Below are positions 1 through 64,000 of a stretch of 64,000 nucleotides of DNA, one piece after another (position 1 is the first letter of the stretch; every line of letters begins with the position of its first letter). Source of the stretch: Synechococcus sp. PCC 7335 (GTDB taxonomy: Bacteria > Cyanobacteriota > Cyanobacteriia > Phormidesmidales > Phormidesmidaceae). The DNA lies in the NCBI RefSeq assembly GCF_000155595.1, contig NZ_DS989905.1, positions 695,040 through 759,039 of the forward strand. The letters run 5' to 3'. A program made the translations under genes and the position numbers. The notes beneath the pieces are model-generated. The model was given only the letters and a program-made list of their open reading frames with translations. It made no database searches and was not told the origin of the DNA.

Positions 1-297
1 GTAGCTCCGGGCAGGTCGGCTGAACTCAGGTCAGATTCACTTAGGTCGGCTTCACTTAGGTTCGCCCCCATCAGATTGGCTTTGTCCAGAGTGGCTCCAT
101 CCAGGTTGGCTTCGCTCAGGTTGGCCCCGCGCAGATCGGCTCCACTCAGGTCGGCGTTGCTCAACATAGCATCGCCTAGATCAGCTTCGCGCAGATCTAG
201 GCGATGCTATGTTGGCTTCGAATAGAATGGCTGCGCGCAGATTCTCTCCGCGCAGATCCTTTCCACGTAAATAGGGAGGTTTTCCATAGTGACCCAT
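1..297 (-). pseudogene. Pentapeptide-repeat protein, 5' part, broken by a hairpin insertion (runs off window)
   Basis: On the minus strand an ATG at 297 opens a frame beginning MGHYGKPPYLRGKDLRGENL, already in the A(D/N)LxX pentapeptide rhythm, but it reaches a TGA after about 38 codons. From about position 196 down to 1 a different frame carries perfect pentapeptide repeats ([17 protein letters not shown], then many more) and leaves the window. The frame change coincides with a perfect inverted repeat at 162-214. Pentapeptide proteins fold as right-handed quadrilateral beta helices; no specific function can be assigned. The downstream part could still be made from the internal ATG at about 210, but no good ribosome site precedes it. 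Either a broken gene or a gene with a shorter real start. Confidence 0.7.
162..214. repeat. Perfect 21-bp inverted repeat with 11-nt loop inside pentapeptide gene
   Basis: Arms 162-182 and 194-214 are exact reverse complements; the loop is 183-193. The right arm (plus-strand coordinates) is in the good pentapeptide frame and looks ancestral, whereas the left arm breaks the frame. This is the signature expected of a template-switch (snap-back) replication error copying one arm as its complement. Confidence 0.9.
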
Positions 298-1030
298 ATG
301 ACAGCTTTCTCCCCCCAAAATTATGGTGAGGGGCAATCGTCTAGCACGGCAATAACTTAACTAGCAAGCGATCACACCTCTACCTATCATTGTTCCCGAT
401 TCGCTTTTTGAATTCATCTGGCAAACAAAATATCCAGTGAGGGGTACGAGGCCTGTGTATAGAGTTCGAGAAATTTTGGCCTTTAAGCCTAAAACCCTCG
501 CATAGCAACGCTTTCTAGGGTAAGTATTTATACTTATAATTAATTGTTACATACAGAATAGATGCCTGAAAGTATTGAAAGCTCGTTCAATATTGAGTAT
601 TCAGCATACTTAAAGGCCAAAATTGTTCCGATTCTATACACAGGCGGAGTAGGGATCTTCCGAACTTTTGGTGATCCGAGGAATTTGGCCTCAAAAGCTA
701 AGATTTTGACTGAAGTGATTCGTGCAAAAACAAGGGTTCCAGCGCTCAAAGTAGTTAACCAAGGAAAGGTCTTTATGCGAACACCATATGTTCACCAAAA
801 GCTGGTAAGAGCCTAGCCCTCTTGACATTTAACATACGGCTTTGATCGCTTTCTCGCGTAGGTCTTGACCATAGGGGGCAGGCATAGGCGATCACACAAA
901 CTGACGACCCTACTATTATGTCCCTACTCTACGGCGGATTGCTATAAAACAACAAATCGCACTCGGTCTGATGCCCCCCCAGCGGATGTTGCGCTTAAAA
1001 AGATTCTGCTATGCTCCGGTGACATAAAGC
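298..1030. other. Intergenic stretch with a MITE-like inverted repeat
   Basis: No gene I can support. It holds the inverted repeat described at 452-645. An open frame of 84 codons at 562-816 overlaps one arm of that repeat, has no recognisable domain and no convincing ribosome site, so I do not call it. Confidence 0.5.
452..645. repeat. MITE-like element, imperfect terminal inverted repeats of about 34 bp
   Basis: The left arm (about 452-485, containing CCTGTGTATAGAG and AATTTTGGCC) is matched in reverse complement by the right arm (about 611-645, GGCCAAAATTGTTCC then CTATACACAGG), with a few mismatches. A further copy of one arm lies at 5893-5925 at the broken end of the cydA remnant, so the arm is a dispersed repeat. 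It is too short to encode a transposase; a non-autonomous element is the natural reading. Confidence 0.6.
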
Positions 1031-1528
1031 ATGAGCACTTGCATGACCGCAGAAGAACTTTTGCAACAATACCAATCTGGAGAGCGAGATTTCCGTGGAA
1101 TTAAGCTCAAGGGCGTTTTCTTACGCGATCAGTGTCTGCGCGGTATTGACCTTAGCTGCGCAGACCTCAGAGGCGCTTCGCTGATGGGCGCAGACCTCAG
1201 TGGAGCCAATTTGAAACGGGCTGACTTTAGCGGAGCCTTTTTAATTTTGGCGCAGTTGAACCAAGCGGATCTCACCCAGGCAAATCTGACGAATGCCTTT
1301 TTAATTTTGGCTAATTTGCAACAATGTTGCCTTACGCAGGCTAATTTGGCCCGAGCCAACTTCACTGGAGCCAATCTATCGAAGGTAACCGGACTAACCG
1401 AGGGACTGCTCAGCGGCGCTGTTTTGGCCAGTGCTAATCCTTCTCAGAAAATGAAAACGCCTAATCTTGATGCTATCTCGAAAAAGTTCAGTGAGCTAGT
1501 CGTTTCAAGTTTCACCTATCGCTCTTAA
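1031..1528 (+). CDS. Pentapeptide-repeat protein
   Basis: A 165-residue cytoplasmic protein. Residues 1-25 (containing LLQQYQSGERDFRGIKL) are the usual short lead-in of cyanobacterial pentapeptide proteins, and residues about 30-125 are uninterrupted A(D/N)L-type pentapeptides such as DLRGASLMGADLSGANL. The last 35 residues are non-repetitive. The fold is a quadrilateral beta helix; such proteins have no common biochemical activity, so none is assigned. Alternative start at 1043 (second Met); neither start has a strong ribosome site. The lead-in is shared with the protein at 19389-20063 (YNAGERDFSAL), so these are two members of one family in this window. Confidence 0.85.
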   Translation: MSTCMTAEELLQQYQSGERDFRGIKLKGVFLRDQCLRGIDLSCADLRGASLMGADLSGANLKRADFSGAFLILAQLNQADLTQANLTNAFLILANLQQCCLTQANLARANFTGANLSKVTGLTEGLLSGAVLASANPSQKMKTPNLDAISKKFSELVVSSFTYRS

Positions 1529-1677
1529 ATGACTTTGGAGATCAAACCGTTGTAAGCACTGAAATCTCGCATGAGTTGTTGTTCATCAAGTAACGATTTT
1601 ACCGTCGTTTCAGCCATCACTTTCCGAGAACCCTTGAAGAGCGCTATTGCATCCGAATAGCCATCTAGGACATATGT
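1525..1677 (-). other. Possible gene remnant, about 50 codons
   Basis: Minus-strand reading gives an open stretch with natural-looking composition (for example DGYSDAIALFKGSRKVMAE and KSLLDEQQLMRDF) ending at a TAA at 1525-1527 that overlaps the stop of the convergent pentapeptide gene. There is an upstream in-frame TAG at 1678-1680 and no ATG at its head, so it would be the 3' end of a lost gene. Product unknown. The rest of the gap to 2062 shows nothing I can name, apart from a weak resemblance at 1755-1782 to the repeat at 452. Confidence 0.3.
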
Positions 1678-2062
1678 CTAAAAGCATCGTCAACCACATC
1701 TCATAGGCTCTCGAACTGTTGTATCGTCTTTCCTAGATAGTACTTCAGGTTCGCCTATGCATAGAAGCCGAGAAATTCTGACAGATAAGCTCATTGTTTC
1801 AGATTCTATTGCCGATTTCTCAAGGGTTACAGGCATTGCCAAAGCTAAGTACAATTTTTTAATGAGCATAGATGCTTAGTGGTGAAGCCATTGTCAGTAA
1901 AGCGTTTTAGCCTTATCTGTTAAAATTTCTCTGTGCCTATACGCGGGCCTTAATGGTTACTGGTGTTTCTTTTGCCAAGTGGCAGCGCAAATTTGATACA
2001 CAGATATCCTTGTTACACTGAGTCAACATGATACGCAATAGCGTATTACTCGGGAAGAAACC

Positions 2063-2887
2063 ATGAAACCTAGCAAATTCATCGGGATGTTTTTAGGGGC
2101 GACAGTGATGATGGCCGCTGTAGGGAACCGAGCAAGAGCGACCGAGCACAAAAAGGCGGTGTATGCTCAACTGCCACAGTCATCAATCCACATAGCAGTA
2201 ACGTCTACAAATAGCTTGGTGGAGCAAGGTAGACAGGAAGCTGAGCAAGGACAGCTTGAAGAGGCGATCTCTACGTACAATCGAGCCATTCAAGCAGACC
2301 CACAAAACGCTGAAGCCTACCGCTACCGAGGTCTTGCCTATCACGACTTGGGTAACTACTCACAGGCGATCGACGATTTTTCAACGGCTCTTCAGTTTCA
2401 GCCCAACGACCCAGAGACGCTGTATCATCGGGGCGAAGCCTACTCTCACACACCGGATATCAACGCCGCCTTGTCGGATTTATCGCAGGCGATAGAGCTA
2501 GCTCCCGACTTTGTTCAGCCTTACATAGACCGCAGCATCATTTTGGCGGTTACAGGACAGTTTCCACTAGCTCTAAGCGATTTAGACAGCGCAATCTCGC
2601 TTGCCCCCGACAATGCCGATGCCTATTACAACCGAGGTAAAGTCTACACCGAACTAGGCAATGCGGAAGCAGCATTGACAGACTTTGGCACAGCGATTGA
2701 ACTCGCCCCAAACTTGGCAGAAGCCTTTGGCAATCGTGGGCTCTTACACTATCAGCTCGGCGACTCCAATGCAGCCATCGAGGATTTGCAGCAGGCTGCT
2801 AACTTATTTCAAGCAAGAGGCGATCAGCAGAGCTATCAGCAGACAGTCTATTTTATCCAGCAGGTTCAGCAAGGTGGGCCGACATAG
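2063..2887 (+). CDS. Exported tetratricopeptide-repeat protein
   Basis: 274 residues. Residues 1-27 form a signal peptide (basic start, hydrophobic GMFLGATVMMAAVG, then ARA). From about residue 53 to 265 there are six TPR units with the typical W/Y-L-G-Y-A-F-A-P pattern, e.g. AYRYRGLAYHDLGNYSQAID and AYYNRGKVYTELGNAEAAL, each ending in P. TPR arrays are protein-binding scaffolds; this one would act in the periplasm or thylakoid lumen. The partner is unknown. It stands alone upstream of the zinc regulator and is separated from it by a zinc-type operator, so it is probably not part of that operon. Confidence 0.85.
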   Translation: MKPSKFIGMFLGATVMMAAVGNRARATEHKKAVYAQLPQSSIHIAVTSTNSLVEQGRQEAEQGQLEEAISTYNRAIQADPQNAEAYRYRGLAYHDLGNYSQAIDDFSTALQFQPNDPETLYHRGEAYSHTPDINAALSDLSQAIELAPDFVQPYIDRSIILAVTGQFPLALSDLDSAISLAPDNADAYYNRGKVYTELGNAEAALTDFGTAIELAPNLAEAFGNRGLLHYQLGDSNAAIEDLQQAANLFQARGDQQSYQQTVYFIQQVQQGGPT

Positions 2888-2918
2888 CTATTTCTTGGCT
2901 ATTTTCCGATATTGCATT

Positions 2919-2938
2919 ATCTGAACAGGTTTTCAGAT
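2919..2938. promoter_or_regulatory. Candidate ZiaR/SmtB operator upstream of ziaR
   Basis: ATCTGAACA-GG-TTTTCAGAT is a 9-2-9 palindrome with one mismatch between arms. It is nearly the same as the site at 3776-3795 in front of ziaA and has the shape of SmtB/ZiaR operators. It lies 49 bp before the regulator start, as expected for autoregulation. Confidence 0.7.
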
Positions 2939-2986
2939 GTGAATGATTCTCAGTATCATAAAAGAGTTGCACAGTGCTGATGAAGA

Positions 2987-3418
2987 ATGGCTAGCTCCAA
3001 GCCCGCAAGAAAGAAGAAGGCTAAAAAGGAGTTTACAAACAAAAAAAATAGAAGAGAGGCATCGGCTGATGCACCTAGCTGCGAAGCCTCGTTGGTACAT
3101 CTTGATAATGTACGGCAAGTGCAGCCGGAGGTAATTGCAACCGAGCAGGCACAGCACATGGCAGAGTTCTTTAGTGCTCTGTCAGACCCTCACCGACTGA
3201 AACTTTTATCTGCATTAGCACAGCAGGAGCTATGCGTCTGCGATTTGGCGGCGGCTGTAAAGATGGGCGAATCGGCAGTGTCTCATCAACTGCGGGTGCT
3301 GAGATCGCATCGCTTGGTCAAATATCGAAAGCTAGGCCGAAACGTCTGCTACAGTTTAGCCGATGAACACATCATGACCATTTATCGAGTAGTGGCTGAG
3401 CATTTGAATGAAACCTAG
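2987..3418 (+). CDS. ziaR: ArsR/SmtB-family zinc-responsive repressor
   Basis: 143 residues: a lysine-rich head, then a winged helix-turn-helix with the recognition helix SAVSHQLRVLRSHRLVKY. The C-terminal helix DEHIMTIYRVVAEHLNE keeps the four alpha5 zinc ligands in SmtB spacing (D, H two later, H thirteen later, E sixteen later), and ELCVCDL carries the alpha3 cysteines found in ZiaR. Zn binding releases DNA in this family. The neighbour at 3822 is a zinc P-type ATPase, and matching palindromes precede both genes. ZiaR of Synechocystis is the closest relative I recognise. The start is uncertain because no strong ribosome site is visible. Confidence 0.88.
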   Translation: MASSKPARKKKAKKEFTNKKNRREASADAPSCEASLVHLDNVRQVQPEVIATEQAQHMAEFFSALSDPHRLKLLSALAQQELCVCDLAAAVKMGESAVSHQLRVLRSHRLVKYRKLGRNVCYSLADEHIMTIYRVVAEHLNET

Positions 3419-3463
3419 ATTTGGCTAGTCCGTCTGCTGAGCTGTCTGCGTTGTTCAAAGAAC

Positions 3464-3733
3464 TTAGCTCGGATCGATTAGTGTAAATCGATAGGGGCCA
3501 GTGGAAACGATGGTGGTTGCTGTCGCTGGGGCCATTGGGTTAACCGTAGTGTGATGCCGACGAAAAGCAACCACTCCAGACAGGCTGATCGCACTACCTA
3601 TTGAAGCTAGGACGACAGCTATAACCAGCCGTCCTGGAACTAGCCAAGTCAGACCCGGCAGCAACAAGGTCACGGCTATCATTAGCGCGGCAAACCCAGC
3701 GATGATAGCGACTGGTGGGATTTTAAGCTCCAT
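3464..3733 (-). pseudogene. Truncated isoprenylcysteine carboxyl methyltransferase-like membrane protein
   Basis: The start is the ATG at 3733, preceded by GGAG (MELKIPPVAI...). Residues 1-60 hold two hydrophobic segments, and residues 70-85 match the family motif leading into the catalytic half (HHTTVNP, then STGPYRFT). In intact ICMT-family methyltransferases this continues RNPMYLG...; here it ends in LIDPS and a stop, so the whole S-adenosylmethionine-binding C-terminal half is missing. It is divergent from ziaA, with the zinc operator between them, and may still be transcribed. Confidence 0.7.
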
Positions 3734-3775
3734 GTCTCCATATTGACGCAAGCACTCTTTCCTACATCGTATATT

Positions 3776-3795
3776 ATCTGAATAGATATTCATAT
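3776..3795. promoter_or_regulatory. Candidate ZiaR operator upstream of ziaA
   Basis: ATCTGAATA-GA-TATTCATAT, a 9-2-9 palindrome with one mismatch, 27 bp before the ziaA start. It pairs with the similar site at 2919-2938. Confidence 0.75.
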
Positions 3796-3821
3796 ATTCA
3801 TCTTTTCTGGCGGGTTGCCCT

Positions 3822-5765
3822 ATGTCATCATCTCAAGGTCACTGCTGCGACCACGGTCACGATCACGGCTCCGGTGAATTCAACTTGCGTAAGGCGTTGA
3901 CCCCTATTGCTATCGCTGGTGTTCTGTTTCTAGCTGGTTTCATCTTCAACGAGCCACTGCATAACACGCCCCTTGCGATCGCAGAATACGCTGTCCTTAT
4001 TCCGGCCTATATCATCAGCGGTTGGAATGTGCTCACCACCGCCGGACGCAACATTCTGCGAGGTCGGGTGTTCGACGAAAACTTTCTGATGACGATTGCG
4101 ACATTGGGGGCGATCGCCATTCACGAGATACCTGAAGCCGTCGCGGTGATGCTGTTCTTTCAGGTAGGAGAGCTGTTTCAAGATTATGCTGTGGGGCGAT
4201 CGCGTAAGTCTATCAAATCGCTATTAGAAGTGCGTCCTGACACTGCCAACTTGAAAGTAAACGGCGAAATCCGCGAAGTTTCTCCTGAGTCAGTCAACGT
4301 AGGCGATGTCGTAATCGTCCGCCCTGGCGAAAAAGTCCCACTCGATGGCGAGATTTTAGATGGCAGCTCTCAAGTAGATACCTCTGCTCTCACAGGAGAA
4401 TCTGTCCCTCGAAAGGTGAGCACAGGTGAAACCGTACTTTCTGGGATGATTAACCAATCTGGTGTACTTTCGCTTCGCGTCACTAAGCCGTTCAACGAGT
4501 CCTCAATCTCTAAAATATTAGAGCTGGTAGAAAACGCCAGTAGTAAGAAGGCTGATACTGAAAAGTTCATCACACGCTTTGCTCGATACTACACCCCTGT
4601 TGTGGTGCTGCTTTCCTTAGCAATAGCCATACTGCCACCACTTTTTATCGCTGATGCATCGCCAGCAGTATGGACGTATCGAGCGCTCGTCCTGCTCGTT
4701 ATTTCCTGTCCTTGTGGCTTGGTCATCAGCATTCCGCTAGGCTACTTCGGTGGCATTGGCGGCGCGGCCAAGCGGGGCATTTTAGTCAAAGGTTCCAAGT
4801 TTCTCGATGCGCTGACTCAGGTAGATACAGTTGTCTTTGATAAAACAGGAACACTAACCAAGGGAAACTTTCGTGTCAACGAGATTGTTGTTGCAAATGG
4901 CTTAAATGAGCATCAACTGTTGGAACTAGCCGCACAAGTCGAGTCACAGTCTAATCATCCAGTGGCTCAGTCAATTCAGCAAGCCTACGGCAAACCTGTT
5001 AACAGTTCTACTCTGCAAGATTACGAAGAGATTAGCGGTCATGGCATTCGGGCCAAGTTCAACGGGAGCACCGTTCTAGCCGGGAATGACCGATTGCTGC
5101 ACCGAGAAAACATTCCTCACGATGTTTGCAGTGTAGAAGGAACGGTTGCTCACATCGCTGTTGATGGAACGTATTCAGGGCGGATCATCATTGCTGATGA
5201 GCTTAAACAAGATGCTGCAGAAGCTATCAGTGCTTTGAAGCAGCAGGGCATTCAGACCATTATGCTCACTGGGGATAGCCAATCGGTTGCGGATGCAGTT
5301 GCTAGGCGCTTAGGACTTGATCAGTACCGAGCCGAGCTGCTACCAGAAGACAAAGTAGATGCTTTAGAAGAGTTCCTACAACCTGCTATTAACGCTAAGA
5401 AGAAAGTTGTCTTTGTTGGTGATGGCATCAATGATGCCCCTGTCATTACCAGAGCCGATGTCGGTATGGCGATGGGTGGACTAGGCTCGGATGCGGCGAT
5501 TGAAACGGCAGATGTGGTGATTATGACGGATGCACCTTCTAAGGTCGCTGAGGCGATCTCCCTTGCCCGTCGCACTCTTCGCATCGTCTGGCAAAACATT
5601 ATCCTTGCCATGACGGTGAAAGCTGTCTTTATTGGACTTGGCGCAATTGGATTAGCAACACTCTGGGAAGCCGTATTCGCTGATGTTGGTGTTGCGCTGC
5701 TGGCTATCTTTAACGCAAGCCGTATTCTCAAAGTAACGCCAGTTAAGCTAATAAAGACCGTCTAA
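3822..5765 (+). CDS. ziaA: P1B-type zinc(/cadmium/lead)-exporting ATPase
   Basis: 647 residues, an inner-membrane metal pump. The N-terminus has no full HMA domain but a Cys/His-rich segment (GHCCDHGHDHG) likely to bind zinc. Key motifs are in order: the actuator TGES (about residue 190), the transmembrane ion site CPC (SCPCGLV, about 298), the phosphorylation site DKTGTLT, HP (SNHPVA) in the nucleotide domain, and GDGINDAP near 535. CPC plus an N-terminal His-rich tail points to Zn2+/Cd2+/Pb2+. ZiaR and its operators lie just upstream, so induction by zinc is expected. The gene appears complete. Confidence 0.92.
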   Translation: MSSSQGHCCDHGHDHGSGEFNLRKALTPIAIAGVLFLAGFIFNEPLHNTPLAIAEYAVLIPAYIISGWNVLTTAGRNILRGRVFDENFLMTIATLGAIAIHEIPEAVAVMLFFQVGELFQDYAVGRSRKSIKSLLEVRPDTANLKVNGEIREVSPESVNVGDVVIVRPGEKVPLDGEILDGSSQVDTSALTGESVPRKVSTGETVLSGMINQSGVLSLRVTKPFNESSISKILELVENASSKKADTEKFITRFARYYTPVVVLLSLAIAILPPLFIADASPAVWTYRALVLLVISCPCGLVISIPLGYFGGIGGAAKRGILVKGSKFLDALTQVDTVVFDKTGTLTKGNFRVNEIVVANGLNEHQLLELAAQVESQSNHPVAQSIQQAYGKPVNSSTLQDYEEISGHGIRAKFNGSTVLAGNDRLLHRENIPHDVCSVEGTVAHIAVDGTYSGRIIIADELKQDAAEAISALKQQGIQTIMLTGDSQSVADAVARRLGLDQYRAELLPEDKVDALEEFLQPAINAKKKVVFVGDGINDAPVITRADVGMAMGGLGSDAAIETADVVIMTDAPSKVAEAISLARRTLRIVWQNIILAMTVKAVFIGLGAIGLATLWEAVFADVGVALLAIFNASRILKVTPVKLIKTV

Positions 5766-5892
5766 TATTTCCTCTAGTCTTCTTGGGTAACGTACCAAAA
5801 ACGCCTCAAAAATTACGAAGCTCATTTCTATGAGGCGGAGCGGAGCGGCTAAAAGTTAGACCTCAAACCCTTGTGCATGACTGAATCTGAGC

Positions 5893-5925
5893 CTTAAAGG
5901 CCAAAATTTCTCCGATTCTATACGA
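5893..5925. repeat. Solo copy of the 452-645 repeat arm
   Basis: CTTAAAGGCCAAAATTTC followed by TCCGATTCTATAC matches the right arm at 611-645 with about two changes. It sits exactly where the cydA remnant loses homology, suggesting the element took part in the truncation. Confidence 0.65.
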
Positions 5926-6693
5926 CACTGTTGGCGAAGAGACCGAAAAAAAGTGTGGGAAAGCCCGGAAACTCGTTGATCAGCCGTTCAAGCCGCTTGA
6001 GTAGCGAGTTCTGGATACCACCGCTCAAAGGTTTTACGCCAGTCGCCATCAAGCACCTTCGTCCTATTAGCACGTACCACGCGCTAATACCACCAATCAC
6101 AAACAGCGAGGTTTCCAAAGTGGCAAAGAACATATGCAGCACGCTAGTGCGCATAAACGGGCTAAACATAGCCTGAAAGTAGTCGCGGACAATGAACTTG
6201 CCGTCAATAAATTCACCGCCAGCAGGCGTCTGCATCCAGGAGTTTGCGATCAAAATCCAGAAGGTAGAGAGGTTTGCACCAAAGGCAACCATCACCGTAG
6301 AAAACAGATGCACGTAGGGATTCACCCGCTCCCATCCGAACAGCATAATGCCAAAAAGCCAGCCTCTAACATGAAGGCCATCGAAGCTTCAAAGCCTAAA
6401 ATGCTACCAAAAAAGTCTCCAGCCGCTTCTGAGAACGGTGCCCAGTTTGTACCAAACTGAAACTCCATGGGAATGCCCGTTGCAACGCCGATGCCAAAGT
6501 TGAGCACATATAGCTTTGACCAAAACCGAGCGTGGTAGTAGTAGTCAGGATTTTTTGTCTTTAGCCAAAGAATTTCGACAACGACTAAGTAGATGCCCAT
6601 GCCTGTTGTCAGCACTGGCCAGAGCATGTGAAAGATTGCGGTAAGCGCAAACTGCATCCGAGAGAGAATGTAGGAATCTGGTAAGAAGTCCAT
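5918..6693 (-). pseudogene. cydA: Cytochrome bd oxidase subunit I, frameshifted and truncated
   Basis: The first frame (6693-6322) begins MDFLPDSYILSRMQFALTAI, the CydA N-terminus with its heme-ligand helix (QFALTAIFHMLWP), and runs to EAGFLAL before changing frame. The second frame (from about 6346) continues LFGWERVNPYVHLFSTVMVA and ends after about 240 residues in all, in non-homologous sequence beside the repeat at 5893-5925. Full CydA is about 450-520 residues, and no cydB follows. In the bd oxidase this subunit would carry hemes b558, b595 and d and oxidise quinol with high oxygen affinity. The reading is a dead gene whose promoter region still holds the regulon palindrome at 6809. Confidence 0.9.
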
Positions 6694-6808
6694 TAGCGGT
6701 TAAAAACTAGGTAAGGGGGAAAAGGTAGCAGCTTCACATGAGCCCCAAAGCTTTTGTATTAAAGCTATTGAGATAGATTATTCGTGATTTTTGGGTGGCA
6801 CGCATAAC

Positions 6809-6828
6809 ATACTACTGAATAGCTATAT
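6809..6828. promoter_or_regulatory. Regulon palindrome, copy 1 (upstream of cydA remnant)
   Basis: ATACTACTGAATAGCTATAT resembles the family ATATnACTATATAGTnnTAT; the half-site ATACTACT is identical to the reverse complement of the right half of the 14090 copy. It is one of the weaker members of the set. Confidence 0.5.
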
Positions 6829-6934
6829 AAATATAAACAATTTTTCTGACTTCTTTTATATCTGCTACCTAAGCAGTTGGCTCGGCCTTAAATTGCAGGT
6901 AGATATGAATAAACCGTCAGTTGATAGCAGTCGC

Positions 6935-7462
6935 TCATTTTGATGTGACAAGCTGTTCGCCAGCCTCTTTCCAACCTTGAATGCTCGGTGGAAATCCTCG
7001 AACATTGTCATATCCCAGCAGCCTTAGGGTCATTACGCTAATGCCGGTGCGATATCCCGATGAGCAGTAGAGAATTACAGGCTTTGTTTGAGGGATCTGT
7101 TTGAGGTTGGTAGTGAGAGTTCGCAGCGGAATATTCACAGCCCCTTCAATATGACCAGCTGCGAACTCGTTAGGCTCTCGAACATCTACTAACATAGCCG
7201 TACCGTTCTCAACGCTTTTCTTGACTCGGTCTATTCGTTTGATCGTGTAATAGTCGTTAGGGAGCGAAACGAGAAAAGTTTCTACTTCGGCGAAGTCTGA
7301 GCTGTTGGTAGGGGTTGTTGCTAACTGACTAAGTAATTGAGCGGAGGCAGTGTTTGCTTCGAGGGGAGCTGCCTTTGCCAAAGGAGTCGGTATGACACCT
7401 AACCACAGAGTGAAGCAAAGTAAGGCAGCAGCAAAAAATGCAATAGGTCTTTTCACTGGCAT
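6935..7462 (-). CDS. Exported rhodanese-domain protein
   Basis: 175 residues. Residues 1-31 are a signal peptide (basic KRPIAF, hydrophobic AAALLCFTLW, then AKA). A single rhodanese domain follows, with DVREPNEFAAGHIEGAVNIP and the active-site loop CSSGYRTG (catalytic Cys about residue 143). Rhodaneses carry sulfane sulfur as a cysteine persulfide; this one would work in the periplasm or lumen. It is the last gene of a leftward run (rhodanese, transporter, methyltransferase, DsrE, this gene) with short gaps, which supports a role in handling sulfur compounds. A partner for periplasmic sulfide oxidation is plausible but not shown. Confidence 0.85.
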   Translation of the reverse strand: MPVKRPIAFFAAALLCFTLWLGVIPTPLAKAAPLEANTASAQLLSQLATTPTNSSDFAEVETFLVSLPNDYYTIKRIDRVKKSVENGTAMLVDVREPNEFAAGHIEGAVNIPLRTLTTNLKQIPQTKPVILYCSSGYRTGISVMTLRLLGYDNVRGFPPSIQGWKEAGEQLVTSK

Positions 7463-7556
7463 GAGTAATCCTCCGATAGGTCTATTGAGAAGTTGATCGC
7501 ATCTAGGACCGCGTACTTCCTGGACTAGATTTTAAAGCGGTTAGCTAGGCGGAGGC

Positions 7557-7925
7557 TTAATAGTCCAACGATAAAATTCGCCCCTGCGTAAATTCAAAAA
7601 AAGCTTCTTTCTCAGCTAAGCGAACCCCCGGAAGTAGAGACTCTGGCGTAAGATCGGCAGCCTTTAGGCACATTGGACAAATGCAGATACTCACGCCTTT
7701 CTCGATCAATCTGGTCAGCAGCGTTTGGCTAGATTCAAACGACTTGAGTTCAATTGACTCTGCATCTTTTAACGGGACTTCGACCCCTTTAATATCAAAA
7801 AAGAGCAGGACATCTTTATTCTCGGACATCTTTTCAGCCAGTGTGAGGGCCATCAAAACGCGCTGAGCAGATTCAGCACCTCGGCTAACGTGAATGAATA
7901 CACCGTCTTTAGGTTTCGTAGTCAT
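7557..7925 (-). CDS. DsrE/DsrF-like sulfur-relay family protein
   Basis: 122 residues, cytoplasmic. It has the DsrE-like alpha/beta fold pattern: VFIHVSRG near the N-terminus, VLLFFDIKGVE in the middle strand and the conserved cysteine segment ISICICPMCLKAADL at about residues 79-92. DsrE-type proteins move persulfide sulfur between partners. It lies between a methyltransferase and an exported rhodanese in one leftward operon, so sulfur transfer is the natural role. Family members of this subtype are usually annotated only as DsrE-family, and the acceptor cannot be told from the sequence. Confidence 0.75.
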   Translation of the reverse strand: MTTKPKDGVFIHVSRGAESAQRVLMALTLAEKMSENKDVLLFFDIKGVEVPLKDAESIELKSFESSQTLLTRLIEKGVSICICPMCLKAADLTPESLLPGVRLAEKEAFFEFTQGRILSLDY

Positions 7926-7978
7926 GGAAGAGTCTCCAGTAGAAGATAGCGATTTCTGTGGTGCTACCTAGTGAACAA

Positions 7979-8701
7979 TTAATGAACAAGCTGTGATGCC
8001 GTAGTTGCCATAGGCGCATTGATAGTGGTATCTGGAGCTTTAGTCGCGATGCCAACAATATGAGGAGAGACAACCGGGAGATTAAGCTGAAAGTGTTCGT
8101 AGTCTACAGAAGAAAATCCTGCTTTAACTAACATCTTCTGCGTCTCCCGATTGGGATGACAGTTATCAAAGAGCGTTTTCCAAAAGGGCGTAATTTTGTC
8201 TTGGATGCGACGAGTCCAAGATCCGTTTTCAGCGGCTACATGCTCAAGAAAGATAAAATGACCACCGGGTTTGAGAATGCGCTGTATCTCTTGTAGAACA
8301 GTGTCTAAATGATCAACCGAACAGAGAACATGCGTGCTGACAACCGTATCGATGGCAGCCGTTTCAACAGGTAAGCTTTCAGCAGCACCGCCGTGTATAT
8401 CAACGTGATGCAGCCCTCTCTGCTGAGCTTCTTGACGCAAATAGGAATGCATAAAGAGATTTGGTTCTACACCTATCCAGTGAATGTCAGTAGGATAGTA
8501 GGCCAAGTTTGCGCCCGCGCCGGGGCCAATCTCTAGAACAGTGCCCTGGAGATTAGCAAGCAGCGATCGCTTCAAATCAGCCATGTTTGAATAGCCGCTA
8601 CAGGCCGTTAACTGAATCGCATGATTATCAGCAGCGTTAGCTTTAGACATGCCCCAGGCAAACAAGCGCTGCTGAAGCTGATGAAGTCTAGAAAAATTCA
8701 T
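7979..8701 (-). CDS. Class I SAM-dependent methyltransferase
   Basis: 240 residues. Motif I VLEIGPGAGANLAYYP (about residues 55-70), an acidic motif II position (IGVEPN), the post-I segment and motif III (HFIFLEHVAAENG) identify a Rossmann-fold methyltransferase of the Methyltransf_11 type. The substrate is unknown. Relatives in the UbiE/thiol-methyltransferase neighbourhood include proteins methylating quinones, arsenite and sulfide. Being placed between an ACR3/BASS-like exporter and DsrE, a role in methylating a toxic thiol or metalloid is possible, but nothing in the sequence decides this. Confidence 0.75.
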   Translation of the reverse strand: MNFSRLHQLQQRLFAWGMSKANAADNHAIQLTACSGYSNMADLKRSLLANLQGTVLEIGPGAGANLAYYPTDIHWIGVEPNLFMHSYLRQEAQQRGLHHVDIHGGAAESLPVETAAIDTVVSTHVLCSVDHLDTVLQEIQRILKPGGHFIFLEHVAAENGSWTRRIQDKITPFWKTLFDNCHPNRETQKMLVKAGFSSVDYEHFQLNLPVVSPHIVGIATKAPDTTINAPMATTASQLVH

Positions 8702-8754
8702 GGTAGGCGGAGTACGTGATTATGAAGAGTAGAGAATAACTGGAACAACCTGTG

Positions 8755-9759
8755 CTAATGCGAGGGAGAGCGTGTCAGTGAAGGGTTAGGCTCCGGAGCG
8801 GGGCCAAAGATTCTGCCGGTAAAGCGCACGTACCAGGCAGCGGCTTGAACCTGGATGATGTAGGCCATGGCGATGATTAAGGCAATTTCGGAGCCTTGTT
8901 CATTGCCGAAGGCAGTCATGGCGATCGCCAGCGCAATCGAGAGATTTCGCATCACCGTGCCGTAGACGAGAGCGATCGCATCTCCTCGATTAAAGAACAA
9001 CTTGCCAACAATCGTACTCAGCAAGAAGTTCACTACATACAAAATGGCCAGCGGCAACAAAAACGACAGCAGCACCATTGGACTGGCAATAATGTCTTTG
9101 GCTTTAAGCGCCATCGCCACAAACACAATGCCTAAAACGCCTAGCGTTGAAAAGGCCGGAAACTTTCTCTTTAGGTTCTGATGATATTTACGCTCACCGA
9201 CAATTCTAATGAGCGAGACGCGAGTGACGAACCCTAGCAGCATCGGCAAAAATACAATAATGACAATTTGCTTGAAGATGCTCGCTAGGGGAATTTCTAC
9301 CACTGTCCCCATGAGCCACTTCGCGTAAAAGGGGGTTGCCACCGAGCCTAAGATAAGACCAATCACCGTCATCTTGATAGCAGCGCTGATATTTCCTCTT
9401 GCAAAGCCTGTCCAAGAAATAGTCATGCCGCTAGTCGGTAGCAGTGAAGCCAGCAGCAAGCCCAGCGCAACTAAAGGCTGATCGGCAAAAAACACTTTGC
9501 CCATACCAAAGGCAAAAAAGGGAATAAGGCCAAAATTCATCAGCTGCGTGATGAGCTGCACCTTGTAATCGCCGCCTGAGAGCACCTCCTGCACTTGCAG
9601 GTTGATCATCATCGGATACACCATCAAAAAGGTGAGTGGAATAATCAGCGCCTTCAGCGCAGAAGGATCAACTAGCGCGCCAACGATAATGCCTGCAACC
9701 ATGCACACCGGCACAGACCAAACCAGATGCTTTTGAATGAAACCCAACACCTTCCACAT
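8755..9759 (-). CDS. Bile-acid:sodium symporter/ACR3-superfamily membrane transporter
   Basis: 334 residues with about ten hydrophobic helices. The run PLTFLMVYPMMINLQ in helix 2 and LLPTSGMTISWTGFARGN resemble the ACR3/BASS superfamily, and the length fits. Arsenite-specific Acr3 proteins carry a conserved cysteine in helix 4; I see no cysteine in the matching segment (LLASLLPTSGMT), so arsenite export is doubtful. It could export or import an organic or sulfur anion. It is the second gene of the leftward operon starting at the rhodanese at 10182, with 36 bp between them. Confidence 0.75.
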   Translation of the reverse strand: MWKVLGFIQKHLVWSVPVCMVAGIIVGALVDPSALKALIIPLTFLMVYPMMINLQVQEVLSGGDYKVQLITQLMNFGLIPFFAFGMGKVFFADQPLVALGLLLASLLPTSGMTISWTGFARGNISAAIKMTVIGLILGSVATPFYAKWLMGTVVEIPLASIFKQIVIIVFLPMLLGFVTRVSLIRIVGERKYHQNLKRKFPAFSTLGVLGIVFVAMALKAKDIIASPMVLLSFLLPLAILYVVNFLLSTIVGKLFFNRGDAIALVYGTVMRNLSIALAIAMTAFGNEQGSEIALIIAMAYIIQVQAAAWYVRFTGRIFGPAPEPNPSLTRSPSH

Positions 9760-9795
9760 AGGGTGTTTTCTCCTTAACTATTGAGACATTGACGA

Positions 9796-10182
9796 TTACT
9801 GAGAAGACTTGTTGTTTTGGATAGGTAACGCTGCTTTTTTCCAACTCATCATGCCGCCCGAAATATTGAAGATATTCGAAAAGCCTAATTTCACCAGCGC
9901 TTTAGCAACAATCGGACTCCGATGCGATGTCAGACAAACTACCGCAAGGGGTTCATCTTTGGGCAGTGCTCGAAACCACCGAGGGAGAACCCAGTTTTGC
10001 AGCCATGGAATCTGGCTGAGCAAAATGCGCTGCATACTGAGGTTTAATGCTGTAGGCGCGTGAAAAGAGCGATATTCAACGGATGTACGCACATCCAGTA
10101 ATCGCGGTGGGCTGGCAAGCTGAACGAACTCTTCCGGAGACAAAGAGACGATGTGCGGCGTTGTAGAAGACACAGATGTCAT
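9796..10182 (-). CDS. Cytoplasmic rhodanese-like protein
   Basis: 128 residues with no signal peptide. One rhodanese domain: LLDVRTSVEYRSFHAPTALN, then the active-site loop VCLTSHRSPIVAKAL with the catalytic Cys at about residue 83. It lacks the usual CRSGxR sequence, so the loop chemistry may differ. It is first in a leftward operon with the BASS/ACR3-like carrier, methyltransferase, DsrE and exported rhodanese, and follows the psbA terminator, so it needs its own promoter; I found no copy of the regulon palindrome directly before it. Confidence 0.75.
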   Translation of the reverse strand: MTSVSSTTPHIVSLSPEEFVQLASPPRLLDVRTSVEYRSFHAPTALNLSMQRILLSQIPWLQNWVLPRWFRALPKDEPLAVVCLTSHRSPIVAKALVKLGFSNIFNISGGMMSWKKAALPIQNNKSSQ

Positions 10183-10255
10183 GAGTAGTATTGAAAAAGA
10201 AAGTAGGGTTGATTAATAGACAGCAAGCGGGATCAACAAAGCTTGAATAAAAGGT

Positions 10256-10286
10256 GCGGCTGCATAATCTGTTGTTATGCAGCCGC
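10256..10286 (-). terminator. Rho-independent terminator of the psbA operon
   Basis: A perfect 12-bp stem (10256-10267 with 10275-10286, GCGGCTGCATAA) and a 7-nt loop. Read on the minus strand it is followed by a T-rich tract (CCTTTTATT). It lies 14 bp after the psbA stop codon. Confidence 0.85.
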
Positions 10287-10299
10287 TGGTGAAACATGA

Positions 10300-11415
10300 C
10301 TAGCTTGCCGCAAGCGTTGGCAGAGCAGCCGGAAGGCTCAAGGCCACAGGCGTTGCCTCACCGCTAGATAGCAACAGCGGGAAATTGTGAGCATTCACAG
10401 CGTGCATCGATTGAATGCCTTGGGTAGCCCGACTGATCAGCTCAGCAGAGGTGCGAATAGGGCGACCCTGACTATCGAGAATAGAGTGGTTAAAGTTAAA
10501 CCCGTTGAGGTTAAACGCCATCAACCCGATGCCCAGCGTGGCAAACCAGATGCCGAGGGTCGGCAACGCGGCTAACATGAAATGAACCGATCGACTGTTG
10601 CCCACTGACGCACTGGGAATAAGCAGATGTCCCAAGAACCCGACATGGCCCGCAACAACATTGTAGGTCGCCTCTTGCTGACCAAAGCGGTAGCCTGCGT
10701 TAGCAGATTCTATCTCAGAGGTCTCACGAATCAGGCTGGCAGTGACCAAAGAACCATGGAGTGCGCTGAGCAAAGCGCCGCCGAAAATACCCGCAACACC
10801 CAGCATGTGGAAGGGATGCATCAGCACGTTATGACGGGATTGGAGCGTGAGCATGAAGTGAAATGTGCCTGAAATACCCAAAGGCATCCCTTCTGAAAAA
10901 CTGCCCTGCCCGATAGGGTAGACCAATAGAACAGCAGTCGCAGCGGCGACAGGGGCCGAAAACGCAACCGCAATCCAAGGACGCATGCCAAGGCGGTAGC
11001 TCAGCTCCCACTGGCGACCCAAGTAGGCCCAGATACCGATCAAGAAGTGAAACACAATTAGCTGATAGGGGCCACCGTTATACAGCCACTCAGCGACTGA
11101 GCTAGCTTCCCATAGCGGGTAAAAGTGAAGTCCGATGGCGGCAGAAGTGGGCACAACCGCCGCAGTGACTGGATTGTTGCCGGTGAGAATAGAGCCAAAG
11201 ATAGGTTCTCGAATGCCGTCTAGATCAACGGGTGGGGCTGAGACAATGGCGATCGCAAAGACAATGGTTGCCACTGCTAGCGTAGGAATCATCAGCACGC
11301 CAAACCAGCCGATGTAAATCCGGTTTTGGGTACTGGTAACCCACTCACAAAACTGCTCCCATAGGTCTGAAAGGCTCAGACTGGGTCCGCGTCTATATCT
11401 AATTGAAGTACTCAT
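10300..11415 (-). CDS. psbA: Atypical (rogue/sentinel) photosystem II D1 protein
   Basis: 371 residues, clearly D1: five membrane helices, chlorophyll ligand H203 (H198 in standard D1), Fe ligands H220 and H278 (H215, H272), the redox Tyr Y166 (Y161) and its partner H195 (H190). The Mn4Ca ligands are damaged: D170 is E175, E189 is R194, E333 is A339, D342 is L348 and A344 is S350, while H332 and H337 are kept. This pattern marks the rogue/sentinel D1 class, which is thought to make photosystem II unable to evolve oxygen. The far-red chlorophyll f synthase D1 needs Gln-Asp at 127/128; here these are Leu-Gly, so it is not ChlF. It is the last gene of the DUF302-petC-kirBac operon, with GGAGG before the start. 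Confidence 0.93.
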
Positions 11416-11608
11416 GGGTAGAACCTCCGAGATTTAGTAATTTTTTCGGTTTTTGCAGACCGCTTGTGTAGGTAGCAAAAGAAAGCGGTTAAATACGGTT
11501 GAAGGGAGTCAACCAAAGAAGAGAACGGGAACTCCCATCTATGATTTTTGCGGTCAAAAATGTGGAACTTGTGAAGTGCAAATAAATGCTAAGACAACAG
11601 CTTAGGTT

Positions 11609-12505
11609 TCACTCTGCTACGCCTGTAACAGAGTGGAAATGAGTAAAGTCGATGTAGCGATCGCCTCCAGCGGTATCGCGGATAATATCCACCAAGCGAT
11701 AGTTCCACAAAATATCTTCTGCATTAAACAAATGCCTAGCGTGAACCGCCTGCGCCACGGTCTCGTCAATGCCGCCTAAAGAAACAACAATCTGAGCACG
11801 TAGCTGAACTAACGATTCAGGCGTCTGTCCTTGCAGGGGACTGGTGGCATTAATCGGGTGAATAGCCATCCATGTCAATGAAAAATCGGGCGTTTGTGCG
11901 CGCAGCAATGTCAGTGGATATAGCCGACGAATGAACTGACCTTCTAAGCTCACTTCATCTCGTAGTAAATACACTCTCATTTGTGCCTCAACGATCTGAT
12001 TTCCTCGTTGATTGGCGACCCGAAACATCAGCGCAGGTGAGCCATTATAGGGGGCCACCACAGCTACTCGGCTAAACATAATCCGCGCAGTGGAGCGAGA
12101 AAATCTGGCGAAAGCAAGCCCGGTTACAATCGCCACTCCGATTAGCCCAATCAACACCTCGACTGCAACTACCGTATTGGTAAACGGCGTATTGGGATAC
12201 ATTGTGCCGTAACCAATAGAGGCAAGGGTTTGAACGCTGAAAAAGAATGCGTCCCAGAAGGAATGAGGCCGCGCATTGACGATTCCATCTGCTCCACCGA
12301 TTAAGTAAATCAGTGCGAAAAAGGTATTTAGGGCCGCATATAAACAGACAATGAGGGCCACAAACCCTGACCAGGGAATCGTCAGCAATAGGTGGTAGGG
12401 GTCGCGCCAATACTTGTACCAAATGCTGGAGTGGGGAAGGCGTACAATACCGTTAGAGGTGACGAGCTTCTGTCGCTGTTTCGGTTTTTGGTTTAAACCC
12501 ACCAA
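11609..12505 (-). CDS. Inward-rectifier (KirBac-type) potassium channel
   Basis: 298 residues. Two membrane helices (about 45-70 and 108-135) flank a pore loop with the K+ selectivity filter ASIGYGTM (about residues 97-103). The C-terminal 160 residues form the cytoplasmic immunoglobulin-like Kir domain (ALMFRVANQRGNQIVEAQMR is the characteristic strand). It works as a tetramer in the plasma or thylakoid membrane. The start overlaps the end of petC by 13 bp, so the two are translationally linked, and psbA follows. A channel that lets K+ balance thylakoid proton movement would fit a photosynthesis operon, but that is inference. Confidence 0.9.
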   Translation of the reverse strand: MVGLNQKPKQRQKLVTSNGIVRLPHSSIWYKYWRDPYHLLLTIPWSGFVALIVCLYAALNTFFALIYLIGGADGIVNARPHSFWDAFFFSVQTLASIGYGTMYPNTPFTNTVVAVEVLIGLIGVAIVTGLAFARFSRSTARIMFSRVAVVAPYNGSPALMFRVANQRGNQIVEAQMRVYLLRDEVSLEGQFIRRLYPLTLLRAQTPDFSLTWMAIHPINATSPLQGQTPESLVQLRAQIVVSLGGIDETVAQAVHARHLFNAEDILWNYRLVDIIRDTAGGDRYIDFTHFHSVTGVAE

Positions 12506-13041
12506 GGTTTCTGGTTTGTTCTAGGATCTGTTTCAGTCCAGGGATAGAGCCAAATGGCGTCCTCTTTTACCGCGACATGAACAATCTTCAAGGGCAAAGG
12601 GGCTGGCCCTCTAACGACACTTCCATCTGGGTCGTAGAGAGAGCCGTGACAGGGACATTGGAATTGTTGATCTCTTGGATTCCAGGGAAAGGTGCAGCCT
12701 AAATGCGTGCAGTTATCAACAATTCCTCTATCGCTTAGAGTACCGTCTTCATTCACAGTCATGTAAGTGGGTTCTCCAGCCAGCCCAGCGACTAGGGCGC
12801 GCGAACCAGGTGGCTCTGTCAAAATTTGACTGGCCGGAATCGGATTACCCAATCTGTCTTTAGCTAAAATACCACCGCCTTCTGACACCTCTTTGGGCGG
12901 CACAAAGAATTTACCCACCGGGTAGAGTGCGCCACCTGCGGTGACAGCGACGGCTGCGCCAGTTAAAAAGTTGAGCAGTTGCCGTCTAGAGAGCGACGGA
13001 ATATCGGGCGAGAGATTATCGGACGGAAGTGCTTGATCCAT
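12493..13041 (-). CDS. petC: Cytochrome b6f Rieske iron-sulfur protein (extra copy)
   Basis: 182 residues. A twin-arginine-type start (LSRRQLLNFLTGAAVAV) forms the membrane anchor. The [2Fe-2S] site is complete: C111-T-H113-L-G-C116 and C129-P-C131-H132-G-S. The C-terminal WTETDPRTNQKPWW is typical of cyanobacterial PetC1-like proteins. In cytochrome b6f it takes an electron from plastoquinol and passes it to cytochrome f. It sits with DUF2892 upstream and KirBac/psbA downstream. Since cyanobacteria usually have another petC on the chromosome, this is probably an environment-specific paralogue that tunes electron flow in the altered photosynthetic state. Confidence 0.9.
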   Translation of the reverse strand: MDQALPSDNLSPDIPSLSRRQLLNFLTGAAVAVTAGGALYPVGKFFVPPKEVSEGGGILAKDRLGNPIPASQILTEPPGSRALVAGLAGEPTYMTVNEDGTLSDRGIVDNCTHLGCTFPWNPRDQQFQCPCHGSLYDPDGSVVRGPAPLPLKIVHVAVKEDAIWLYPWTETDPRTNQKPWWV

Positions 13042-13117
13042 TGGTATAAAACCTCCTTAGTGTCGGCTAGAGCTGGCATCTCTTTGCCAGCTCAGCATAT
13101 TGATTATGAAAGGTTGA

Positions 13118-13330
13118 TCATGAAAGAGAATCTGTTGGGCGAGTATTAATTCCCAGCAGTTTATACAGTCCGCAAAAGCCGATAATGCCAGTGAGAAGCG
13201 CAATGGTACCCACCACATCTAGGGTGAGTCCTACATTAGAACCGGCATAGACAATCACACCCAAATACAGCAGTACACTCCCGGCAAGAATGCGAAGAAA
13301 GCGGTCTACAGTACCTACATTGCTAGACAT
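13118..13330 (-). CDS. DUF2892 (YgaP-type) small membrane protein
   Basis: 70 residues starting at the ATG at 13330, chosen because GGAGGG lies 9-10 bp upstream. MSSNVGTVDRFLRILAGSVL is the typical DUF2892 start, followed by two transmembrane helices (about 12-31 and 36-56). This domain is the C-terminal membrane part of the YgaP rhodanese and commonly accompanies sulfide-handling genes. Exact function unknown. It lies between DUF302 and petC in the leftward operon. Confidence 0.85.
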   Translation of the reverse strand: MSSNVGTVDRFLRILAGSVLLYLGVIVYAGSNVGLTLDVVGTIALLTGIIGFCGLYKLLGINTRPTDSLS

Positions 13331-13384
13331 AGCGTTAACCCTCCAAAGGTTAGATAGAATTGTGTTATGTGAAAATGGAAACAA

Positions 13385-13798
13385 CTAAGCAGCCACGGCC
13401 ATCGGCACAGCAGCAGGCAATCGCTCAATAACAGCCTGCATTTTTTCGCTGGCTTCGAGCGCGATCGCCTTCGCCTCTGGGCTGTGTACCATCAAGAACA
13501 TCATCAGCGGATCGACCGCCGAGACTTCAACTCTGCCATCCTCATGTTCTTGCACAACAACATTGCAGGGATACAGTGCTCCGGCTTTGTCATCCTCTTG
13601 AATCATGCTGTAGGCAATTCCGGGGTGGCAGGCCCCAAGAATTTTGTAGTTGCGAAAATCCTTGCCTAGCTTCTTTTTGAAAGCAGCCTGAACGTCAATC
13701 TCAGTTAAGATGCCAAGCCCTTCTTGTTTCAGCGATTCTGTTACTTGGGTGATTGCCTCTTCAAACGAGACATCTACAACCTTACTAAAGTGATACAT
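13385..13798 (-). CDS. DUF302-family protein
   Basis: 137 residues, soluble. FEEAITQVTESLKQEGLGIL, then the family signature YKILGACHPGIAYSMIQ and LYPCNVVVQE mark DUF302. The fold is a small alpha/beta barrel-like dimer; the biochemical role is not known. DUF302 proteins often sit with sulfur-oxidation or oxidative-stress genes. It is the first gene of the leftward operon DUF302-DUF2892-petC-kirBac-psbA and is preceded by the palindrome at 13888-13907, so it marks the promoter of the rogue-D1 operon. Confidence 0.85.
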   Translation of the reverse strand: MYHFSKVVDVSFEEAITQVTESLKQEGLGILTEIDVQAAFKKKLGKDFRNYKILGACHPGIAYSMIQEDDKAGALYPCNVVVQEHEDGRVEVSAVDPLMMFLMVHSPEAKAIALEASEKMQAVIERLPAAVPMAVAA

Positions 13799-13887
13799 CT
13801 TTAATAGCTCCTAGTTGTGTAGAAGTTGTGTGTACGACTTGTATCGGAGAAAATCGAAACATCACAAATCTTTAAGCTAATTTGATT

Positions 13888-13907
13888 GTATAACCAGATA
13901 GTAATTA
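13888..13907. promoter_or_regulatory. Regulon palindrome, copy 2 (leftward DUF302-psbA operon)
   Basis: The minus-strand sequence TAATTACTATCTGGTTATAC matches ATATTACTATATAGTTGTAT (copy at 26107) at 14 of 20 positions by my count. It lies about 90 bp before the DUF302 start. Confidence 0.65.
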
Positions 13908-14089
13908 ATAGGCGCAGTTTTGAATAAATCTCTCAAGATTAATATTTCATAGATTTTTCTCTATGAGAGCTTATTAACCGCATCCAATGGCCTAAGCAAT
14001 CTGTATATTGCACGGCCAGAGCCTAATTGTGCCTGTTTCTGTGAGCTGTTTACATACGCCCTGCGGCTAGCATTTTTATTTTAATTGCT

Positions 14090-14109
14090 ATATTACTATT
14101 TAGTAGTAT
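14090..14109. promoter_or_regulatory. Regulon palindrome, copy 3 (rightward dps-sqr operon)
   Basis: ATATTACTATTTAGTAGTAT, a good palindrome (arms ATAnTACTA / TAGTAnTAT), about 190 bp before the Dps start. Confidence 0.75.
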
Positions 14110-14298
14110 TGTAAAAAGGAACGCTCAAATAGACTTGAAAGATAAGGGCGACTGCAATTCTTTCGCTGTAAAAACTGACAGTGCTTCCTCATACTTTCTG
14201 CAAATTGTTGAGCTAGAACGGTTGGATGCTCCAAGGAATGTTCTGGCTCTGAGCTAAAAGCTCACTCAACTCTATCCGCCGAATAGGAGATTTACGTT

Positions 14299-14778
14299 AT
14301 GCAGACTATGTCCATCGATATTGGTATTGAAGAACAGGATCGTAAGGAGATTGCCCAAGGTCTTTCTAGATTACTGGCAGATACTTATACGCTGTACTTG
14401 AAGACTCATAATTTTCACTGGAATGTCACTGGCCCTATGTTTCGGACACTGCATCTGATGTTTGAAGAGCAGTATACCGAGCTGGCTTTGGCCGTGGATT
14501 TAATCGCTGAACGCATTAGATCTATAGGGTTTCCAGCCCCAGGCACCTATCATGAGTTTGCCAAGCTCTCTTCAATCAGCGAAGAAGTCGGTGTGCTGGA
14601 CGCTGAAGACATGATCCGTAAGTTAGTGGAAGGCCAAGAAGCGGTTGTTCGTACTGCGCGATCGCTTTTTCAAACACTGGAGCGTACTCACGACGAACCG
14701 ACCGCAGACTTACTCACCCAGCGTATGCAGGTGCATGAAAAAACAGCGTGGATGCTGAGAAGTTTGTTGGAAGAGTAG
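14299..14778 (+). CDS. dps: Dps-family ferritin-like protein
   Basis: 159 residues. The ferroxidase-site signature is clear: [20 protein letters not shown] (ligand His), then [19 protein letters not shown] with the acidic ligands, and [19 protein letters not shown] in the last helix. Dps proteins form dodecamers that oxidise Fe2+ with peroxide, store iron and protect DNA. The start is supported by TAGGAGATTTACGTT before the ATG. It is first in the rightward operon whose promoter holds the palindrome at 14090, suggesting that iron and peroxide control goes along with the change of redox state. Confidence 0.9.
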
Positions 14779-14909
14779 TGCCGAGCAAACACTATTTTGG
14801 TTTGGCTGGTGAGTTTTCAGAAGAAATACGAATGTTTCAGTGTGCAAGCCGCTAAAATTCAAGGCTTGTTAGCTGACTTTAATAATAGAAAGGAGCTTTC
14901 ATAAATCTC

Positions 14910-16286
14910 ATGGCAAATATTGTTGTCGTTGGAGCAGGACTCGCCGGACTTCCGGCAGCCTATGAGTTGCGCTACCTGCTACCCAAAGAGCATACGGTCA
15001 CGCTAGTTTCTAGCGAGCCAAATTTCACTTTTATTCCCGGACTGGTTCAAGTCGCGCTCAATCTTAAGCCGCTATCGCATGTTCAATTAGACTTAGCGCG
15101 GCTGGCAAAGCGTCATCACCTTAACTGGATGCCCGGTAAAGTGGTCAAGCTCGATCCGAAAACGCGATGTTTGACTGTCGTAGGAGAGCCCGTTGAAGGC
15201 GAGGCGGGAACTGACACCGAGATTGAATATGACTATTTAGCGATCGCCACGGGTGCATCTCTTGCCCTAGATCTCGTTCCAGGGCTTGGCCCGCACGGTG
15301 GCTACACTCACTCTATCTGTACGCCAGACCATGCCCTCACTGCCCGCCAAGCCTGGGTAGGCTTCCTCGAAAATCCTGGGCCGATTGTAATCGGCGCTGC
15401 ACCGGGTGCAGGGTGCTTTGGCCCTGCATACGAATTTGCACTCATGGCCGACCATGAGTTGCGTCGCAAGGGACTGCGCGATCAGGTTTCTATTACCTAT
15501 CTCACACCCGAACCTTATGTAGGTCATTTGGGCGTCTCTAACGTGAAACACGCTCGCAGACTCACAGCTGAGTTGATGCAGGAGAGAGATATCACTGTTG
15601 TTGAAAATGTGGCCATTACCACCGTTGACGAGCAGGCGGTGCATTTAAGAGATGGACGAATCTACCCGTTCAAATACTCGATGATTTTACCGGCCTTTCG
15701 GGGTGCGGGCTTTATCAGAGAAGTGCCCGGACTAGGCGATGAAAAAGGGTTTATTCCCATCTTGCCGACCCAGCGCCATCCTGACTTTCCTGAAATTTAT
15801 GCAGCGGGTGTGAGTACCCAAATGGCCCAGCCCGATCAGACTCAGGTGCCCATTGGGTTGCCTAAAAGTGGACAAATGGCCGAAGCGATGGCCACGGCTG
15901 TTGCTCACAATATTGCTGTGGAGCTAGGCGTAATTAAAGATTCGCTGAAAGTCCCTACGCTGGAGGCGCTTTGCTTCGCAGAATTTGGCGAGACTGGCAT
16001 TGCCTACATTGCCGCGCCTGTGCTAGCCGATCTTAAAACAGGAAAGCGAAAACGTTCCTATGCCGTCAGGGGGCCATGGGTTGTGTGGGTAAAAGCAGCC
16101 TTTGAAGAGTACTTCATGGTCAAGATGCGTACAGGGGTCGGCCTGCCGTGGTTCGAGAAGCTAGGGCTAAGAACGTTGTTCGGGCTAAAGATGCTGAAGT
16201 CTTTGTCCGAACCCTTATCGGTGACGTTGCCCAATAGGGCCTCAGTAGATCAAGAGAAAATCACTGTTGATACAACCCACGGATAG
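14910..16286 (+). CDS. sqr: Sulfide:quinone oxidoreductase
   Basis: 458 residues, a membrane-bound FAD enzyme that oxidises H2S to polysulfide and reduces quinone. The N-terminal dinucleotide-binding fold is VVVGAGLAGLPAAYEL (residues 5-20). The three redox cysteines of true SQR are present: C137 (SICTPDHA), C169 (GAGCFGPAYEF) and C355 (ALCFAEFGETG), with 32 residues between the first two as in the Aquifex enzyme. The C-terminal half (VWVKAAFEEYFMVKMRTG) supplies the membrane-binding helices. An AAGGAG site precedes the ATG. The following ArsR gene begins 12 bp after the stop. In cyanobacteria SQR feeds sulfide electrons into plastoquinone for anoxygenic photosynthesis or detoxification. Confidence 0.93.
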   Translation: MANIVVVGAGLAGLPAAYELRYLLPKEHTVTLVSSEPNFTFIPGLVQVALNLKPLSHVQLDLARLAKRHHLNWMPGKVVKLDPKTRCLTVVGEPVEGEAGTDTEIEYDYLAIATGASLALDLVPGLGPHGGYTHSICTPDHALTARQAWVGFLENPGPIVIGAAPGAGCFGPAYEFALMADHELRRKGLRDQVSITYLTPEPYVGHLGVSNVKHARRLTAELMQERDITVVENVAITTVDEQAVHLRDGRIYPFKYSMILPAFRGAGFIREVPGLGDEKGFIPILPTQRHPDFPEIYAAGVSTQMAQPDQTQVPIGLPKSGQMAEAMATAVAHNIAVELGVIKDSLKVPTLEALCFAEFGETGIAYIAAPVLADLKTGKRKRSYAVRGPWVVWVKAAFEEYFMVKMRTGVGLPWFEKLGLRTLFGLKMLKSLSEPLSVTLPNRASVDQEKITVDTTHG

Positions 16287-16298
16287 AGGCGGTCGATC

Positions 16299-16646
16299 GT
16301 GAAAACACCCTCTGATCAAACATCTATGAATTCAGTGGTAGATAATTCACTGTTGATAGCTCCTGTTTTTGACGCGCAACACTTTGAGCGAGTGGCTGAG
16401 CGGTTCAAGTTGCTAGGTGACGCTAGTCGCTTGCGAATTATCTCTGCGATTTGTCAACAGGAGCGGAGCGTGACTGAAATATGCGATCGCACTCATCTGA
16501 ACCAGCCCAATGTTTCTAAGCATTTAAAGACTCTCAAACAGGCAGGTGTTGTTGCCTGCCGCCGCGTAGGGCTCTGTCGGTACTATCGAGTGACTGACAA
16601 AGATTTTTGTTCAACTTGCATCAAGTCGCTATTGTTATCTCTTTAG
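16299..16646 (+). CDS. ArsR-family regulator, cysteine-rich, next to sqr
   Basis: 115 residues with a winged helix-turn-helix (VTEICDRTHLNQPNVSKHLKTLKQAGVV). It lacks the SmtB alpha5 zinc ligands but has six cysteines: C52, C62, C87, C93, C104 and C107. Direct linkage to sqr suggests it senses sulfide, persulfide or a thiol-reactive metal(loid), as SqrR, BigR and SuoR do. Which cysteines pair is not clear from sequence alone; C52 lies three residues after the BigR/SqrR position. It is one of two ArsR proteins in this block (the other at 25645), so either could bind the shared palindrome. Confidence 0.85.
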   Translation: MKTPSDQTSMNSVVDNSLLIAPVFDAQHFERVAERFKLLGDASRLRIISAICQQERSVTEICDRTHLNQPNVSKHLKTLKQAGVVACRRVGLCRYYRVTDKDFCSTCIKSLLLSL

Positions 16647-16661
16647 AAAAGAAACCTCATT

Positions 16662-17333
16662 ATGTTCAACACACTGTTTAATTTATTGCCAAGACAGCTA
16701 TCTACAAAGCTATTTCAACCTCTGATGGGCATTGCGATAGTACTGCTCATGACTGTGAGCTGGCCTACGAACGCCGCCGCGCAGCCAAGTTTAGCTCAAC
16801 CAAACTCAACTATCCCGGTTGAACAACTCGCCAAGGCCGTAGGAGAAATTGAAAACTTAGATGCGCTCCGCTCAGGCTTGGCCTCTACGCTAGAAGGTGC
16901 GACAGAACCGCCAACGATGGAGACGATGAAAGAAGTTTGCAAGCCAGTCGGAATGCAGGCCCAAACGCTCAGTAAAGAGAACGGCTGGCAGGTAAAACAG
17001 ATCGCCAATAAATACCGAAACCCAGCACACAAGCCAGATAACCTCCACTCTAAAATGGCCTTGGCTAAGTTTAAACAAACGCCCGAGCTTATGGGCTTTT
17101 GGGATCGCGAAACGCTAGACAATCAAGCGGGCACTCGCTACTACCGGCGGATTAATGTTGAAGCGAGCTGTCTAGCTTGTCATGGCCAAAAAGACAATCG
17201 ACCTCAGTTTGTAAAAGACAACTATTCACAAGATTTAGCCTTCGACTTTAACGTAGGTGATCTGCGCGGCATGTATGCCGTTTTTATTCCCGACGATGTT
17301 CAAGAAGCTGTTCAATCAGCGCTGACTGAATAA
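16662..17333 (+). CDS. Exported DUF3365 (Tll0287-like) c-type heme protein
   Basis: 223 residues. A signal peptide covers residues about 1-43 (hydrophobic PLMGIAIVLLMTVSW, then NAAAQ). The C-terminal part holds the heme c site CLACH (about residues 171-175). The layout matches DUF3365 proteins such as Thermosynechococcus Tll0287, a PAS-like heme protein co-purified with photosystem II. A single c-type heme in the lumen or periplasm suggests an electron carrier or gas/redox sensor. It lies 16 bp after the ArsR gene in the sqr operon. Confidence 0.85.
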   Translation: MFNTLFNLLPRQLSTKLFQPLMGIAIVLLMTVSWPTNAAAQPSLAQPNSTIPVEQLAKAVGEIENLDALRSGLASTLEGATEPPTMETMKEVCKPVGMQAQTLSKENGWQVKQIANKYRNPAHKPDNLHSKMALAKFKQTPELMGFWDRETLDNQAGTRYYRRINVEASCLACHGQKDNRPQFVKDNYSQDLAFDFNVGDLRGMYAVFIPDDVQEAVQSALTE

Positions 17334-17346
17334 AGGAGTTTATGTC

Positions 17347-17871
17347 ATGTGGAAAAATGCACGTCAGCTTATTTTGAGGGTTGTCATTTGCGGCATCGTT
17401 GTAATCCTCTGTCTAGGCGGTGTAGAAGCACTCTCAGCTTTGCCCGCGACAGCCGCTATCAGGCAGTTAGAAGAAGCCCCTGGACAAGTTGTCTATCAGT
17501 CTCGTCAGACGCTACAGGATCAACATGGTAACAGTTGGCAGGCTATTGCCTTTAAACGCATTCGTCCAGGTAAAGATCCCGTTCTTTTTCTTCGGTTAGT
17601 CGCTTTTCCAGGTATTGCTAGTATCGACCGATCTCATCCGCTGGTACTCACTAACTCTCTTGGCAATGTGCTAACAGCGGATGACGCATCGGCAAGAATT
17701 TTCACTGATGAAGCCTCGCCGGAACCCAACGTTGGCCAGTACGACCTAGCGCCAATTATCTCTGAGCTTCAACCGATCCTACCCCTAAAACTCAGTTTAC
17801 CTACAACTCAATCTGAACCTGTAGAAATACTGGTGCCATCATCTTTAGTAGAAGAGTGGAAAACGCTATAA
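17347..17871 (+). CDS. Exported DUF3122 protein
   Basis: 174 residues with an N-terminal signal peptide (residues about 1-37, hydrophobic VVICGIVVILCLGG, then ATA). The mature part (GQVVYQSRQTLQDQHGNSWQ, then FLRLVAFPG) matches the cyanobacterial DUF3122 family. These are small lumenal or periplasmic proteins of unknown role. The gap from the DUF3365 gene is 13 bp, and AAAGGAG lies just upstream of its start region, so the two are probably co-translated; a heme-protein partner is a reasonable guess. Confidence 0.8.
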   Translation: MWKNARQLILRVVICGIVVILCLGGVEALSALPATAAIRQLEEAPGQVVYQSRQTLQDQHGNSWQAIAFKRIRPGKDPVLFLRLVAFPGIASIDRSHPLVLTNSLGNVLTADDASARIFTDEASPEPNVGQYDLAPIISELQPILPLKLSLPTTQSEPVEILVPSSLVEEWKTL

Positions 17872-17887
17872 CAGGACTATTTAGACC

Positions 17888-18496
17888 ATGAAGAAAAAAC
17901 ACTGTAATCACCGTCAACGAAGACAAGGTAACCAACATCAACGAAGACCAGCAGGAGCAGTTTCGATTGCAGCCACTATGCCAACCAGCGCCAACGAGAC
18001 ACCTAATGAGAGAACCCAGCAAGCCATGACCGAGGCTATCAATGACGAATATCGGGCTAGGGCATTCTATCAGGCAGTCATTGAAAAATTTGGTGCGGTG
18101 CGGCCTTTTAGTAACATTGTTCAAGCAGAAGATCGCCATGTTCAACGGTGGCAGTCACTGTTTAATCAGTACGGCTTACCCATTCCTGAAGACACTTTTG
18201 CAGGCAATGTAGAAGCGCCTGAAACCCTCGCAGCTGCTTGCGAAATGGGTATTGAAGCTGAAATCGCCGACGCTCAAATGTACGAAAGATTCTTGACCTT
18301 TGTTGAAGAGCCTGACTTGAGAGCGACCTTTACTCAATTACAGCAGGTTTCACAAAACAATCATAAAGTCGCTTTTGAACGCTGTGCTCGTCGGCTGTCT
18401 TCAGGCCGTCAGCAAGGTCAGCACCATGGTCAGCACCATGGACATGGTCAAGGCAGTCAAGGCAACCGCCGAAATAGGAGACACCAATTATTATGA
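17888..18496 (+). CDS. Ferritin-like DUF2202 protein with His-rich tail
   Basis: 202 residues. Residues about 45-165 are a four-helix ferritin-like domain: AINDEYRARAFYQAVIEKFG, AEDRHVQRW, GIEAEIADAQMYERF and NNHKVAFERC give the E-(x)n-ExxH metal ligands of DUF2202. The head is very basic (KKKHCNHRQRRQGN), and the tail (GQQHGQHHGQHHGHGQG) is a histidine/glutamine metal-binding repeat. Oxidoreductase or iron-handling function is likely; the substrate is unknown. It overlaps the following radical SAM gene by 4 bp. A start at 17978 is also possible. Confidence 0.8.
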   Translation: MKKKHCNHRQRRQGNQHQRRPAGAVSIAATMPTSANETPNERTQQAMTEAINDEYRARAFYQAVIEKFGAVRPFSNIVQAEDRHVQRWQSLFNQYGLPIPEDTFAGNVEAPETLAAACEMGIEAEIADAQMYERFLTFVEEPDLRATFTQLQQVSQNNHKVAFERCARRLSSGRQQGQHHGQHHGHGQGSQGNRRNRRHQLL

Positions 18497-19290
18497 CGCC
18501 TGTTTCCGATTTTGATCCTGTGTATGGCCCCGTCACTTCATGGCGGTATGGGCGATCGCTCGGCATCGATCCGATTGGCCCAATCTCCACTTGTCCTTTC
18601 AACTGCGTGTACTGTCAGCTAGGTAACATTCAGCGTCAAACCATCCAACGTCAGGTGTTTGTTAGCACCGACCATATTCAGCGATCGCTAAAACGCATCG
18701 ATCCGGCAACTGTTGATGTTGTCACACTCAGTGGCAGTGGAGAACCCACGCTGGCCCTAAACTTAGCAGACATCATTGCTTGCGCAAAAGCGCAGATCAA
18801 TCGCCCCGTTGTTATACTAACCAACGGCACTTTGTTAGGAGATAGATCGGTTCGTTCTGCACTGCAATCAGCCGATCGGGTAGCGGTGAAACTCGATGCC
18901 CGATCCGATCAGATGTTGCAGGGTGTTAATCGACCCGTAGCAGGACTGACGTGGGACACCATCTTTGCGGGTATCAGAGACTTTTCGGAAGGCTATCGAG
19001 GGGAGCTGGCGCTACAAACGATGCTGCTATCGCCATGGGATGCGCCTAAGCGCGAGCAATACATCAAACTGGTGCAACAACTCATGCCCGACGAAGTGCA
19101 GCTCAATACGCCTTCTCGCCCGAGAGCCCGCATTCGACAGCTAGCCGCCAGAGGCAACCAAACTCTTGAATTAGAGCCTTCTCACCTGCAATCACTCAAA
19201 TGCGTGAGTACAGAAACGCTCAAAGCCTTCGCTACCGAAATTGAAACCTATTCAGGCATTTCAACCCGTTACCCTTGCTTTAAGCATTAA
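18493..19290 (+). CDS. Radical SAM protein (COG0731-like)
   Basis: 265 residues. The 4Fe-4S/SAM site is CPFNCVYCQLG (C-x3-C-x2-C, about residues 34-41). LSGSGEPTLA is the GGE-like SAM-binding segment, and VVILTNGTLL the second strand motif. The closest family I recognise is COG0731, the Fe-S oxidoreductases related to wybutosine enzymes but widespread in bacteria with unknown substrate. Its oxygen-sensitive cluster suits a low-oxygen operon. It starts 4 bp inside the DUF2202 gene and ends the dps-sqr operon. Confidence 0.85.
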   Translation: MTPVSDFDPVYGPVTSWRYGRSLGIDPIGPISTCPFNCVYCQLGNIQRQTIQRQVFVSTDHIQRSLKRIDPATVDVVTLSGSGEPTLALNLADIIACAKAQINRPVVILTNGTLLGDRSVRSALQSADRVAVKLDARSDQMLQGVNRPVAGLTWDTIFAGIRDFSEGYRGELALQTMLLSPWDAPKREQYIKLVQQLMPDEVQLNTPSRPRARIRQLAARGNQTLELEPSHLQSLKCVSTETLKAFATEIETYSGISTRYPCFKH

Positions 19291-19388
19291 CAGTCACGCT
19301 TGGCCACTTATGATCTGATTAAAATTCTCCCTGCCAAGATAGTAGAAGATCCGATAGCAAAATATTCAACAACAGAAAGCTCAAAGAC

Positions 19389-20063
19389 ATGGGTATAGAT
19401 GCCAAAACACTGCAATCAAAATACAACGCGGGTGAGCGCGATTTTTCGGCCCTAACGCTCCTCGAAATTGAGCTGATTGGGCTAAACTTTTGTGGTGCCA
19501 ACTTTAGCGGATCTGACTTACGACAGTCACGCTTGGGACGAACTCATTTTTCGGGTGCTAATTTTGAGAAAAGCAATTTGAGTGAATCTCTCCTGTGGGG
19601 AAGTGACCTACACGCAGCCAGCTTAAAAGATGCCCAGCTTCGCGAAGCTGACCTCAGTGGGGCTATTTTAACCGGCGCGAACTTGTCTCATGCGAATCTC
19701 GTTAAAGCCAGCCTATGTGGGGCTAATTTGGCCCAGGCCAATCTCTCTGGTGCTTTGCTGTGCGACGCTGATTTGCGCTCAACAAGCGATCAGCGGACTG
19801 ATTTGGGTCAGGCAAATTTAAGCCATGCCGACCTCAGCTACGCGCATCTCAACGGGGCTATTTTATGCAATGCCAATCTCTCTTATGCCAAGCTGTGCCG
19901 AGCCAACTTTAAAAAAGACGTTCACCCTGGCGGCTTCCCGACCCTGCTCAGCGGCGCGAACTTGCAAGGCGCGGATCTCAGCTATGCCGACCTAACTGGC
20001 GTGGACTTGAGCGAGGTCGATCTTAGGGGTGCCGACCTAACCGGAACGCTTTTAGATCCATAA
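19389..20063 (+). CDS. Pentapeptide-repeat protein
   Basis: 224 residues. Residues 1-25 (DAKTLQSKYNAGERDFSAL) are the usual lead-in; from about residue 32 to 220 pentapeptides run almost without a break (DLSGAILTGANLSHANLVKA and on). A short non-repeat insertion near residues 172-185 (KKDVHPGGFPTLLS) would bulge from the beta helix. It is cytoplasmic and has no catalytic motif. It lies alone between the sqr operon and the heme oxygenase promoter, and is longer than its relative at 1031. Confidence 0.88.
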   Translation: MGIDAKTLQSKYNAGERDFSALTLLEIELIGLNFCGANFSGSDLRQSRLGRTHFSGANFEKSNLSESLLWGSDLHAASLKDAQLREADLSGAILTGANLSHANLVKASLCGANLAQANLSGALLCDADLRSTSDQRTDLGQANLSHADLSYAHLNGAILCNANLSYAKLCRANFKKDVHPGGFPTLLSGANLQGADLSYADLTGVDLSEVDLRGADLTGTLLDP

Positions 20064-20126
20064 CGTGACTAACAAACAGCGGACTTTTTAGACTCATTTC
20101 TGAAGTCGCAAACCGAAAAATCATTT

Positions 20127-20147
20127 AATAGCTGTATAGTTATATAA
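20127..20147. promoter_or_regulatory. Regulon palindrome, copy 4 (heme oxygenase-hemN)
   Basis: AATAGCTGTATAGTTATAT (reverse complement ATATAACTATACAGCTATT) matches the family core; 16-bp palindrome with two mismatched pairs. About 125 bp before the heme oxygenase start. Confidence 0.7.
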
Positions 20148-20271
20148 TGTTTATAGAATTACAATAAGGCTTTTCTGGCCTATTCAACTGCTGGCCTGTC
20201 ACAACAGTCTCAGCTTATCCGATTACGAACTCCAACAAACCTTGCTAATCATTGACTCCAAGGTATTTATA

Positions 20272-21030
20272 ATGTCTTACCAACTAGCCTCAGCCCTACG
20301 AGAAGGCACAAAACGCTCCCATACCTTAGCCGAAAACACAGCCTTTATGAAGTGTTTCCTCAAAGGTATTCTCGAGAGAGAACCGCTCCGTCAGCTGATC
20401 GCAAATTTATATTTTGTCTACAGCACTCTAGAAGAAGACATCCGCTCACGTCAGCAAGATCCCATCGTTGGCCCGCTCTACTTTCCAATCCTAGAGCGCA
20501 CCGCCCAGTTAGAGAAAGACCTCGCCTTTCATTATGGAGAGAACTGGCGTAATCAGGTCAGAACCTCTCCTGAAGGGAGTCGCTACGTGGGGCGCATCTG
20601 CGAGGTGGCAAACCACGATCCTGCCTTGCTGGTTGCCCATGCTTATGTCCGGTATATGGGAGATCTCTCTGGCGGACAGGCCCTGAAAAATATTATCCGC
20701 TCAGCTTTGGATCTACCCGCAGGCGAAGGTACCGCATTCTACGAATTTGAAGGTATTCCCACCGTAGAAGTGCGACGAGCTATTAAAGGGCGATATCGCG
20801 ATGCCCTAAACGCACTACCGATTGACGCAGCTATGGCCCAAAAAATTATTGACGAAGCGAATCTTGCCTTCGAGCTGAATCGCAATGTGATGCATGAACT
20901 AGAACCGCTTGTAAAAGAGGCTGTTGGCGAGCACGTCTTCGATTTAATTACCCGTCAAGACAAGCCCGGCAGCACAGACCGCCGCCAGGGAGCAACCTCC
21001 ATCGAACTCATTGCCGCAGAAGAAGTATGA
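20272..21030 (+). CDS. ho2: Heme oxygenase (biliverdin-forming), probably the low-oxygen isoform
   Basis: 252 residues from the ATG at 20272 (MSYQLASALREGTKRSH). The proximal heme ligand is H17 in GTKRSHTLAEN. The distal helix glycines are in YVRYMGDLSGGQALKNI. The enzyme opens heme to biliverdin using O2 and ferredoxin; biliverdin feeds phycobilin synthesis. The gene overlaps hemN by 4 bp. In Synechocystis the isoform HO2 is co-transcribed with hemN in the ChlR-activated micro-oxic operon, and this pairing is the basis for the ho2 label; sequence alone does not separate it from HO1. The palindrome at 20127 suggests control by ArsR here. Confidence 0.9.
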   Translation: MSYQLASALREGTKRSHTLAENTAFMKCFLKGILEREPLRQLIANLYFVYSTLEEDIRSRQQDPIVGPLYFPILERTAQLEKDLAFHYGENWRNQVRTSPEGSRYVGRICEVANHDPALLVAHAYVRYMGDLSGGQALKNIIRSALDLPAGEGTAFYEFEGIPTVEVRRAIKGRYRDALNALPIDAAMAQKIIDEANLAFELNRNVMHELEPLVKEAVGEHVFDLITRQDKPGSTDRRQGATSIELIAAEEV

Positions 21031-22475
21031 AATCGCCCATAAAACCACTTGTGTCCCCCTTAGCCCAAACGGTCGAATTTGACGCTGATTTGATCACCCA
21101 ATACAACCGCCCCTTACCTCGCTACACCAGCTACCCACCCGCGACCGAACTCACTGAAACCTTTGATCCGGTAGAGTTTAATCTCGCCTTGGCGACTGGC
21201 AACTACCAACAAACTCCCATCTCCCTTTATTGTCATCTCCCCTTTTGCAACAGTGCCTGCTACTTTTGTGGTTGCAACACTATCATCACCCAAAACAAAG
21301 CTGTGGTAGATCCTTACCTTGCTGCCTTAATAGGAAATATTGAACAAGTTGCTGCCCTAAGCGATCCTCAGCGTGTGGTTAACCAAATGCACTGGGGTGG
21401 TGGTACACCGAACTATCTCAGTCTAGAGCAGGCCCATCGGCTGATGCAGAAACTGAAGAAGCGCTTCTCATTTGCCGATGATGCTGAAATCTCGATTGAG
21501 GTCAGTCCTCGCTATTTAACCCGAGATTACGTGTTGGGTTTGCGACTGCTCGGCTTTAATCGTATTAGCTTTGGCATTCAAGACTTTAATCCTCAGGTAC
21601 AGACCGCTATTAATCGCCCTCAGTCGGAAGAAATGCTCTTTCAGGTGATGAGCTGGATACGAGAAGCGCGCTTTCAAAGTGTCAATGTCGATTTCATCTA
21701 TGGTCTGCCCTATCAAACCCTAGAGACGTTTCACAATACGATCCGCAAAACGTTGATGCTAAATCCAGATCGTATTGCTATCTTTAACTTTGCTTATCTG
21801 CCTCATTTGCTGCCGATCCAACGCAAACACATCGATGAGCGGACGCTGCCTGCCGCTGCTGAAAAACTGGATATTTTGCACATGAGTATTGATGAGCTAA
21901 CCGCCGGGGGCTATCAGTTTATTGGGATGGATCATTTTGCTAAGCCTAATGATGAACTTACGCTGGCGCAAAATGAAGGTAGGCTTCATCGCAATTTTCA
22001 GGGGTACACCACTCAGCCAGAGGCAGACCTGTTTGCCTTTGGCATGACGGCTATTAGTATGGCTCAGCATATTTATACTCAAAATCACAAGCAACTAAAA
22101 GACTTTTCCGCATCGATTTCAGCGAACACGCTCCCTCTGAAGCGAGGACTGGTACTGAGTCACGACGATAGGTTAAGACGGGCGGTAATTATGGAACTCA
22201 TGTGTCAATTTGAGCTGTCAAAATCCGCCCTTGAGGAAAAATATCATCTCAGTTTTGATCAGGACTTTGACGACTACTTTGCCCACGAACGACAGGATTT
22301 AGAAGCGTTATCCACCGATGGGCTTGTGAGTCTCACCCCGAATCATATTCAGGTAACACCCTCCGGGCGATTGTTGATTCGCAATATTGCAGCGGTCTTT
22401 GACGTGTACTTGCGAGATCGCTCAGTCTCTCGCCCCAAAACTTTCAAAAATCGTCAATTCTCCCAATCTGTTTAA
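21027..22475 (+). CDS. hemN: Oxygen-independent coproporphyrinogen III oxidase
   Basis: 482 residues, full length. The radical SAM site is C74-NSA-C78-YF-C81-G-C83 (C-x3-C-x2-C-x-C as in HemN). WGGGTPNYL is the GGE-like motif, and ISFGIQDFNPQVQ and the HemN C-terminal domain (AVIMELMCQFELSKSALEE) are present. It decarboxylates coproporphyrinogen III without O2, replacing HemF when oxygen is low. It starts 4 bp within the heme oxygenase gene, so the two are coupled: heme is made anaerobically and converted to bilin. Confidence 0.95.
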   Translation: MKSPIKPLVSPLAQTVEFDADLITQYNRPLPRYTSYPPATELTETFDPVEFNLALATGNYQQTPISLYCHLPFCNSACYFCGCNTIITQNKAVVDPYLAALIGNIEQVAALSDPQRVVNQMHWGGGTPNYLSLEQAHRLMQKLKKRFSFADDAEISIEVSPRYLTRDYVLGLRLLGFNRISFGIQDFNPQVQTAINRPQSEEMLFQVMSWIREARFQSVNVDFIYGLPYQTLETFHNTIRKTLMLNPDRIAIFNFAYLPHLLPIQRKHIDERTLPAAAEKLDILHMSIDELTAGGYQFIGMDHFAKPNDELTLAQNEGRLHRNFQGYTTQPEADLFAFGMTAISMAQHIYTQNHKQLKDFSASISANTLPLKRGLVLSHDDRLRRAVIMELMCQFELSKSALEEKYHLSFDQDFDDYFAHERQDLEALSTDGLVSLTPNHIQVTPSGRLLIRNIAAVFDVYLRDRSVSRPKTFKNRQFSQSV

Positions 22476-22509
22476 TTCAACAGACGCTTTGAGTGAACAA
22501 AAACAATCC

Positions 22510-22794
22510 ATGAGTTATTTGGAAATTCAATTAAGGCCTATCCAATTCTATGATTTCAAGCATGCTCAACAAATCCTCTGCCACTATCTAAATGAAACCG
22601 GTCAGTTCCAAATCATTCGGATCGTCAATATCCCCAATCTTTTCTTTGAACGCGCTATACCTCCCCATCAATCTCTTCTCTTTGAGACACCCTCCGAGGC
22701 TGAGCTAGAAATTTATACCGGTTACGTGCCGGGTGCCCTTCTTTCTCGCCGACTCCCGTGCAAATCCCTAGCGTGCAATAAGTGTTTACACTGA
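22510..22794 (+). CDS. DUF1830 protein
   Basis: 94 residues from the ATG at 22510 (MSYLEIQLRPI). The core QILCHYLNETGQFQIIRIVNIPNLFFERAI followed by LLFETPSEAELEIYTG is the DUF1830 pattern, found almost only in cyanobacteria. The family has no known function. The C-terminus has three cysteines (LPCKSLACNKCLH), which is more than the family core requires and could hold a metal. It follows hemN after 34 bp and is probably in the same transcript. Confidence 0.8.
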   Translation: MSYLEIQLRPIQFYDFKHAQQILCHYLNETGQFQIIRIVNIPNLFFERAIPPHQSLLFETPSEAELEIYTGYVPGALLSRRLPCKSLACNKCLH

Positions 22795-22846
22795 GTTAGT
22801 CGAATGAACCCAATTAACCGACCATAAAAGACACTTATTGCGCTAA

Positions 22847-23383
22847 CTATTGATTCGTCCACCATTCCAATAAAACAGCTCTGCATTGTAAGCAGGTGAG
22901 TTGTTCTCGCAGCTTTTGGACGCCTGATTGAGTCGCAGGAATTCGTTGATCAATGAGCGCCGAGTCAATCTCGGCAAATGAGTCGAGCATGGCAACAAAC
23001 CCGTAGAGGTGTTGATTTGAGAAAGCGCTGTTGACCGGCCACCCCACTGAATTAAGCGGGATTAAGTGTGACATTGTTGTGGGTTCTATGCCGAGTTCTC
23101 GCTGCAAAATACTTGGGATAACCGTTCTAGGGGAATGGTTGTCAGGGACACGTCCGCCGGGGAAATCCCAAGTCGCTTTGCCGATGCCAGGCCGATAAAC
23201 GGGCATTGGTAACAGGATGTGCTGCCGATGAATAGGCAAAACAACGACCGAATCAGCTTTTTCTATGTGCCAGTACTGCAACGCTTGTTCTTTATCGTCT
23301 GTTATGTATTCACCTATTAACCTCAGCCACGGTGTGTGCAAGTCTACAAAGCGATGCTGAATTATCCAGTCAGAGGGGTTCAT
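22847..23383 (-). CDS. NUDIX hydrolase
   Basis: 178 residues. The Nudix box region is WDFPGGRVPDNHSPRTVIPS then LQRELGIEP. The consensus GX5EX7REUXEEXGU is incomplete: the first E position and the EE pair differ (only REL-GIE is kept), so hydrolase activity may be weakened or altered. Proteins of this type cleave nucleoside diphosphate derivatives such as ADP-ribose. It is convergent with DUF1830 and divergent from the unknown gene at 23528, with a palindrome-like site between them. Confidence 0.7.
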   Translation of the reverse strand: MNPSDWIIQHRFVDLHTPWLRLIGEYITDDKEQALQYWHIEKADSVVVLPIHRQHILLPMPVYRPGIGKATWDFPGGRVPDNHSPRTVIPSILQRELGIEPTTMSHLIPLNSVGWPVNSAFSNQHLYGFVAMLDSFAEIDSALIDQRIPATQSGVQKLREQLTCLQCRAVLLEWWTNQ

Positions 23384-23439
23384 AAGTTTTAGGAAGGCTC
23401 AAAGAAGAGAGATGTTGAAATGTATCATCTCTAAGCGTT

Positions 23440-23459
23440 ATATAACTAAATGCCGATAT
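23440..23459. promoter_or_regulatory. Regulon palindrome, degenerate copy 5
   Basis: ATATAACTAAATGCCGATAT: the left half ATATAACTA fits the family, the right half only in part. It lies between the NUDIX gene and the unknown gene at 23528. Confidence 0.4.
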
Positions 23460-23527
23460 AATTGTATTTATTGCAAAGATCAATATTCAGGATGAGACAA
23501 TTTATTAAGCAATAGGAGTAACGTGAC

Positions 23528-23872
23528 ATGACAACGAAGAAACTTCTCGCTCAAGCGCTGCATACAGGCGATATTTCGATTATGAGCAATGTTACCAGCA
23601 TCACTGCTACAGGCGATAAAGTTGCTCGAATAGAAGGGAGTGTGAGAGATGGTGTCCAAAGTCCGGCGGCTGTGCATGTGGATTTTGACGTGAAGCAGCC
23701 TAGCCATCTTAAAGCTGTTCTTGAAGAGACGCGATCATTGGGCCTCATTCTACAACCAGACGATGCTGTAGAACTAGGCGTGCTGCTCACCGCTCTGGGC
23801 ATGAAGAACAAAGAATCTCAAGCTGTGGCAGCAATCACAGAGCACCTATCAGCGCTATTAGCCGAGCGCTAA
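23528..23872 (+). CDS. Unknown small protein in the low-oxygen block
   Basis: 114 residues, cytoplasmic, start ATG at 23528 with TAGGAG upstream. I do not recognise a family. It has a beta-rich first half (VTSITATGDKVARIEG, VHVDFDVK) and a helical second half (AVELGVLLTALGMKNKESQAVAAITEHL). No cysteine is present and no membrane segment. The degenerate palindrome at 23440 and its position before the desaturase suggest it belongs to the regulon. Confidence 0.65.
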   Translation: MTTKKLLAQALHTGDISIMSNVTSITATGDKVARIEGSVRDGVQSPAAVHVDFDVKQPSHLKAVLEETRSLGLILQPDDAVELGVLLTALGMKNKESQAVAAITEHLSALLAER

Positions 23873-23917
23873 ATAGAACAAAATAACAAGACTGAAAGTC
23901 ATTGACTTTTGGTTATT

Positions 23918-23937
23918 ATATCGCTATATAGTAGTTT
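23918..23937. promoter_or_regulatory. Regulon palindrome, copy 6 (acyl desaturase)
   Basis: ATATCGCTATATAGTAGTTT with the core GCTATATAGT, 32 bp before the desaturase start, so a repressor here would sit on the promoter. Confidence 0.7.
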
Positions 23938-23968
23938 AATGATATTAACCGCTATATTCGAAAGGCGC

Positions 23969-24826
23969 ATGACCACGACTCCCACTTCCCCCTCCCAGAC
24001 AGTGCCCAACTCCCCTCTTAATTGGATCGCTGTCTTCTTTTTCAGCCTAGTTCATCTTATTGCACTGCTCTCGCCATGGTTCTTCTCATGGCCTGCGCTG
24101 GGCATTGCGTTGTTCTTGCATTGGTTTTTTGGCAGTATTGGCATTTGCCTGGGATATCACCGTTTGCTCAGCCATCGCAGTTTTCAAGTTCCCAAATGGT
24201 TAGAGTATGCGATCGCCTTCATTGGCGCGTTAGCCTTGCAGGGTGGCCCTATCTTTTGGGTCGCAGGCCATCGCCTACACCATGCCCATACCGAAGATGA
24301 ACAAGAAGATCCCTATTCTGCCAAGCGAGGCTTTTGGTGGAGCCACATGCTGTGGATGGTATATCCCGACGACAAGTTTTTTGACTATACCCAATACCAT
24401 CGCTATGCCCGTGACTTAGCCAAAGATCCCTTCTATCGCTGGCTCAATCGCTACTTCATCTTTTTACAAATTCCCCTTGGGCTAGTCCTGTATGCTTTGG
24501 GTGGTTGGTCTTTTGTTATTTACGGCATTTTCCTGCGAACAGTGCTTCTTTGGCACAGTACTTGGTTCATTAACTCTGTTACCCACATGTGGGGATATCG
24601 TACCTTTGAGAGTAAAGACAATTCTCGAAACCTCTGGTGGGCCGCTATTGTTACCTACGGAGAAGGCTGGCATAACAACCACCATGCCTACCCCAATGTG
24701 GCTCGTGCTGGATGGCGATGGTGGGAAATTGATGTTACTTGGTGGAGTATCTGGCTGCTCAAATCACTGGGTCTAGCTCACAAAGTAGTCAAAATTCCAG
24801 CTCATATCAAATCCTCTGTGAAATAA
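23969..24826 (+). CDS. Acyl-lipid/acyl-CoA Delta9-type fatty acid desaturase
   Basis: 285 residues from the ATG at 23969. Three histidine boxes bind the di-iron centre: HRLLSHR, HRLHHAH and HNNHHAY. Two pairs of membrane helices (about 25-65 and 165-205) place them at the cytoplasmic side. This matches the DesC-like class that puts a first double bond into stearoyl chains of lipids using O2 and ferredoxin. An O2-using enzyme in a sulfide/low-O2 cluster may be a high-affinity isoform made to keep membranes fluid; that is inference. It is followed 21 bp later by the NrdG-like gene. Confidence 0.9.
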   Translation: MTTTPTSPSQTVPNSPLNWIAVFFFSLVHLIALLSPWFFSWPALGIALFLHWFFGSIGICLGYHRLLSHRSFQVPKWLEYAIAFIGALALQGGPIFWVAGHRLHHAHTEDEQEDPYSAKRGFWWSHMLWMVYPDDKFFDYTQYHRYARDLAKDPFYRWLNRYFIFLQIPLGLVLYALGGWSFVIYGIFLRTVLLWHSTWFINSVTHMWGYRTFESKDNSRNLWWAAIVTYGEGWHNNHHAYPNVARAGWRWWEIDVTWWSIWLLKSLGLAHKVVKIPAHIKSSVK

Positions 24827-24847
24827 CTTTTTATCAGGAGAATTCCG

Positions 24848-25534
24848 GTGAATACTGTGGATAAGGGTTTTGAAGATACATCTGTCACTCAAATTGCCTC
24901 TTTTAGTAGGAACGTCATCATGAAAGTTGAACAGGCATTAGAGCAACTTGCCGACATACCACCCAATCATCTGAATATTATGGGTTATATTCACCGATCA
25001 GAGGTGAATGGCCCAGGACGTCGCGCCGTCGTCTGGTTACAAGGTTGCTTAAGAGAATGTCCAAGTTGTTTTAATCCAGCGTCCTGGTCTTTTGAAGAAA
25101 ACCAAATACTCTCTATCGATGAACTGGTGAAATGGGTTCTCGATGAACCTGAGAATGAAGGCATTACCTTCTCTGGAGGCGAACCCTTTTGGCAGGCCAC
25201 AGCCCTAGCCGCAGTTTCTCGTCAGCTTAAGGCGCACGGGCTAAATGTGATGTCTTTTAGCGGCTTTACTCTAGAAGAACTGAAAAAAGAATCTGCCCCT
25301 ACGGATTCTCAGGCTCTATTAGATCAGCTCGATATTTTGATTGATGGGCCTTACATTGACTCTTTAGCCGTTCATGAACCGAGCTCACCTGTATCCTCTC
25401 GTAATCAACGGGTGCATGTATTTAACCCAGCATTAGCAGATCGCATAACCTGGGCTAGCGACCAAGTAGAAGTGCATGTGTTCAAAGATGGAAGCCGACT
25501 CGTTACAGGCTATCGCAGTCACCAGTTCGAGTAG
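24848..25534 (+). CDS. NrdG-like radical SAM activating enzyme
   Basis: 228 residues from a GTG at 24848, chosen because AGGAG lies 8-9 bp upstream; an internal ATG at 24920 is an alternative. The cluster motif is GCLRECPSCFNP (C-x3-C-x2-C), followed by ITFSGGEPFWQ, the GGE motif. Such proteins use SAM and a 4Fe-4S cluster to put a glycyl radical on a partner, classically the anaerobic ribonucleotide reductase NrdD. No NrdD is in the window, so the partner is elsewhere or is another enzyme. It is likely co-transcribed with the desaturase. Confidence 0.85.
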   Translation: MNTVDKGFEDTSVTQIASFSRNVIMKVEQALEQLADIPPNHLNIMGYIHRSEVNGPGRRAVVWLQGCLRECPSCFNPASWSFEENQILSIDELVKWVLDEPENEGITFSGGEPFWQATALAAVSRQLKAHGLNVMSFSGFTLEELKKESAPTDSQALLDQLDILIDGPYIDSLAVHEPSSPVSSRNQRVHVFNPALADRITWASDQVEVHVFKDGSRLVTGYRSHQFE

Positions 25535-25586
25535 CGTGTACGCAGTTATAGCAGTGGTAATTACACTACCTCAAGCCTAGATTCTT

Positions 25587-25606
25587 ATATGGTAATATAG
25601 TTGAGA
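25587..25606. promoter_or_regulatory. Regulon palindrome, copy 7 (BigR/SqrR-like gene)
   Basis: ATATGGTAATATAGTTGAGA keeps AATATAGTT and the outer ATAT, about 40 bp before the ArsR start, as for autoregulation. Confidence 0.55.
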
Positions 25607-25644
25607 CTGAGGGATCTAATTTATCTTTCTGAGAAAAGTACCCC

Positions 25645-26052
25645 ATGCCACGAAAAGCTACCCTAAAACGTAAGCACACTAACTCTAAATCGACAGACTC
25701 AAAAGTGGCTCAGCTTTCACTAGAGTCCTTAGAATTGGTTGCAAACTTCTTCAAGGTTCTGTCTGAACCTAGTCGATTGCAAATTGTCTGTGTTCTAAAG
25801 TCAGGTCCTCACAACGTGACTGAAATAATCGAGGAAACAGGACTTGGACAAGCAAACGTATCGAAGCATTTAAAGCTACTGGCTCAAGCTGGCATTGTTT
25901 CACGGGAACCACGCGGCGTCTCAGCGTATTATCAAATTGCGAATCAGTCTTTTTTTCAGCTTTGTGAAATTGTCTGCGAAACGCTTTCTATCCAGCTCAA
26001 TGAGCAAAACAAACAAATCGAAGAGCTAGCAGCCGCTTCTCCGAGCAGTTAA
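25645..26052 (+). CDS. ArsR-family regulator of BigR/SqrR type
   Basis: 135 residues. Basic head, then the winged helix with recognition helix TGLGQANVSKHLKLLAQAGIV. C49 lies in SRLQIVCVLKSG, the position of the redox Cys in BigR and SqrR, and C106/C111 (FQLCEIVCETL) lie in the last helix where their second Cys is. These repressors form an intramolecular (tetra)sulfide bridge with persulfides and release DNA. The zinc ligands of SmtB are absent. A Blh-like gene downstream and the palindromes at 25587 and 26107 match the way bigR is linked to blh in other bacteria. My best candidate for the regulator of the whole block. Confidence 0.85.
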   Translation: MPRKATLKRKHTNSKSTDSKVAQLSLESLELVANFFKVLSEPSRLQIVCVLKSGPHNVTEIIEETGLGQANVSKHLKLLAQAGIVSREPRGVSAYYQIANQSFFQLCEIVCETLSIQLNEQNKQIEELAAASPSS

Positions 26053-26106
26053 AGCGCAAACGCTCAGTAAAAAAGTAATGTGTCCCGATGACATGGTTGA
26101 GGCATT

Positions 26107-26126
26107 ATATTACTATATAGTTGTAT
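26107..26126. promoter_or_regulatory. Regulon palindrome, copy 8 (Blh-like gene), best copy
   Basis: ATATTACTATATAGTTGTAT: eight of ten base pairs are symmetric. It is 26 bp before the TTG start of the Blh-like gene. Confidence 0.8.
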
Positions 26127-26152
26127 AAATATTTTAGGAGGAGGCAAGTTTT

Positions 26153-26518
26153 TTGAGTCTTAGTATTCGCAACATTAGCGATCTCATCAGTGTTGCAGGG
26201 CAGCCCGACCCTAACCAGTTTGAGTCTTTGGCCTCGCAAGGGTTTCGCTCAGTCATAAATCTACGTCCTTACGCCGAACCTGGAGCTACCGCTGAAGATC
26301 AGCATCGGATAGAGTCTTTGGGCTTACCCTACGTTCACTTGCCAATAACATACTCGGAGATAACACCTTCAGTGATTGACTCAGCGGTTCAGCAGGTGCA
26401 TAGCCTTCCTAAACCGCTGTTAATCTACTGTAAAAGCTCCTTGCGGGCGATCTTACTTTCTCTCTTTTACGAGATAACGTACCAGTATCAAACGTCAAGG
26501 GCATCGGCGGCCAAATGA
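26153..26518 (+). pseudogene. Blh/DUF442-type phosphatase-like protein, C-terminally truncated
   Basis: 121 residues from a TTG at 26153, chosen because AGGAGGAGG lies 6-7 bp upstream. MSLSIRNISDLISVAGQP and FRSVINLRPYAEPG are the opening of the DUF442 (beta-lactamase hydrolase-like) phosphatase fold, and the catalytic P-loop is IYCKSSLRAILL with the Cys near residue 95 (the usual arginine-loop is CxSGxRA, here CKSSLRA). The family continues for another helix; here it runs into AK-stop where AAATGACAG, an IS21-like repeat, begins. In BigR operons this domain is linked to persulfide dioxygenase. Confidence 0.7.
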
Positions 26519-26640
26519 CAGAGGTTGTCGTGTTAGCTGACATTTAAGAGAGACTAACCAGCCTCACCGTAAGACTGGTGATGTAAGGCGACAGTCAGCG
26601 ATCTAAATGACAGAGCGCGATCTCAATGACAGTCCGCGAT
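26513..26640. repeat. Multiple AATGACAG repeats, IS21-like terminus remnant
   Basis: AAATGACAG occurs at 26513-26521 and 26605-26613 and CAATGACAG at 26624-26632, with GCGATCT before the last two. Tandem terminal repeats with this TGTCATTT core are typical of IS21-family ends. No transposase lies nearby, so it is an end or relic. The first copy supplies the stop codon of the Blh-like gene. Confidence 0.45.
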
Positions 26641-26708
26641 TCTCCGTAGGAGAGGCTTCGCCAACGTTTTTAGAAACCGGAATATACACGTGGCTTTTGG
26701 TGGGCTAA

Positions 26709-28509
26709 GGGGTTTGAGTAGTAATGGATGCTGTTGGCGAAGTCGAAGTGCGGTGTCCGTGTCAGAATCGAGCTATCACTTCCGTACTCTATGCTGAAGC
26801 GCTGAGAGGAATGGGTTTATGTTGAAAGTTCAGCCTGCTGGTTTAGTACCTACCGAGACCGCTCGCATCGCTCGCCAAATTTTGCCTAACGGTAACCGCT
26901 ATCTGACGCTACGAGACGAACTGGGTTCAATCTATAGCGATCGCAATTTCTCATCACTCTTTCCAACGCACGGCCAACCAGCCCAGTGCCCTTGGCGGCT
27001 AGCTCTCGTCTCTGTGATGCAGTTTGCAGAAGACTTGTCGGATCGGCAAGCTGCCGAAGCGGTCAAGACACGAATTGACTGGAAGTACGCGCTTGGCCTG
27101 AAGCTCGCCAACCCTGGCTTTGACTTCTCAGTACTCAGCGAGTTTCGCACTCGTTTACTGAGCGGCGGCCAAGAAGAGCAGATACTCGATCTTTTGCTAG
27201 AACGTCTTAGAGAAAAGGGCTGGCTAAAAGCAGGCGAAAAACAAAGAACAGACTCCACCCATGTTCTGGCCGCTATCCGCACGCTGAACCGACTAGAGGG
27301 GGTGGGTGAAACGCTGCGAGCAACACTCAACGACTTATCAACTGTTGCTCCTGATTGGTTGCAAGCGTGGATACCCAGTGAGTGGTTTGACCGCTACAGC
27401 CGCGCTATCGAAGAGTATCGTTTGCCAAAAGGTATTCCAGCTCGCCAAACCTATGCTGAGACAGTTGGACGCGACGGCATACAATTGCTGAACGTCATCT
27501 ACGAAGAGGGTCCTGATTGGCTCAGGCAAGTTCCGTCCGTAGAAGTTTTGAGACAGACATGGGTTCACCAGTACTTCGTTGATGCAGGTAAAGTACGACT
27601 GCGCTCCGCGAAAGATTTGCCCCCAGCAGGTCAGCGCTACGACTCGCCTTATGACCCGCAAGCTAGATACGGCAACAAACGCAGCACTACCTGGACAGGT
27701 TACAAAGTCCATCTGACAGAAACTTGCGATAAGAAGAGCGTGCATCTAATCACTCATGTTGAAACGACACAAGGACATCTTTCAGATACTGACCAGACTC
27801 AACCTATTCACGAAGCTTTGAGTCGTAAAGCGCTTTCGCCTAAAGAACACATAGTAGACGCAGGATATGTAGACGGTTCGCTTTTAGTTGAAAGTCTTGA
27901 AGCTTTCGATACTAAGCTCGTTGGTCCAGTACGACCCGATGTAAGCTGGCAGGGGAAAGTTAATAACGGCTATGATTTGAGCCACTTTCAGATCAACTGG
28001 AAGCAACGGCAGATGGTCTGTCCGGAAGGAAAGAAAAGCATTGGCTGGACGCCTGCTAAAGACGCTTGGAACAACGATACAATTCGGGTCAAGTTCTCCC
28101 GCACAGATTGCCGTCTTTGCCCAAACCGGGGCTTGTGCACGAAGCGGAAAACAGAACCAAGGTCAGTCACACTACGACCTCACGCTGTACATAAAGCTAT
28201 TCAAGCCAATAGGCGATTGCAGTCAACCAAGACGTGGAAGAAACGCTACAACGTCAGAGCGGGAATTGAAGGGACGCTCTCGCAAGGCGTCCGCGTCTTT
28301 GGTATGAGACAGACACGCTACATCGGGTTGGCCAAAACACACTTACAACATCTGCTAACAGCAGCGGCGATGAACATCGTGCGAATAGCGCGATGGCTTG
28401 ACGGCGTTCCGCATGCAAAAACCCGAACTTCGCGATTCGCTGCGCTCAGGCCATGTGCTTAAGTTTCTGTTTCGACTTCGCCAACAGCATCCATTACTAC
28501 TCGAACCCC
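26709..28509 (+). mobile_element. IS1182-like insertion sequence, apparently complete
   Basis: 39-bp terminal inverted repeats at 26709-26747 and 28471-28509 (GGGGTTTGAGTAGTAATGGA...), differing at one position, enclose one transposase. The symmetry continues for a few bases outside (GCTAA / TTAGC), so the exact ends are not certain. A degenerate copy of the same end lies at 33539-33571. Confidence 0.88.
26819..28462 (+). CDS. IS1182-family transposase
   Basis: 547 residues, uninterrupted. The N-terminal domain (CPWRLALVSVMQFAEDLSDR, DWKYALGLKL) and the DDE catalytic core follow in order: RTDSTHVLAAI (first Asp), KEHIVDAGYVDG (second Asp) and RAGIEGTLSQGVRVFGMRQTRY (Glu). The cysteine cluster CRLCPNRGLCTKR just before the last segment is typical of IS1182/IS1478. 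It catalyses cut-and-paste movement of the element. It could be active, since the frame and both ends are intact. Confidence 0.93.
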   Translation: MLKVQPAGLVPTETARIARQILPNGNRYLTLRDELGSIYSDRNFSSLFPTHGQPAQCPWRLALVSVMQFAEDLSDRQAAEAVKTRIDWKYALGLKLANPGFDFSVLSEFRTRLLSGGQEEQILDLLLERLREKGWLKAGEKQRTDSTHVLAAIRTLNRLEGVGETLRATLNDLSTVAPDWLQAWIPSEWFDRYSRAIEEYRLPKGIPARQTYAETVGRDGIQLLNVIYEEGPDWLRQVPSVEVLRQTWVHQYFVDAGKVRLRSAKDLPPAGQRYDSPYDPQARYGNKRSTTWTGYKVHLTETCDKKSVHLITHVETTQGHLSDTDQTQPIHEALSRKALSPKEHIVDAGYVDGSLLVESLEAFDTKLVGPVRPDVSWQGKVNNGYDLSHFQINWKQRQMVCPEGKKSIGWTPAKDAWNNDTIRVKFSRTDCRLCPNRGLCTKRKTEPRSVTLRPHAVHKAIQANRRLQSTKTWKKRYNVRAGIEGTLSQGVRVFGMRQTRYIGLAKTHLQHLLTAAAMNIVRIARWLDGVPHAKTRTSRFAALRPCA

Positions 28510-28586
28510 GTTAGCTATTGACATCTGATACTTGCAGAAGCCTTGAGTAGAATTCAACCAGCCTGGCGTAAAGTAGGTACTATTCA

Positions 28587-29018
28587 ATGCAGATTCGACC
28601 AGCTCAGCCATCCGATTGTAATCAGTTGATTCGATTGCTACTTGAGTTAGGCTATAGAACTACGGAAGACATTTTCAGAGAGCAATCGACCGTCTATGAC
28701 AAATCTGATTTTTGTAGACTTCTTGTTGCAGAATCAGACGAGAACAAAATTTCAGGACTTATCGCGGGAAGTCTCATTCCCCTCATGCATCAATCAGGAA
28801 GCTTGGGCCGGATAACGGTGTTCGTTGTTGGATTAGAATTTCGAGAGCACGGCGTTGGAACAGCGCTTCTATCTTCTTTGGAAAAGTGGTTCAAAGAAAA
28901 TAACTGTTTACGAATTGAAGTTACTAGCGGCGACCATCGAGAAGCAGCCCACCGTTTTTATGAGGCAAGAGGATACATCCAAGATGAACGGAGATTCATA
29001 AAATCGAATGTCAGCTAG
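28587..29018 (+). CDS. GNAT-family N-acetyltransferase
   Basis: 143 residues. The start MQIRPAQPSDCNQLIRLLLELGY is the typical first strand and helix; the acetyl-CoA pyrophosphate loop is VVGLEFREHGVGTALLSSLEKW (Q/RxxGxG/A: REHGVGTA); the C-terminal strand is ARGYIQDERRFIK. Substrate unknown. It lies just outside the IS1182 right end, alone, and is cytoplasmic. Confidence 0.85.
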   Translation: MQIRPAQPSDCNQLIRLLLELGYRTTEDIFREQSTVYDKSDFCRLLVAESDENKISGLIAGSLIPLMHQSGSLGRITVFVVGLEFREHGVGTALLSSLEKWFKENNCLRIEVTSGDHREAAHRFYEARGYIQDERRFIKSNVS

Positions 29019-29254
29019 CAGAACATAAACTCGGTTTGTATAATCACGGAATAACTATTTTCTCGTATCCCCGATGTCTCGTATTGCATACCTTTTGAGG
29101 CCCTGTGAAAAGTGTGTCTCAAATCATGTCTCAATATTACCTTCTTGAAACGTCAAAGAGATCATGAGACGCGCCGTCATGTGGAGTTGAGAGCGGCGGC
29201 TGGTACGTTTTGAGAAACACGTAGATATTTCAATCCGTCTGCACCTTCGTTGCT

Positions 29255-29794
29255 CTATGCTGTTGTTGCTACAGGACGACTCATTACATAAACTGCATGA
29301 GTTTTATTACCAAACTGTTGAGGTTCCATTTTTTTGACAACCTCAAATCCCAAGCTTTTCCAGAACTGTAATCCTAGCTTGTTAGCCTCAACCACAGACA
29401 ATGATACTTGCTTGATTTCCTGTGCTGTTACCCAGGTTTCAAACGCCTGATAAAGCTCTGAACCCAATCCTTTACCTCGTTGCTCGGGACTCAGCATCAT
29501 CAACCCCAGCCACCATGTTTGATTGTCCGGATAGTGTCGAATCGACTCGATCATCCCAATCAAGTCGTTCTTATCAAATAAACCAAAAATATATTTGTCT
29601 TGAGTCGTTTTTCCATCTGGCAGAGCCTCAAATTCGTCACGCGCTGCTGTTGATGGGGGCGATTGACCATCAGTTAAAAGAGCAAACTCCGTGCATTGTT
29701 CGTAAAGGCTTTGTAGCATTGTCGCGTCCTCTGGGCTGAGGAGCTTTACTGAGTACCCAGGAAGACTCAATGTAAGACCTGCTAATTTATTCAT
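29255..29794 (-). CDS. GNAT-family N-acetyltransferase
   Basis: 179 residues. The CoA loop is LMMLSPEQRGKGLGSELYQAFETW (QRGKGLG), with LGLQFWKSLGFEVVKK in the C-terminal strand-helix. The closest assignable class is the general Acetyltransf_1 group; it is unrelated to the one at 28587 beyond the family. It overlaps the DUF2087 gene at 29787 by 8 bp and is its downstream partner in a two-gene operon. Confidence 0.85.
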   Translation of the reverse strand: MNKLAGLTLSLPGYSVKLLSPEDATMLQSLYEQCTEFALLTDGQSPPSTAARDEFEALPDGKTTQDKYIFGLFDKNDLIGMIESIRHYPDNQTWWLGLMMLSPEQRGKGLGSELYQAFETWVTAQEIKQVSLSVVEANKLGLQFWKSLGFEVVKKMEPQQFGNKTHAVYVMSRPVATTA

Positions 29795-30197
29795 GATCGT
29801 TTCGTGCTACTCGCTTTCTCGCTTCCCGTTCACGTTGTATTTCAGATAAGACATCACGTGGATGAATGCTTCTAGCCTCTAATGCTAAGACTGATGATAT
29901 TTTCGCTTCGTTCGTCCAGTAGGAAGACCCTGATGGATTTCTGAGAAGAAATTTCAGGTCAATTAAGCAACGCCTTACTGTGACATGATCTAATCCAGTT
30001 GGGTCGGTAAATCCTCTAAGCCAATTTACAAGATGGTCATTGACCTCCTGCTCAGAATATTGTTGCTTCGCGCTAAAACTCGATGCTGCTGATGCCATGA
30101 GCAACTCTGTATCAGAAAACTTCTTAGGCAATCGGTTGAGAAGTCCGCCATTTAGTAACCTCGACAGCATCTTCTTCACCTGATCTCTTCCAATCAC
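29787..30197 (-). CDS. DUF2087 protein
   Basis: 136 residues. LPKKFSDTELLMASAASSFSAKQQYSEQEVNDHLVNW and VTVRRCLIDLKFLLRNPSGSSYW match DUF2087, a small helical domain often attached to or placed beside ArsR/MarR regulators or acetyltransferases. A basic C-terminal tail (REREARKRVARNDHE) runs into the downstream GNAT gene with 8 bp overlap. Its molecular function is unknown; RNA or DNA binding is sometimes suggested for the family and cannot be judged here. Confidence 0.75.
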   Translation of the reverse strand: MIGRDQVKKMLSRLLNGGLLNRLPKKFSDTELLMASAASSFSAKQQYSEQEVNDHLVNWLRGFTDPTGLDHVTVRRCLIDLKFLLRNPSGSSYWTNEAKISSVLALEARSIHPRDVLSEIQREREARKRVARNDHE

Positions 30198-30466
30198 GAA
30201 TTTCTCTCCCCTCTAGTCTTACTCAGACTTGTACATTTCCTTTCTTGCGGCATAACTATCTGTAAGGGATGGTGCAAGCGTGGCTGTCAGGAAGTGCAAT
30301 AAGGACTAGGTCAAAGCCTGAAACGTCGAGGACTCGTTAAAAATTTAGCTAAAATCTAGCTTGTCTCTAAAAAACAAGTACAAATAGACTAATCTAAAAC
30401 CCTTGTGTATCAATGCTTTCGAGCTTATTGCACTTGGTAACACCTACGCTTGCACCAGGCCTACTA

Positions 30467-31794
30467 CCTGATTGGCTGACAAAAGATGCAATAGCCAGGT
30501 TGAATCGCTGTCATACAGGGACTTGAGAGCCGCAAAGGTTGCGAGGGGGAGCCAGCGTTCTAAGATTTAGATGCAACTCAAAACCAAAGGAACGCTGTGA
30601 AAAAAACTCCCGCCTCTACGATGCCTTGAAAGCCTGGCTGGGTCAAGATTGCCCCTGGGCACATCTATCGCATCTAACGACCTGCTGTTGGATGGTGTTT
30701 GCGCTGATTCAAACCGGCAGCGTCAGCCTGACAAAGTGGACAACCTACTTGCCCTGTCGCGGTCTCTACGCCCAGAGTAAACAAAGACGGGTGCGTCGCT
30801 GGTTAGGCAATAGCCGCATCAACATCCACCGATTGTACAAACCGCTGATTCAAGCGGCCTTGGCGACCTGGGAAGCCGAGTGCCTTTATCTTTGTTTAGA
30901 CACCTCGCTGTTTTGGGAGCAGTACTGCTTAATTCGGCTAGCCGTGGTGTATCGAGGCCGCTCCATTCCTCTGGCTTGGCGAGTTCTAGAACACAACAGT
31001 GCCTCTGTTGCGTTTGAAGCCTATGAAGAACTGCTCAGGCAGTCTACGCAATACTTGCCTTCAAACGCAAACATGATTCTGTTGGCCGACCGAGGCTTTG
31101 TGCATACCCGTGCGATGACGCTGATAAAACAACTCGGCTGGCACTACCGCATCCGTATCAAAAGTGACACCTGGATTTGGCGACCCGGTTCCGGCTGGTG
31201 TCAACCTAAATCGTTTCACCTAGAACGAGGTCGGGCACTATGTTTCCACCACATCAGACTCCATCGTCACGAACAGTACGGCCCAGTGCATGTCATCATC
31301 GGGCGCAACAACATCAATGGTGAACTTTGGGCCGTCGTCAGCGACCAGCCCACTAGCCCGCAAACCTTTATGGAATATGCCTTGCGCTTCGATATCGAGG
31401 AAGGATTTTTAGACGACCAGTCCGCCGGTTGGAATCTACAACGCTCTGAGATTCGAGGCCTCACTGACCTCTCTCGCTTATGGTTTATTCTGGCAGTAGC
31501 CACGCTTTACGTCACGGCTCAAGGCGTAGCGGTTGTGCAATCAGGCCGTAGGCGATGGATTGACACACACTGGGATAGAGGCAACAGCTACTTTCGCATC
31601 GGATTGGAGTGGACTAAGGCGGCTCTGCTCAACGGTTGGCAGGTGATTAAACAGGCTTGTTTTACCTCTCACATTGATCCGCAACCGGCGATGGCTTCTA
31701 GGCCACAACACAACAAGAAGTCCGGGCGCTTGCTCGATTTCAGCGTGATTACCGTTAAGTTTGTTCCTGATTAAACTTTTGTCAGCCAATCAGG
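30467..31794 (+). mobile_element. IS4-family-like insertion sequence
   Basis: Perfect 19-bp terminal inverted repeats: CCTGATTGGCTGACAAAAG at 30467-30485 and its complement at 31776-31794. One transposase lies between. I see no clear target duplication; the right end abuts the 118-bp direct repeat at 31794. Confidence 0.88.
30539..31774 (+). CDS. IS4-family transposase
   Basis: Up to 411 residues. Catalytic residues of a DDE enzyme are seen in LYLCLDTSLFWEQ (Asp), ILLADRGFVHTRAM (Asp) and YALRFDIEEGFLDDQS (Glu of the YREK-like region), matching IS4. The start at 30539 is a TTG and is uncertain; shorter starts within the first 60 codons are possible. The C-terminal end lies just before the right inverted repeat. 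The element could be active. Confidence 0.85.
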   Translation: MRGGASVLRFRCNSKPKERCEKNSRLYDALKAWLGQDCPWAHLSHLTTCCWMVFALIQTGSVSLTKWTTYLPCRGLYAQSKQRRVRRWLGNSRINIHRLYKPLIQAALATWEAECLYLCLDTSLFWEQYCLIRLAVVYRGRSIPLAWRVLEHNSASVAFEAYEELLRQSTQYLPSNANMILLADRGFVHTRAMTLIKQLGWHYRIRIKSDTWIWRPGSGWCQPKSFHLERGRALCFHHIRLHRHEQYGPVHVIIGRNNINGELWAVVSDQPTSPQTFMEYALRFDIEEGFLDDQSAGWNLQRSEIRGLTDLSRLWFILAVATLYVTAQGVAVVQSGRRRWIDTHWDRGNSYFRIGLEWTKAALLNGWQVIKQACFTSHIDPQPAMASRPQHNKKSGRLLDFSVITVKFVPD

Positions 31795-32052
31795 ATAATG
31801 AGACTGTCAAAAACTGTATTTGCTGGCAGCTTTCTATTGATGCAACATCTTCGATATACACTGCGCCAGCAAAATATGACAAAGCAAAAATCGGCTGTGA
31901 TTGCACTATTTGTCTGCATGTTCAAAAAGGTCTAGATAATGAGACTGTCAAAAACTGTATTTGCTGGCAGCTTTCTATTGATGCAACATCTTCGATATAC
32001 ACTGCGCCAGCAAAATATGACAAAGCAAAAATCGGCTGTGATTGCACTATTT
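31794..32052 (+). repeat. Two exact 118-bp direct copies, spaced 141 bp
   Basis: 31794-31911 and 31935-32052 are identical. Both carry an ATG frame starting MRLSKTVFAGSFLLMQHLRY. The second continues to a stop at 32136 (65 codons: ends VLLAYG); the first stops after about 46 codons. The IS4-like element ends exactly at the first copy, so a longer array may have been cut. Whether the small frame is translated is unknown. The gap 32137-32314 shows nothing else. Confidence 0.85.
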
Positions 32053-32314
32053 TGCCCGTCAGTTAGTACTTTCTCTGAGAAGCCGATTTCTGATGGCTGT
32101 GAGTCTTTAACCGCAGTGCTATTAGCCTATGGCTAAATTTTGCACAAGTCTGGGCCATACCCCGATTTGGCGAATAGTTGTTTGAGCAAGTAGCTGTGCT
32201 TGCACTACCTATGGTCTACAAATAACCCTAAAGGGTACCACTAAGCTCCTTTGGCGGAAGGTTAAATGAGGTTGTCTACTCAAAGACAGGCAAGCTTAAT
32301 CTGAAGAACAAAAC

Positions 32315-33202
32315 ATGCCAGTGTTTAAGAAAGCAAAACGTAAAGAACGCCGTGAGAAACGTAAAGAACGCAGACAAGTCAGGGTTCAGAATGCTACTCG
32401 GATAGTAACAGACGCCGTTGATAAAGGCACTACTGTTGCCGAGAGTGTGTCATCTAATGGCGTGAGTTTGAAAAAACGCGAAGACCGCATCGTTCGGACT
32501 AGTGAAAGAGTTTTGATTATCTTCTCTGAATTTAATGAGTTCAAAGAAGATAAGAAGGTAATGGAAATGTTGTACGGTTTTGTAGAAAGACAAGGTGTCG
32601 CAGCCGCAACAGGAGTACTATCTCAGCTATATAGCCAAATCATTCCATGCACCGGCTCTACTGCAACTCTATCGAAACTGATTAAACTCTTTGAAGATGT
32701 ACTATCTGACGATGATGTTGAAGAGATTGACTTAATCTGGCATGGACACGGCTCTAAGAGAGATAACGGTTACTTCTTTTCTATGGCACCGGAAGATGGT
32801 GCTGAGAGCTATACAAAAAGTCTTGCACATAAGGGAAGCTATCACGTTGACGACATTGTTAATGCCTTCGACGACTTAGAAGCCGATGAGCGTCTGCGGA
32901 TGTTTTATACTACAGCCTGTGAGAGCGAGTATCTGGCGAAGGGTTTGGTAGATGCAGGATTCTCTTGTGGTGCAGGAGCCCTAGACATCAATACCAACTC
33001 GGCAATCGAATATCCACTATTCCTAAGGAATTGGGCACTCTCGTTGCCCTTCGGAGTAGCGCTTTCAAATGCGTTTACGAAATCTCGATGGCGAGTTACT
33101 GACGCTGCTGTCCGACCCTTTGACAGATTTGAAGATGCTGACTCAACTAAGCGTCAGTTTGGAGATGTGATGACTACGATTCGCACTAACGGTGACTTCT
33201 AG
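32315..33202 (+). CDS. Caspase-fold (CHAT/C11-like) protease-like protein
   Basis: 295 residues. Residues 1-25 are almost entirely Lys/Arg (KKAKRKERREKRKERRQ), then a domain with a caspase-like catalytic pair in the right order: H143/H145 in LIWHGHGSKRD at the end of a hydrophobic strand (EEIDL), and C202 in MFYTTACESEYLAKGL after another strand. This resembles CHAT, clostripain and metacaspase folds (clan CD). It is not a close match to any family I can name with certainty. It stands upstream of the adaptor and STAND genes in the same direction, with a terminator-like hairpin between, and is a plausible effector of that system. The basic head may bind nucleic acid or membranes. Confidence 0.6.
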   Translation: MPVFKKAKRKERREKRKERRQVRVQNATRIVTDAVDKGTTVAESVSSNGVSLKKREDRIVRTSERVLIIFSEFNEFKEDKKVMEMLYGFVERQGVAAATGVLSQLYSQIIPCTGSTATLSKLIKLFEDVLSDDDVEEIDLIWHGHGSKRDNGYFFSMAPEDGAESYTKSLAHKGSYHVDDIVNAFDDLEADERLRMFYTTACESEYLAKGLVDAGFSCGAGALDINTNSAIEYPLFLRNWALSLPFGVALSNAFTKSRWRVTDAAVRPFDRFEDADSTKRQFGDVMTTIRTNGDF

Positions 33203-33308
33203 GGCATTGATCAAGATGTGGCCTATAGCAGTAACTGATTCCTAGGATTCTTTGTGTGAAGCTCAATTTCTCGAAGCTGGATAGCATTCAACTTCTACAT
33301 GGCACTGC

Positions 33309-33340
33309 TACTTTAGGGCTGCAATCACAGCCCTAAAGTA
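33309..33340. terminator. Perfect 13-bp hairpin downstream of the caspase-like gene
   Basis: Arms TACTTTAGGGCTG (33309-33321) and its complement (33328-33340), 6-nt loop. A short A/T tract on each side makes it a likely (bidirectional) Rho-independent terminator. Confidence 0.65.
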
Positions 33341-33538
33341 TAAATTCTTCTTAGAAGAACTTACATACTTTCGGACGGAACTTTGCTTATCTTGTTGAGG
33401 TGCTGCGTTTAGGTTCTGTTACAGGAGCGAAAGCAAAACGAACAGCTCAGACACTGATCGCAAACTCTATGATAGTACTTGCGTATCACAGCCCCAAAAA
33501 CGAAGGTTTTCGATGCGTTCTTATGTACTATTTTAGAG

Positions 33539-33571
33539 TTCGCCAACAGTGGCTGATACTACTCAAACCCC
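33539..33571. repeat. Degenerate copy of the IS1182-like terminal repeat
   Basis: TTCGCCAACAGTGGCTGATA then CTACTCAAACCCC matches the right end of the element at 28476-28509 at most positions. No partner end or transposase is nearby. Confidence 0.55.
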
Positions 33572-33696
33572 TAATATGTTAATCAATTACTTGAATTCTG
33601 AGAATATTACAATATCTAACATGATTACGATTGAAATAGAGAACGTAATCGAAAGTAGTAAGAAGAAACTTACTTTTAAGTTGAGGCACTTGTAGA

Positions 33697-34236
33697 ATGT
33701 CTGCTCAAGTCGAGATGGTGTTAAATATGCTGAGGCCAGCAATGGCATCTTTGACGTCTTCAGAGAGGAATGAACTATTAGCTGCACTAACCGACCTTCT
33801 TTGTACAACCAGTAGTGATTCTTCTGCTAGTAGGCAAGTCCAGTCAAATTCAGTGAGTGGCCTAACCTTTGGCGAGGGGAACAGTGCTTTCAACTTCTCA
33901 CCGATTCAGAGTCAAGAGGGAAATGTCAGCGTTTCACCAAACTTTAATCAAGCCTCAACCCAGAATGCAGAGACAAGACAGGTAATAGAAGCATTAGCTG
34001 ATTTCAAACAGACCATTCTTGAGAATAAAGAAATCAATCCACTTCTACAAGATATGGCTAGGGAAAAGGTTGAGAAACTGGAGGAAGAGTTGAAGAAAAC
34101 TGAACCAGATAAAAGCTTGGTTAAACACACGATCACAACCCTTAGAAAAGGTTTAGAGGGTGTCTTAACTCTAGCTGAGCCAACAATGAAAGTAGCGTCG
34201 CTAATCGCTAAGGTTTGGGGAATTCCAGTAGTATGA
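33697..34236 (+). CDS. Small adaptor-like protein with amyloid-signalling-like motif
   Basis: 179 residues, no known family. The N-terminal 38 residues are an amphipathic helical bundle-like segment (MVLNMLRPAMASLTSSERNE). Residues 55-71 are GLTFGEGNSAFNFSPIQ, closely matching residues 19-35 of the STAND protein encoded next (GINFGDGDNTLTFAPVQ). The middle is Asn/Gln/Ser-rich and disordered, followed by a coiled coil (about 95-145: PLLQDMAREKVEKLEEELKK) and a hydrophobic end. The stop codon overlaps the STAND start by 4 bp (ATGA), so the two are translated together. It is likely an adaptor or signalling partner. Confidence 0.7.
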   Translation: MSAQVEMVLNMLRPAMASLTSSERNELLAALTDLLCTTSSDSSASRQVQSNSVSGLTFGEGNSAFNFSPIQSQEGNVSVSPNFNQASTQNAETRQVIEALADFKQTILENKEINPLLQDMAREKVEKLEEELKKTEPDKSLVKHTITTLRKGLEGVLTLAEPTMKVASLIAKVWGIPVV

Positions 34237-36428
34237 GCCAATCAGGAGCAGAGCAGCCATCTCAAAAACAAGAAAATATCGTCCAAGGCATTAATTTTGG
34301 CGATGGGGATAACACGCTTACCTTTGCTCCAGTACAAGTTGAAACACAGATCGAGACACAAATCGTTCAAATTTCTACTAAGAAGGTAACACAACGAGAG
34401 CTTATTAACGCTTCTCCATACAAAGGATTGAAACGATTTAACTTTTCTGATCGAGAACGCTTCTTTGGTCGAGATACTTTAATTAGACGCTTGCTTAAAG
34501 CCGTGAATCAAAGTAGCCTAAGCCTCGTATTAGGGGCATCTGGAAGCGGTAAGTCCTCCGTTGTTAGAGCTGGAGTGATTCCAGAGTTCAAGAATTCACT
34601 CCCAGCCATGAAATTTTATGATTTCATTTTTACACCTGGCAAAGATCCCTTTGAATCTCTTTATCGGTGCTTTTTAAGTGAGGAGAAAGATTATCAGTTC
34701 AGTGAGTCTACAGTTAACATTGTTCGTAAGCAAAGAGCTGAAACCCTTTCGCAAACTATCAATAAGTTAAAGAAAGACGATGAGCATTGGTTATTCTTTA
34801 TCGATCAATTTGAAGAACTATTCACTAACTACAGTGATCCTGAAGTTAGCCAGAGTTTTATTGACGGAATTGTTGAGGTTGCCGAAGCACAGATTAGTTC
34901 TGTCAGAATTGTGCTTGCCATGCGGTCAGACTTTTTGGAACAGTTTAGTTCCTATCCAGCACTAGGTGAAATTTTAAACCAGAACAACATCCATCTGGTC
35001 ACAAATATGCACCCTGATGAGTTACGGCAAGCGATCGAACAACCTGCAGCTAAACATGGAGTCATATTTGAAGAGGGCTTAGTTGAGCAAATTATTAAAG
35101 ATGTTCAAGGGCAGAGTGGCTATCTTCCCTTGCTACAATACACCCTAGATTTACTTTGGGAAAGTGAGCGTTTAGAGCTTGCAGCAGATGCTCATCCAAA
35201 CATTGAAGATCGAACGCTCAATTGGTCAACTTATAATAAACTCGAAGGAGTTCGAGGGGCATTACAAAAACGAGTTAACCAAATCTATCAAAATCAAAAT
35301 CAGGAGGAGCAGATTGCCACCAAACAGATTTTTTTGAGATTAGTCAATATTATTAGTACTGAATCTGGAAGTAAAGCTGTTAGTAGACGAGCCTACCGTT
35401 CTGAATTTATCGGAGAATACATAGAAAAAATTCTAAAAGTATTCGTCGATGAAAACTTATTGGTAAGCAGCTATGAATATTTTAGCAGGGAAGACTTTCT
35501 GTCCAGTGATACTTCCAATCGACATCAGCACGCGACTGTAGAGCTTTCTCATGAAATTTTACTGAGCTCGTGGGATTCATTACGACGTTGGTTAGAAGAA
35601 GAACGAGAAGCAATTATCCTTAAAAATTGGATAGCAGATGAAACTCTTCGATGGCAGAAGGTTCGAGAGGAGTACAGCGATTCTAAAGCCAGAAGTGAAT
35701 TACTCAGGGGAACAAGATTGGGGCAAATATCAGTTCTAAGGGATAGCAGTGCTTTCAAGAAGCTTGGCGGATTAAGTGATCTAGAACATCAATATATTGA
35801 AGCTAGTATCAACTGGCATGATATCCAACAGAAACAAGCCAAAAGACGTCGATGGCTTGCCGTAATTGGACTTAGTGTATTTTCGATAGTCGCTTTAGGA
35901 CTATCATTGTTTGCGTGGCTTCAAGCACAAGAAACAGCCAAAGCCTCAGCAGAGGCTATTGAGCAGCGAGAAATTGCGGAACGTCAAAAGGAAGAGGCTA
36001 TCAAACAACAAAAAATAGCCGAAGAGAGACAATTAGAGGCTCAGGAACAGAAGAAAGTAGCCGAAGAGAGACAATTAGAGGCTCAGGAACAGAAGAAAGT
36101 AGCCGAAGAGCAACGAAGAATAGCTGAGGAACAAGAACAAATCGCTTTGAAAGAAAAAGAAAATGCTGAGATTGAAGCTTTAATAGCAAGAGTTCAGTCA
36201 AGATTTCTTGTTCGCATCTCAGATTTCAATGAGGCAATCATAGAAGAGAACAACATTAGAGCTCCTTCAAGCGTGCTCAGTGACTACTACTATTCATGGT
36301 ATTTAGACCAGGAATATGATGATCCTGATATGAATAAGCTGACCAAAATGATTAAAACATCCTGCCCTGATGCAAAAAATGTAATGGATTGCGAAGAGTG
36401 GCTTGATAGGTTTTTCCCTGATCGATAA
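34233..36428 (+). CDS. STAND NTPase (nSTAND1 type) with membrane anchor and coiled coil
   Basis: 731 residues from the ATG at 34233. Residues 19-35 hold the shared motif; SPYKGLKRFNFSDRERFFGR (61-80) is the standard lead into nSTAND1 domains; Walker A is GASGSGKSS (101-109) and Walker B HWLFFIDQFEE (about 185-195). The arm region extends to about 530. A single membrane helix (LAVIGLSVFSIVALGLSLFAW, about 541-562) follows, then a long charged coiled coil with two identical 14-residue units, and a 75-residue unknown C-terminus. WD40 or TPR sensor repeats, usual in this family, are absent. STAND proteins are signal-activated switches in cell death and phage defence; here ligand and output are unknown. 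Confidence 0.88.
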   Translation: MSQSGAEQPSQKQENIVQGINFGDGDNTLTFAPVQVETQIETQIVQISTKKVTQRELINASPYKGLKRFNFSDRERFFGRDTLIRRLLKAVNQSSLSLVLGASGSGKSSVVRAGVIPEFKNSLPAMKFYDFIFTPGKDPFESLYRCFLSEEKDYQFSESTVNIVRKQRAETLSQTINKLKKDDEHWLFFIDQFEELFTNYSDPEVSQSFIDGIVEVAEAQISSVRIVLAMRSDFLEQFSSYPALGEILNQNNIHLVTNMHPDELRQAIEQPAAKHGVIFEEGLVEQIIKDVQGQSGYLPLLQYTLDLLWESERLELAADAHPNIEDRTLNWSTYNKLEGVRGALQKRVNQIYQNQNQEEQIATKQIFLRLVNIISTESGSKAVSRRAYRSEFIGEYIEKILKVFVDENLLVSSYEYFSREDFLSSDTSNRHQHATVELSHEILLSSWDSLRRWLEEEREAIILKNWIADETLRWQKVREEYSDSKARSELLRGTRLGQISVLRDSSAFKKLGGLSDLEHQYIEASINWHDIQQKQAKRRRWLAVIGLSVFSIVALGLSLFAWLQAQETAKASAEAIEQREIAERQKEEAIKQQKIAEERQLEAQEQKKVAEERQLEAQEQKKVAEEQRRIAEEQEQIALKEKENAEIEALIARVQSRFLVRISDFNEAIIEENNIRAPSSVLSDYYYSWYLDQEYDDPDMNKLTKMIKTSCPDAKNVMDCEEWLDRFFPDR
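36018..36101 (+). repeat. Perfect tandem 42-bp repeat in the STAND coiled coil
   Basis: 36018-36059 and 36060-36101 are identical, 14 codons each (AEERQLEAQEQKKV), with partial copies on both sides. In-frame unit number can change by slippage without breaking the protein. Confidence 0.9.
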
Positions 36429-36497
36429 CTTATTGTTTTTTGCACAATCCCTCAAAAAAGAATAGTCCACATTGAGATGCTAAAGACTCACTATGCA

Positions 36498-37061
36498 TTA
36501 GGAAGCCGTCTCCGGAGTGACGAGGCGATAGTAGCTAGCGCGACTAATGCCAACCTTCATGCAAATGTCTGTAATGCTCAGCTCACCTGCTTCGGCAAGG
36601 CGCTTTGCCTCCAGCATCTGCCCTTCTGTGATGCTTTTCTTTCTGCCGCCTTTACGTCCTCGCGCTCTAGCTGCCGCCAGTCCTGCTAGGGTGCGCTCAC
36701 GAATGATGTCGCGCTCTAGCTCTGAGATCGATGCCGTCATCCGAAAGAAGAATTTCCCCATCGCTGAAGCAGTATCAATCTGTTCTTTCAGACTTTTCAG
36801 CTCAACTCCTCTTTTATCTAAGTCTTCGGCCAGTTCAATTAAATGCTTTGTCGAACGACTAGCGCGATCCAGCTTCCAAATAACTAGCACGTCTCCTTCC
36901 CTCAAATGATCGAGGCAATTATTCCACTCCGGGCGATGAGCCTTCGCTCCGCTTTCGCCCTGGTCGCAGAAGACGCGATCGCATCCCTCTTCATTTAGAG
37001 CATCAAGCTGCAAATCCAAATCCTGCTCAAAAGTAGAGACCCGAGCGTAGCCAACCTTCAT
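36498..37061 (-). CDS. Serine resolvase/invertase (Tn3-type site-specific recombinase)
   Basis: 187 residues from the ATG at 37061 (MKVGYARVSTFEQDL, the catalytic Ser being S9 in YARVST). Other catalytic arginines are in VIWKLDRASRS. The C-terminal helix-turn-helix (LSITDICMKVGISRASYYRL) binds DNA. It would resolve cointegrates or invert DNA. A GTG at 37073 is a possible longer start. A Tn3 transposase relic lies at 52.6 kb but is not adjacent. It is downstream of and opposite to the STAND gene. Confidence 0.9.
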   Translation of the reverse strand: MKVGYARVSTFEQDLDLQLDALNEEGCDRVFCDQGESGAKAHRPEWNNCLDHLREGDVLVIWKLDRASRSTKHLIELAEDLDKRGVELKSLKEQIDTASAMGKFFFRMTASISELERDIIRERTLAGLAAARARGRKGGRKKSITEGQMLEAKRLAEAGELSITDICMKVGISRASYYRLVTPETAS

Positions 37062-37281
37062 ATTTCGTCTCACAACCCACTAATACCATTCAATTATGAT
37101 ACACAGATTAAGAAACAAGTTGTAAGACAAAGCAAACGACCAAAGCTCGTTGACTGCTTTGTGTTGCACAATTTGTCTTACAAACGGTGGCGATGACACA
37201 TGCTACGTACAGAGTTCATAAGTCTAATGACACTATCGTCACGCCTATCGAGTTAGTTAGGAAAGGCGATAGACTAAATGA

Positions 37282-37614
37282 ATGACTATGCTGATGGTAG
37301 AGATACGTCGTAAGTTTGCTGAGGAGCAGTTCGAGTTTTCTAAACACGCTGTCGATCAATCTATCCTGCGTCAGATTCGTGTTCAAGAGATTAGAGAGGT
37401 CATTGCAAACGGCCAAGTTATAGAGGACTACCCAGAAGATAAGTACGGCCCGAGTTGCTTAATCTCAGGTTCGACGCAGGCACAACGTCCTATCCATATC
37501 CAATGCAGTTATCCCACTCGTTTACTCGTCAAAGTCATCACAGTATACGAACCTGACCCTCAGCGGTGGAATCACAACTTTACTCAAAGGAGACGCAAAG
37601 ACGATGACAAATAA
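37282..37614 (+). CDS. DUF4258 protein, likely toxin of a toxin-antitoxin pair
   Basis: 110 residues. FEFSKHAVDQSILRQIRVQEIREVI and VIEDYPEDKYGPSCLI followed by RPIHIQCSYPTRLLVKVITVYEPDPQRW are the DUF4258 pattern, a RelE/BrnT-like fold with the H of KHA and the terminal YEPDP. It is presumed to be an RNase toxin. It overlaps the next gene by 11 bp, which is a YgiT-like partner. Start among three close Met codons is uncertain. Confidence 0.8.
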   Translation: MTMLMVEIRRKFAEEQFEFSKHAVDQSILRQIRVQEIREVIANGQVIEDYPEDKYGPSCLISGSTQAQRPIHIQCSYPTRLLVKVITVYEPDPQRWNHNFTQRRRKDDDK

Positions 37615-37837
37615 CTGGTCAGAAGCATTGGTTGAGAAGCAGGTGACGTATACCTTGAACTTGAATGGGAAGGTCTTTCTAATCGACAACGTACCAGCCC
37701 GCGTCAACGAAGAGACAGGCGAGCAGTTCTTCTCACCATCAACTGTAGAACGGTTACAGCAAACAGTCTTAGATGGACAGGAGCCAGACCACTTCGTCCA
37801 GGTTCCTGTCTATAACTATGTCAATAGTGCAGCGTGA
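37604..37837 (+). CDS. YgiT/MqsA-N-like antitoxin without the zinc cysteines
   Basis: 77 residues. The segment YTLNLNGKVFLIDNVPARVNEETGEQFFSPSTVERLQQ follows the YgiT zinc-finger domain (ENVPAxVCxxCGExxxSPEV) but where CxxC should be it has VNEETG, and no cysteine occurs anywhere. So the fold may be kept without zinc. It is expected to bind and silence the DUF4258 protein encoded upstream. It ends the two-gene operon. Confidence 0.75.
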   Translation: MTNNWSEALVEKQVTYTLNLNGKVFLIDNVPARVNEETGEQFFSPSTVERLQQTVLDGQEPDHFVQVPVYNYVNSAA

Positions 37838-38496
37838 AGTTCGAGCATTGGTACGTCCGAACTTCTCTCTTCTCTAAAGTGACATAGACACTACAAGCTG
37901 TTGTTCTTACGACAACTTGTAGTGTCAGAGCTAATCACACAATGCTCACGGTGAGATAGATTTAAGCCCCACTCAGTCTTGCTTTAAGATTTACAAGCTC
38001 GCAATGAGATGAGACTGAGCAGCCCTCTTCAGTCCATCTAGTCCAGAGTCTCAGGTTAAGACACGGCTAAAGTCCTTGCTGCGACTGGACGGTTAGTTGC
38101 ATCGATAGGCAACTAGTCGAATTATGTACGCAGCGCGTTCTCTGTGTCTTACAAAGGCTCTAGCTGTTTCATGCTGCTAGTTAGCCAACCGATTCAGCCT
38201 GTCTCATGCGTCTCATTCGCTCGCTAGACTCTGGTTCGATTAGACAGCTCTACGCTTCCTTCCAACTAGGCACTCGCATACTTGCATCAAGTGAGAACAG
38301 AAATCTGTTGCTTTGAAAGAAGAACAAGAAAGAACAACCTCTGGTAAACAGTATTTGTTAATTCCACTCTTGTACTTGGCGGTTGCCTCTTTGTCACATT
38401 CGACTTATCTACATCGCACCGCTTTCAGTACCCCCAGTAGTATCTAGCTACCAGTAGTGTCTAGCTATTGAGATCGATAGTTAAGTCGACGATGTC
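37838..38496. other. 659-bp gap, no gene seen
   Basis: No open frame with recognisable content. Near 38430-38470 a short tandem (AGTAGTATCTAGCTACC / AGTAGTGTCTAGCTATT, 17 bp each) is visible. Many short stop-rich frames suggest decayed sequence. Confidence 0.5.
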
Positions 38497-40057
<1,561 letters not shown>

Positions 40058-40618
40058 ATGATTGACGCTATCTTTGAGCAGTTTGTAGAAGCGAGTCCGG
40101 TCAGCGTGATGGTTCAAGCAGTGATGGTTCGGATATTCTCGAATAAGAATCTCGTCATTAAGATTAAAGGCGAGCAGTTCTACTTGTGGGGAGCCGTTGA
40201 TCAGCATGGTATGGTGCTCGACATTCTGATGCAGCGCCGACGCAACACAGCGGCTGCTTACAGATTCTTCCGCAAGCTACTCAAATCAACCGGCTTTGCC
40301 CCCAGAGTCATCATCACCGATAAGCTCAAAAGCTGTGGCGCTGCGAAGAAGGACATCTTGAAGGGTGTAGAGCATAGGCAGCATAAGGGCTTGAACAATC
40401 GAGCAGAGAACTCACACAGACCAACTCGCATCAGAGAGCGGCGGATGGGTCGATTCAAATCGGCGAGTCACGCACAGCGTTTTCTGTCAGCCTTTGAACC
40501 GATACGCGGTCATTTTCATCCCCATCAACACAAACAAACCGCTTCAGACTATCGAGAAACGATGCGCCAGCGGATGGAAAGTTGGCGATCTCTGACAGGG
40601 ACCTATGTGATCGCATAG
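40058..40618 (+). pseudogene. IS6-family transposase remnant
   Basis: 186 codons. The middle and C-terminal parts match IS6: KGEQFYLWGAVDQHGMVLDILMQ, RNTAAAYRFFRKLLK, VIITDKLKSCGAAKKD (Asp), and LNNRAENSHRPTRIRERRMGRFKS (Glu). The N-terminal helix-turn-helix and the first catalytic Asp (WHxDE segment) are replaced by unrelated residues, so the enzyme cannot work. No clear terminal repeats could be assigned. Confidence 0.85.
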
Positions 40619-40625
40619 GTCGATT

Positions 40626-40688
40626 AGATGACACTTGCCGAATAAAACTGTCCTAAAATTGGCTCATCGAGATCAACTTGACAATGCC
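40626..40688. repeat. 63-bp IS-end repeat, copy 1 (other copy at 61924)
   Basis: AGATGACACTTGCCGAATAA through CTTGACAATGCC matches 61924-61987 at most positions, with one short gap. Here it forms the 3' end of the IS1-like remnant. Confidence 0.75.
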
Positions 40689-40898
40689 CTTTGATGGATT
40701 GTTCATCGACAGTCGCTCTAGCAAGAGGTCATCAATCAGGGCTTTAGTGGCATCGCTAATGCGCTTTTGCTGAGGGTCTTTAACAAATTGGCGACCACAG
40801 TTTTTACATCGATGATTCTGTTTCCCATTATGAATTTTACCGTTCTTGACGACCTGCTTTGAGTGACAAGCAGGACGGGTCGGCTGATGGTCTAACAT
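40653..40898 (-). pseudogene. IS1-like InsA remnant with zinc ribbon
   Basis: 81 codons. CHSKQVVKNGKIHNGKQNHR then CKNCGRQFVKD gives the InsA-type zinc ribbon, followed by a helix-turn-helix beginning (KRISDATKALIDDLLLERLSM). The frame then runs into the terminal repeat at 40626-40688 and stops, so the rest of InsA and all of InsB are deleted: a deletion derivative of an IS1-family element. Confidence 0.75.
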
Positions 40899-41270
40899 GA
40901 ATCAGAGTCGATAGCACCACGTTCAATTCTATCCTTACTGCTTGAGGACTAACTTCTCTTTGTTATTGTTCATCTATTCTTAAATGCTTGCCAGATTTAG
41001 TATACAGCCAGATCTTACATCGTTAAAAGTGGATAAGGTAATGCGACTCCGATTAGATTATCGACTACCAACAAACATTTGACGCAGTCAGAGAAGATGT
41101 CTCAAACTAGGCTTCTAAAATTAGCTAGTAAAGCTAGATAAAGCTGATACCTTTCTACCGACTATGCTCATCCCGGCGAAGCTCTACTAGATTTCTCAAA
41201 CCAGGGCGACCTGATAATTTTTTTGCGCAGGATAAAGGAATAGTAAATTAGATACTAAAACGTGTATGTT
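40899..41270. other. 372-bp gap, no gene seen
   Basis: A/T-rich, stop-rich sequence; nothing identifiable. Confidence 0.5.
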
Positions 41271-41852
41271 TCAGTCGGGAGCTAGTAATGTCTGCGTGGT
41301 CTTTGCCGCCAGACAGGCATTCTTTTTTAGCCGCTTAGACGAGACGACTAGTGCGCTAGCGGCTAATCCATCGCTAAGGATAACAGCAAAATCGGCTATC
41401 TCTCTGGCGCGATCACCAGAGTAGCCGTATTGACCAAGCACTGCTACTAGCGCATTGATACTGGCATCGCGCTGAGTACAGGCAACTTTAATGAGTTCGG
41501 GATGCGAGGTTGCACATTCAGAGAGCGTTTTTACCCTCAAGCATCCATTAGGAAACGCGGGATCAGCCAGGATCGAAGCAGTTTGATCAAAGTATTGTTC
41601 CAGAGCTTCTTCAGCGGTCCCTGCAGCGTTTAACGCCTGCATCACTCGGGCCTGGAATGCCTTCTCGTAATAACCTAGCGCTGCTGTGTAGAGGTTGCTT
41701 TTGTCGCCAAAGGCATTGTAAAGACTGGGCTTAGTGATGCCAGCTTCCTGGCAAATGTCGTCTAGTTTGGCAGCCGTGTAGCCACTCGACCAAAAGTGCC
41801 GAAGAGCAACGTTCAGTACTGCTTCAGAATCAAATTTTCTTGGTCGTCCCAT
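41271..41852 (-). CDS. TetR-family transcriptional regulator
   Basis: 193 residues. The N-terminal helix-turn-helix reads GRPRKFDSEAVLNVALRHFW and ITKPSLYNAFGDKSNLY, typical of TetR. The C-terminal ligand domain (residues about 60-190) contains three cysteines (NGCLRVK, SECATS, VACTQR), which could react with an oxidant or electrophile. It is divergent from the membrane protein gene at 42006, with two related palindromes between them, so it likely represses both itself and that operon. Confidence 0.9.
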   Translation of the reverse strand: MGRPRKFDSEAVLNVALRHFWSSGYTAAKLDDICQEAGITKPSLYNAFGDKSNLYTAALGYYEKAFQARVMQALNAAGTAEEALEQYFDQTASILADPAFPNGCLRVKTLSECATSHPELIKVACTQRDASINALVAVLGQYGYSGDRAREIADFAVILSDGLAASALVVSSKRLKKNACLAAKTTQTLLAPD

Positions 41853-41899
41853 GTCTCTGTCTATCGCTGGCCTCCATCATATCTATTATCAACAGTATT

Positions 41900-41957
41900 A
41901 TACCGGCGAGTAGAAAAACTTGCGCTTTTCTAAAAGCTTTTCTATACTCGCAAGTAT
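41900..41957. promoter_or_regulatory. Two TetR-type operator candidates
   Basis: ATACCGGCGAGTAG (41900-41913) and ATACTCGCAAGTAT (41944-41957); the second is a palindrome with one mismatched pair, and the first matches its reverse complement (ATACTTGCGAGTAT) at most positions. They lie in the divergent promoter region of tetR and the gene at 42006. Confidence 0.7.
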
Positions 41958-42005
41958 AAAATCCGTAAAGTGAAACTAGGAAATCAAGAAAAAAGGTAGT
42001 TGAAG

Positions 42006-42437
42006 ATGATGTCTTCTCATGAGCAGACTGTTCGGAAGCAGGGGTGGGTAGGTCGATTTGCCTGGTATAAGGTGGGGGCGATCACGTATATTCTTTGGGG
42101 GCTGTGGCACTTACGGGTGGTTGCTTGTCTGTGGCAGTTTGGCGCAACACTAGCTGAACCGGCTGGGGTGGGCGTTCGCCTTCAGCAAGGTGCGTTTCAT
42201 ATTCTCTTTTTTGCGGTTTGTGCGATCGCGGTTGGTTTCTTGAATTGGCGGAACAGTCGCATCGGTTACTGGATAAATCTCTTTGCGATTACCTGGACAG
42301 AGATTGGTCTGTTCTTGTTATTCATCTTGCCGGGTACTTTTCCCTGGCTGCCGACTGGATGGGTTGGCCCTGCGCTGTGGGTCGTTGCAGTTGTGTTTAC
42401 GACGCTTGGGCTGCTCAGGAATTCCCAGACGCCATAG
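42006..42437 (+). CDS. Small four-helix membrane protein
   Basis: 143 residues. The start at 42006 has AAGGT about 9 bp upstream. Hydrophobic helices at about 20-45, 63-83, 90-115 and 118-138 (ILWGLWHLRVVACLWQF; ILFFAVCAIAVGFLNW; WTEIGLFLLFILPGTFPW; GPALWVVAVVFTTLGLL). No family recognised with certainty. It is followed 44 bp later by the secreted cupin gene and is divergent from tetR, so it is probably part of a TetR-controlled response. Confidence 0.75.
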   Translation: MMSSHEQTVRKQGWVGRFAWYKVGAITYILWGLWHLRVVACLWQFGATLAEPAGVGVRLQQGAFHILFFAVCAIAVGFLNWRNSRIGYWINLFAITWTEIGLFLLFILPGTFPWLPTGWVGPALWVVAVVFTTLGLLRNSQTP

Positions 42438-42481
42438 GTTCTGTTGGGGTGCCGAAGGAAATTATTGAAGGAGAGTTTGAG

Positions 42482-42958
42482 ATGTTTAAAATAATCTCGC
42501 TTGTTGTCGCTTTTTTGCTATCGATGATGTTTTGTGTACAGGCGTTTGCGTCAGAGCCGGCTGATCGGCTGATGGGGCCAGCCGCTGTTCAGTGGCGCGA
42601 AAATTCAGAAATTGCGGGTGTCAAGAGTGCTGTGGCCGTCGGTGACCCATCTACGGCGGAACTCTATGCCCTGCTCGGCAAAATGGATGAGGGCACTGTT
42701 TTTCCGCTGCATCACCATCCTGACGACAGAATCACCACTGTGATTTCGGGCATTATGTACTACGGCGTCGCGGAAGAGGATACCAGCGAGCAGATGAACC
42801 TAGAGGCAGCAGTTGCTTATCCTGCTGGCTCAGTTGTGTATACACCAGCTGGGACGCTTCATTACATGTGGGCCAAAGAAGGAGAGCTTGTCGCTCAAGA
42901 AACGGGGTTTGGACCGACGGGTATCGACTTTATCGACGCTAGTGAAAATGAAAATTAG
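42482..42958 (+). CDS. Exported cupin-domain protein
   Basis: 158 residues from the ATG at 42482, with GGAG 8-11 bp upstream. Residues 1-24 are a signal peptide (FKIISLVVAFLLSMMFCVQAFA). The cupin metal site is FPLHHHPDDRITTVISG (motif 1: three His with a following Asp/Arg) and PAGTLHYMW (motif 2 His). The closest relatives are ChrR-like or DUF4437-type periplasmic cupins; the substrate is unknown. It follows the membrane protein at 42006. Confidence 0.85.
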   Translation: MFKIISLVVAFLLSMMFCVQAFASEPADRLMGPAAVQWRENSEIAGVKSAVAVGDPSTAELYALLGKMDEGTVFPLHHHPDDRITTVISGIMYYGVAEEDTSEQMNLEAAVAYPAGSVVYTPAGTLHYMWAKEGELVAQETGFGPTGIDFIDASENEN

Positions 42959-42989
42959 GACCTTTTAATGTAAAAATCTCCGACGAAGG

Positions 42990-43388
42990 CTATAGCTTCT
43001 GGTTTTGGACTTTGTATTGAACCAGACTGCGAACTTCTGACAATGACATGCCGAGTTCTTGCGCGATTGCCTGTTCAAGCTCCTCGGGTCTAGTAAGCGC
43101 AAACTGAAACCGACGAGATTCTACCCCTGGATCATTAAAAACAACTTCGGCTTTTGAGGTATTAGATTCGTTGCTAATGTTTACCTGAATGACTGCAACT
43201 GCCTGTTGAAAGCCGCCTTTGGGTTCAGTATCTGTGATGAAATATCGAGGCGTTTGATAGGTGCGCTCTAGTATCCGCAGTATTATCAGCTGACCAAAAG
43301 CCCAAAAGGCAAACCCTAGCACCAACAGAGATAGCCAGGGCCGCAGCTTTCTAAAATTCGATAGCCAAAGACGACGCAATCTTTGCAA
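42990..43388 (-). CDS. Unknown membrane-anchored protein
   Basis: 132 residues. A basic N-terminus then one membrane helix (PWLSLLVLGFAFWAFGQLIIL, residues about 18-38), and a C-terminal domain of about 90 residues facing outward. The last part (EELEQAIAQELGMSLSEVRSLVQYKV) looks helical. No family recognised. It is convergent with the cupin gene and divergent from the response-regulator gene. Confidence 0.65.
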   Translation of the reverse strand: MQRLRRLWLSNFRKLRPWLSLLVLGFAFWAFGQLIILRILERTYQTPRYFITDTEPKGGFQQAVAVIQVNISNESNTSKAEVVFNDPGVESRRFQFALTRPEELEQAIAQELGMSLSEVRSLVQYKVQNQKL

Positions 43389-43513
43389 GTGGATACTGTC
43401 TAACGCTCAATGCATTTAGGGTAGCCGACAATTAGCACTATCACCTTTCTGTTATATTTATTGCCCAAAATAAAGGGTGGTGACTTCTACTGACCCGCAT
43501 TTGAATATCACCA

Positions 43514-44197
43514 ATGATTATCCTGATTGTTGAAGATGATCCGGCTCAGCTACGGCCACTATGCATTGCCCTTTCCGAGTCGGGACACTTGGTCGATGGG
43601 GTCGAGAATGCTCAAGAGGCTCAATGGCTGGTTAGCCATAAGGATTACGATTTGCTGATTTTGGACTGGATGCTACCTGTACTCAGCGGCGTGTCTTTGT
43701 GTCAACACTACAGAACGCTTGGCAAAATAGCGCCTGTGATGATGCTAACGGCAAAAGATACTACCGCCGACAAGGTTGTGGGCCTAGATGCCGGAGCGGA
43801 TGATTATCTAGTAAAGCCCGTGGACATTCCTGAGTTGCTGGCTCGGGTAAGGGCACTGGGTCGGCGATCTCCCCAGTGGCATGGCGATCGCCTCAGCCTT
43901 GGTGACCTCTATCTGAATACTTCAACCCTCACTTTAGAGCGTCAAAAATCATGTATTCGTCTTTCCAGTCGCGAATTCCATTTGATGGAGTACCTGATGC
44001 GAAGATCGGGCCAGGTCATCACCCGCGATAACATTGAACAAACCTTGTGGATCTGGGGAACCGAGCCAGAAAGCAACGCAGTAACAGCCCTTATTTGGCG
44101 ACTGCGGCAGAGGCTGAATGAGCTGGGTGCCAAAAGCTGGTTGAAAACCGTTTATGGTACAGGCTATCGTCTCCAGCATCCAGAAGAAGTCCCCTGA
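43514..44197 (+). CDS. OmpR-family response regulator (RppA/NrsR-like)
   Basis: 227 residues. Receiver domain with acidic pocket ED(8-9), phosphorylated D51 (LLILDWMLPV) and K of DDYLVKPVD. The C-terminal winged helix (LSSREFHLMEYLMRRSGQVIT, VTALIWRLRQRL) identifies OmpR/PhoB. The histidine kinase gene begins 41 bp later. RppA/NrsR of Synechocystis (nickel and redox sensing) is a similar pair. The likely targets are the RND efflux genes at 48-52.5 kb, but no binding sites could be defined. Confidence 0.9.
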   Translation: MIILIVEDDPAQLRPLCIALSESGHLVDGVENAQEAQWLVSHKDYDLLILDWMLPVLSGVSLCQHYRTLGKIAPVMMLTAKDTTADKVVGLDAGADDYLVKPVDIPELLARVRALGRRSPQWHGDRLSLGDLYLNTSTLTLERQKSCIRLSSREFHLMEYLMRRSGQVITRDNIEQTLWIWGTEPESNAVTALIWRLRQRLNELGAKSWLKTVYGTGYRLQHPEEVP

Positions 44198-44238
44198 CAA
44201 GATATCGCTGTGCCCATTGTTTGGCTTTCATTTTTGCA

Positions 44239-45543
44239 ATGTTCACTCGTAGCCGCCTTAATCTTGCTTACTGGTTTGCCCTCTCTATGGGGAGTATCTT
44301 GATCGCGTTCACAGGCGCAGTCTACTACCTCGAAGCTGAGGATCGGCTGCGAGCCTTTGATGAAAGTCTGCATACAGCTGTGAAACAAGCGGAAGATAGA
44401 GCCTACTACCGTCCGGAACAGGGCGATTGGCTTCTCTCTATCGAGCCCGGAACCACACTCATTGGTGAGAATGCTTCTCCCCCACAGAATAAATTGGTTT
44501 ACATCCGCTGGTACAACATAGATAGGCAATTAATCCAGTTTGCGGGCCGCTCGCCCAACCAACCACAGTTAACAGGTACGACACCCTACTTTCAGACTAT
44601 TCGTGTCGATAATGTCACAGGCGAGGAGCCTTCAGAGCGTGACTTGACACACCAGACGCTGCGTCAACTAACAGCTCCAATTAAGTACAACAATATTACT
44701 GTTGGCTATATCCAAGCTGCTACTCCGTTGGCTCCGCTACGAGCCGATCTTAATCAGGCGCTTGTTGTTTTGACACTTGGCGTGCCGATTACACTCGGCA
44801 TTATTGGCCTAACGGGGTGGGTCTTAAGCGGCATTGCCATGCAGCCAATCCGTCAGTCTTATGATCGTCTACAGCGTTTTACTGCCGATGCTTCTCATGA
44901 ATTACGCAATCCTTTAGCGGCGGTTCTTAGCAATGCTCAGGTTGCTCTGATTCCTAATGTTCAGGCTAGCTCGCGAGCAAACTGCGTTAGAGAAATTGAA
45001 ACGGCTGCGAAGGCGATGAGCGAGCTGATTGACAATCTTTTGTTTTTAGCTCGCCATGAGGGGCCAATTGAGGGTGCTGCGCTCAGCCAACGTATGAGCA
45101 TTCAAGAATTACTGATATCGCTCTGTGAATACGGCAAAGCCCAATCATTTCAAAAAAAACGTCAATTTATTTATGACATTCCATCGGTCAAAACAGTCGT
45201 TAAAGCCGATTCGCAGCTTCTGCGCCGCGCCTTTACAAATCTCTTAGACAATGCTTTCAAATACACAAAAAAGCATGGCATCGTTGAACTTTGCTTGCAG
45301 GTTCAATCTCACAGTGTTCTTATTCAGGTTAAAGACGATGGGACAGGCATCCCAGAGGTAGACCTGCCTAAAATTTTTGAGCGCTTTTACCGAATTGATG
45401 CAGCGCGATCTCGTCACACAGGCGGATTTGGTCTCGGTCTATCCATCACTCAACAAATCATCCATGCCCACAGTGGAGAAATCACCGTCGTGAGTACTGT
45501 CGGCAAAGGCAGCACTTTTCAGGTTCGATTGCCTATAAGCTAG
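44239..45543 (+). CDS. Sensor histidine kinase (RppB/NrsS-like)
   Basis: 434 residues from the ATG at 44239; a TTG at 44221 would add six residues. Two membrane helices (about 9-30 and 172-192) frame a periplasmic sensor domain of about 140 residues. The H-box is FTADASHELRNPLAAVLS; N-box TNLLDNAFKYTK; G-boxes VKDDGTGIP and GGFGLGLSI. It phosphorylates the upstream regulator. The periplasmic domain contains no clear metal-binding motif (few His and no Cys), so the signal remains open. Confidence 0.9.
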   Translation: MFTRSRLNLAYWFALSMGSILIAFTGAVYYLEAEDRLRAFDESLHTAVKQAEDRAYYRPEQGDWLLSIEPGTTLIGENASPPQNKLVYIRWYNIDRQLIQFAGRSPNQPQLTGTTPYFQTIRVDNVTGEEPSERDLTHQTLRQLTAPIKYNNITVGYIQAATPLAPLRADLNQALVVLTLGVPITLGIIGLTGWVLSGIAMQPIRQSYDRLQRFTADASHELRNPLAAVLSNAQVALIPNVQASSRANCVREIETAAKAMSELIDNLLFLARHEGPIEGAALSQRMSIQELLISLCEYGKAQSFQKKRQFIYDIPSVKTVVKADSQLLRRAFTNLLDNAFKYTKKHGIVELCLQVQSHSVLIQVKDDGTGIPEVDLPKIFERFYRIDAARSRHTGGFGLGLSITQQIIHAHSGEITVVSTVGKGSTFQVRLPIS

Positions 45544-45795
45544 CCAGAACGACCCCCGCAAGGATACTCTAGCCTTCTAAAGCAACGTGTTTGACCAGTA
45601 TAACGGGTTTCTTGTTGGACACTGATACGTCATATCATATTTCTGTGATATTCCTTTGCAATACTACTGAAGTATTCAACAGTTGAAGCAACAAGCAATG
45701 GAGAACAAGATTATTCAGCGACACAAACTTGAACAGAAACGAAAAGGGCAACCAAATTTTTGAATATTTGAGAACAAAAGACTTTTATAACACCG

Positions 45796-46989
45796 ATGAG
45801 AAATCAAGCATTACTTTTTACACTACTCTTCGTTTTTGGATTTGCTAGTTCTAGCTACTCGCAGACTCCTCAAGATGCTGTTTTAGAGATTCCGGCTAAC
45901 CCATTAGCTGCGCAAGCAGCGGACGACGAGTCTGTTGATACTCAAGTAGGGCAGGTAGAGATTGTTGCAGAGCTTGACATTATGCCCGGAAATGTCACCG
46001 TTTCTCAAGACGGACGAATTTTTGCAACGGTACATGGCAGAGGGCGTGGAGATGCGCAGCTGATCGAAGTTACGGGACGAACGACCTGGGAAGCATTTCC
46101 GAACGAGGCCTGGAATGCGCCACCAGGTAGCGGGTCTGATGTGCTGCACACGCCTCATGGAGTCGTGATTGATTCGCGCGATCGCCTTTGGGTCATTGAC
46201 CATGGCAACTGGCTCCCCGAAGCGCAACGTCCAAAACTGCTATCTTTCGATATCAATACTCGCGAATTGCTCTATCGCTATGACTTCGACGAAACAGAAG
46301 CGCCTGGACAGTTCCCGCAAGGGCAGTTCATGCAAGATTTGGCTGTGGACGCAGAGCGCGGCTTTGTTTATATTGCAGATAGTTCTGCACAGCGGCCTGC
46401 CATCGTAGCAGTAGATATTAACCAAAACACCGTAAGACGATTTGAAAATCATCCTTCATTTCTGAATGAAGATCGTGTCGTCGTGATGGTAGAAGGAGAG
46501 GTTTGGACGGTCACTACGCCAGATGGCAGGAGCTTTCCAGCAGGCTCACCGATGAACCCCATTACGCTCTCAGCAGACGGCGAGACGTTGTTCTTTGGCG
46601 CAGTCAGAGGTTTAACTTGGTACAGCCTGCCTACCCAGCTTCTTCGCAACGGCGCATCGGACCAAGAGATTGGAGAAGCGATTGAAGTCGCCGGTTCAAA
46701 GCCCGTCACGGATGGCGTCAGCACTGATGCTGAGGGCAATCACTTTTTTACAAACGTCGCAGCTAATGCGGTTGATATGCTCTCCCCGGATGGACGGACT
46801 GTACGCTTAGCCCAAGATCCTAGATTTCTTTGGTTAGACAGCGTTCGATTCGGCCCAGATTCCTGGCTATACGCTTCTGTCAATCAGCTTCACCGCGCAC
46901 CTAACTTCAACAATGGAGAAAGTCAGGTAGAGCTTCCCTTTCTAATTGCTCGAATTTGGACAGGAACAGAAGGCCAGGTTGGAAGGTAG
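45796..46989 (+). CDS. Secreted major-royal-jelly/Yellow-family protein
   Basis: 397 residues with a signal peptide (residues 1-22, ALLFTLLFVFGFASSSYS). The mature protein follows the MRJP/Yellow beta-propeller: NVTVSQDGRIFATVHGRG, LWVIDHGNW, FMQDLAVDAERGFVYIADSS and NHFFTNVAANAVD are propeller-blade motifs. Bacterial members are secreted proteins of unknown substrate. It is in the same direction as the two-component system and the RND genes. Confidence 0.85.
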   Translation: MRNQALLFTLLFVFGFASSSYSQTPQDAVLEIPANPLAAQAADDESVDTQVGQVEIVAELDIMPGNVTVSQDGRIFATVHGRGRGDAQLIEVTGRTTWEAFPNEAWNAPPGSGSDVLHTPHGVVIDSRDRLWVIDHGNWLPEAQRPKLLSFDINTRELLYRYDFDETEAPGQFPQGQFMQDLAVDAERGFVYIADSSAQRPAIVAVDINQNTVRRFENHPSFLNEDRVVVMVEGEVWTVTTPDGRSFPAGSPMNPITLSADGETLFFGAVRGLTWYSLPTQLLRNGASDQEIGEAIEVAGSKPVTDGVSTDAEGNHFFTNVAANAVDMLSPDGRTVRLAQDPRFLWLDSVRFGPDSWLYASVNQLHRAPNFNNGESQVELPFLIARIWTGTEGQVGR

Positions 46990-47076
46990 GCTTTGCCCGA
47001 TAGCAAAGCAGTCTGCTACTCCACAAGATTGTTCGAGTTAGAAAGTCGTTAGTCAATAAACCTGTTCAGGAGAAAC

Positions 47077-47985
47077 ATGCCCCACTTAAACAGAACTGTT
47101 TTATCTTTGATTGTCATGATGCCTTTATTGAAAGGTGCTGAGATCTTTGCACAAGCTCAGACGAATCCTACAGAATCTAGAATACCTGCAGAGGTGCTGC
47201 TCAACACAACGCTAGAGGCCGAATCAGGCACAATCATTCTAGATGAAGTCGTCATCTATGAAGGCACTGTGGTTCGACAACTTACCTATCAAGACTTACA
47301 AAAACCTGAGCTGATAGGGTATCAAAATTCTGGCTCATCACCGGCTCTTTATGCGCATCCAGTAACGCCTGGAACTGAGATCGTTGAAATAAATGACGAC
47401 ACCGGTAGTCCTGTAAGTGAGGATGTTCGTCTGGCAGCGAAGAATTACCTGACAGATAGCGCCATTAACTCGGTGTTCTTTGATATTGGCAGTGAGGGAA
47501 ATGGACTTGCGATGCGTTTTAGTCCTCCTTTAGTCAATGCTCCCGGCGTTGATTTACTAATTGGTGAAATGAGTGCTACCAGGGGCAGTACTCGTTCAGG
47601 CTGTCCTGATACCCCTTCACCGGGTGGCGATAATCTTAGGGTACGACTAGATGACGGGACTTCCACGACAGTTGAATCTGGCGACTACACACAACAGATG
47701 CCGCTCGGGGTCATGCGTTATTACGGAAAAGAAGAGCTCAGAGAAGGAACGCTGATTACCTCAGTTGCTGACCTTGAAAACTACCCGGCATCAGAACGAA
47801 ACGTACTCAATCATTTGCATCTTCACACCGCTACTGTCGATCTGAGCGCTTTGGGTGTGCCTGAAGGAGAAAGTATTAGTCAGATTGTGGTAGAAGCCAG
47901 TCCAGTTGAGGTTACTGTTGATGGAGAGTCTGTTCAGTGTTTCACAGGCGATCCAGCTTTTGTCTTTGGTATATCCGAGCAGTGA
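47077..47985 (+). CDS. Exported protein of unknown function
   Basis: 302 residues with a signal peptide (about 1-25: TVLSLIVMMPLLKGAEIFAQ). The rest is beta-rich, acidic and globular (INSVFFDIGSEGNGLAMRFS, VDLLIGEMSATRGSTR). There are two cysteines (SGCPD, QCFTG) that could form a disulfide. No family recognised. It sits between the MRJP gene and the RND adaptor gene with short gaps (87 and 26 bp), so it is probably transcribed with them. Confidence 0.7.
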   Translation: MPHLNRTVLSLIVMMPLLKGAEIFAQAQTNPTESRIPAEVLLNTTLEAESGTIILDEVVIYEGTVVRQLTYQDLQKPELIGYQNSGSSPALYAHPVTPGTEIVEINDDTGSPVSEDVRLAAKNYLTDSAINSVFFDIGSEGNGLAMRFSPPLVNAPGVDLLIGEMSATRGSTRSGCPDTPSPGGDNLRVRLDDGTSTTVESGDYTQQMPLGVMRYYGKEELREGTLITSVADLENYPASERNVLNHLHLHTATVDLSALGVPEGESISQIVVEASPVEVTVDGESVQCFTGDPAFVFGISEQ

Positions 47986-48011
47986 GTTGAGGTCATTTTA
48001 TTCACAAGATT

Positions 48012-49322
48012 ATGGATAGTTCTGAAGGCTCAGTAAATAAAGAGAAAGAACAAAATGCGCAGAGTCATCGCCGACTGATAGGGATATTGCTAGCAAGCGT
48101 CTTACTGAGCGGTAGCTTTGGCTATTGGGTCGTTCTCAATCGTAGAAATTCTGACTCACAGGCGCTTTCTCAAGCGCCACCGCCTCGCCCTGTCGAAGTT
48201 GCCAGACTCGCTGTCGGCGAGGGCGTTAGCTCTGTTGAACTGATTGGTCAAGCCGAAGCCAGAACAAACACAACACTGCGATCGCAAACATCGGGAGTTG
48301 TTCAGAAAATCCTGGTTCAATCAGGCGATAGAGTTGATGTTGGTACGACGGTTGCTGTTTTAGATGATGCCGACCAGCAGCTACTTCTCTCACAGGCGAT
48401 CGCCAATCTTGCTTCTGAGCAGAGTAATTTAGCAGAGCTAGAGACGGGAACTCGGCCAGAGATTATTGAGCAGAGAACAGCAGTTTTACAATCTGCTGAG
48501 GCCAGAGAGCAAGAAGCACGGGATAATCTTCAGCGCACTCAAGCATTAGTGGCACAAGGAGCACTCTCTGAGCGATCGCTGATTGAAGCTAGAACAGCAG
48601 TAGATGCTGCTCTTTCAGCAAAACTAGAATCGTCGGCAACCCTCGCCGAAGCAACCGCAGGCCCCACCGCTGAAGAACTCGCCGCTCAGCGAGCGATTGT
48701 GACGGCGAGGCGGGCCGCTGTCGAGCAAGCTGAGCTGAGCTTGAGTCGTACTCGCCTTCAGACAACAATCAGCGGCGTTGTAGAAGAGAGAGTCGCTAAC
48801 GTCGGAGATTATATGGAAGCAGGTGAGCCTGTGTTGTCGTTAGTTGATCGTGAAGATCTTGATGTGTTTTTAGAGATTCCTGAAGAACTTAGCGGTCAGA
48901 TAGCACCTGGATTAACCGTTATGCTGACAGCGCGAGCGCTGCCTGGCTGGCAAGGGCAAGCGACAATTGATGGGGTAATTCCAACTGCGAACGAAACCTC
49001 TCGTCGCCAGCGAGTACGCCTTCAAATAGAAAATACTCCGGCAGGTCTATTGCCGGGTATGTCTGTTCAAGGCACTTTAGAGAGAGCAAGCGATACGCCC
49101 AGCTTTGTTATTTCTCGTGATGCTCTGGTGCAGCAGGAGGGCGAGTGGATTGTGTTTACGGTTGCTGATGGACAAGCGAATGAGATAGCCGTGGAACTGG
49201 TTGCAGATACGGGCGAAGCGGTGGCGATCGCTTCAGAGCAATTACGCTCCGGACAATCTGTGGTGGTGCGAGGTGCGTCGGCACTACGAGCGGGCGCAGC
49301 AGTTCAGGTAATAGATCAATAG
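48012..49322 (+). CDS. RND efflux periplasmic adaptor (HlyD/AcrA family)
   Basis: 436 residues. One N-terminal membrane helix (LIGILLASVLLSGSFGYWVV, about 21-40). A lipoyl-like hairpin starts at RSQTSGVVQKILVQSGDRVDVG, then a long alpha-hairpin (about 120-225, ASEQSNLAELETGTR etc.) and the beta-barrel and membrane-proximal domains. It links the RND pump encoded 23 bp downstream to an outer-membrane channel, which is not in this window. Confidence 0.92.
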   Translation: MDSSEGSVNKEKEQNAQSHRRLIGILLASVLLSGSFGYWVVLNRRNSDSQALSQAPPPRPVEVARLAVGEGVSSVELIGQAEARTNTTLRSQTSGVVQKILVQSGDRVDVGTTVAVLDDADQQLLLSQAIANLASEQSNLAELETGTRPEIIEQRTAVLQSAEAREQEARDNLQRTQALVAQGALSERSLIEARTAVDAALSAKLESSATLAEATAGPTAEELAAQRAIVTARRAAVEQAELSLSRTRLQTTISGVVEERVANVGDYMEAGEPVLSLVDREDLDVFLEIPEELSGQIAPGLTVMLTARALPGWQGQATIDGVIPTANETSRRQRVRLQIENTPAGLLPGMSVQGTLERASDTPSFVISRDALVQQEGEWIVFTVADGQANEIAVELVADTGEAVAIASEQLRSGQSVVVRGASALRAGAAVQVIDQ

Positions 49323-49345
49323 GTTCACTAAGCACTGGCATTATC

Positions 49346-52300
49346 ATGAATTTGATTAGAATGGCTGTTCGCTGGCGGCATGGCACGATTGTTCTGTTTT
49401 GTTTGATTGCGCTCTTTGGCATATTGGCATTGTTCAGCCTGCCCTCGGAGCTGCGGCCTGGGGGCGATCGCCCGGAGGTAACTATCCAAACAAACTATCC
49501 AGGGGCAAGCCCAGCAGAAGTCGAAGATTTGATCACGCGCCCAATTGAAGAAGTCCTTGAAGGGGTTCAGGGTGTCCAAGAGATGACAAGTTCCAGCGGT
49601 AATGGGCAAAGCAGCATCAGCCTAGAATTTGCTTGGGATGTAGATATCAATCAGGCATTTGTAGATGTGCTCAGTAAGTTGCAACAGGCTGATGACTTGC
49701 CCGCTGAAGCAAGTGAATCAGAAGTGCAAATTGTCAGCGGTGACACCGATAGTCCTATGCTGCGAATTCACCTAGTGCCTGCTGAGGGAGCTACCGCTGA
49801 TCTGAACCACTACCGCGATTTGGCAGACGATGTGATTGGGCCGCGTCTGCGTCACATTGAAGGGATTGGCGATCTCTCTATAGAAGGCGGGCAAGCACGA
49901 GAAGTTGAAGTGATTGTCGATCCAAGGGCGCTAGCCGATCGAAATCTGGCTATTGATGATGTGATCAATACACTGCGCAGCAGCAATCGCGACATTCGAG
50001 GCGGACCCATGGTCGTCGGTCGGCGTGAATACAGAGTACGAACAGTCAGTCGTGCAAACGACGTCAAACAGCTAGAAGGGCTGATACTCCGTCGAGATAC
50101 GTCAGGCACGGTTTACTTAGGAGATGTCGCCGAGGCTAAAATTGGGCGAGCGACCCCTGAGATGGCTTTCTTACGCGATGGTGAACCCGCCATTACCATC
50201 GGCGCGGTTCGACAGATTGGAGGAAATGTTCCTGAGATTTCTAAAAGTATCCGAGCGGCGCTCGCAGAAATCGAAGAGAGATTTATACAACAGGGAGAAA
50301 ACGTTCGCTTTATCATCCCATACGACGAAAATGACTACATCAGTCAATCGATCTCTTTCGTCCAGAGTAGTTTGATTATTGGTGCTGTTTTAGCCGCTTT
50401 TGTACTGATTCTTTTTCTAGGTTCGCTGAGAACCGTTGCTGTCATTGCGATTACTATTCCGACGACGCTCATTTCGGTATTCATTGTCTTTGCGCTGTTG
50501 GGGCGATCGCTTAACGTTATTAGCCTGGCGGGACTCGCCTTCGCCTCTGGCATGATTGTAGATAATGCCATTGTTGTATTAGAGAATATATTTACTCATA
50601 TTCAAAAGGGGAAGACGACGGTTCAAGCGGCTGTTGACGCTACCCAGGAAGTTAGCGGAGCTATGCTGGCATCTACGCTGACAAATGTAGCCGTATTTAT
50701 GCCGATTGTACTTGTAGAGGGAGAAGCCGGACAGCTCTTTTTCGATTTAGGCATCGCCCTTTCTGCCTCCGTTCTCTTTTCTCTTTTCGCCGCACTGACG
50801 CTGGTGCCCATGCTCTCAGGGCTGTTTTTGACTCAAGCCGATGCCCAGCAAATGCTGGAAGGAAAGACTCACATCAAAGGCAACTCAATTGAACAGGCTA
50901 TCGTTCAAGTTTCTAGATATTTTACGCAAGTGCAGAGTCGCTTAGAACAAAGCTTGCTAGCAACCGTAAAATGGTCCTTAGGAAAAGGACATCGTAGTCG
51001 CAGGTTTGCAGTGTTGAGCGTTCCAATAGCGCTACTCTTTGTCGGCTATCAGCTACTACCTGCTATGGACTATCTGCCAGAAGGTAATCGCAATCTAATT
51101 ATATGGATCACCCAGCCATTTCCAGGAACCAGTATTCCTGAAGCGATAGAGCTATACGAAAAACCTCATGCGTTCGCTCAAGCGCAGCCAGAAGTGTTAG
51201 GAGATATTCTGGTTCATCGGCCTGCTGGTAGCATCATCGGTGTTTTTCTCAAGCTAGAAGAGACTAACGCTCGAACCTTAAGTAACCTGGAAGAGCGGAT
51301 GCGGGCGGCAAGCGGCGAGTTTCCAGGTTACCGATTTGTTGGTCTCAGGCGAGCCTCTATCTTCAGTAATCCTGGTAAAGAGTTTGAGGTTAAGCTCATT
51401 GGCCCAGACTTAGACTACCTCAATCAAATTCAAGGTCAGGTTGCTGAATCTTTGGAAGTGCTGGACGGTGTACAGAATGTTCGTCCCGACTTTCTAACAG
51501 GTGCGCCCGAACTACAGATTGTTCCCGATCGAGAACGGCTCGCTGAGGTTAGCCTCTCAGCGCTAGACTTGGGGACTGCTGTTGAAACAGCGCTGGGGGG
51601 CGTACGTGCCTCTGATTTTTTTGATGGCAGGCGAGACCTTGACGTAACCGTGAAACTGCAAGATGCTACGGCTGAAACGCCTGCTCAGCTTCGACAAATG
51701 CCGCTTTATGTAGGGGGTGGTGGCAGTAGCCAACAAGTTCAGCTATTAGATGTTGCCGACATGGTTGAAACGACCGGGCCAAATTCAATCGGCCATGTAG
51801 ATACAGAAAGGGCCATCACACTGACCGTATCGCTTTCTCAAGAAGCGCCTTTGGGCGGGTTGCTAGAGCAGACTGAAGAAACGATTTTACAGCCCTTGCG
51901 AGCAACTTTGCCATCAGGATACCGTGCTGAACTGGCTGGCTCTGCCAATGTGTTGTCAGAAACGCTGCGCCAACTGGGTGCTACTTTTCTACTGTCACTG
52001 CTGATCACTTATTTACTATTAGTCGCGCTCTATCGCTCCTTGATATACCCGCTGGTGATTATGGTGACGGTTCCCATTGGCCTAACGGGTGCGCTGCTGA
52101 GTTTGGCGATCGCAAATCTCATTCCGGGTGTCGTTGTGCCATTGGATATGATTGCTGGCTTGGGCTTTGTCATCTTGACAGGAATTGTGGTGAACAACGC
52201 AATTTTGCTAGTGGATCGAACACTTCAGCTTCAGCAGCAAGGGCAAGATTTAGATAGGTCGCTTTATGAGGCTGTGCGTGATCGCCTGCGACCTATTTTT

Positions 52301-52504
52301 ATGTCAGCCGGAACCAGTATATTAGGCATGTTGCCGCTAGCGACCTTTCCTGGCAAGGGCGCGGAACTTTACCAGGGGTTAGGCATCGTCTTGGTAGGGG
52401 GGTTAGCGTTCTCAACGCTACTGACTCCGACGATCGTTCCGGCAGTGATGCGATTACTCCGTGATTTTGATACGCTCCGGGATCACAGCTCTGACTCCAT
52501 ATAA
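49346..52504 (+). CDS. RND efflux pump, HAE family inner-membrane transporter
   Basis: 1052 residues, full length. An N-terminal helix (GTIVLFCLIALFGILALFSL), large periplasmic loops (from about 30 and 560) and helices 2-6 and 8-12. GLAFASGMIVDNAIVVLEN is the TM4 region with an Asp of the proton relay, and FVILTGIVVNNAILLVDR the matching region in the second half. This sequence is of the HAE1/HAE3-like drug or hydrophobe exporter class rather than the metal CusA class. It works as a trimer with the adaptor encoded upstream. Confidence 0.93.
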   Translation: MNLIRMAVRWRHGTIVLFCLIALFGILALFSLPSELRPGGDRPEVTIQTNYPGASPAEVEDLITRPIEEVLEGVQGVQEMTSSSGNGQSSISLEFAWDVDINQAFVDVLSKLQQADDLPAEASESEVQIVSGDTDSPMLRIHLVPAEGATADLNHYRDLADDVIGPRLRHIEGIGDLSIEGGQAREVEVIVDPRALADRNLAIDDVINTLRSSNRDIRGGPMVVGRREYRVRTVSRANDVKQLEGLILRRDTSGTVYLGDVAEAKIGRATPEMAFLRDGEPAITIGAVRQIGGNVPEISKSIRAALAEIEERFIQQGENVRFIIPYDENDYISQSISFVQSSLIIGAVLAAFVLILFLGSLRTVAVIAITIPTTLISVFIVFALLGRSLNVISLAGLAFASGMIVDNAIVVLENIFTHIQKGKTTVQAAVDATQEVSGAMLASTLTNVAVFMPIVLVEGEAGQLFFDLGIALSASVLFSLFAALTLVPMLSGLFLTQADAQQMLEGKTHIKGNSIEQAIVQVSRYFTQVQSRLEQSLLATVKWSLGKGHRSRRFAVLSVPIALLFVGYQLLPAMDYLPEGNRNLIIWITQPFPGTSIPEAIELYEKPHAFAQAQPEVLGDILVHRPAGSIIGVFLKLEETNARTLSNLEERMRAASGEFPGYRFVGLRRASIFSNPGKEFEVKLIGPDLDYLNQIQGQVAESLEVLDGVQNVRPDFLTGAPELQIVPDRERLAEVSLSALDLGTAVETALGGVRASDFFDGRRDLDVTVKLQDATAETPAQLRQMPLYVGGGGSSQQVQLLDVADMVETTGPNSIGHVDTERAITLTVSLSQEAPLGGLLEQTEETILQPLRATLPSGYRAELAGSANVLSETLRQLGATFLLSLLITYLLLVALYRSLIYPLVIMVTVPIGLTGALLSLAIANLIPGVVVPLDMIAGLGFVILTGIVVNNAILLVDRTLQLQQQGQDLDRSLYEAVRDRLRPIFMSAGTSILGMLPLATFPGKGAELYQGLGIVLVGGLAFSTLLTPTIVPAVMRLLRDFDTLRDHSSDSI

Positions 52505-53416
52505 CCTCCGTTCAGACACGTATATTGGGGCTCTTTGCATACCCCCCTGAAACGTCGCAATACAGATCGAGACGAGTGAGACTTACTGAATCGGCCTGTG
52601 CATCAGCTGCTGTAGAATCGCCTCCATATCAATGAATTCAGGTGCTTTGTAGAACTCATAGCGGCCATGAAAGATAAGGTGCTGTCAAGCGATGGGCGAA
52701 ACCAGCTTGAGCAGTTCCATCCCGTCACCATCCTGCTGACGCTCACTGTGAGTAAAGAGCTTAGAGAGGATCACCATGTTGTAGTAGACGATGCAATTGG
52801 TGAGCAGACGAGCGCACTCCCCCAGATTTGGTTCTTCTTAAAGAAGCGATCGCCCCGGTTCAAAGCAAAACCTTCCCTACCAGCGAACGCTGTGAGAAAC
52901 GTAGATGAAGCAACCCCACCGTCTAACTGCTTCATTAATGTCAATGGTCTCAGTGGTGTCAGTGGTGCCAATGGTGCTTCTGTTTCTGTGCTGAGATTGC
53001 CCTTCCGGTTGTTAGGGTTAGCTACTGATACCAGTCTTTTTTTACAGGGAGCGATCGCCCTCTCTCTTCGCTCGCTAGCGTCCCATCCTATGAGTTAATT
53101 GCCTTGAGTGATGAGGTAGACGAGATGGGACTGATAAGGAAGCTCAGAGGACTGAAGCAGAAAAGGCAGAGGAGCGATCGCTAGCGTCTGCTTTGCTGCT
53201 TTTCTAGTTTTCTGGATATTGTTAAAGCAGCGATCGCCATCTTCTATCGTTGTTAAAGCTGCCGCGCTGTTGGTGAGAGCTGAAGAGAATTATGGGAGAT
53301 AAAGAAGCGTAGAAAATTCCGGAAAATCTCTGATTACTCTCTAATTTATATTCAGACGGGTTCAAAGGAAATCTATCTATGTAAAAAAGGTTACGCAGAC
53401 CAGCAGAATATACCAT
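52505..53416. other. Gap holding a Tn3 transposase relic and decayed sequence
   Basis: Apart from the relic at 52590-52850 I see no gene. GCGATCGC octamers are frequent (e.g. 53050, 53175, 53230). Confidence 0.5.
52590..52850 (-). pseudogene. Tn3-family transposase, C-terminal relic
   Basis: Minus-strand translation gives CARLLTNCIVYYNMVILSKL, then ELLKLVSPIA-stop-QHLIFHGRYEF, the well-known C-terminus of Tn3 TnpA (LxNxIxYYNxxxLSxL... SPxxWxHINLxGxYxF). The in-frame TGA stands where the conserved Trp (TGG) is expected, at about 52684. The N-terminal 850 or so residues are missing. Confidence 0.8.
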
Positions 53417-54337
53417 CTACCTCGAAGGTCTCTGCCTGCCTGTATGCTCCTCAGCTTCAAAGTAAGGTACTTCTGAAGTCAGACAGGCTTGTATGTTAGA
53501 GCCTACTTGGCTGAAAGGCTGAACATCATTGACTCTTTCATACTCACCACCTCCATAGCTCAAAGTGGTGGCATCCACTTGGAAAATTCGTGTATCTCTA
53601 TGATCTGGGTCATCAAAACGGTAGATATTAGGTTGCTCAGAGTCTTCAGAGATAGAAGCTATCAGTTGACCATTACGACTAAACCCGACGTAGCAGAACT
53701 GACCATTGTGCTCAAACACGCTGACGTAAGCTCCTCTGTAATAAGCAGCAGGGATTAGATCTGGAGGCACATCATTGCTTTGCGAAGATGAATCAGCCGC
53801 AGTGCCGCTTTGCGAAGACGAAGTAGCCGGAGTGCCGGAGCTAGGAGGAGCAATACAGAACTGAGGATAATTGGAGCAAGTACTGCCATTACTTACTATA
53901 ATTCCGCTTGTCGTCTGACCACTTCGTACTTTTACAACAATTGGTCTACTATTCGCGCTTCCAAACATAGATGGTGCGTAATAGAAGAAGTAGCCATCAT
54001 CTTCTTCTAGATAAGAAAAGAAATAGTAATCACCCGGCGCAAGACTCATCCTAAAAGAAGCGATGGAACCATCCCATATAGCCGGTTGGTCTATACAGGT
54101 CATCAAGTGCAGGTTTGAGACGAGTTGAGCACACACCCGCATTGCGTCTATAACTTCAGACCCAAACACCCGCCTACCTTCGACGATACCTGGTTCAACT
54201 TGAGCAATGAGCTGTGGTGTGTAGCTTGTTGCATCAGCTGATTCTTCCCTTAATCCACTGGCGGTAGCCAGACTTTGGCTAGATATCAGGCCGCTAGCAG
54301 CTAGTAAAGCGCTAAGAACAGAGGTGTAGAATCGCAT
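53417..54337 (-). CDS. Exported protein of unknown function
   Basis: 306 residues with a signal peptide (1-27: FYTSVLSALLAASGLISSQSLA). A Ser-rich linker with two similar units (GTPATSSSQSGTAADSSSQS) separates an N-terminal part containing six cysteines in all (MRVCAQLV, MTCID, STCSNYPQFCIAP) from a C-terminal beta-rich domain (YVSVFEHNGQFCYVGFSRNGQ). No family recognised. It stands alone, and the gap 54338-55009 downstream is empty. Confidence 0.65.
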   Translation of the reverse strand: MRFYTSVLSALLAASGLISSQSLATASGLREESADATSYTPQLIAQVEPGIVEGRRVFGSEVIDAMRVCAQLVSNLHLMTCIDQPAIWDGSIASFRMSLAPGDYYFFSYLEEDDGYFFYYAPSMFGSANSRPIVVKVRSGQTTSGIIVSNGSTCSNYPQFCIAPPSSGTPATSSSQSGTAADSSSQSNDVPPDLIPAAYYRGAYVSVFEHNGQFCYVGFSRNGQLIASISEDSEQPNIYRFDDPDHRDTRIFQVDATTLSYGGGEYERVNDVQPFSQVGSNIQACLTSEVPYFEAEEHTGRQRPSR

Positions 54338-55009
54338 CAGCAGGTAAGGAGAGACAGCGTATCAAGGGCTAAGCGGTTTATTACCTTCTACATCCTGCCT
54401 TTAGATACTACGAATACCAATGAAGAATTTATAAAGAAGCAATTGCTATTTATTTGCTGACTGTGGCTATACAACAGTAGTTGTAATGGCTTGCAATTAC
54501 ATTCCTTTTTTCGCATATTCTGTTGGTGGCTATTTGTGAGCCTCACTAGTCAACCTATCAAAGCTTATGTACTTTACACTTTAGCCACTGCTATAAAGCG
54601 ATTTTGTCCAGTCGGAGATTCGGTGTGCCCTGGAAAGCCTTATAAAAGTAACACGAATAATTCAATTGGGGAGTGGGAGGGCTTTATCTAGGCTAGGTGC
54701 AGTTATGGTGAGTACTGAAAGGCTGGTGTGGTCAAAGTCAAAGGACATCAGCTCTCAGCCCGCTTCATCGATGAGGGGTATGAAAGGGTGCTCGCCTGCC
54801 CATAGACATGTATCTAGTTCTCAAACACCAACGCTATCATATCTATTTGGAGTCTTAAGAAAGCAGAATTCTGAGTATAGATAGTGGATGCTAGAGCAGT
54901 AGCGGTAGCGGTGCGATCGCCCAATAGTCATTTCCAGCTACGAGATCGCATTACCACTCTTTATTCGTTTCCTTTGCATCCTCCCCTAAAAAGTGACATG
55001 GAAAGTATT
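54338..55009. other. 672-bp gap with a possible relic of the 55.6-kb gene
   Basis: No intact gene. On the minus strand near 54755-54800 the codons give GEHPFIPLIDEAG-stop, similar to SFIPLIEDAA near the start of the protein at 55636-55872, so a decayed duplicate of that gene may lie here. Confidence 0.4.
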
Positions 55010-55225
55010 TCACTCACTGAGTTGATTGAGAGAAACCGAGATTTCGCCATAGAAGACTTGTTGATGGATAGACCAGTGCTGCTGTCCAAGCAGGAGAGCG
55101 AGCCAGAGTTCACCGGGCTGTAGGTGAGTAGCCAGTTGAAGCTGGTCAAAGGAAGCAGGTTGTGTGAGCCAAGAGAGCGCTGATTGAATGGTTTGAATCC
55201 AGGCGTTTTTCTGCATGAGCGACAT
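55010..55225 (-). CDS. Unknown small protein, or frame-shifted end of the next gene
   Basis: 71 residues (starts MSLMQKNAWIQTIQSALSWL). It overlaps the 3' end of the gene at 55146-55643 in another frame by about 80 bp. The content is well balanced, which suggests it is translated, either as a separate protein or as the true C-terminus of the upstream gene after a frameshift. No family recognised. Confidence 0.45.
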   Translation of the reverse strand: MSLMQKNAWIQTIQSALSWLTQPASFDQLQLATHLQPGELWLALLLGQQHWSIHQQVFYGEISVSLNQLSE

Positions 55226-55643
55226 TAAGCGCCTCTTCAGCGGACTGCACCGCCTGTGTAACGGCGTTCGCTATTGACGGTCCATCAGGTAAAGGAAGAG
55301 GCTTCTGCCTCTGTTGTCTCGGCAGGGGTATTGGCTGAGTAACCAACGCCTGAGTTGAGAAGTAGAAAGTATCTTTATCGCCAGTTAGTTCAGCCATCCA
55401 ACTTTCATCGAGGGTAGGTTCTTGGCCATACGCCTCAATCTCCTCGAAGACTTGTTCAGCGAAGCCACAGAATGCATCGGTATCGGCCTGAATGCGACTG
55501 GCAGCGATCGCAAAGAGTTCTTGGTAGAAGTTATGCGGGTTATTTTTGCGAGAGAGTGCTATGAGTTGAGCACGAAACCGCTGAGCCTTGGCTTGTGCCT
55601 GCTGCCATTGCTGAGCATTAAGTCTAGTTGTGGTCTCAGCCAT
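55146..55643 (-). CDS. Unknown plasmid-type protein
   Basis: 165 residues, helical and Gln/Ala-rich (LNAQQWQQAQAKAQRFRAQL). I do not recognise it. No membrane segment or signal. It overlaps the upstream gene by 8 bp (55636-55643) and the downstream frame at 55010, so three genes are read as a compact block, as is common on plasmid backbones. Confidence 0.6.
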   Translation of the reverse strand: MAETTTRLNAQQWQQAQAKAQRFRAQLIALSRKNNPHNFYQELFAIAASRIQADTDAFCGFAEQVFEEIEAYGQEPTLDESWMAELTGDKDTFYFSTQALVTQPIPLPRQQRQKPLPLPDGPSIANAVTQAVQSAEEALNVAHAEKRLDSNHSISALLAHTTCFL

Positions 55644-55872
55644 CTATTGTATTCTCCAGCAGACAGAAGGGACAGGCGGCAGCGGGTTGTCGGTCTTGAG
55701 TGATGGTAACGTCTTGGCCGAACTTAGCCTGAAGAATACCAATAACCGTCCGAATATGGCGTCTGAGCTGAGCTTGGGGAACTCCTTTTAGATGAATAGG
55801 AGTTCCCCTTTCTATCGTTTTTGCCGCATCCTCGATGAGTGGTATGAAAGAGCGAGCGCATGAATGAGCCAT
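55636..55872 (-). CDS. Unknown small protein with C-terminal CxxC
   Basis: 78 residues. It begins MAHSCARSFIPLIEDAAKTI; the C-terminus has CPFC, which could bind a metal or be redox active. No family known to me. First of the overlapping block; a fragment similar to its start lies near 54780. Confidence 0.55.
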   Translation of the reverse strand: MAHSCARSFIPLIEDAAKTIERGTPIHLKGVPQAQLRRHIRTVIGILQAKFGQDVTITQDRQPAAACPFCLLENTIDG

Positions 55873-55945
55873 CGGTACGGTTGCGATAGAAGGTGATTAG
55901 CACCGCTGGTGGCGATACGTAGTTAAGAGCGGGATATCAATGCTG

Positions 55946-56200
55946 TCAGTCCGCTGACTGCGCTGGCGAGATCGCTTTTTTAGCTTTGTTGAGTGAATGC
56001 TTGGCATAGTAAGAACGCCTAGAGTGACAGGTTCGCCCCTGCCAGCCAGGTTTAGCCTGTGCCACCACAACGGATTCATCAAACGTCTGATAGAGATTAC
56101 CATCTTCAAAAGACAAGAACAGAGTAGAGTCGTCCTGGTTAATCAGGCAACCATGACGCGCCCAGGCGCTGTCTGCGCCTCTATGAACGTCTCCGATCGA
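55946..56200 (-). CDS. Possible coding fragment without recognisable start
   Basis: A minus-strand frame of about 80 codons closed by a TGA at 55946-55948 reads like real protein (HGCLINQDDSTLFLSFEDGN, then YQTFDESVVVAQAKPGWQGR and SYYAKHSLNKAKKAISPA). An in-frame TGA lies just upstream and no ATG/GTG/TTG opens it, so it is either a relic or the end of a frameshifted gene. Product unknown. Confidence 0.35.
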   Translation of the reverse strand, partial: SIGDVHRGADSAWARHGCLINQDDSTLFLSFEDGNLYQTFDESVVVAQAKPGWQGRTCHSRRSYYAKHSLNKAKKAISPAQSAD

Positions 56201-56204
56201 TGGA

Positions 56205-56848
56205 GCCAGTCAAGATGGTGTGGGCTAGTCATGTTTTTCATTCCACGTAGCAAGAAGGCCCACTGTCAGGAGAGAAGCACTGAGCAAAGCACCGGCGGCG
56301 GCAAACGCACTAGCTAATAAAGAGACGGGTTTGCCAAAGGACATCCTTTTTTGGAGCTAATGGCAAAGCGAACGAAACGTAGTCTGAGTTTAGTCTGAGT
56401 GCGGCTATTCTGCTACTAGGAAAATGCTAACTAAGCGCTATGAGTAACCCTTTTTATATGGCAGGCATCAGATTGCATCGGCATAGACTGATCAGCCATA
56501 AGTTTAACACCCCATCACGCAAACGCGATTACACGTAATCGCATACACACTAATACTACTGGCGCTGCTTTCCCTCGTTTGATATCGTCGATGCGATAAT
56601 GTGTAATCACAATATCACACCACCTTAACCAGCCAAAACTAAGACATAGAGGACATTACAAGCATCTGCTCACCATACTCATGCCGACAAGTTTGTGTAA
56701 TCACAAAATCACGATATCAAAATATCACGCTGCAACAATTGGGTATTGAAGTATGCTGATAAGTGATTACACGTTAGCATGCAGTAGTGTAATCACGTTG
56801 GCACCCAATCATTTGTCAATACATATCATTGGAGAGGTCTATAAAGTC
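56205..56848. other. Upstream region of parA with partition-like sites
   Basis: No gene seen. It holds several of the GTGTAATCAC-type sites described at 56525-56796. Confidence 0.6.
56525..56796. repeat. Cluster of GTGTAATCAC sites, candidate partition centromere/operator
   Basis: GTGTAATCAC occurs at 56601-56610, 56695-56704 and 56787-56796; its reverse complement GTGATTACAC at 56763-56772; and the near-palindrome GCGATTACACGTAATCGC at 56525-56542. AATCAC or ATATCAC half-sites lie between. Further copies flank the RHH gene (57479, 57581) and 59226. This is the expected look of a site bound by the RHH protein encoded at 57630. Confidence 0.75.
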
Positions 56849-57484
56849 ATGCCAATTGCAGCCGTCATTTCGCAGAAAGGCGGACCAGGTAAGTCCACGG
56901 TATCGATGAACCTAGCCGTCGCCGCCCACCTGTCGGACAAAAGTGTCGCTGTCTTAGACACCGATCCGCAGTGTTCTATTAGTCAGTGGGGCGATATCCG
57001 AGAAGGGGAAGGCATCACCGAACCTATCGTTGTCGCTATACCGCCCAGCCGTCTTACCCAAGCGATCGCCACTACTCAAGAGGACAACACAGATTTAGTC
57101 ATCATAGATACAGCTCCTTTTAACTCAGAAGGGATTCTGACGGCGGCGCGACTCTCCGATATCTGCGTTGTGCCGTGTCGTCCATCAATCCTGGATCTTT
57201 CAGCGATCACAACCACACTTGACCTATGCTCAGCGGCAGGCGCAAAAGTAGGGTTGCTACTAAACGCAGTTAAGTCACGTCCGCAGCTGTACGAAGCGAC
57301 TAGCGTTCTGAAAGATCTAGCGGAAACCGACACGAACCGACAGATCTGCCCGATAGCACTATGGGATAGAACTGAGTACTCGAAAGCAGTCGTTGATGGT
57401 CTAGGTGTGCTTGAATACTCGCCGACTGGAAAGGCCGCGAAGGAGATCAAGCAACTGTACAAGTGGTTATGTGCTAACGTGTAA
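56849..57484 (+). CDS. parA: ParA-family partition ATPase
   Basis: 211 residues from the ATG at 56849, with GGAGAGG 12-18 bp upstream; a longer frame starts at 56753. The deviant Walker A is ISQKGGPGKSTVSMNLA with signature Lys; Walker A' VLDTDPQCS; Walker B LVIIDTAP. No N-terminal DNA-binding domain, so a type Ib ParA. It drives plasmid segregation with a centromere-binding partner, here most likely the RHH protein at 57630. The stop codon lies inside a GTGTAATCAC site (57479-57488). Confidence 0.93.
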   Translation: MPIAAVISQKGGPGKSTVSMNLAVAAHLSDKSVAVLDTDPQCSISQWGDIREGEGITEPIVVAIPPSRLTQAIATTQEDNTDLVIIDTAPFNSEGILTAARLSDICVVPCRPSILDLSAITTTLDLCSAAGAKVGLLLNAVKSRPQLYEATSVLKDLAETDTNRQICPIALWDRTEYSKAVVDGLGVLEYSPTGKAAKEIKQLYKWLCANV

Positions 57485-57598
57485 TCACAATGACACTTCA
57501 TCACGTAAGTACGTAATAAGGAAATCACAACCATAGGATTGCCGAAAGGTGAACACCCAAAGCTATCGTCTTGTGATAGCGTGATATCACAATTACAC
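57479..57598. repeat. GTGTAATCAC-type sites between parA and the RHH gene
   Basis: GTGTAATCAC at 57479-57488 and GTGATATCACAATTACAC at 57581-57598, plus the half-site AAATCACAA at 57521. They precede the RHH gene and would allow autoregulation. Confidence 0.7.
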
Positions 57599-57629
57599 GG
57601 TACAAATTTTTTATAGGAGAAGTGTTGCT

Positions 57630-57920
57630 ATGTCTGGTCTAAGAGATCGGCTTAAGCAAGTGGGAAATGGCAAAGCCGCGACTGGCAAAGTACAATCGGC
57701 TGCACCTGCTAAGCCTGACAATAAGAAGAGCCCGCACTATCGCCCGAGTCGATCAGGTAAGAAAGCCATTATCGGCTACTTCGACCCGGCAGTCTCAAAA
57801 CAAGTGAGACAGCTAGCGCTAGATGAAGATACGAGCGTAGAAGCACTCGTCGGGGAGGCGCTAGATCTATTGTTTGAGCAGCGTGGCCTACCTCAGATTG
57901 CTGGAAAGCAACCCGACTAG
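57630..57920 (+). CDS. Ribbon-helix-helix centromere-binding (ParB-like) protein
   Basis: 96 residues with TAGGAG upstream of the ATG. Residues 1-45 are basic and flexible (RDRLKQVGNGKAATGKVQSA). Residues about 46-88 are a ribbon-helix-helix: KKAIIGYFDPAVSKQVRQLALDEDTSVEALVGEALDLL read in parts as strand, helix, helix. It is placed right after parA, like ParG, ParR or Omega, and is the probable binder of the GTGTAATCAC sites. The TAG stop is where the IS630-like element inserted; the stop is preserved. Confidence 0.85.
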   Translation: MSGLRDRLKQVGNGKAATGKVQSAAPAKPDNKKSPHYRPSRSGKKAIIGYFDPAVSKQVRQLALDEDTSVEALVGEALDLLFEQRGLPQIAGKQPD

Positions 57921-59144
57921 TAGTCAGTCATGATTGAACTTTCGGGTAGAGGCGCTTGAGTTTGATGCGTGCATCATCAGTGGAGAATTGCCAATCAATC
58001 CCAGTTTGTTGATGGTTCCGTTGTGTTGCCCAAGCCTGAACTTCTTGTTCAATTTCGGTCACGTTATCAATGCGTCGGCTGAGACATTGTCGGGTCAACA
58101 CACTTAGTTCAGGCTCTGCCATATTGAGCCAACTGCCATGCTTAGGCGTGTAGACAATCTTCACCTTGTTTCGAATGCGGCGAGCTTCCTGTGGCGTAAA
58201 GGCTTGGTATAACGAGGTAACGGTATGGGTGTTGAGATTGTCACAAACTAATGTCAAGGTTTCAGCTGTGGCGTAGCGGGGGAGGTCAATCAGTTGCCGC
58301 AGTTGCTGTGCCCAATCAATGGCGGTTCGTCGGTCACTAACACGTACGTCTCGCCACCCGGCTAACGGTTCAACGAACATCCAGACCGTACAGGTTCCCT
58401 CGCGAATGTACTCGTGGTCAATCCGTTCAGGGGTATTAGGTTTGACAGGGTGTGGGAGGTGTTTCTCCTTCAGTAACTGTTTGGGTTGCTCGTCCATGCA
58501 AATGATTGGATGGGCCGGGTCATACGCCAACTGGTAAATATCCAAGACTTGCTCCATCTGGCAGACGAAAGCAGCATCCTGCTTGGGTGGAATGCACCAC
58601 ATGGTACGTCGCCAAGGCTTCAATTCATTTTTTTCAGCACTTGGCGAACCGTTTCATGGCTAACCGGCTCGACGATGTCTAAGACGACGGCTTGGTCTGC
58701 GAGCAGCCGTAGGCTCCAACGGGCATATCCTGGTGGCGGCTGAGAACAAGCTAAGGCCACCAAACGAGCTTCCTGCTCACCATCAAACTTGGGTGGGTTG
58801 GGCAGTTGGGATGGCGGCTTGCGAGACAACAAAGACAATGGCCCTTGAAAGACTGCCTGCTTACGCCAACTTTCGATGCTTCGGGTCGTCACCCCATAGG
58901 CTTCCGCAATCAGCTGGTCACACCAAGCCGGGCCAGCCTCGCTCTCGTCACATTTCAGTAGAGCTTGAGCGCGGGTCAGTTTCCACTTGGCCGCTTTCCC
59001 TTTCGAGACAAGTGCTTCTAGTTCCGCTCTCTCTTCAGGCTGCAATTTGACTCGATGCTGTTTTCTGCTCATGAACGTTCAACTCTCTCTAGAACAATCT
59101 TTTCGAGAGTTAGGGTGCCCGAAAATTTAGGGCTGACAGACTAC
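57920..59144 (-). mobile_element. IS630-family insertion sequence (TA target duplication)
   Basis: TA at 57918-57919 and 59145-59146 flank the element. The ends start GTAGTCAGTCA (left) and GTAGTCTGTCA (right, complement), with TTCGGG a little further in on both. It contains both transposase frames on the minus strand. Confidence 0.88.
57928..59072 (-). CDS. IS630-family transposase made by programmed -1 frameshift
   Basis: OrfA (59072-58620, 150 codons) is the helix-turn-helix domain (KLTRAQALLKCDES, GVTTRSIESWRKQA). OrfB (58623-57928) is the DDE domain: MDEQPKQLLKE (Asp), VCDNLNTHT (Asp) and PKHGSWLNMAEPELSVL (Glu). They join at seven consecutive A (plus-strand 58628-58634): VLKK then, after slipping back one base, NELKPWRRTMW, which is the expected IS630 sequence across the joint. 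The fusion gives a full DDE enzyme that moves the element into TA sites. Confidence 0.88.
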
Positions 59145-59225
59145 TAGTTTGTCCTTGCACCATATCCAACATGGTCGGCTTCTGGAAAAGCTATACCCTA
59201 AGTCAAACTAATCTTGTAGTGATAA

Positions 59226-59245
59226 CGCGATTACACGATTACACA
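59226..59245. repeat. Two GATTACAC sites after the IS630 element
   Basis: GCGATTACACGATTACAC, a tandem of the half-site, followed by ATAAAC. Same family as the sites at 56525-57598, placed 22 bp before the next gene. Confidence 0.6.
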
Positions 59246-59266
59246 TAAACCTCTGTAGTGAAAAAT

Positions 59267-59536
59267 ATGACTCTGAAAAAGTTTGAGAAGATAGCTACGG
59301 CGAGTCCGTTTGTTGAGTATTTCGGAACGTTCAACGGGCGTGGTAGTCACGAAGGGATTGCGGTCACAGCTGAGGGACCATATGAATACGCTCAGTTTTG
59401 CTTAGAGCTGATGTCTGAAGGGCTATGTAGGATAGCAGAAGAGAGACCCCTGATCGATCAATGGGGATTGAGTCAGATCTACTCGTGGCCGAAAAAATTA
59501 ATAGGAGGCGATCGCCAGTGTTCTACAGGCGGATAG
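59267..59536 (+). CDS. Unknown plasmid protein
   Basis: 89 residues from the ATG at 59267 (a GTG at 59258 is possible). Residues such as FVEYFGTFNGRGSHEGIAVT and YEYAQFCLELMSEGLCRIAEER look natural and globular. No family recognised. It follows the RHH gene once the IS630 element is removed, so it may be the third gene of the partition operon. Confidence 0.6.
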   Translation: MTLKKFEKIATASPFVEYFGTFNGRGSHEGIAVTAEGPYEYAQFCLELMSEGLCRIAEERPLIDQWGLSQIYSWPKKLIGGDRQCSTGG

Positions 59537-59783
59537 CCTTAACAGTATTCGTGTCGTTTTTGAATTAGTCAACGTAAGTAACACGAATATTTACCATCAG
59601 GCTTGGGACTAACCAACAGAGCGATCGCCTCCTATCTTTTCGGATTCCAGATAGAAATTAAAAAATATTAGGAGAGACCTGTTTAGTTTGAGCAGCATCA
59701 GTGTGTTCCGTATTGTCTGCCTAGCCGCTGTTATGAGAGCGGCTAGTGCCTTGAAGAGCTAGAAGTTAGTCGAGGATATAGAG

Positions 59784-60066
59784 ATGAATGCGGTAGAAGA
59801 ATGGCAGATTGTTATCGACGTATCGTTTGATAACATAAACAAAGGTACGGATCTATCGAAAGTTGTAGCATTTCGTTCCGCCTGCAAGTCGAGAGTTATC
59901 TATATGACCGAGCTGACGAAGGCGCAGGCTGAGCGGCTGTTCACTACACAATGCAGCAGTTCGAGAGCTACGCCCCTGGCACTGTTGGCAGTGGTACTTA
60001 TGCAGAAGTGGTAGGCCGTTTGGAAGATCTCTACCCTGGTTGGGTGGAAGAATGTGAAGAAGTTTA
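59784..60066 (+). pseudogene. Unknown small protein, frame lost by a one-base deletion
   Basis: The first frame (ATG at 59784) reads MNAVEEWQIVIDVSFDNINK to AQAERL at about 59938, then becomes unnatural (FTTQCSSSRATPL). The +1 frame from there reads AVHYTMQQFESYAPGTVGSG, then YAEVVGRLEDLYPGWVEECEEV-stop at 60064-60066, clearly protein-like. One missing base (CGGGCTG to CGGCTG near 59930) would explain it. Function unknown; may be a real mutation or a read error. Confidence 0.65.
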
Positions 60067-60311
60067 AAAGAGAGTGCAGTCACTACTGTGGAGACTTATG
60101 TCTACCACAGTACTTAATTTTCCTAGAGAGCGATCGCTCCATCGCCTGCGTTGGTTTACTGCCAGAGCGATCGCCCGAGAGTTGAGGCAGCGCTGAGGTG
60201 CTCTGAAGGATTGGGAGGAAGCCCATGGATTTCAAAGAGTAGACAACACTGCTGCCTTGTCGAAGATTGCGCCCCGTTCAATTAAGTCTTGTTTTTCTGC
60301 AAGGGCTAACC
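60067..60311. other. Gap with GCGATCGC octamers
   Basis: Two GCGATCGC octamers (about 60131 and 60164) and no gene. Confidence 0.5.
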
Positions 60312-60656
60312 CTAGAAACTAACTAAGGAAAGCACTAAAATTCCTAACGGGACGAGAAAAAGCAATCTATACCAAACTAACTCACCTAGAACGTTCGGCC
60401 AGATCTTCATAGCCAAAGTCATAAGCACTATACACACACAACAATCACGATAAGTGTGGTGGGGCGCAGGTAGGAACTGGCTGATGTGCTTAAGCATCAC
60501 GATAGCGGCATCAATTGGTAGTGCTAGCAGATACAGCGCATACCAGTTTCGTTGTTTAGTGCCTTCTATCCCTAAGAGAAGTCTTCCGAGCAGCGATCGC
60601 TTCAGACTTCTCTGTTGCGCTTGTTTCTCGTGACGCAAAGGGAAGTGATTTTCCAT
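60312..60656 (-). CDS. Unknown small membrane protein
   Basis: 114 residues. A basic head (RHEKQAQQRSLKRSLLGRLL), then three hydrophobic segments (about 38-58, 70-92 and 94-112). No family recognised. It has no neighbour in the same direction closer than HicB. Confidence 0.55.
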   Translation of the reverse strand: MENHFPLRHEKQAQQRSLKRSLLGRLLLGIEGTKQRNWYALYLLALPIDAAIVMLKHISQFLPAPHHTYRDCCVCIVLMTLAMKIWPNVLGELVWYRLLFLVPLGILVLSLVSF

Positions 60657-60785
60657 GAGTGCTTTCTACCAAGCAAATTCTAAAACCACTACACAATGAG
60701 TTTAGCTGATGGAGAGGTTAGCGAAAGTGATCGCTCTATGAATAGTCCCTAAGAAGGGTGATCGCCTTGTTCAATACTGGCTACG

Positions 60786-61112
60786 TTAGTCACCTGAAAG
60801 CTTTTTACTCGCCAGTCGGTTCAAGCTAACGCCTTGCTCCGCCGCTTGGATAGCCAGTTCCCGATGCTGTTCGGGTGGAATTCTGACCATAAACTTACCG
60901 CTGTAGAGTTTCTTCGATAGCGGTGTTGGCACAGCCTCATCGTGCGCTTCTAAATCGTTGATACAAGCCTGAACTAAGTTGATGATGCCAGAGAAAGCAG
61001 TTTGCTGATTCTCGTCGAGCCAGCTTAGCCCAGGGAACTCGGCACACAGACCGACAAATTCTTCATCTTCTTCCGACCAAAACACACGATAGGTGTAAAA
61101 CTGAGCGTCCAT
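60786..61112 (-). CDS. hicB: HicB-type antitoxin
   Basis: 108 residues. The first half (YTYRVFWSEEDEEFVGLCAEFPGLSWLDENQQTAF in parts) is the HicB partial RNase H fold; the C-terminal KFMVRIPPEQHRELAIQAAEQGVSLNRLASKKL is an RHH DNA-binding domain. It neutralises HicA and represses the operon. Its ATG overlaps the hicA stop by one base (TAATG), giving translational coupling. Confidence 0.85.
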   Translation of the reverse strand: MDAQFYTYRVFWSEEDEEFVGLCAEFPGLSWLDENQQTAFSGIINLVQACINDLEAHDEAVPTPLSKKLYSGKFMVRIPPEQHRELAIQAAEQGVSLNRLASKKLSGD

Positions 61113-61357
61113 TACATCGCCTCCATCTTTCTAATCGCTGCTAGTACCTGTTTGACTTGATAAGGCTTACCCTTTCCTTTTTTTGACTGGATATTGACAT
61201 AGGGTTCGCCCTGCCAGGGGGTGCGATAAACTCGATGACTGCCGCCCGATTGACGGGGCTTACCGAAGAAATGATCACAAACCTTAGACAAATCAGAGAA
61301 TTTTACCCCCTTAGGATTGTTCTCCATGTCTGCCAAAATCTTCTGAATACTAGCCAT
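61112..61357 (-). CDS. hicA: HicA-type mRNA interferase toxin
   Basis: 81 residues from the ATG at 61357 (an upstream frame starting at 61414 is less likely). The double-stranded RNA-binding-like fold has the catalytic His in RQSGGSHRVYRTPW, and the end VNIQSKKGKGKPYQVKQVLAAI fits HicA. It cleaves mRNA when free of HicB. It is upstream of hicB, the common order. Confidence 0.85.
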   Translation of the reverse strand: MASIQKILADMENNPKGVKFSDLSKVCDHFFGKPRQSGGSHRVYRTPWQGEPYVNIQSKKGKGKPYQVKQVLAAIRKMEAM

Positions 61358-61441
61358 TTCGCAGGTAATATCAATAATGATACTATAACGTAAATTATTG
61401 ATGTTGAGTCTCAAGGGTGGCCTGAGCTCTTCTTCCTATCA

Positions 61442-61774
61442 CTATTCACTTTCTCTTTGCAGCTGCTGAAGATAGGCTGTGCCGCCAAGCTGACTCATCT
61501 GAACCAGAATCCAGCTTTGTCGGTCTAGTACTTCCTGGGAAGGCGCTTCGATGCGGTAAAGTTCTGGCCCAGGTAGTACAGCAGCTAGTAGGGCAGCTTC
61601 TTGTGAGGTGAGGTCTCGGGCAGGGAGTTGAAAAAACTGTTGGCTAGCGGCTTCTACGCCGAAGGTACGCTCGCTAAACTGGGCAATGTTCAAGTACATT
61701 TCTAAGATCCGCTGCTTGTCCCACATCAACTCTATGAGCAGCGTTAGCCAAGCTTCTATCCCTCCACCTTCCAA
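61442..61774 (-). pseudogene. Peptidoglycan glycosyltransferase (GT51/MtgA) C-terminal remnant
   Basis: 110 residues match the second half of GT51: EAWLTLLIELMWDKQRILEMYLNIAQF, FGVEAASQQFFQLPARDLTSQEAALLAAVLPGPELY. The N-terminal half with the catalytic Glu (EDxxFxxHxG) is missing, and the frame begins with an ATG that has no good context. It would be unable to polymerise lipid II. Confidence 0.85.
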
Positions 61775-61923
61775 AGCGATCGCCCTCCAGTCTGTCCACT
61801 CATCGGCGTTGCCGTCTAAATTTCCAAGGCATGACAGGGTTTGGATTGGACCAGAAAGCGGATTGTGTCTGCTGAGCGCTCTGTTCTGCCTCTAAGTAGT
61901 CTGAGCGATCGCATATACTGATC

Positions 61924-61987
61924 AGATGACACTTGCTGAGCAAGACTGTCCTATAAATTGGCTCATCGAGTTTAACTTGACAATGCC
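61924..61987. repeat. 64-bp IS-end repeat, copy 2
   Basis: AGATGACACTTGCTGAGCAA through CTTGACAATGCC resembles 40626-40688. It stands alone here; its TTGACA and ATG lead into the small gene at 61983. Confidence 0.75.
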
Positions 61988-62218
61988 TAATACGCTAACG
62001 TTTGCACCCTTTGCGAACGCAACTGAGACCTTCCCATCTGCTTCTATCCAACAACGTCGCTTGGAAGTACTCGATACGGCAACTAAGTTCGTTGATGATA
62101 TCCAAAAGGTTCGCTTAGAGCAGCTGAACAACCAGACTAAGGCGGTTGACGATATTCAAAAGGTTTGGTTGGCGCACTCGAATAACCAAACCAGAGCGGT
62201 AGATAGTTGTCCCTGAAA
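61983..62218 (+). CDS. Small unknown protein with two 18-residue repeats, interrupted at its 3' end
   Basis: 77 residues. It has an 18-residue repeat, KFVDDIQKVRLEQLNNQT and KAVDDIQKVWLAHSNNQT, then RAVD. The IS5-like element enters within the last codons: removing it and one TAGATA copy gives RAVDNV and a TAA, so the pre-insertion protein would be only one residue shorter or longer than now. It is helical and likely coiled. Its start lies in the IS-end repeat. Function unknown. Confidence 0.5.
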
Positions 62219-63612
62219 AACCTAATCTAGGCAGCAGACGATCGCGAAAAACTGTCATCAGAAAGGCAACGGCAGAGTTTACGCAAATTGAAGCCATAAG
62301 CAGCCATCAAAGCGTTTATACAGTCACCCTGCTTACCTTTGAGGAAGTTACGCTTGAGAGCATGGTCATGTTTGAGATGACCAATGACCGGCTCAATCGC
62401 ACTGCGCCGCTTGGCCAAGCGTTTGAGCACCTCTTTGAACTTTCTGGCGCCTGCCACGAGCACCTGTAGGCCCTCTGGATGATGCTTGCTGCCTCGAAAG
62501 CCTCTGTCCACCGCTACTTGCTTGGGCAAAACGCCACTGAGCCGATGAGTTTGCGCTATCGCGTCGCTCAGTGTGGAGCCGTCATAGGGATTGCCGTGAA
62601 CCGCAGCCGTACCTACAATCCAGTTGCTCGCACTGGTCGTCACAAACACCACTTTGCAGCCAAACTCGTAGCGCTTATGAACCTTGACCTTTGCCAAACA
62701 TTCGACTTCCGGCGCATGCATACTGTAGAGCTTGTTAGAATCACTTCGTTTCTGTTGCTCAATCTGTTTTCCCGGTTCAACAACACAGCCATTTCTGCAT
62801 CTGGCTGCGGTAGCTTTCGTTCAATATCTCGAATCATACGACCCAAGTAAGTGCGTAGTTTGCGAGTATGCCTTCTGGCTCGTTTGAGTTGCCTTGCAAC
62901 TCGATAGCGACTCTGCTTAAAGAAAGCATACTTTCCAATCCTTACATAGCTTTGACGGAGCTTGACACCTCGCTTTCTCGCCGCCCGCACCAGCGTTATT
63001 CTGGCCTCGTTGTAAAGTCTCGCATCAGTCGGAAAAGCCACCGCTTTCTCTTGCACTGTTGTATCCACATTCACTCGCCCAATCTCTTTCGGTTTCATCA
63101 CAGCGCTACGCATCGCGGTCTGGATAATTTGACTGAGCAACTGTTCAAATCCATCGGTACCAATCTGCTTTCGCCACTTCACTAGACTCGCTGGATGGCA
63201 TGGCAGTTCATGTTGAAACACCTGCTCGCCGCAGAAATGCTGCCAGTATGGATTCTCGACCCACTTTGCCGCCACACTCTTATCACTTTCGTCGTACAAC
63301 GCCTTCTGATAGTGCAGCCCTACCAACAATCGAGTTGGCAACGCTGGTCGTCCGCCACTCGCTTTGACAACACATCCGAACTTCTTCTCGAACGCCTGCC
63401 AGGCTATCGTTTCGGCCAATTGGACAAGCGGATGACTTAGGTTCAACTGACTCGCTAGCGCTGATAGCGACGAGTCCCTATTTGAGGGCGATAATGATGG
63501 CTTCATTTTGCAAGCTTTTCGGAGCAAGAGCGACTTATCCGACAATTCTAGCTTGCCCTCTAAAGCTTGAAGCCTACTCTTGTCAAGCCTTTCATTAGTT
63601 TTCAGGGACGAC
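62206..63612 (-). mobile_element. IS5-family-like insertion sequence
   Basis: The ends are GTTGTCCCTGAAAA at 62206-62219 and (complement) GTCGTCCCTGAAAA at 63599-63612, one mismatch in 14. TAGATA flanks on both sides (62200-62205 and 63613-63618) and reads as the target duplication. Confidence 0.88.
62227..63545 (-). pseudogene. IS5-like transposase, split by a frameshift
   Basis: The first part (63545-about 62760) has FCGEQVFQHELPCHPASLVKWRKQIG and RVNVDTTVQEKAVAFPTDARLY (first Asp); the second part (about 62750-62227) has YEFGCKVVFV, VDRGFRGSKHH (second Asp) and RSAIEPVIGHLKHDHALKRN (Glu). In the first frame the sequence loses sense after AEMAVLLNRE; in the second, EPGKQIEQQKRSDSNKLYSM continues it, so one frame change near 62770 separates them. 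It may be a real inactivation or, less likely, a programmed shift. Confidence 0.85.
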
Positions 63613-63793
63613 TAGATAACGTCTAAGCCACTCGGCCAGCTAGTCTCGGTGCTCGTACTCTCATGCTGAGAATGTGTCGGACTGGATGAAGGCGCTGGCT
63701 GGTAAGCAGAGAGAAGCACCAAAGCGGTGGATGGACATTCAGCTATTTGTTCACTTTTTGTCCTGTACATAGATCTTCCCATTTATACAAAAG
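63613..63793. other. Short gap, nothing identified
   Basis: Stop-rich sequence after the IS5-like element. Confidence 0.4.
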
Positions 63794-64000
63794 TTATATA
63801 AACCTTTCTGGGTCTAAAAATGCGGCAGGACCTGGAAATATGCTTCTAATAGTAACTTGAATTGTATCTGGAATATCTTCAATCTCTTTAATCATTGATT
63901 TAAGGAGCCGTATAGAGCTAAACAATACGCAAACATTTACAATAGAAGTTGCATCCAAAGTTGGATATAGCCTTTTATCTGGTAAAACGCTTGATACATT
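63794..64000 (-). CDS. Unknown protein, C-terminal part (runs off window)
   Basis: The last 68 codons on the minus strand, ending with a TAA at 63794-63796. The reading includes RLYPTLDATSIVNVCVLFSS and LKSMIKEIEDIPDTIQ, then SIFPGPAAFLDPERFI. It is more A/T-rich than its neighbours. No family recognised; the start lies beyond the window. Confidence 0.6.
   Translation of the reverse strand, partial: NVSSVLPDKRLYPTLDATSIVNVCVLFSSIRLLKSMIKEIEDIPDTIQVTIRSIFPGPAAFLDPERFI

Follow-up and report, generated by a model that had tools for sequence, protein, structure and literature searches.

In the 64,000-nucleotide stretch of Synechococcus sp. PCC 7335 DNA analysed here (the window), a small adaptor gene and the STAND gene overlapping it encode proteins that carry the same short motif outside their folded domains. 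We read the two as an NLR-like pair in which a cluster of STAND motifs would template the partner's motif by cross-beta stacking, and assign this reading a probability of about 0.6. Homotypic signalling from receptor to partner through the shared motif is a well supported reading of the sequences, given their fit to NLR amyloid signalling of the BASS type, and by analogy with those systems the relay probably proceeds by amyloid-like stacking. Immunity in bacteria, fungi and animals is connected through amyloid signalling by NLR-like receptors. The biological role of the bacterial cascades has been called a 'major blind spot' (PMC7889193). About 30 small two-gene, often overlapping pairs with graded motif similarity make the specificity of templating between receptor and partner accessible to peptide tests, and three genomes with two different pairs do the same for the question of how cross-talk is prevented between parallel pathways within a cell.

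Organization of the adaptor and STAND genes

The stop codon of the adaptor gene and the start codon of the STAND gene share ATGA, implying that the two are translationally coupled (Table 1). The STAND protein comprises the N-terminal motif, an nSTAND1 NTPase (PF20703, 355.2 bits against a cutoff of 27.1, residues 62-478, model positions 1-375 of 379), a predicted transmembrane helix (residues ~542-560, KD19 2.45 at 542) and a long coiled coil. It is devoid of the WD40 repeats that most of its relatives possess. Predicted sigma-70 promoters and terminators at the locus occurred in numbers equal to those in shuffled sequences.

Table 1. Features of the adaptor-STAND gene pair (positions in the window)
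Feature	Position	Strand	Description or basis
Adaptor gene	33697..34236	+	179 aa ORF; hairpin, disordered linker with motif, four-helix bundle
Adaptor N-terminal helical hairpin, residues 1-39	33697..33813	+	AF2
Adaptor motif copy GLTFGEGNSAFNFSPIQ, residues 55-71	33859..33909	+	sequence
Adaptor C-terminal four-helix bundle, residues 91-179	33967..34233	+	AF2
STAND gene	34233..36428	+	731 aa from ATG 34233
STAND motif copy GINFGDGDNTLTFAPVQ, residues 19-35	34287..34337	+	sequence
ATGA start-stop overlap, adaptor/STAND	34233..34236	+	sequence

Profile scans assigned the adaptor to no Pfam or NCBIfam family, and the CHAT domain (PF12770) was absent from it in the Pfam scan. Its AF2 model (mean pLDDT 68.6) contains helices at residues 3-17, 21-39, 91-109, 115-132, 139-153 and 157-174, with residues 39-88 predicted to be unstructured (pLDDT <50); residues 1-46 of the STAND likewise fall below a pLDDT of 50. 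The four-helix bundle is the most conserved region of the adaptor family, and its maximal hydrophobicity (KD19) equals 1.07 in the window adaptor and ranges from 0.9 to 1.8 in relatives. A named fold for the bundle could not be assigned, as Foldseek and VIA-align 2 returned generic helical bundles only; the best Z of the structure search was 10.4, where the tool's usual level for helical bundles is ~13. The N-terminal hairpin gave a weak, non-significant hmmsearch match to the N-terminal dimerisation hairpin of ribosomal protein L7/L12 from the PDB (E 0.15-0.23).

The shared motif in the window pair

Judged by the comparison of the two sequences, the shared motif is real and not a product of chance. 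Its copies are identical at 7 of 17 positions and BLOSUM-positive at 13, and with a score of 52 they form the top pair among all 116,545 ungapped adaptor-by-STAND 17-mer combinations, the best off-register pair scoring 31. The local alignment of adaptor and STAND has a z of 8.1 (0 of 2000 shuffles as good), and when the adaptor was searched against the whole 5.97-Mb genome, the STAND N-terminus ranked second (E = 0.002). Chance or composition as the source of the match was ruled out by the shuffles, the all-pairs 17-mer comparison and the control regions described below. The likeness also reaches upstream (QVQSNSVSG / QKQENIVQG) to cover ~25-32 residues in all. Rich in G, N, Q and S with K, E and R scarce, the motif is a charge-poor segment of ~25 residues situated outside the folded domains of both proteins, as indicated by composition and by pLDDT <50.

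Both copies stand as the first-pass annotation had quoted them. Its further statement that all structural Gly, Phe, Pro and Gln positions are shared holds for Gly (three positions), Pro and Gln; of the three Phe positions only two are common, adaptor F65 lying opposite STAND L29. The likeness to amyloid signalling motifs that it proposed agrees with the N-terminal position in the NLR, the adjacency of the genes, the length and low charge of the motif, its predicted disorder and the purifying selection on it. In five relatives, pN/pS was 0.14 for the motif, 0.15 for the folded tail and 0.21 for the hairpin, and 0.51 and 0.63 for the linkers on either side of the motif. A motif that is predicted to be disordered and is under constraint as strong as that of folded domains points to a function in binding or assembly.

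Relatives and pairwise matching

We searched two partly overlapping sets of cyanobacterial genomes (386 and 390) with a profile of the adaptor motif plus tail. Strong homologs occupied 36 distinct loci including the window (37 ORFs, L022 and L088 being one locus), and at 30 of these the adaptor homolog overlaps an nSTAND1 gene or is located at most 175 bp from it. STAND partners were called by their NTPase and adaptors by their tail, so that the motif was not used in finding the pairs. A plain protein search of genome contigs retrieved the two closest relatives only. Plasmid-borne pairs are present in Nostoc sp. TCL26-01, on the conjugative plasmid pTCL26-01_C (WP_179052045 / WP_179052046), and in Dolichospermum sp. 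UHCC 0315A (WP_148766695 / WP_148766693). Both have 4-bp gene overlaps (records NZ_CP040300.1 and NZ_CP043057.1), as in the window, and both are annotated merely as 'hypothetical' and 'WD40 repeat' proteins. No relative was found among viral contigs and phage genomes, the viral scan using one peptide pattern.

A motif restricted to one of the two genes in relatives, which the first-pass annotation had named as an outcome that would speak against its proposal, was not what we observed: about 30 distinct adaptor-STAND pairs have the motif in both genes, matched pair by pair. Each of the 30 distinct pairs has its own motif variant that is alike in both proteins, for instance GINIGSGNSDIAFNQQQ / NVSIGDSNVVTFNQTQ in L025, GNVTISGSNNPFNAIQ / GDVQVQGDDNIFNVIQ in L094, VGRDFQIQGEGTTADFSQT / IGRDFQVEGSGHRVDFSQT in L106 and GDVQIRGGNAAFNYQPSQ / GNVSIQGDSASFTFAPTQ in L105. 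For 15 non-redundant divergent pairs, the mean score against the own partner was 66 compared with 36 for swapped partners (0 of 100,000 permutations as high). Control regions had no similarity to the STAND N-terminus, with a mean z of 0.02 for the adaptor tail and 0.16 for the adaptor N-terminal part. The match was weaker in two pairs, L089 and L097 (z of 2.2-2.5 only).

Where adaptor tails are less than 60% identical, own scores are ~64 and mismatched scores 30-41; over all 30 pairs, swapped scores come near own scores only where the tails are at least 60-70% identical. The shared ancestry of each pair is expected to account for part of this contrast; even so, the motif copies of two separate genes have to diverge together. 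Three genomes contain two pairs with different motifs, and there the own scores (60/77, 65/37 and 82/79) exceed the cross scores (40/36, 39/29 and 21/31), except for the weak L089 pair (37), which is about level with its cross scores. Such matched tags in some 30 pairs suggest that the signal passes from receptor to partner.

Domain exchange around the motif

At approximately 15 of the 36 loci, the motif and tail are joined to a CHAT protease in place of the hairpin (PF12770 was confirmed for L030 and L094). The order of motif followed by bundle is kept in all aligned relatives. The receptor side is exchanged as well. At two loci, L103 and L107, the gene that overlaps downstream encodes an NB-ARC or NACHT protein rather than nSTAND1, and the N-termini of these neighbors carry the matched motif (z of 9.5 and 8.2). 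Matched motifs also occur in a neighbor without a Pfam family (L099, z 8.3) and in an nSTAND1 start at a contig edge (L098, z 4.9). Considering the hairpin/CHAT swap and the layout with the motif before the bundle, the constant element is the motif and not the effector. For the window protein, the label 'adaptor' given in the first-pass annotation is a reasonable guess. In relatives, however, the motif and tail come fused with a CHAT protease, which means that the effector can be the partner itself.

Several variations on the two-gene layout were noted. Immediately downstream of the STAND gene, L026, L092, L106, L109, L110, L111 and L113 have a gene for a large papain-like C1 protease (PF00112 in L026, L106 and L109), which makes some loci three-gene modules. 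The C1 protease was considered as a third carrier of the motif and rejected, as its sequence has no match to it. A tandem of two nSTAND1 genes lies behind one CHAT-motif-tail gene in L101 and L102; each of the two carries the matched motif, and they may represent two receptors that act on one effector. No adjacent matched partner was found for L028 and L100 among the 36 loci. The CHAT-motif-tail protein of L100 is adjoined by a NACHT protein (L100:2998-5325) with its own copy of the four-helix tail near the N-terminus, suggesting from its sequence that the tail can also act homotypically. Finally, cyanobacterial pentapeptide-repeat proteins and small proteins in L115-L118 and L120-L122 have a diverged form of the tail at their C-terminus, with a different G/N-rich motif ahead of it, e.g. 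NITIRDINNSAVNFGEIIGDVTNTINQ; they possibly belong to a wider family of signalling tails.

Comparison with known signalling systems

The closest parallels are found among bacterial amyloid signalling sequences. According to Dyrka et al. 2020, as summarized in PMC7889193, PMC8086366 and PMC12261475, BASS1-10 are common to Bell-domain effectors and NLRs. In the model for these systems, the motif at the NLR N-terminus templates the same fold in the effector encoded by the adjacent gene; known partners include CHAT and TIR as well as Bell proteins (PMC7889193). The motifs are ~25 residues long and work in pairs or triplets (PMC12261475). Almost all of the features that sequence can address agree with this model. 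The window pair and its relatives resemble BASS as outlined in these summaries: they are cyanobacterial, a short motif at the start of a STAND/NLR recurs in the product of an adjoining or overlapping gene, CHAT domains serve as alternative partners, and the partner has a helical bundle. The window pair differs from the summarized Bell-BASS order, which has the motif at the effector C-terminus, in that the window motif (55-71) precedes the bundle (91-174). In addition, the last helix of the window bundle, at a KD19 of 1.07, is not clearly transmembrane, so hydrophobicity alone gives no support to a Bell-like membrane attack by the window adaptor. The N-terminal hairpin has no described counterpart in the literature searched, the comparison with BASS1-10 being one of published descriptions. 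Against one published BASS3 peptide (PMC8086366), the two window motifs gave z values of 3.8 and 2.6, which are suggestive only.

The core of the window motif, G-phi-x-phi-G followed by [DE]-G-[ND], is similar to those of RHIM, fungal PP and BASS3. However, the RHIM core is G-(I,V)-Q-(I,V)-G (PMC7885112), whereas the window copies read G-L-T-F-G and G-I-N-F-G, with T or N for Q and F or L for I/V, and are not RHIM cores; further pairs in the family, several in number (NFQV...DFSQT, SGxNNxFNxIQ), lack a RHIM-like appearance. The EAD and bDLD elements of STAND conflict systems (PMC8195603, PMC10907252) are likewise homotypic and common to STAND and effector, but they are folded domains, while the window element is a segment of 17-25 residues that is predicted to be disordered. 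Among PADLOC candidates, the C-terminal third of PDC-M14B matches the adaptor bundle (PDLC04449, E 2e-8) and the tail of one CHAT-type relative (E 3e-6); the former match is confined to adaptor residues 70-170 and is not full-length.

The principle is known, and the variant consists of a motif before a C-terminal bundle, the hairpin/CHAT exchange, three NTPase classes of receptor and pair-by-pair divergence. This layout was not found described in the literature searched, the scope of which did not extend to Dyrka et al. 2020; that survey may include some cyanobacterial members, and for this reason we do not claim a new family. Tentatively, and at somewhat less than even odds, we propose an undescribed cyanobacterial group of amyloid motifs, in which either a hairpin adaptor or a CHAT protease bears a modular cassette of motif and C-terminal bundle. 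Receptors of the nSTAND1, NB-ARC or NACHT class would read this cassette, and its divergence from pair to pair, with the match inside each pair preserved, would give parallel insulated pathways, even two per genome. If true, the group would represent a natural lock-and-key set for cross-seeding specificity.

Proposed mechanism and alternatives

In the proposed NLR-like signalling pair, the STAND, with its motif, nSTAND1 NTPase, membrane helix and coiled coil, would act as the switch and the small protein as its dedicated downstream partner. On sensing a trigger the STAND would oligomerise and bring its N-terminal motifs together, and the clustered motifs would adopt a beta-arch or cross-beta stack. 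This stack would template the same fold in the partner motif and thereby cluster the partner. In the CHAT-bearing relatives, clustering would activate the protease; the window adaptor is devoid of a catalytic domain, so that either its four-helix bundle would act, in a Bell-like role, or its hairpin would recruit another effector protein. Inferred in this scheme are templating by cross-beta stacking, the way in which the signal runs, its trigger, and an outcome in defence or cell death.

All of the sequence evidence would also suit a motif that serves as a homotypic or heterotypic docking element. Such an element would form a complex of finite size, either constitutively or on induction, as a beta-hairpin, as a beta-arch or through coupled folding, with neither amyloid polymerisation nor templating. 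Matching, constraint, disorder and pairing demand specific recognition between receptor and partner rather than a fibre, and many bacterial NLR systems employ folded homotypic adaptor domains, with EAD8 recruiting a protease (PMC10907252). We nevertheless regard such docking as rather unlikely, since the motifs are self-similar on both sides, low in charge and G/N/Q-rich with a central phi-x-phi-G, which is the appearance of an amyloid signalling motif, whereas the two sides of a one-to-one docking pair would be expected to complement rather than resemble each other more often; moreover, AF2 gives neither segment alone a fold.

An improbable explanation is that the two proteins never touch and the motif is a site for a third party, such as a substrate of a protease or kinase, or a decoy aimed at a phage protein. 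The papain-like C1 protease gene after the STAND in several relatives would suit this idea, but the window and most pairs lack it, no matching motif is found in it, and the shared motif diverges widely among pairs yet stays matched inside each. That the likeness is a functionless leftover of duplication or gene conversion between neighbors, or a coincidence of composition, could be suspected from the adjacency of the genes and the low-charge, G/N-rich nature of the segments. This we consider highly improbable in view of the absence of similarity outside the motif (control z ~0), the z of 8.1 against composition-preserving shuffles, the strong purifying selection on the motif with lax flanks, and the preservation of matching across ~30 divergent pairs.

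Other STAND proteins and the genomic surroundings

Two other complete nSTAND1 proteins of the genome have a different N-terminal region where the motif would stand. One (L159:3285-6404) has a fused caspase domain (PF00656), and the other (L160:3023-8023) has a caspase-like N-terminus, recognized by eye, and WD40 repeats; both are without the motif. They share the nSTAND1 class with the window STAND, have an effector-like N-terminus, and differ from it in that the protease is fused directly instead of residing in a motif-joined partner. This arrangement is compatible with the motif taking the place of an effector input in the window STAND. No such motif was seen by eye at the N-termini of four other STAND loci of the genome.

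Upstream of the adaptor, a 295 aa ORF (window 32315-33202, + strand) contains a caspase-like HGHGS...TACES pattern; Pfam, NCBIfam and PADLOC returned nothing for it and the PDB nothing convincing. It is a possible effector neighbor. It was rejected as a fixed third component, as the fetched pair loci contain no homolog and one weak match was detected elsewhere in the 97 genomes searched. Between this ORF and the adaptor lies a perfect 11-bp inverted repeat (window 33310-33339; ACTTTAGGGCT, 8-nt loop, AGCCCTAAAGT), which is not a standard terminator since no T-run follows it. The adaptor-STAND locus looks mobile. By eye, transposase-like ORFs and a serine-resolvase-like gene flank the pair (window 26819-31774 and 36498-37073). 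A gene for a DUF4258 protein is located downstream of the pair (window 37282-37614).

Follow-up and report, generated by a model that had tools for sequence, protein, structure and literature searches.

A ParA–RHH partition locus inside the terminal inverted repeats of a probably linear replicon of Synechococcus sp. PCC 7335

A parA gene followed by an RHH gene and surrounded by short palindromic boxes raises the question whether genes and boxes together form a partition system, and what kind of replicon carries them. We analyzed a stretch of 64,000 nucleotides from Synechococcus sp. PCC 7335, called the window in the following, which corresponds to C2:695040-759039; positions without a contig name refer to the window. 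Contig C2 is 774,507 bp long and is part of an assembly of 5.97 Mb. The original prediction regarded the boxes as a candidate parS of a ParA–RHH partition locus and considered this locus to define the replicon as a plasmid or a plasmid-derived region.

The parA gene (56849..57484, + strand) encodes a protein of 211 aa which matches Pfam AAA_31/CbiA. The protein has a deviant Walker A motif (QKGGPGKST from residue 9) and is without an N-terminal HTH extension. Its nearest solved structure is a chain of ParF (E 3.6e-16), which we take to be the partition protein of plasmid TP228. With the NCBIfam model NF041546 (ParA_partition) it scores 154.7 bits, under the curated cut-off of 180, and is thus not assigned to this family at that threshold. 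A longer frame starting at 56753 was considered for parA and dropped. Because both close relatives of the locus begin at the equivalent of 56849 with MPIVAVISQKGG and because GGAGAGG stands 5′ of this position, 56849 is most likely the true start. The RHH gene (57630..57920, + strand, 96 aa) lies 145 bp past the parA stop and runs in the same direction. Its product, the presumed centromere-binding protein, matches Pfam Antitox_RHH with 81.8 bits (cut-off 27.2; 4e-23); a structure model of low confidence (mean pLDDT 62.8) shows helices at residues 53-65 and 70-85 and no strand. A short HTH-less ParA with a deviant Walker A motif, a downstream RHH gene and iterated sites near the operon are the hallmarks of type Ib systems, and all of them are found here. 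Judged by its sequence, the locus belongs to the ParF/ParG (type Ib) kind of ParA–RHH partition loci and has an operator- or centromere-like array. In this respect the prediction is borne out by the gene families, by the site statistics and by the conservation in two relatives, and the array is a candidate parS or operator. A phage origin was also considered and dropped, as relatives of the ParA protein occur in 235 of 50,697 phage records and all of these are less than 60% identical.

A scan of the window for the box GTGTAATCAC gave exact matches at 56601 (+), 56695 (+), 56763..56772 (−), 56787..56796 (+) and 57479..57488 (+). In the first of these a TATCAC follows 8 bp after the AATCAC of the box (56601..56618, +), and the second is extended in 8-bp steps by AATCAC, AATCAC, an imperfect TATCAA and TATCAC (56695..56728, +). 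The last one overlaps the parA stop codon TAA (57482-57484), just as had been predicted. In addition there is a near-match, GTGTAATCGC, with one mismatch to GTGTAATCAC at 56525..56534 (−), and 5′ of the RHH gene a cluster of GTGATA, GTGATATCAC and ATTACAC (57573..57598, no strand assigned), in which GTGATATCAC at 57581 deviates from GTGTAATCAC by two mismatches.

The stretch upstream of parA (56500-56848) contains four exact boxes compared to 0.0 expected, and seven WATCAC motifs where the C2 core predicts 0.35. The intergenic stretch that follows parA (57482-57629) has five WATCAC motifs compared to 0.15 expected; the box at 57479 straddles the boundary between parA and the intergenic stretch and is counted in neither. 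Inside parA (to 57481) and inside the RHH gene there is neither a WATCAC motif nor a box. For the 12 WATCAC motifs of both intergenic stretches, 2000 dinucleotide shuffles gave a mean of 1.07 and a maximum of 6. The pattern GTGN4CAC occurs six times in the 1.24 kb from 56400 to 57640, compared to 0.226 per kb across the whole of C2. The five exact boxes and their near-matches, predicted as one palindromic family around the two genes, are therefore far above chance. In the whole genome GTGTAATCAC is found 21 times, five times at the locus, five times at a second copy of it and 11 times scattered (nine on C1, one on C2 and one on C4). A chromosome with many such sites had been named as a finding that would speak against the prediction; this is not what is seen, since the nine exact boxes on C1 (4.72 Mb) are at least 14 kb apart.

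The sites predicted between 56525 and 57598 are there, but this range is too narrow. A third cluster is found at 59219..59244 (−) and consists of three copies stepped by 8 bp, GTGTAATCGT, GTGTAATCGC and GCGTTATCAC, with one mismatch to GTGTAATCAC at 59227 (−) and two each at 59219 (−) and 59235 (−). It is separated from the RHH gene by an insertion element (57918..59146, −) with DDE_3 and HTH_32 matches, presumably of IS630 type, whose ends match (TAGTAGTC.GTCA, beginning with TA). The uninterrupted equivalent is present in Phormidesmis priestleyi Ana (L055).

This strain and P. priestleyi ULC027bin1 (L054) harbor the two close relatives of the locus, with RHH proteins 80% and 84% identical, respectively; a third RHH relative is 49% identical. 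In both P. priestleyi loci the two genes are retained, as are the clusters upstream of parA and in the intergenic stretch, while the DNA diverges. In L055 the third cluster follows directly after the RHH gene, which gives the three-cluster layout of the window, and the unit GTGATTACACGYTATCAC stands four times before parA. In L054 the RHH gene is followed, at a distance of about 0.12 kb, by one single box. Since parA of the window and of L055 are 85% identical in amino acids and 74% in nucleotides, with dS beyond estimation, the ParA protein is constrained.

Relatives of the RHH protein occur in seven of the 63 genomes of the order, our genome included, and in 71 plasmid records. Seven of these plasmids were compared, and in none of them was GTGTAATCAC found near parA. 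Other short palindromes stand before parA, GTATACA three to eight times in two Nostoc plasmids, a Scytonema and a Gloeobacter plasmid, and GTTAACA four times in the Acetobacter and Acaryochloris plasmids; the Paracoccus plasmid, also one of the seven, has no repeated short palindrome near parA. Short palindromes flanking parA seem to be a rule of this family, with changing letters. At the DNA level, 72,556 plasmid records gave no match to the par locus or to the outer 20 kb of C2.

ParG is a small RHH partner encoded downstream of ParF, and iterated sites precede parA in this system. The window locus resembles ParF–ParG of TP228 in the short HTH-less ParA, the downstream RHH partner and the iterated sites before parA. 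It differs in the boxes themselves, in the sites between and after the genes and in the presence of two identical copies on one replicon. The omega sites have the consensus 5′-WATCACW-3′. Like the window locus, the delta–omega system of pSM19035 combines an RHH protein with short boxes that are repeated close to the genes. In the window, however, the steps are 8 bp instead of 7 bp and the repeats are mixed with 10-bp near-palindromes; the label of an omega-type heptad parS was dropped since contiguous 7-bp repeats are not what is found. For pSM19035, full ParA activation is reported to require four or more contiguous heptads (PMC9499535).

Which replicon does the locus belong to? The ends of C2 form an inverted repeat which aligns over 41,475 bp with 99.91% identity, both arms starting from base 1. 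Within the window the right arm comprises 37997..64000 (no strand assigned; aligned to the left arm over 26,006 bp, 99.885% identity, 7 mismatches, 23 gap positions), and the part from 56500 to 59300 is letter-identical in the left arm. A 2.8-kb probe of the locus matches C2 twice with 100% identity in opposite orientation, and the par locus is present twice, about 22 kb from each C2 end. The prediction of a plasmid or plasmid-derived region is supported, as C2 is a separate contig and no tRNA was found in the 44 of 47 C2 and C4 stretches that were scanned. That the locus by itself defines the replicon does not hold, as it is one of two identical copies in a 41-kb repeat and C2 has further ParA loci. 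At 60786-61414 the repeat also includes a HicB-family gene and next to it a small gene that matches nothing in Pfam; the two perhaps form a HicAB-type pair.

Contig C4 (156 kb) has a terminal inverted repeat as well (19,476 bp, 99.96%, from base 1 of both ends). C3 carries an untrimmed direct end overlap of 3.6 kb, as in a circle, and the compared ends of C1, C5 and C6 show neither an inverted repeat nor a direct overlap. The two ends of C2 (C2:1-352 and 774156-774507) cut one and the same gene, whose relative in genome G057 continues into pentapeptide-like repeats. Hence either the contig stops short of the telomere, or the gene is truncated at this point. Perfect palindromes with an arm of at least 12 were absent from the outer 20 kb of C2 and of C4, the C2 contig stopping inside the gene. 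A search of our contigs for the replication protein CyRepA1 gave matches on C4, C5 and C6 and one weak match on C1, and none on C2.

In our genome the telomere resolvase domain ResT-TelK_cat (PF16684) is found on C2 and C4 only, with 113.7 and 114.2 bits against a cut-off of 27. The C2 gene is located at C2:280772-282706, where the domain is also scored with 109.9 bits, and the two proteins are 75% identical. With an E value of 1 or less, the C4 protein matches seven distinct PDB sequences, every one of them named as a protelomerase or telomere resolvase (4dwp and variants with a best value of 1.1e-11, 2v6e with 0.0032 and ResT 8vs5 with 0.67). In the order, 28 of the 63 genomes have ResT-TelK_cat matches. 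We compared the ends of 26 contigs, namely C1-C6 (C7-C11 being left out) and 20 contigs from eight other genomes with few contigs, nine with and 11 without a resolvase match. A terminal repeat was scored when the two ends shared an inverted match of 500 bp or more which reached near an end, a criterion judged after seeing the data. The outer 20 kb were compared in the other genomes and 20 to 79 kb in our own contigs, there with only matches above 400 bp listed; short interspersed inverted matches, such as those of 47-50 bp in G047:C1, were not counted. By this measure terminal inverted repeats are present in 7 of the 11 contigs with a resolvase gene and in 0 of the 15 without one (p 0.0005, one-sided). 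The seven are C2, C4, G003:C2, G044:C1, G044:C7, G045:C7 and G047:C3, and the resolvase-bearing contigs without a terminal repeat within 20 kb are G022:C2, G058:C4, G058:C6 and G045:C21. With its own telomere-resolvase gene and its terminal repeats, C2 can be inferred to have hairpin ends and is most likely a hairpin-ended linear replicon.

Two of the other contigs deserve a separate remark. G045:C7 begins at either end with a perfect palindrome, one of 36 and the other of 44 bp, and both contain the core CTAGCGTTTTTTGGAATTCCAAAAAACGCTAG; a resolvase domain is located 6.5 kb from one end and another 4.5 kb from the other. These palindromes are a candidate for a cyanobacterial hairpin telomere sequence, as the target of a resolvase would look. 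G044:C7 (5,458,963 bp) has a terminal inverted repeat of 6.55 kb with 99.99% identity, offset by 721 bp at one end and partly common to G044:C1, and its resolvase gene is at 158.8 kb. This contig is possibly a linear main chromosome, or else an assembly join.

Four public resolvase-bearing plasmids were kept outside the 26-contig comparison, and one of them has a terminal repeat in the stretches compared. This is pLBY of Leptolyngbya boryana, deposited as linear (44 kb) with the resolvase gene 0.8 kb from an end. Cy782202 of Gloeothece PCC 7822, also deposited as linear, has its resolvase gene 5.2 kb from one end and no inverted match between the outer 8 and 12 kb of its ends. In both cases the gene is annotated as 'protelomerase family protein'; such a gene is shared with C2, and for pLBY the terminal repeat as well. 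The remaining two, from PCC 7424 and NIES-3755, were deposited as circular molecules, and their outer 12 kb contain no inverted match reaching the ends. A further linear cyanobacterial replicon is the linear chromosome of Cyanothece 51142. In Nostoc sp. N6, the replicons pNPM8-10 are described as linear with hairpin ends and terminal inverted repeats of 0.16-2.73 kb, and only pNPM8 is given a presumptive parA (PMC5987646). Compared with these values, the repeats of C2 and C4 are longer (41.4 and 19.5 kb) and contain par loci. The Streptomyces plasmid SCP1 is linear with 75-kb terminal repeats and dual ParABS systems with distinct sites (PMC13245405). It is like the probably linear C2 in the length of its repeats and in the presence of two partition systems that differ in their sites, but uses HTH ParB CTPases, not RHH proteins. 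The Gloeobacter morelensis plasmid pGMOR1 (NZ_CP063846) is deposited as linear, with a ParA and RHH relative 2.3 kb from the right end and a 122-bp terminal inverted repeat at 81%. Unlike C2 it has one par copy, outside the repeat, and it is not among the 25 records matching the C4 resolvase.

Apart from the terminal copies, C2 carries a central, sequence-distinct ParA gene (C2:365,894-366,673), whose partner of 172 aa matches no Pfam family. Many TTGTATAAT-type repeats are found in the stretch before this ParA gene. Two more ParA-like frames are located on C2 at 628.5 and 686.9 kb. The cumulative GC skew of C2 rises steadily from about 360 kb (−1058) to the right end (+2311). Its minimum is shallow, with the lowest value (−1175) at 160 kb and not at 360 kb, and the rise near the central ParA locus is only a weak pointer to an origin. 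At E 1e-5, C4 has a single ParA match. This gene is located within the terminal repeat at a distance of 11 kb from either end; its 92-aa partner is without Pfam match, and AAAACCAGA direct repeats stand before the gene. The terminal and the central ParA locus of C2 and the terminal one of C4 thus each have a site type of their own, as would be expected if the partition systems are compatible. Elsewhere on C4 (C4:76519-76664) about a dozen copies of the 10-bp direct repeat GTGATTATTG are found about 400 bp before a weak ParA-family gene (77068-77943).

The central ParA stands beside two genes, X and Y, which also precede the window locus. Gene X of the window (55146..55643, −), an open reading frame with zero Pfam matches, is a shortened relative of C2:364001-364645. 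Gene Y (55639..56209, outer ends approximate, −) is a relative of C2:364629-365159 and is broken into separate frames (C2:750678-750935 and 750988-751248). The central copies have zero Pfam or NCBIfam matches at E 0.01. The pair recurs at window 55146-56209, C2:364001-365159, C4:12674-13603, C2:601926-603225 and C2:682846-684055, and adjoins a ParA locus in three of these five places; it is broken in the C2 terminal copy and whole at the center. Before gene Y the window contains the repeat TAGTCTGAGTTTAGTCTGA (56380-56400), which is also present near the central locus (C2:367625-367664) and, at about position 3165, before parA in L055.

We consider it likely that the cassette works like ParF–ParG or delta–omega and does so inside the terminal repeat of a probably hairpin-ended linear C2. 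The RHH protein would bind the GTGTAATCAC boxes and the 8-bp-stepped WATCAC half-sites in the three clusters. The promoter-proximal sites would repress the operon, and the whole array would serve as centromere, with 56699-56728 (three WATCAC and one imperfect unit in 8-bp steps) as candidate active core. Nucleoid-bound ParA-ATP would pull and then release the RHH-coated arrays. Two such partition complexes would form, about 22 kb from the two ends of C2, and the ParA locus near the center with its other, TTGTATAAT-type sites would be a third.

It is very unlikely that the sites are merely the autoregulatory operator of an antitoxin-like RHH repressor and not a centromere. Pfam indeed names the domain 'Antitoxin-like' and the sites are in promoter-like positions, but the RHH gene is paired with a ParF-like ATPase and has no recognised toxin as a neighbor, and this combination of ParA and RHH is seen again on plasmids with the annotation 'ParA family partition ATPase'. 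Moreover, sites are also found within and after the operon, in the relatives too, which is more than repression needs. There is a real if minor chance that the terminal locus is a passenger from a smaller plasmid copied to both ends and that the central ParA alone partitions C2. The broken X and Y genes at the terminal copy, compared with whole ones at the center, and the insertion element which splits off the third site cluster would fit this, as would SCP1, for which only one of the two ParABS systems is reported to be crucial in the laboratory (PMC13245405). Against this, neither parA nor the RHH gene is disrupted, both are conserved in their protein sequences, and two of the site clusters have remained whole.

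The linear form itself might also be questioned. C2 could be a circular megaplasmid with a large inverted duplication, as in chloroplasts, which the assembler cut in or beside the repeat, so that the par locus would be present twice on a circle. The two arms break off at one and the same base, much as they would at a graph node, and do so within a gene whose relative extends further; moreover, two of the resolvase-bearing plasmids were deposited as circular. In the same assembly, however, C3 shows the direct end overlap expected of a circle, whereas the overlaps of C2 and C4 are inverted; the resolvase genes are on exactly the two repeat-ended contigs, and this association holds over the 26 contigs. 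The outermost 1.3 kb of C2 match nothing else in the search of the genome, unlike what would be expected for an overlap with a missing spacer contig, and among the contig ends no overlap above 400 bp was found. A circular C2 is for us decidedly unlikely.

Returning to the preferred reading of a hairpin-ended linear C2, a ParA gene lies in the terminal repeat of both repeat-ended contigs of our genome and of none of the five others. Among these five, a ParA less than 20 kb from an end is seen in G044:C1 alone, and there it is located outside the repeat. Two cases can be chance. That some cyanobacterial hairpin-ended linear replicons carry their centromere in long terminal repeats and are moved by both ends is in our view unlikely; if it were true, the unrelated sites of C2 and C4 (GTGTAATCAC and AAAACCAGA) would speak for selection that favors end-linked centromeres, and not for descent.

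Linear cyanobacterial replicons and ParA–RHH systems are already known. In the literature searched on linear replicons, telomere resolvases and par loci we did not meet a par locus duplicated inside terminal repeats. Such an arrangement poses a puzzle: how would one linear molecule with two or three centromeres be segregated without its ends being pulled apart? The partition locus itself is of a known kind in an unusual place, and the interest comes mainly from the probable linear replicons found via the locus. According to the N6 report, linear replicons are rarely found in cyanobacteria (PMC5987646). The resolvase matches in 28 of 63 genomes of the order together with the terminal repeats on 7 of 11 resolvase-bearing contigs suggest that such replicons are commoner than has appeared in print.
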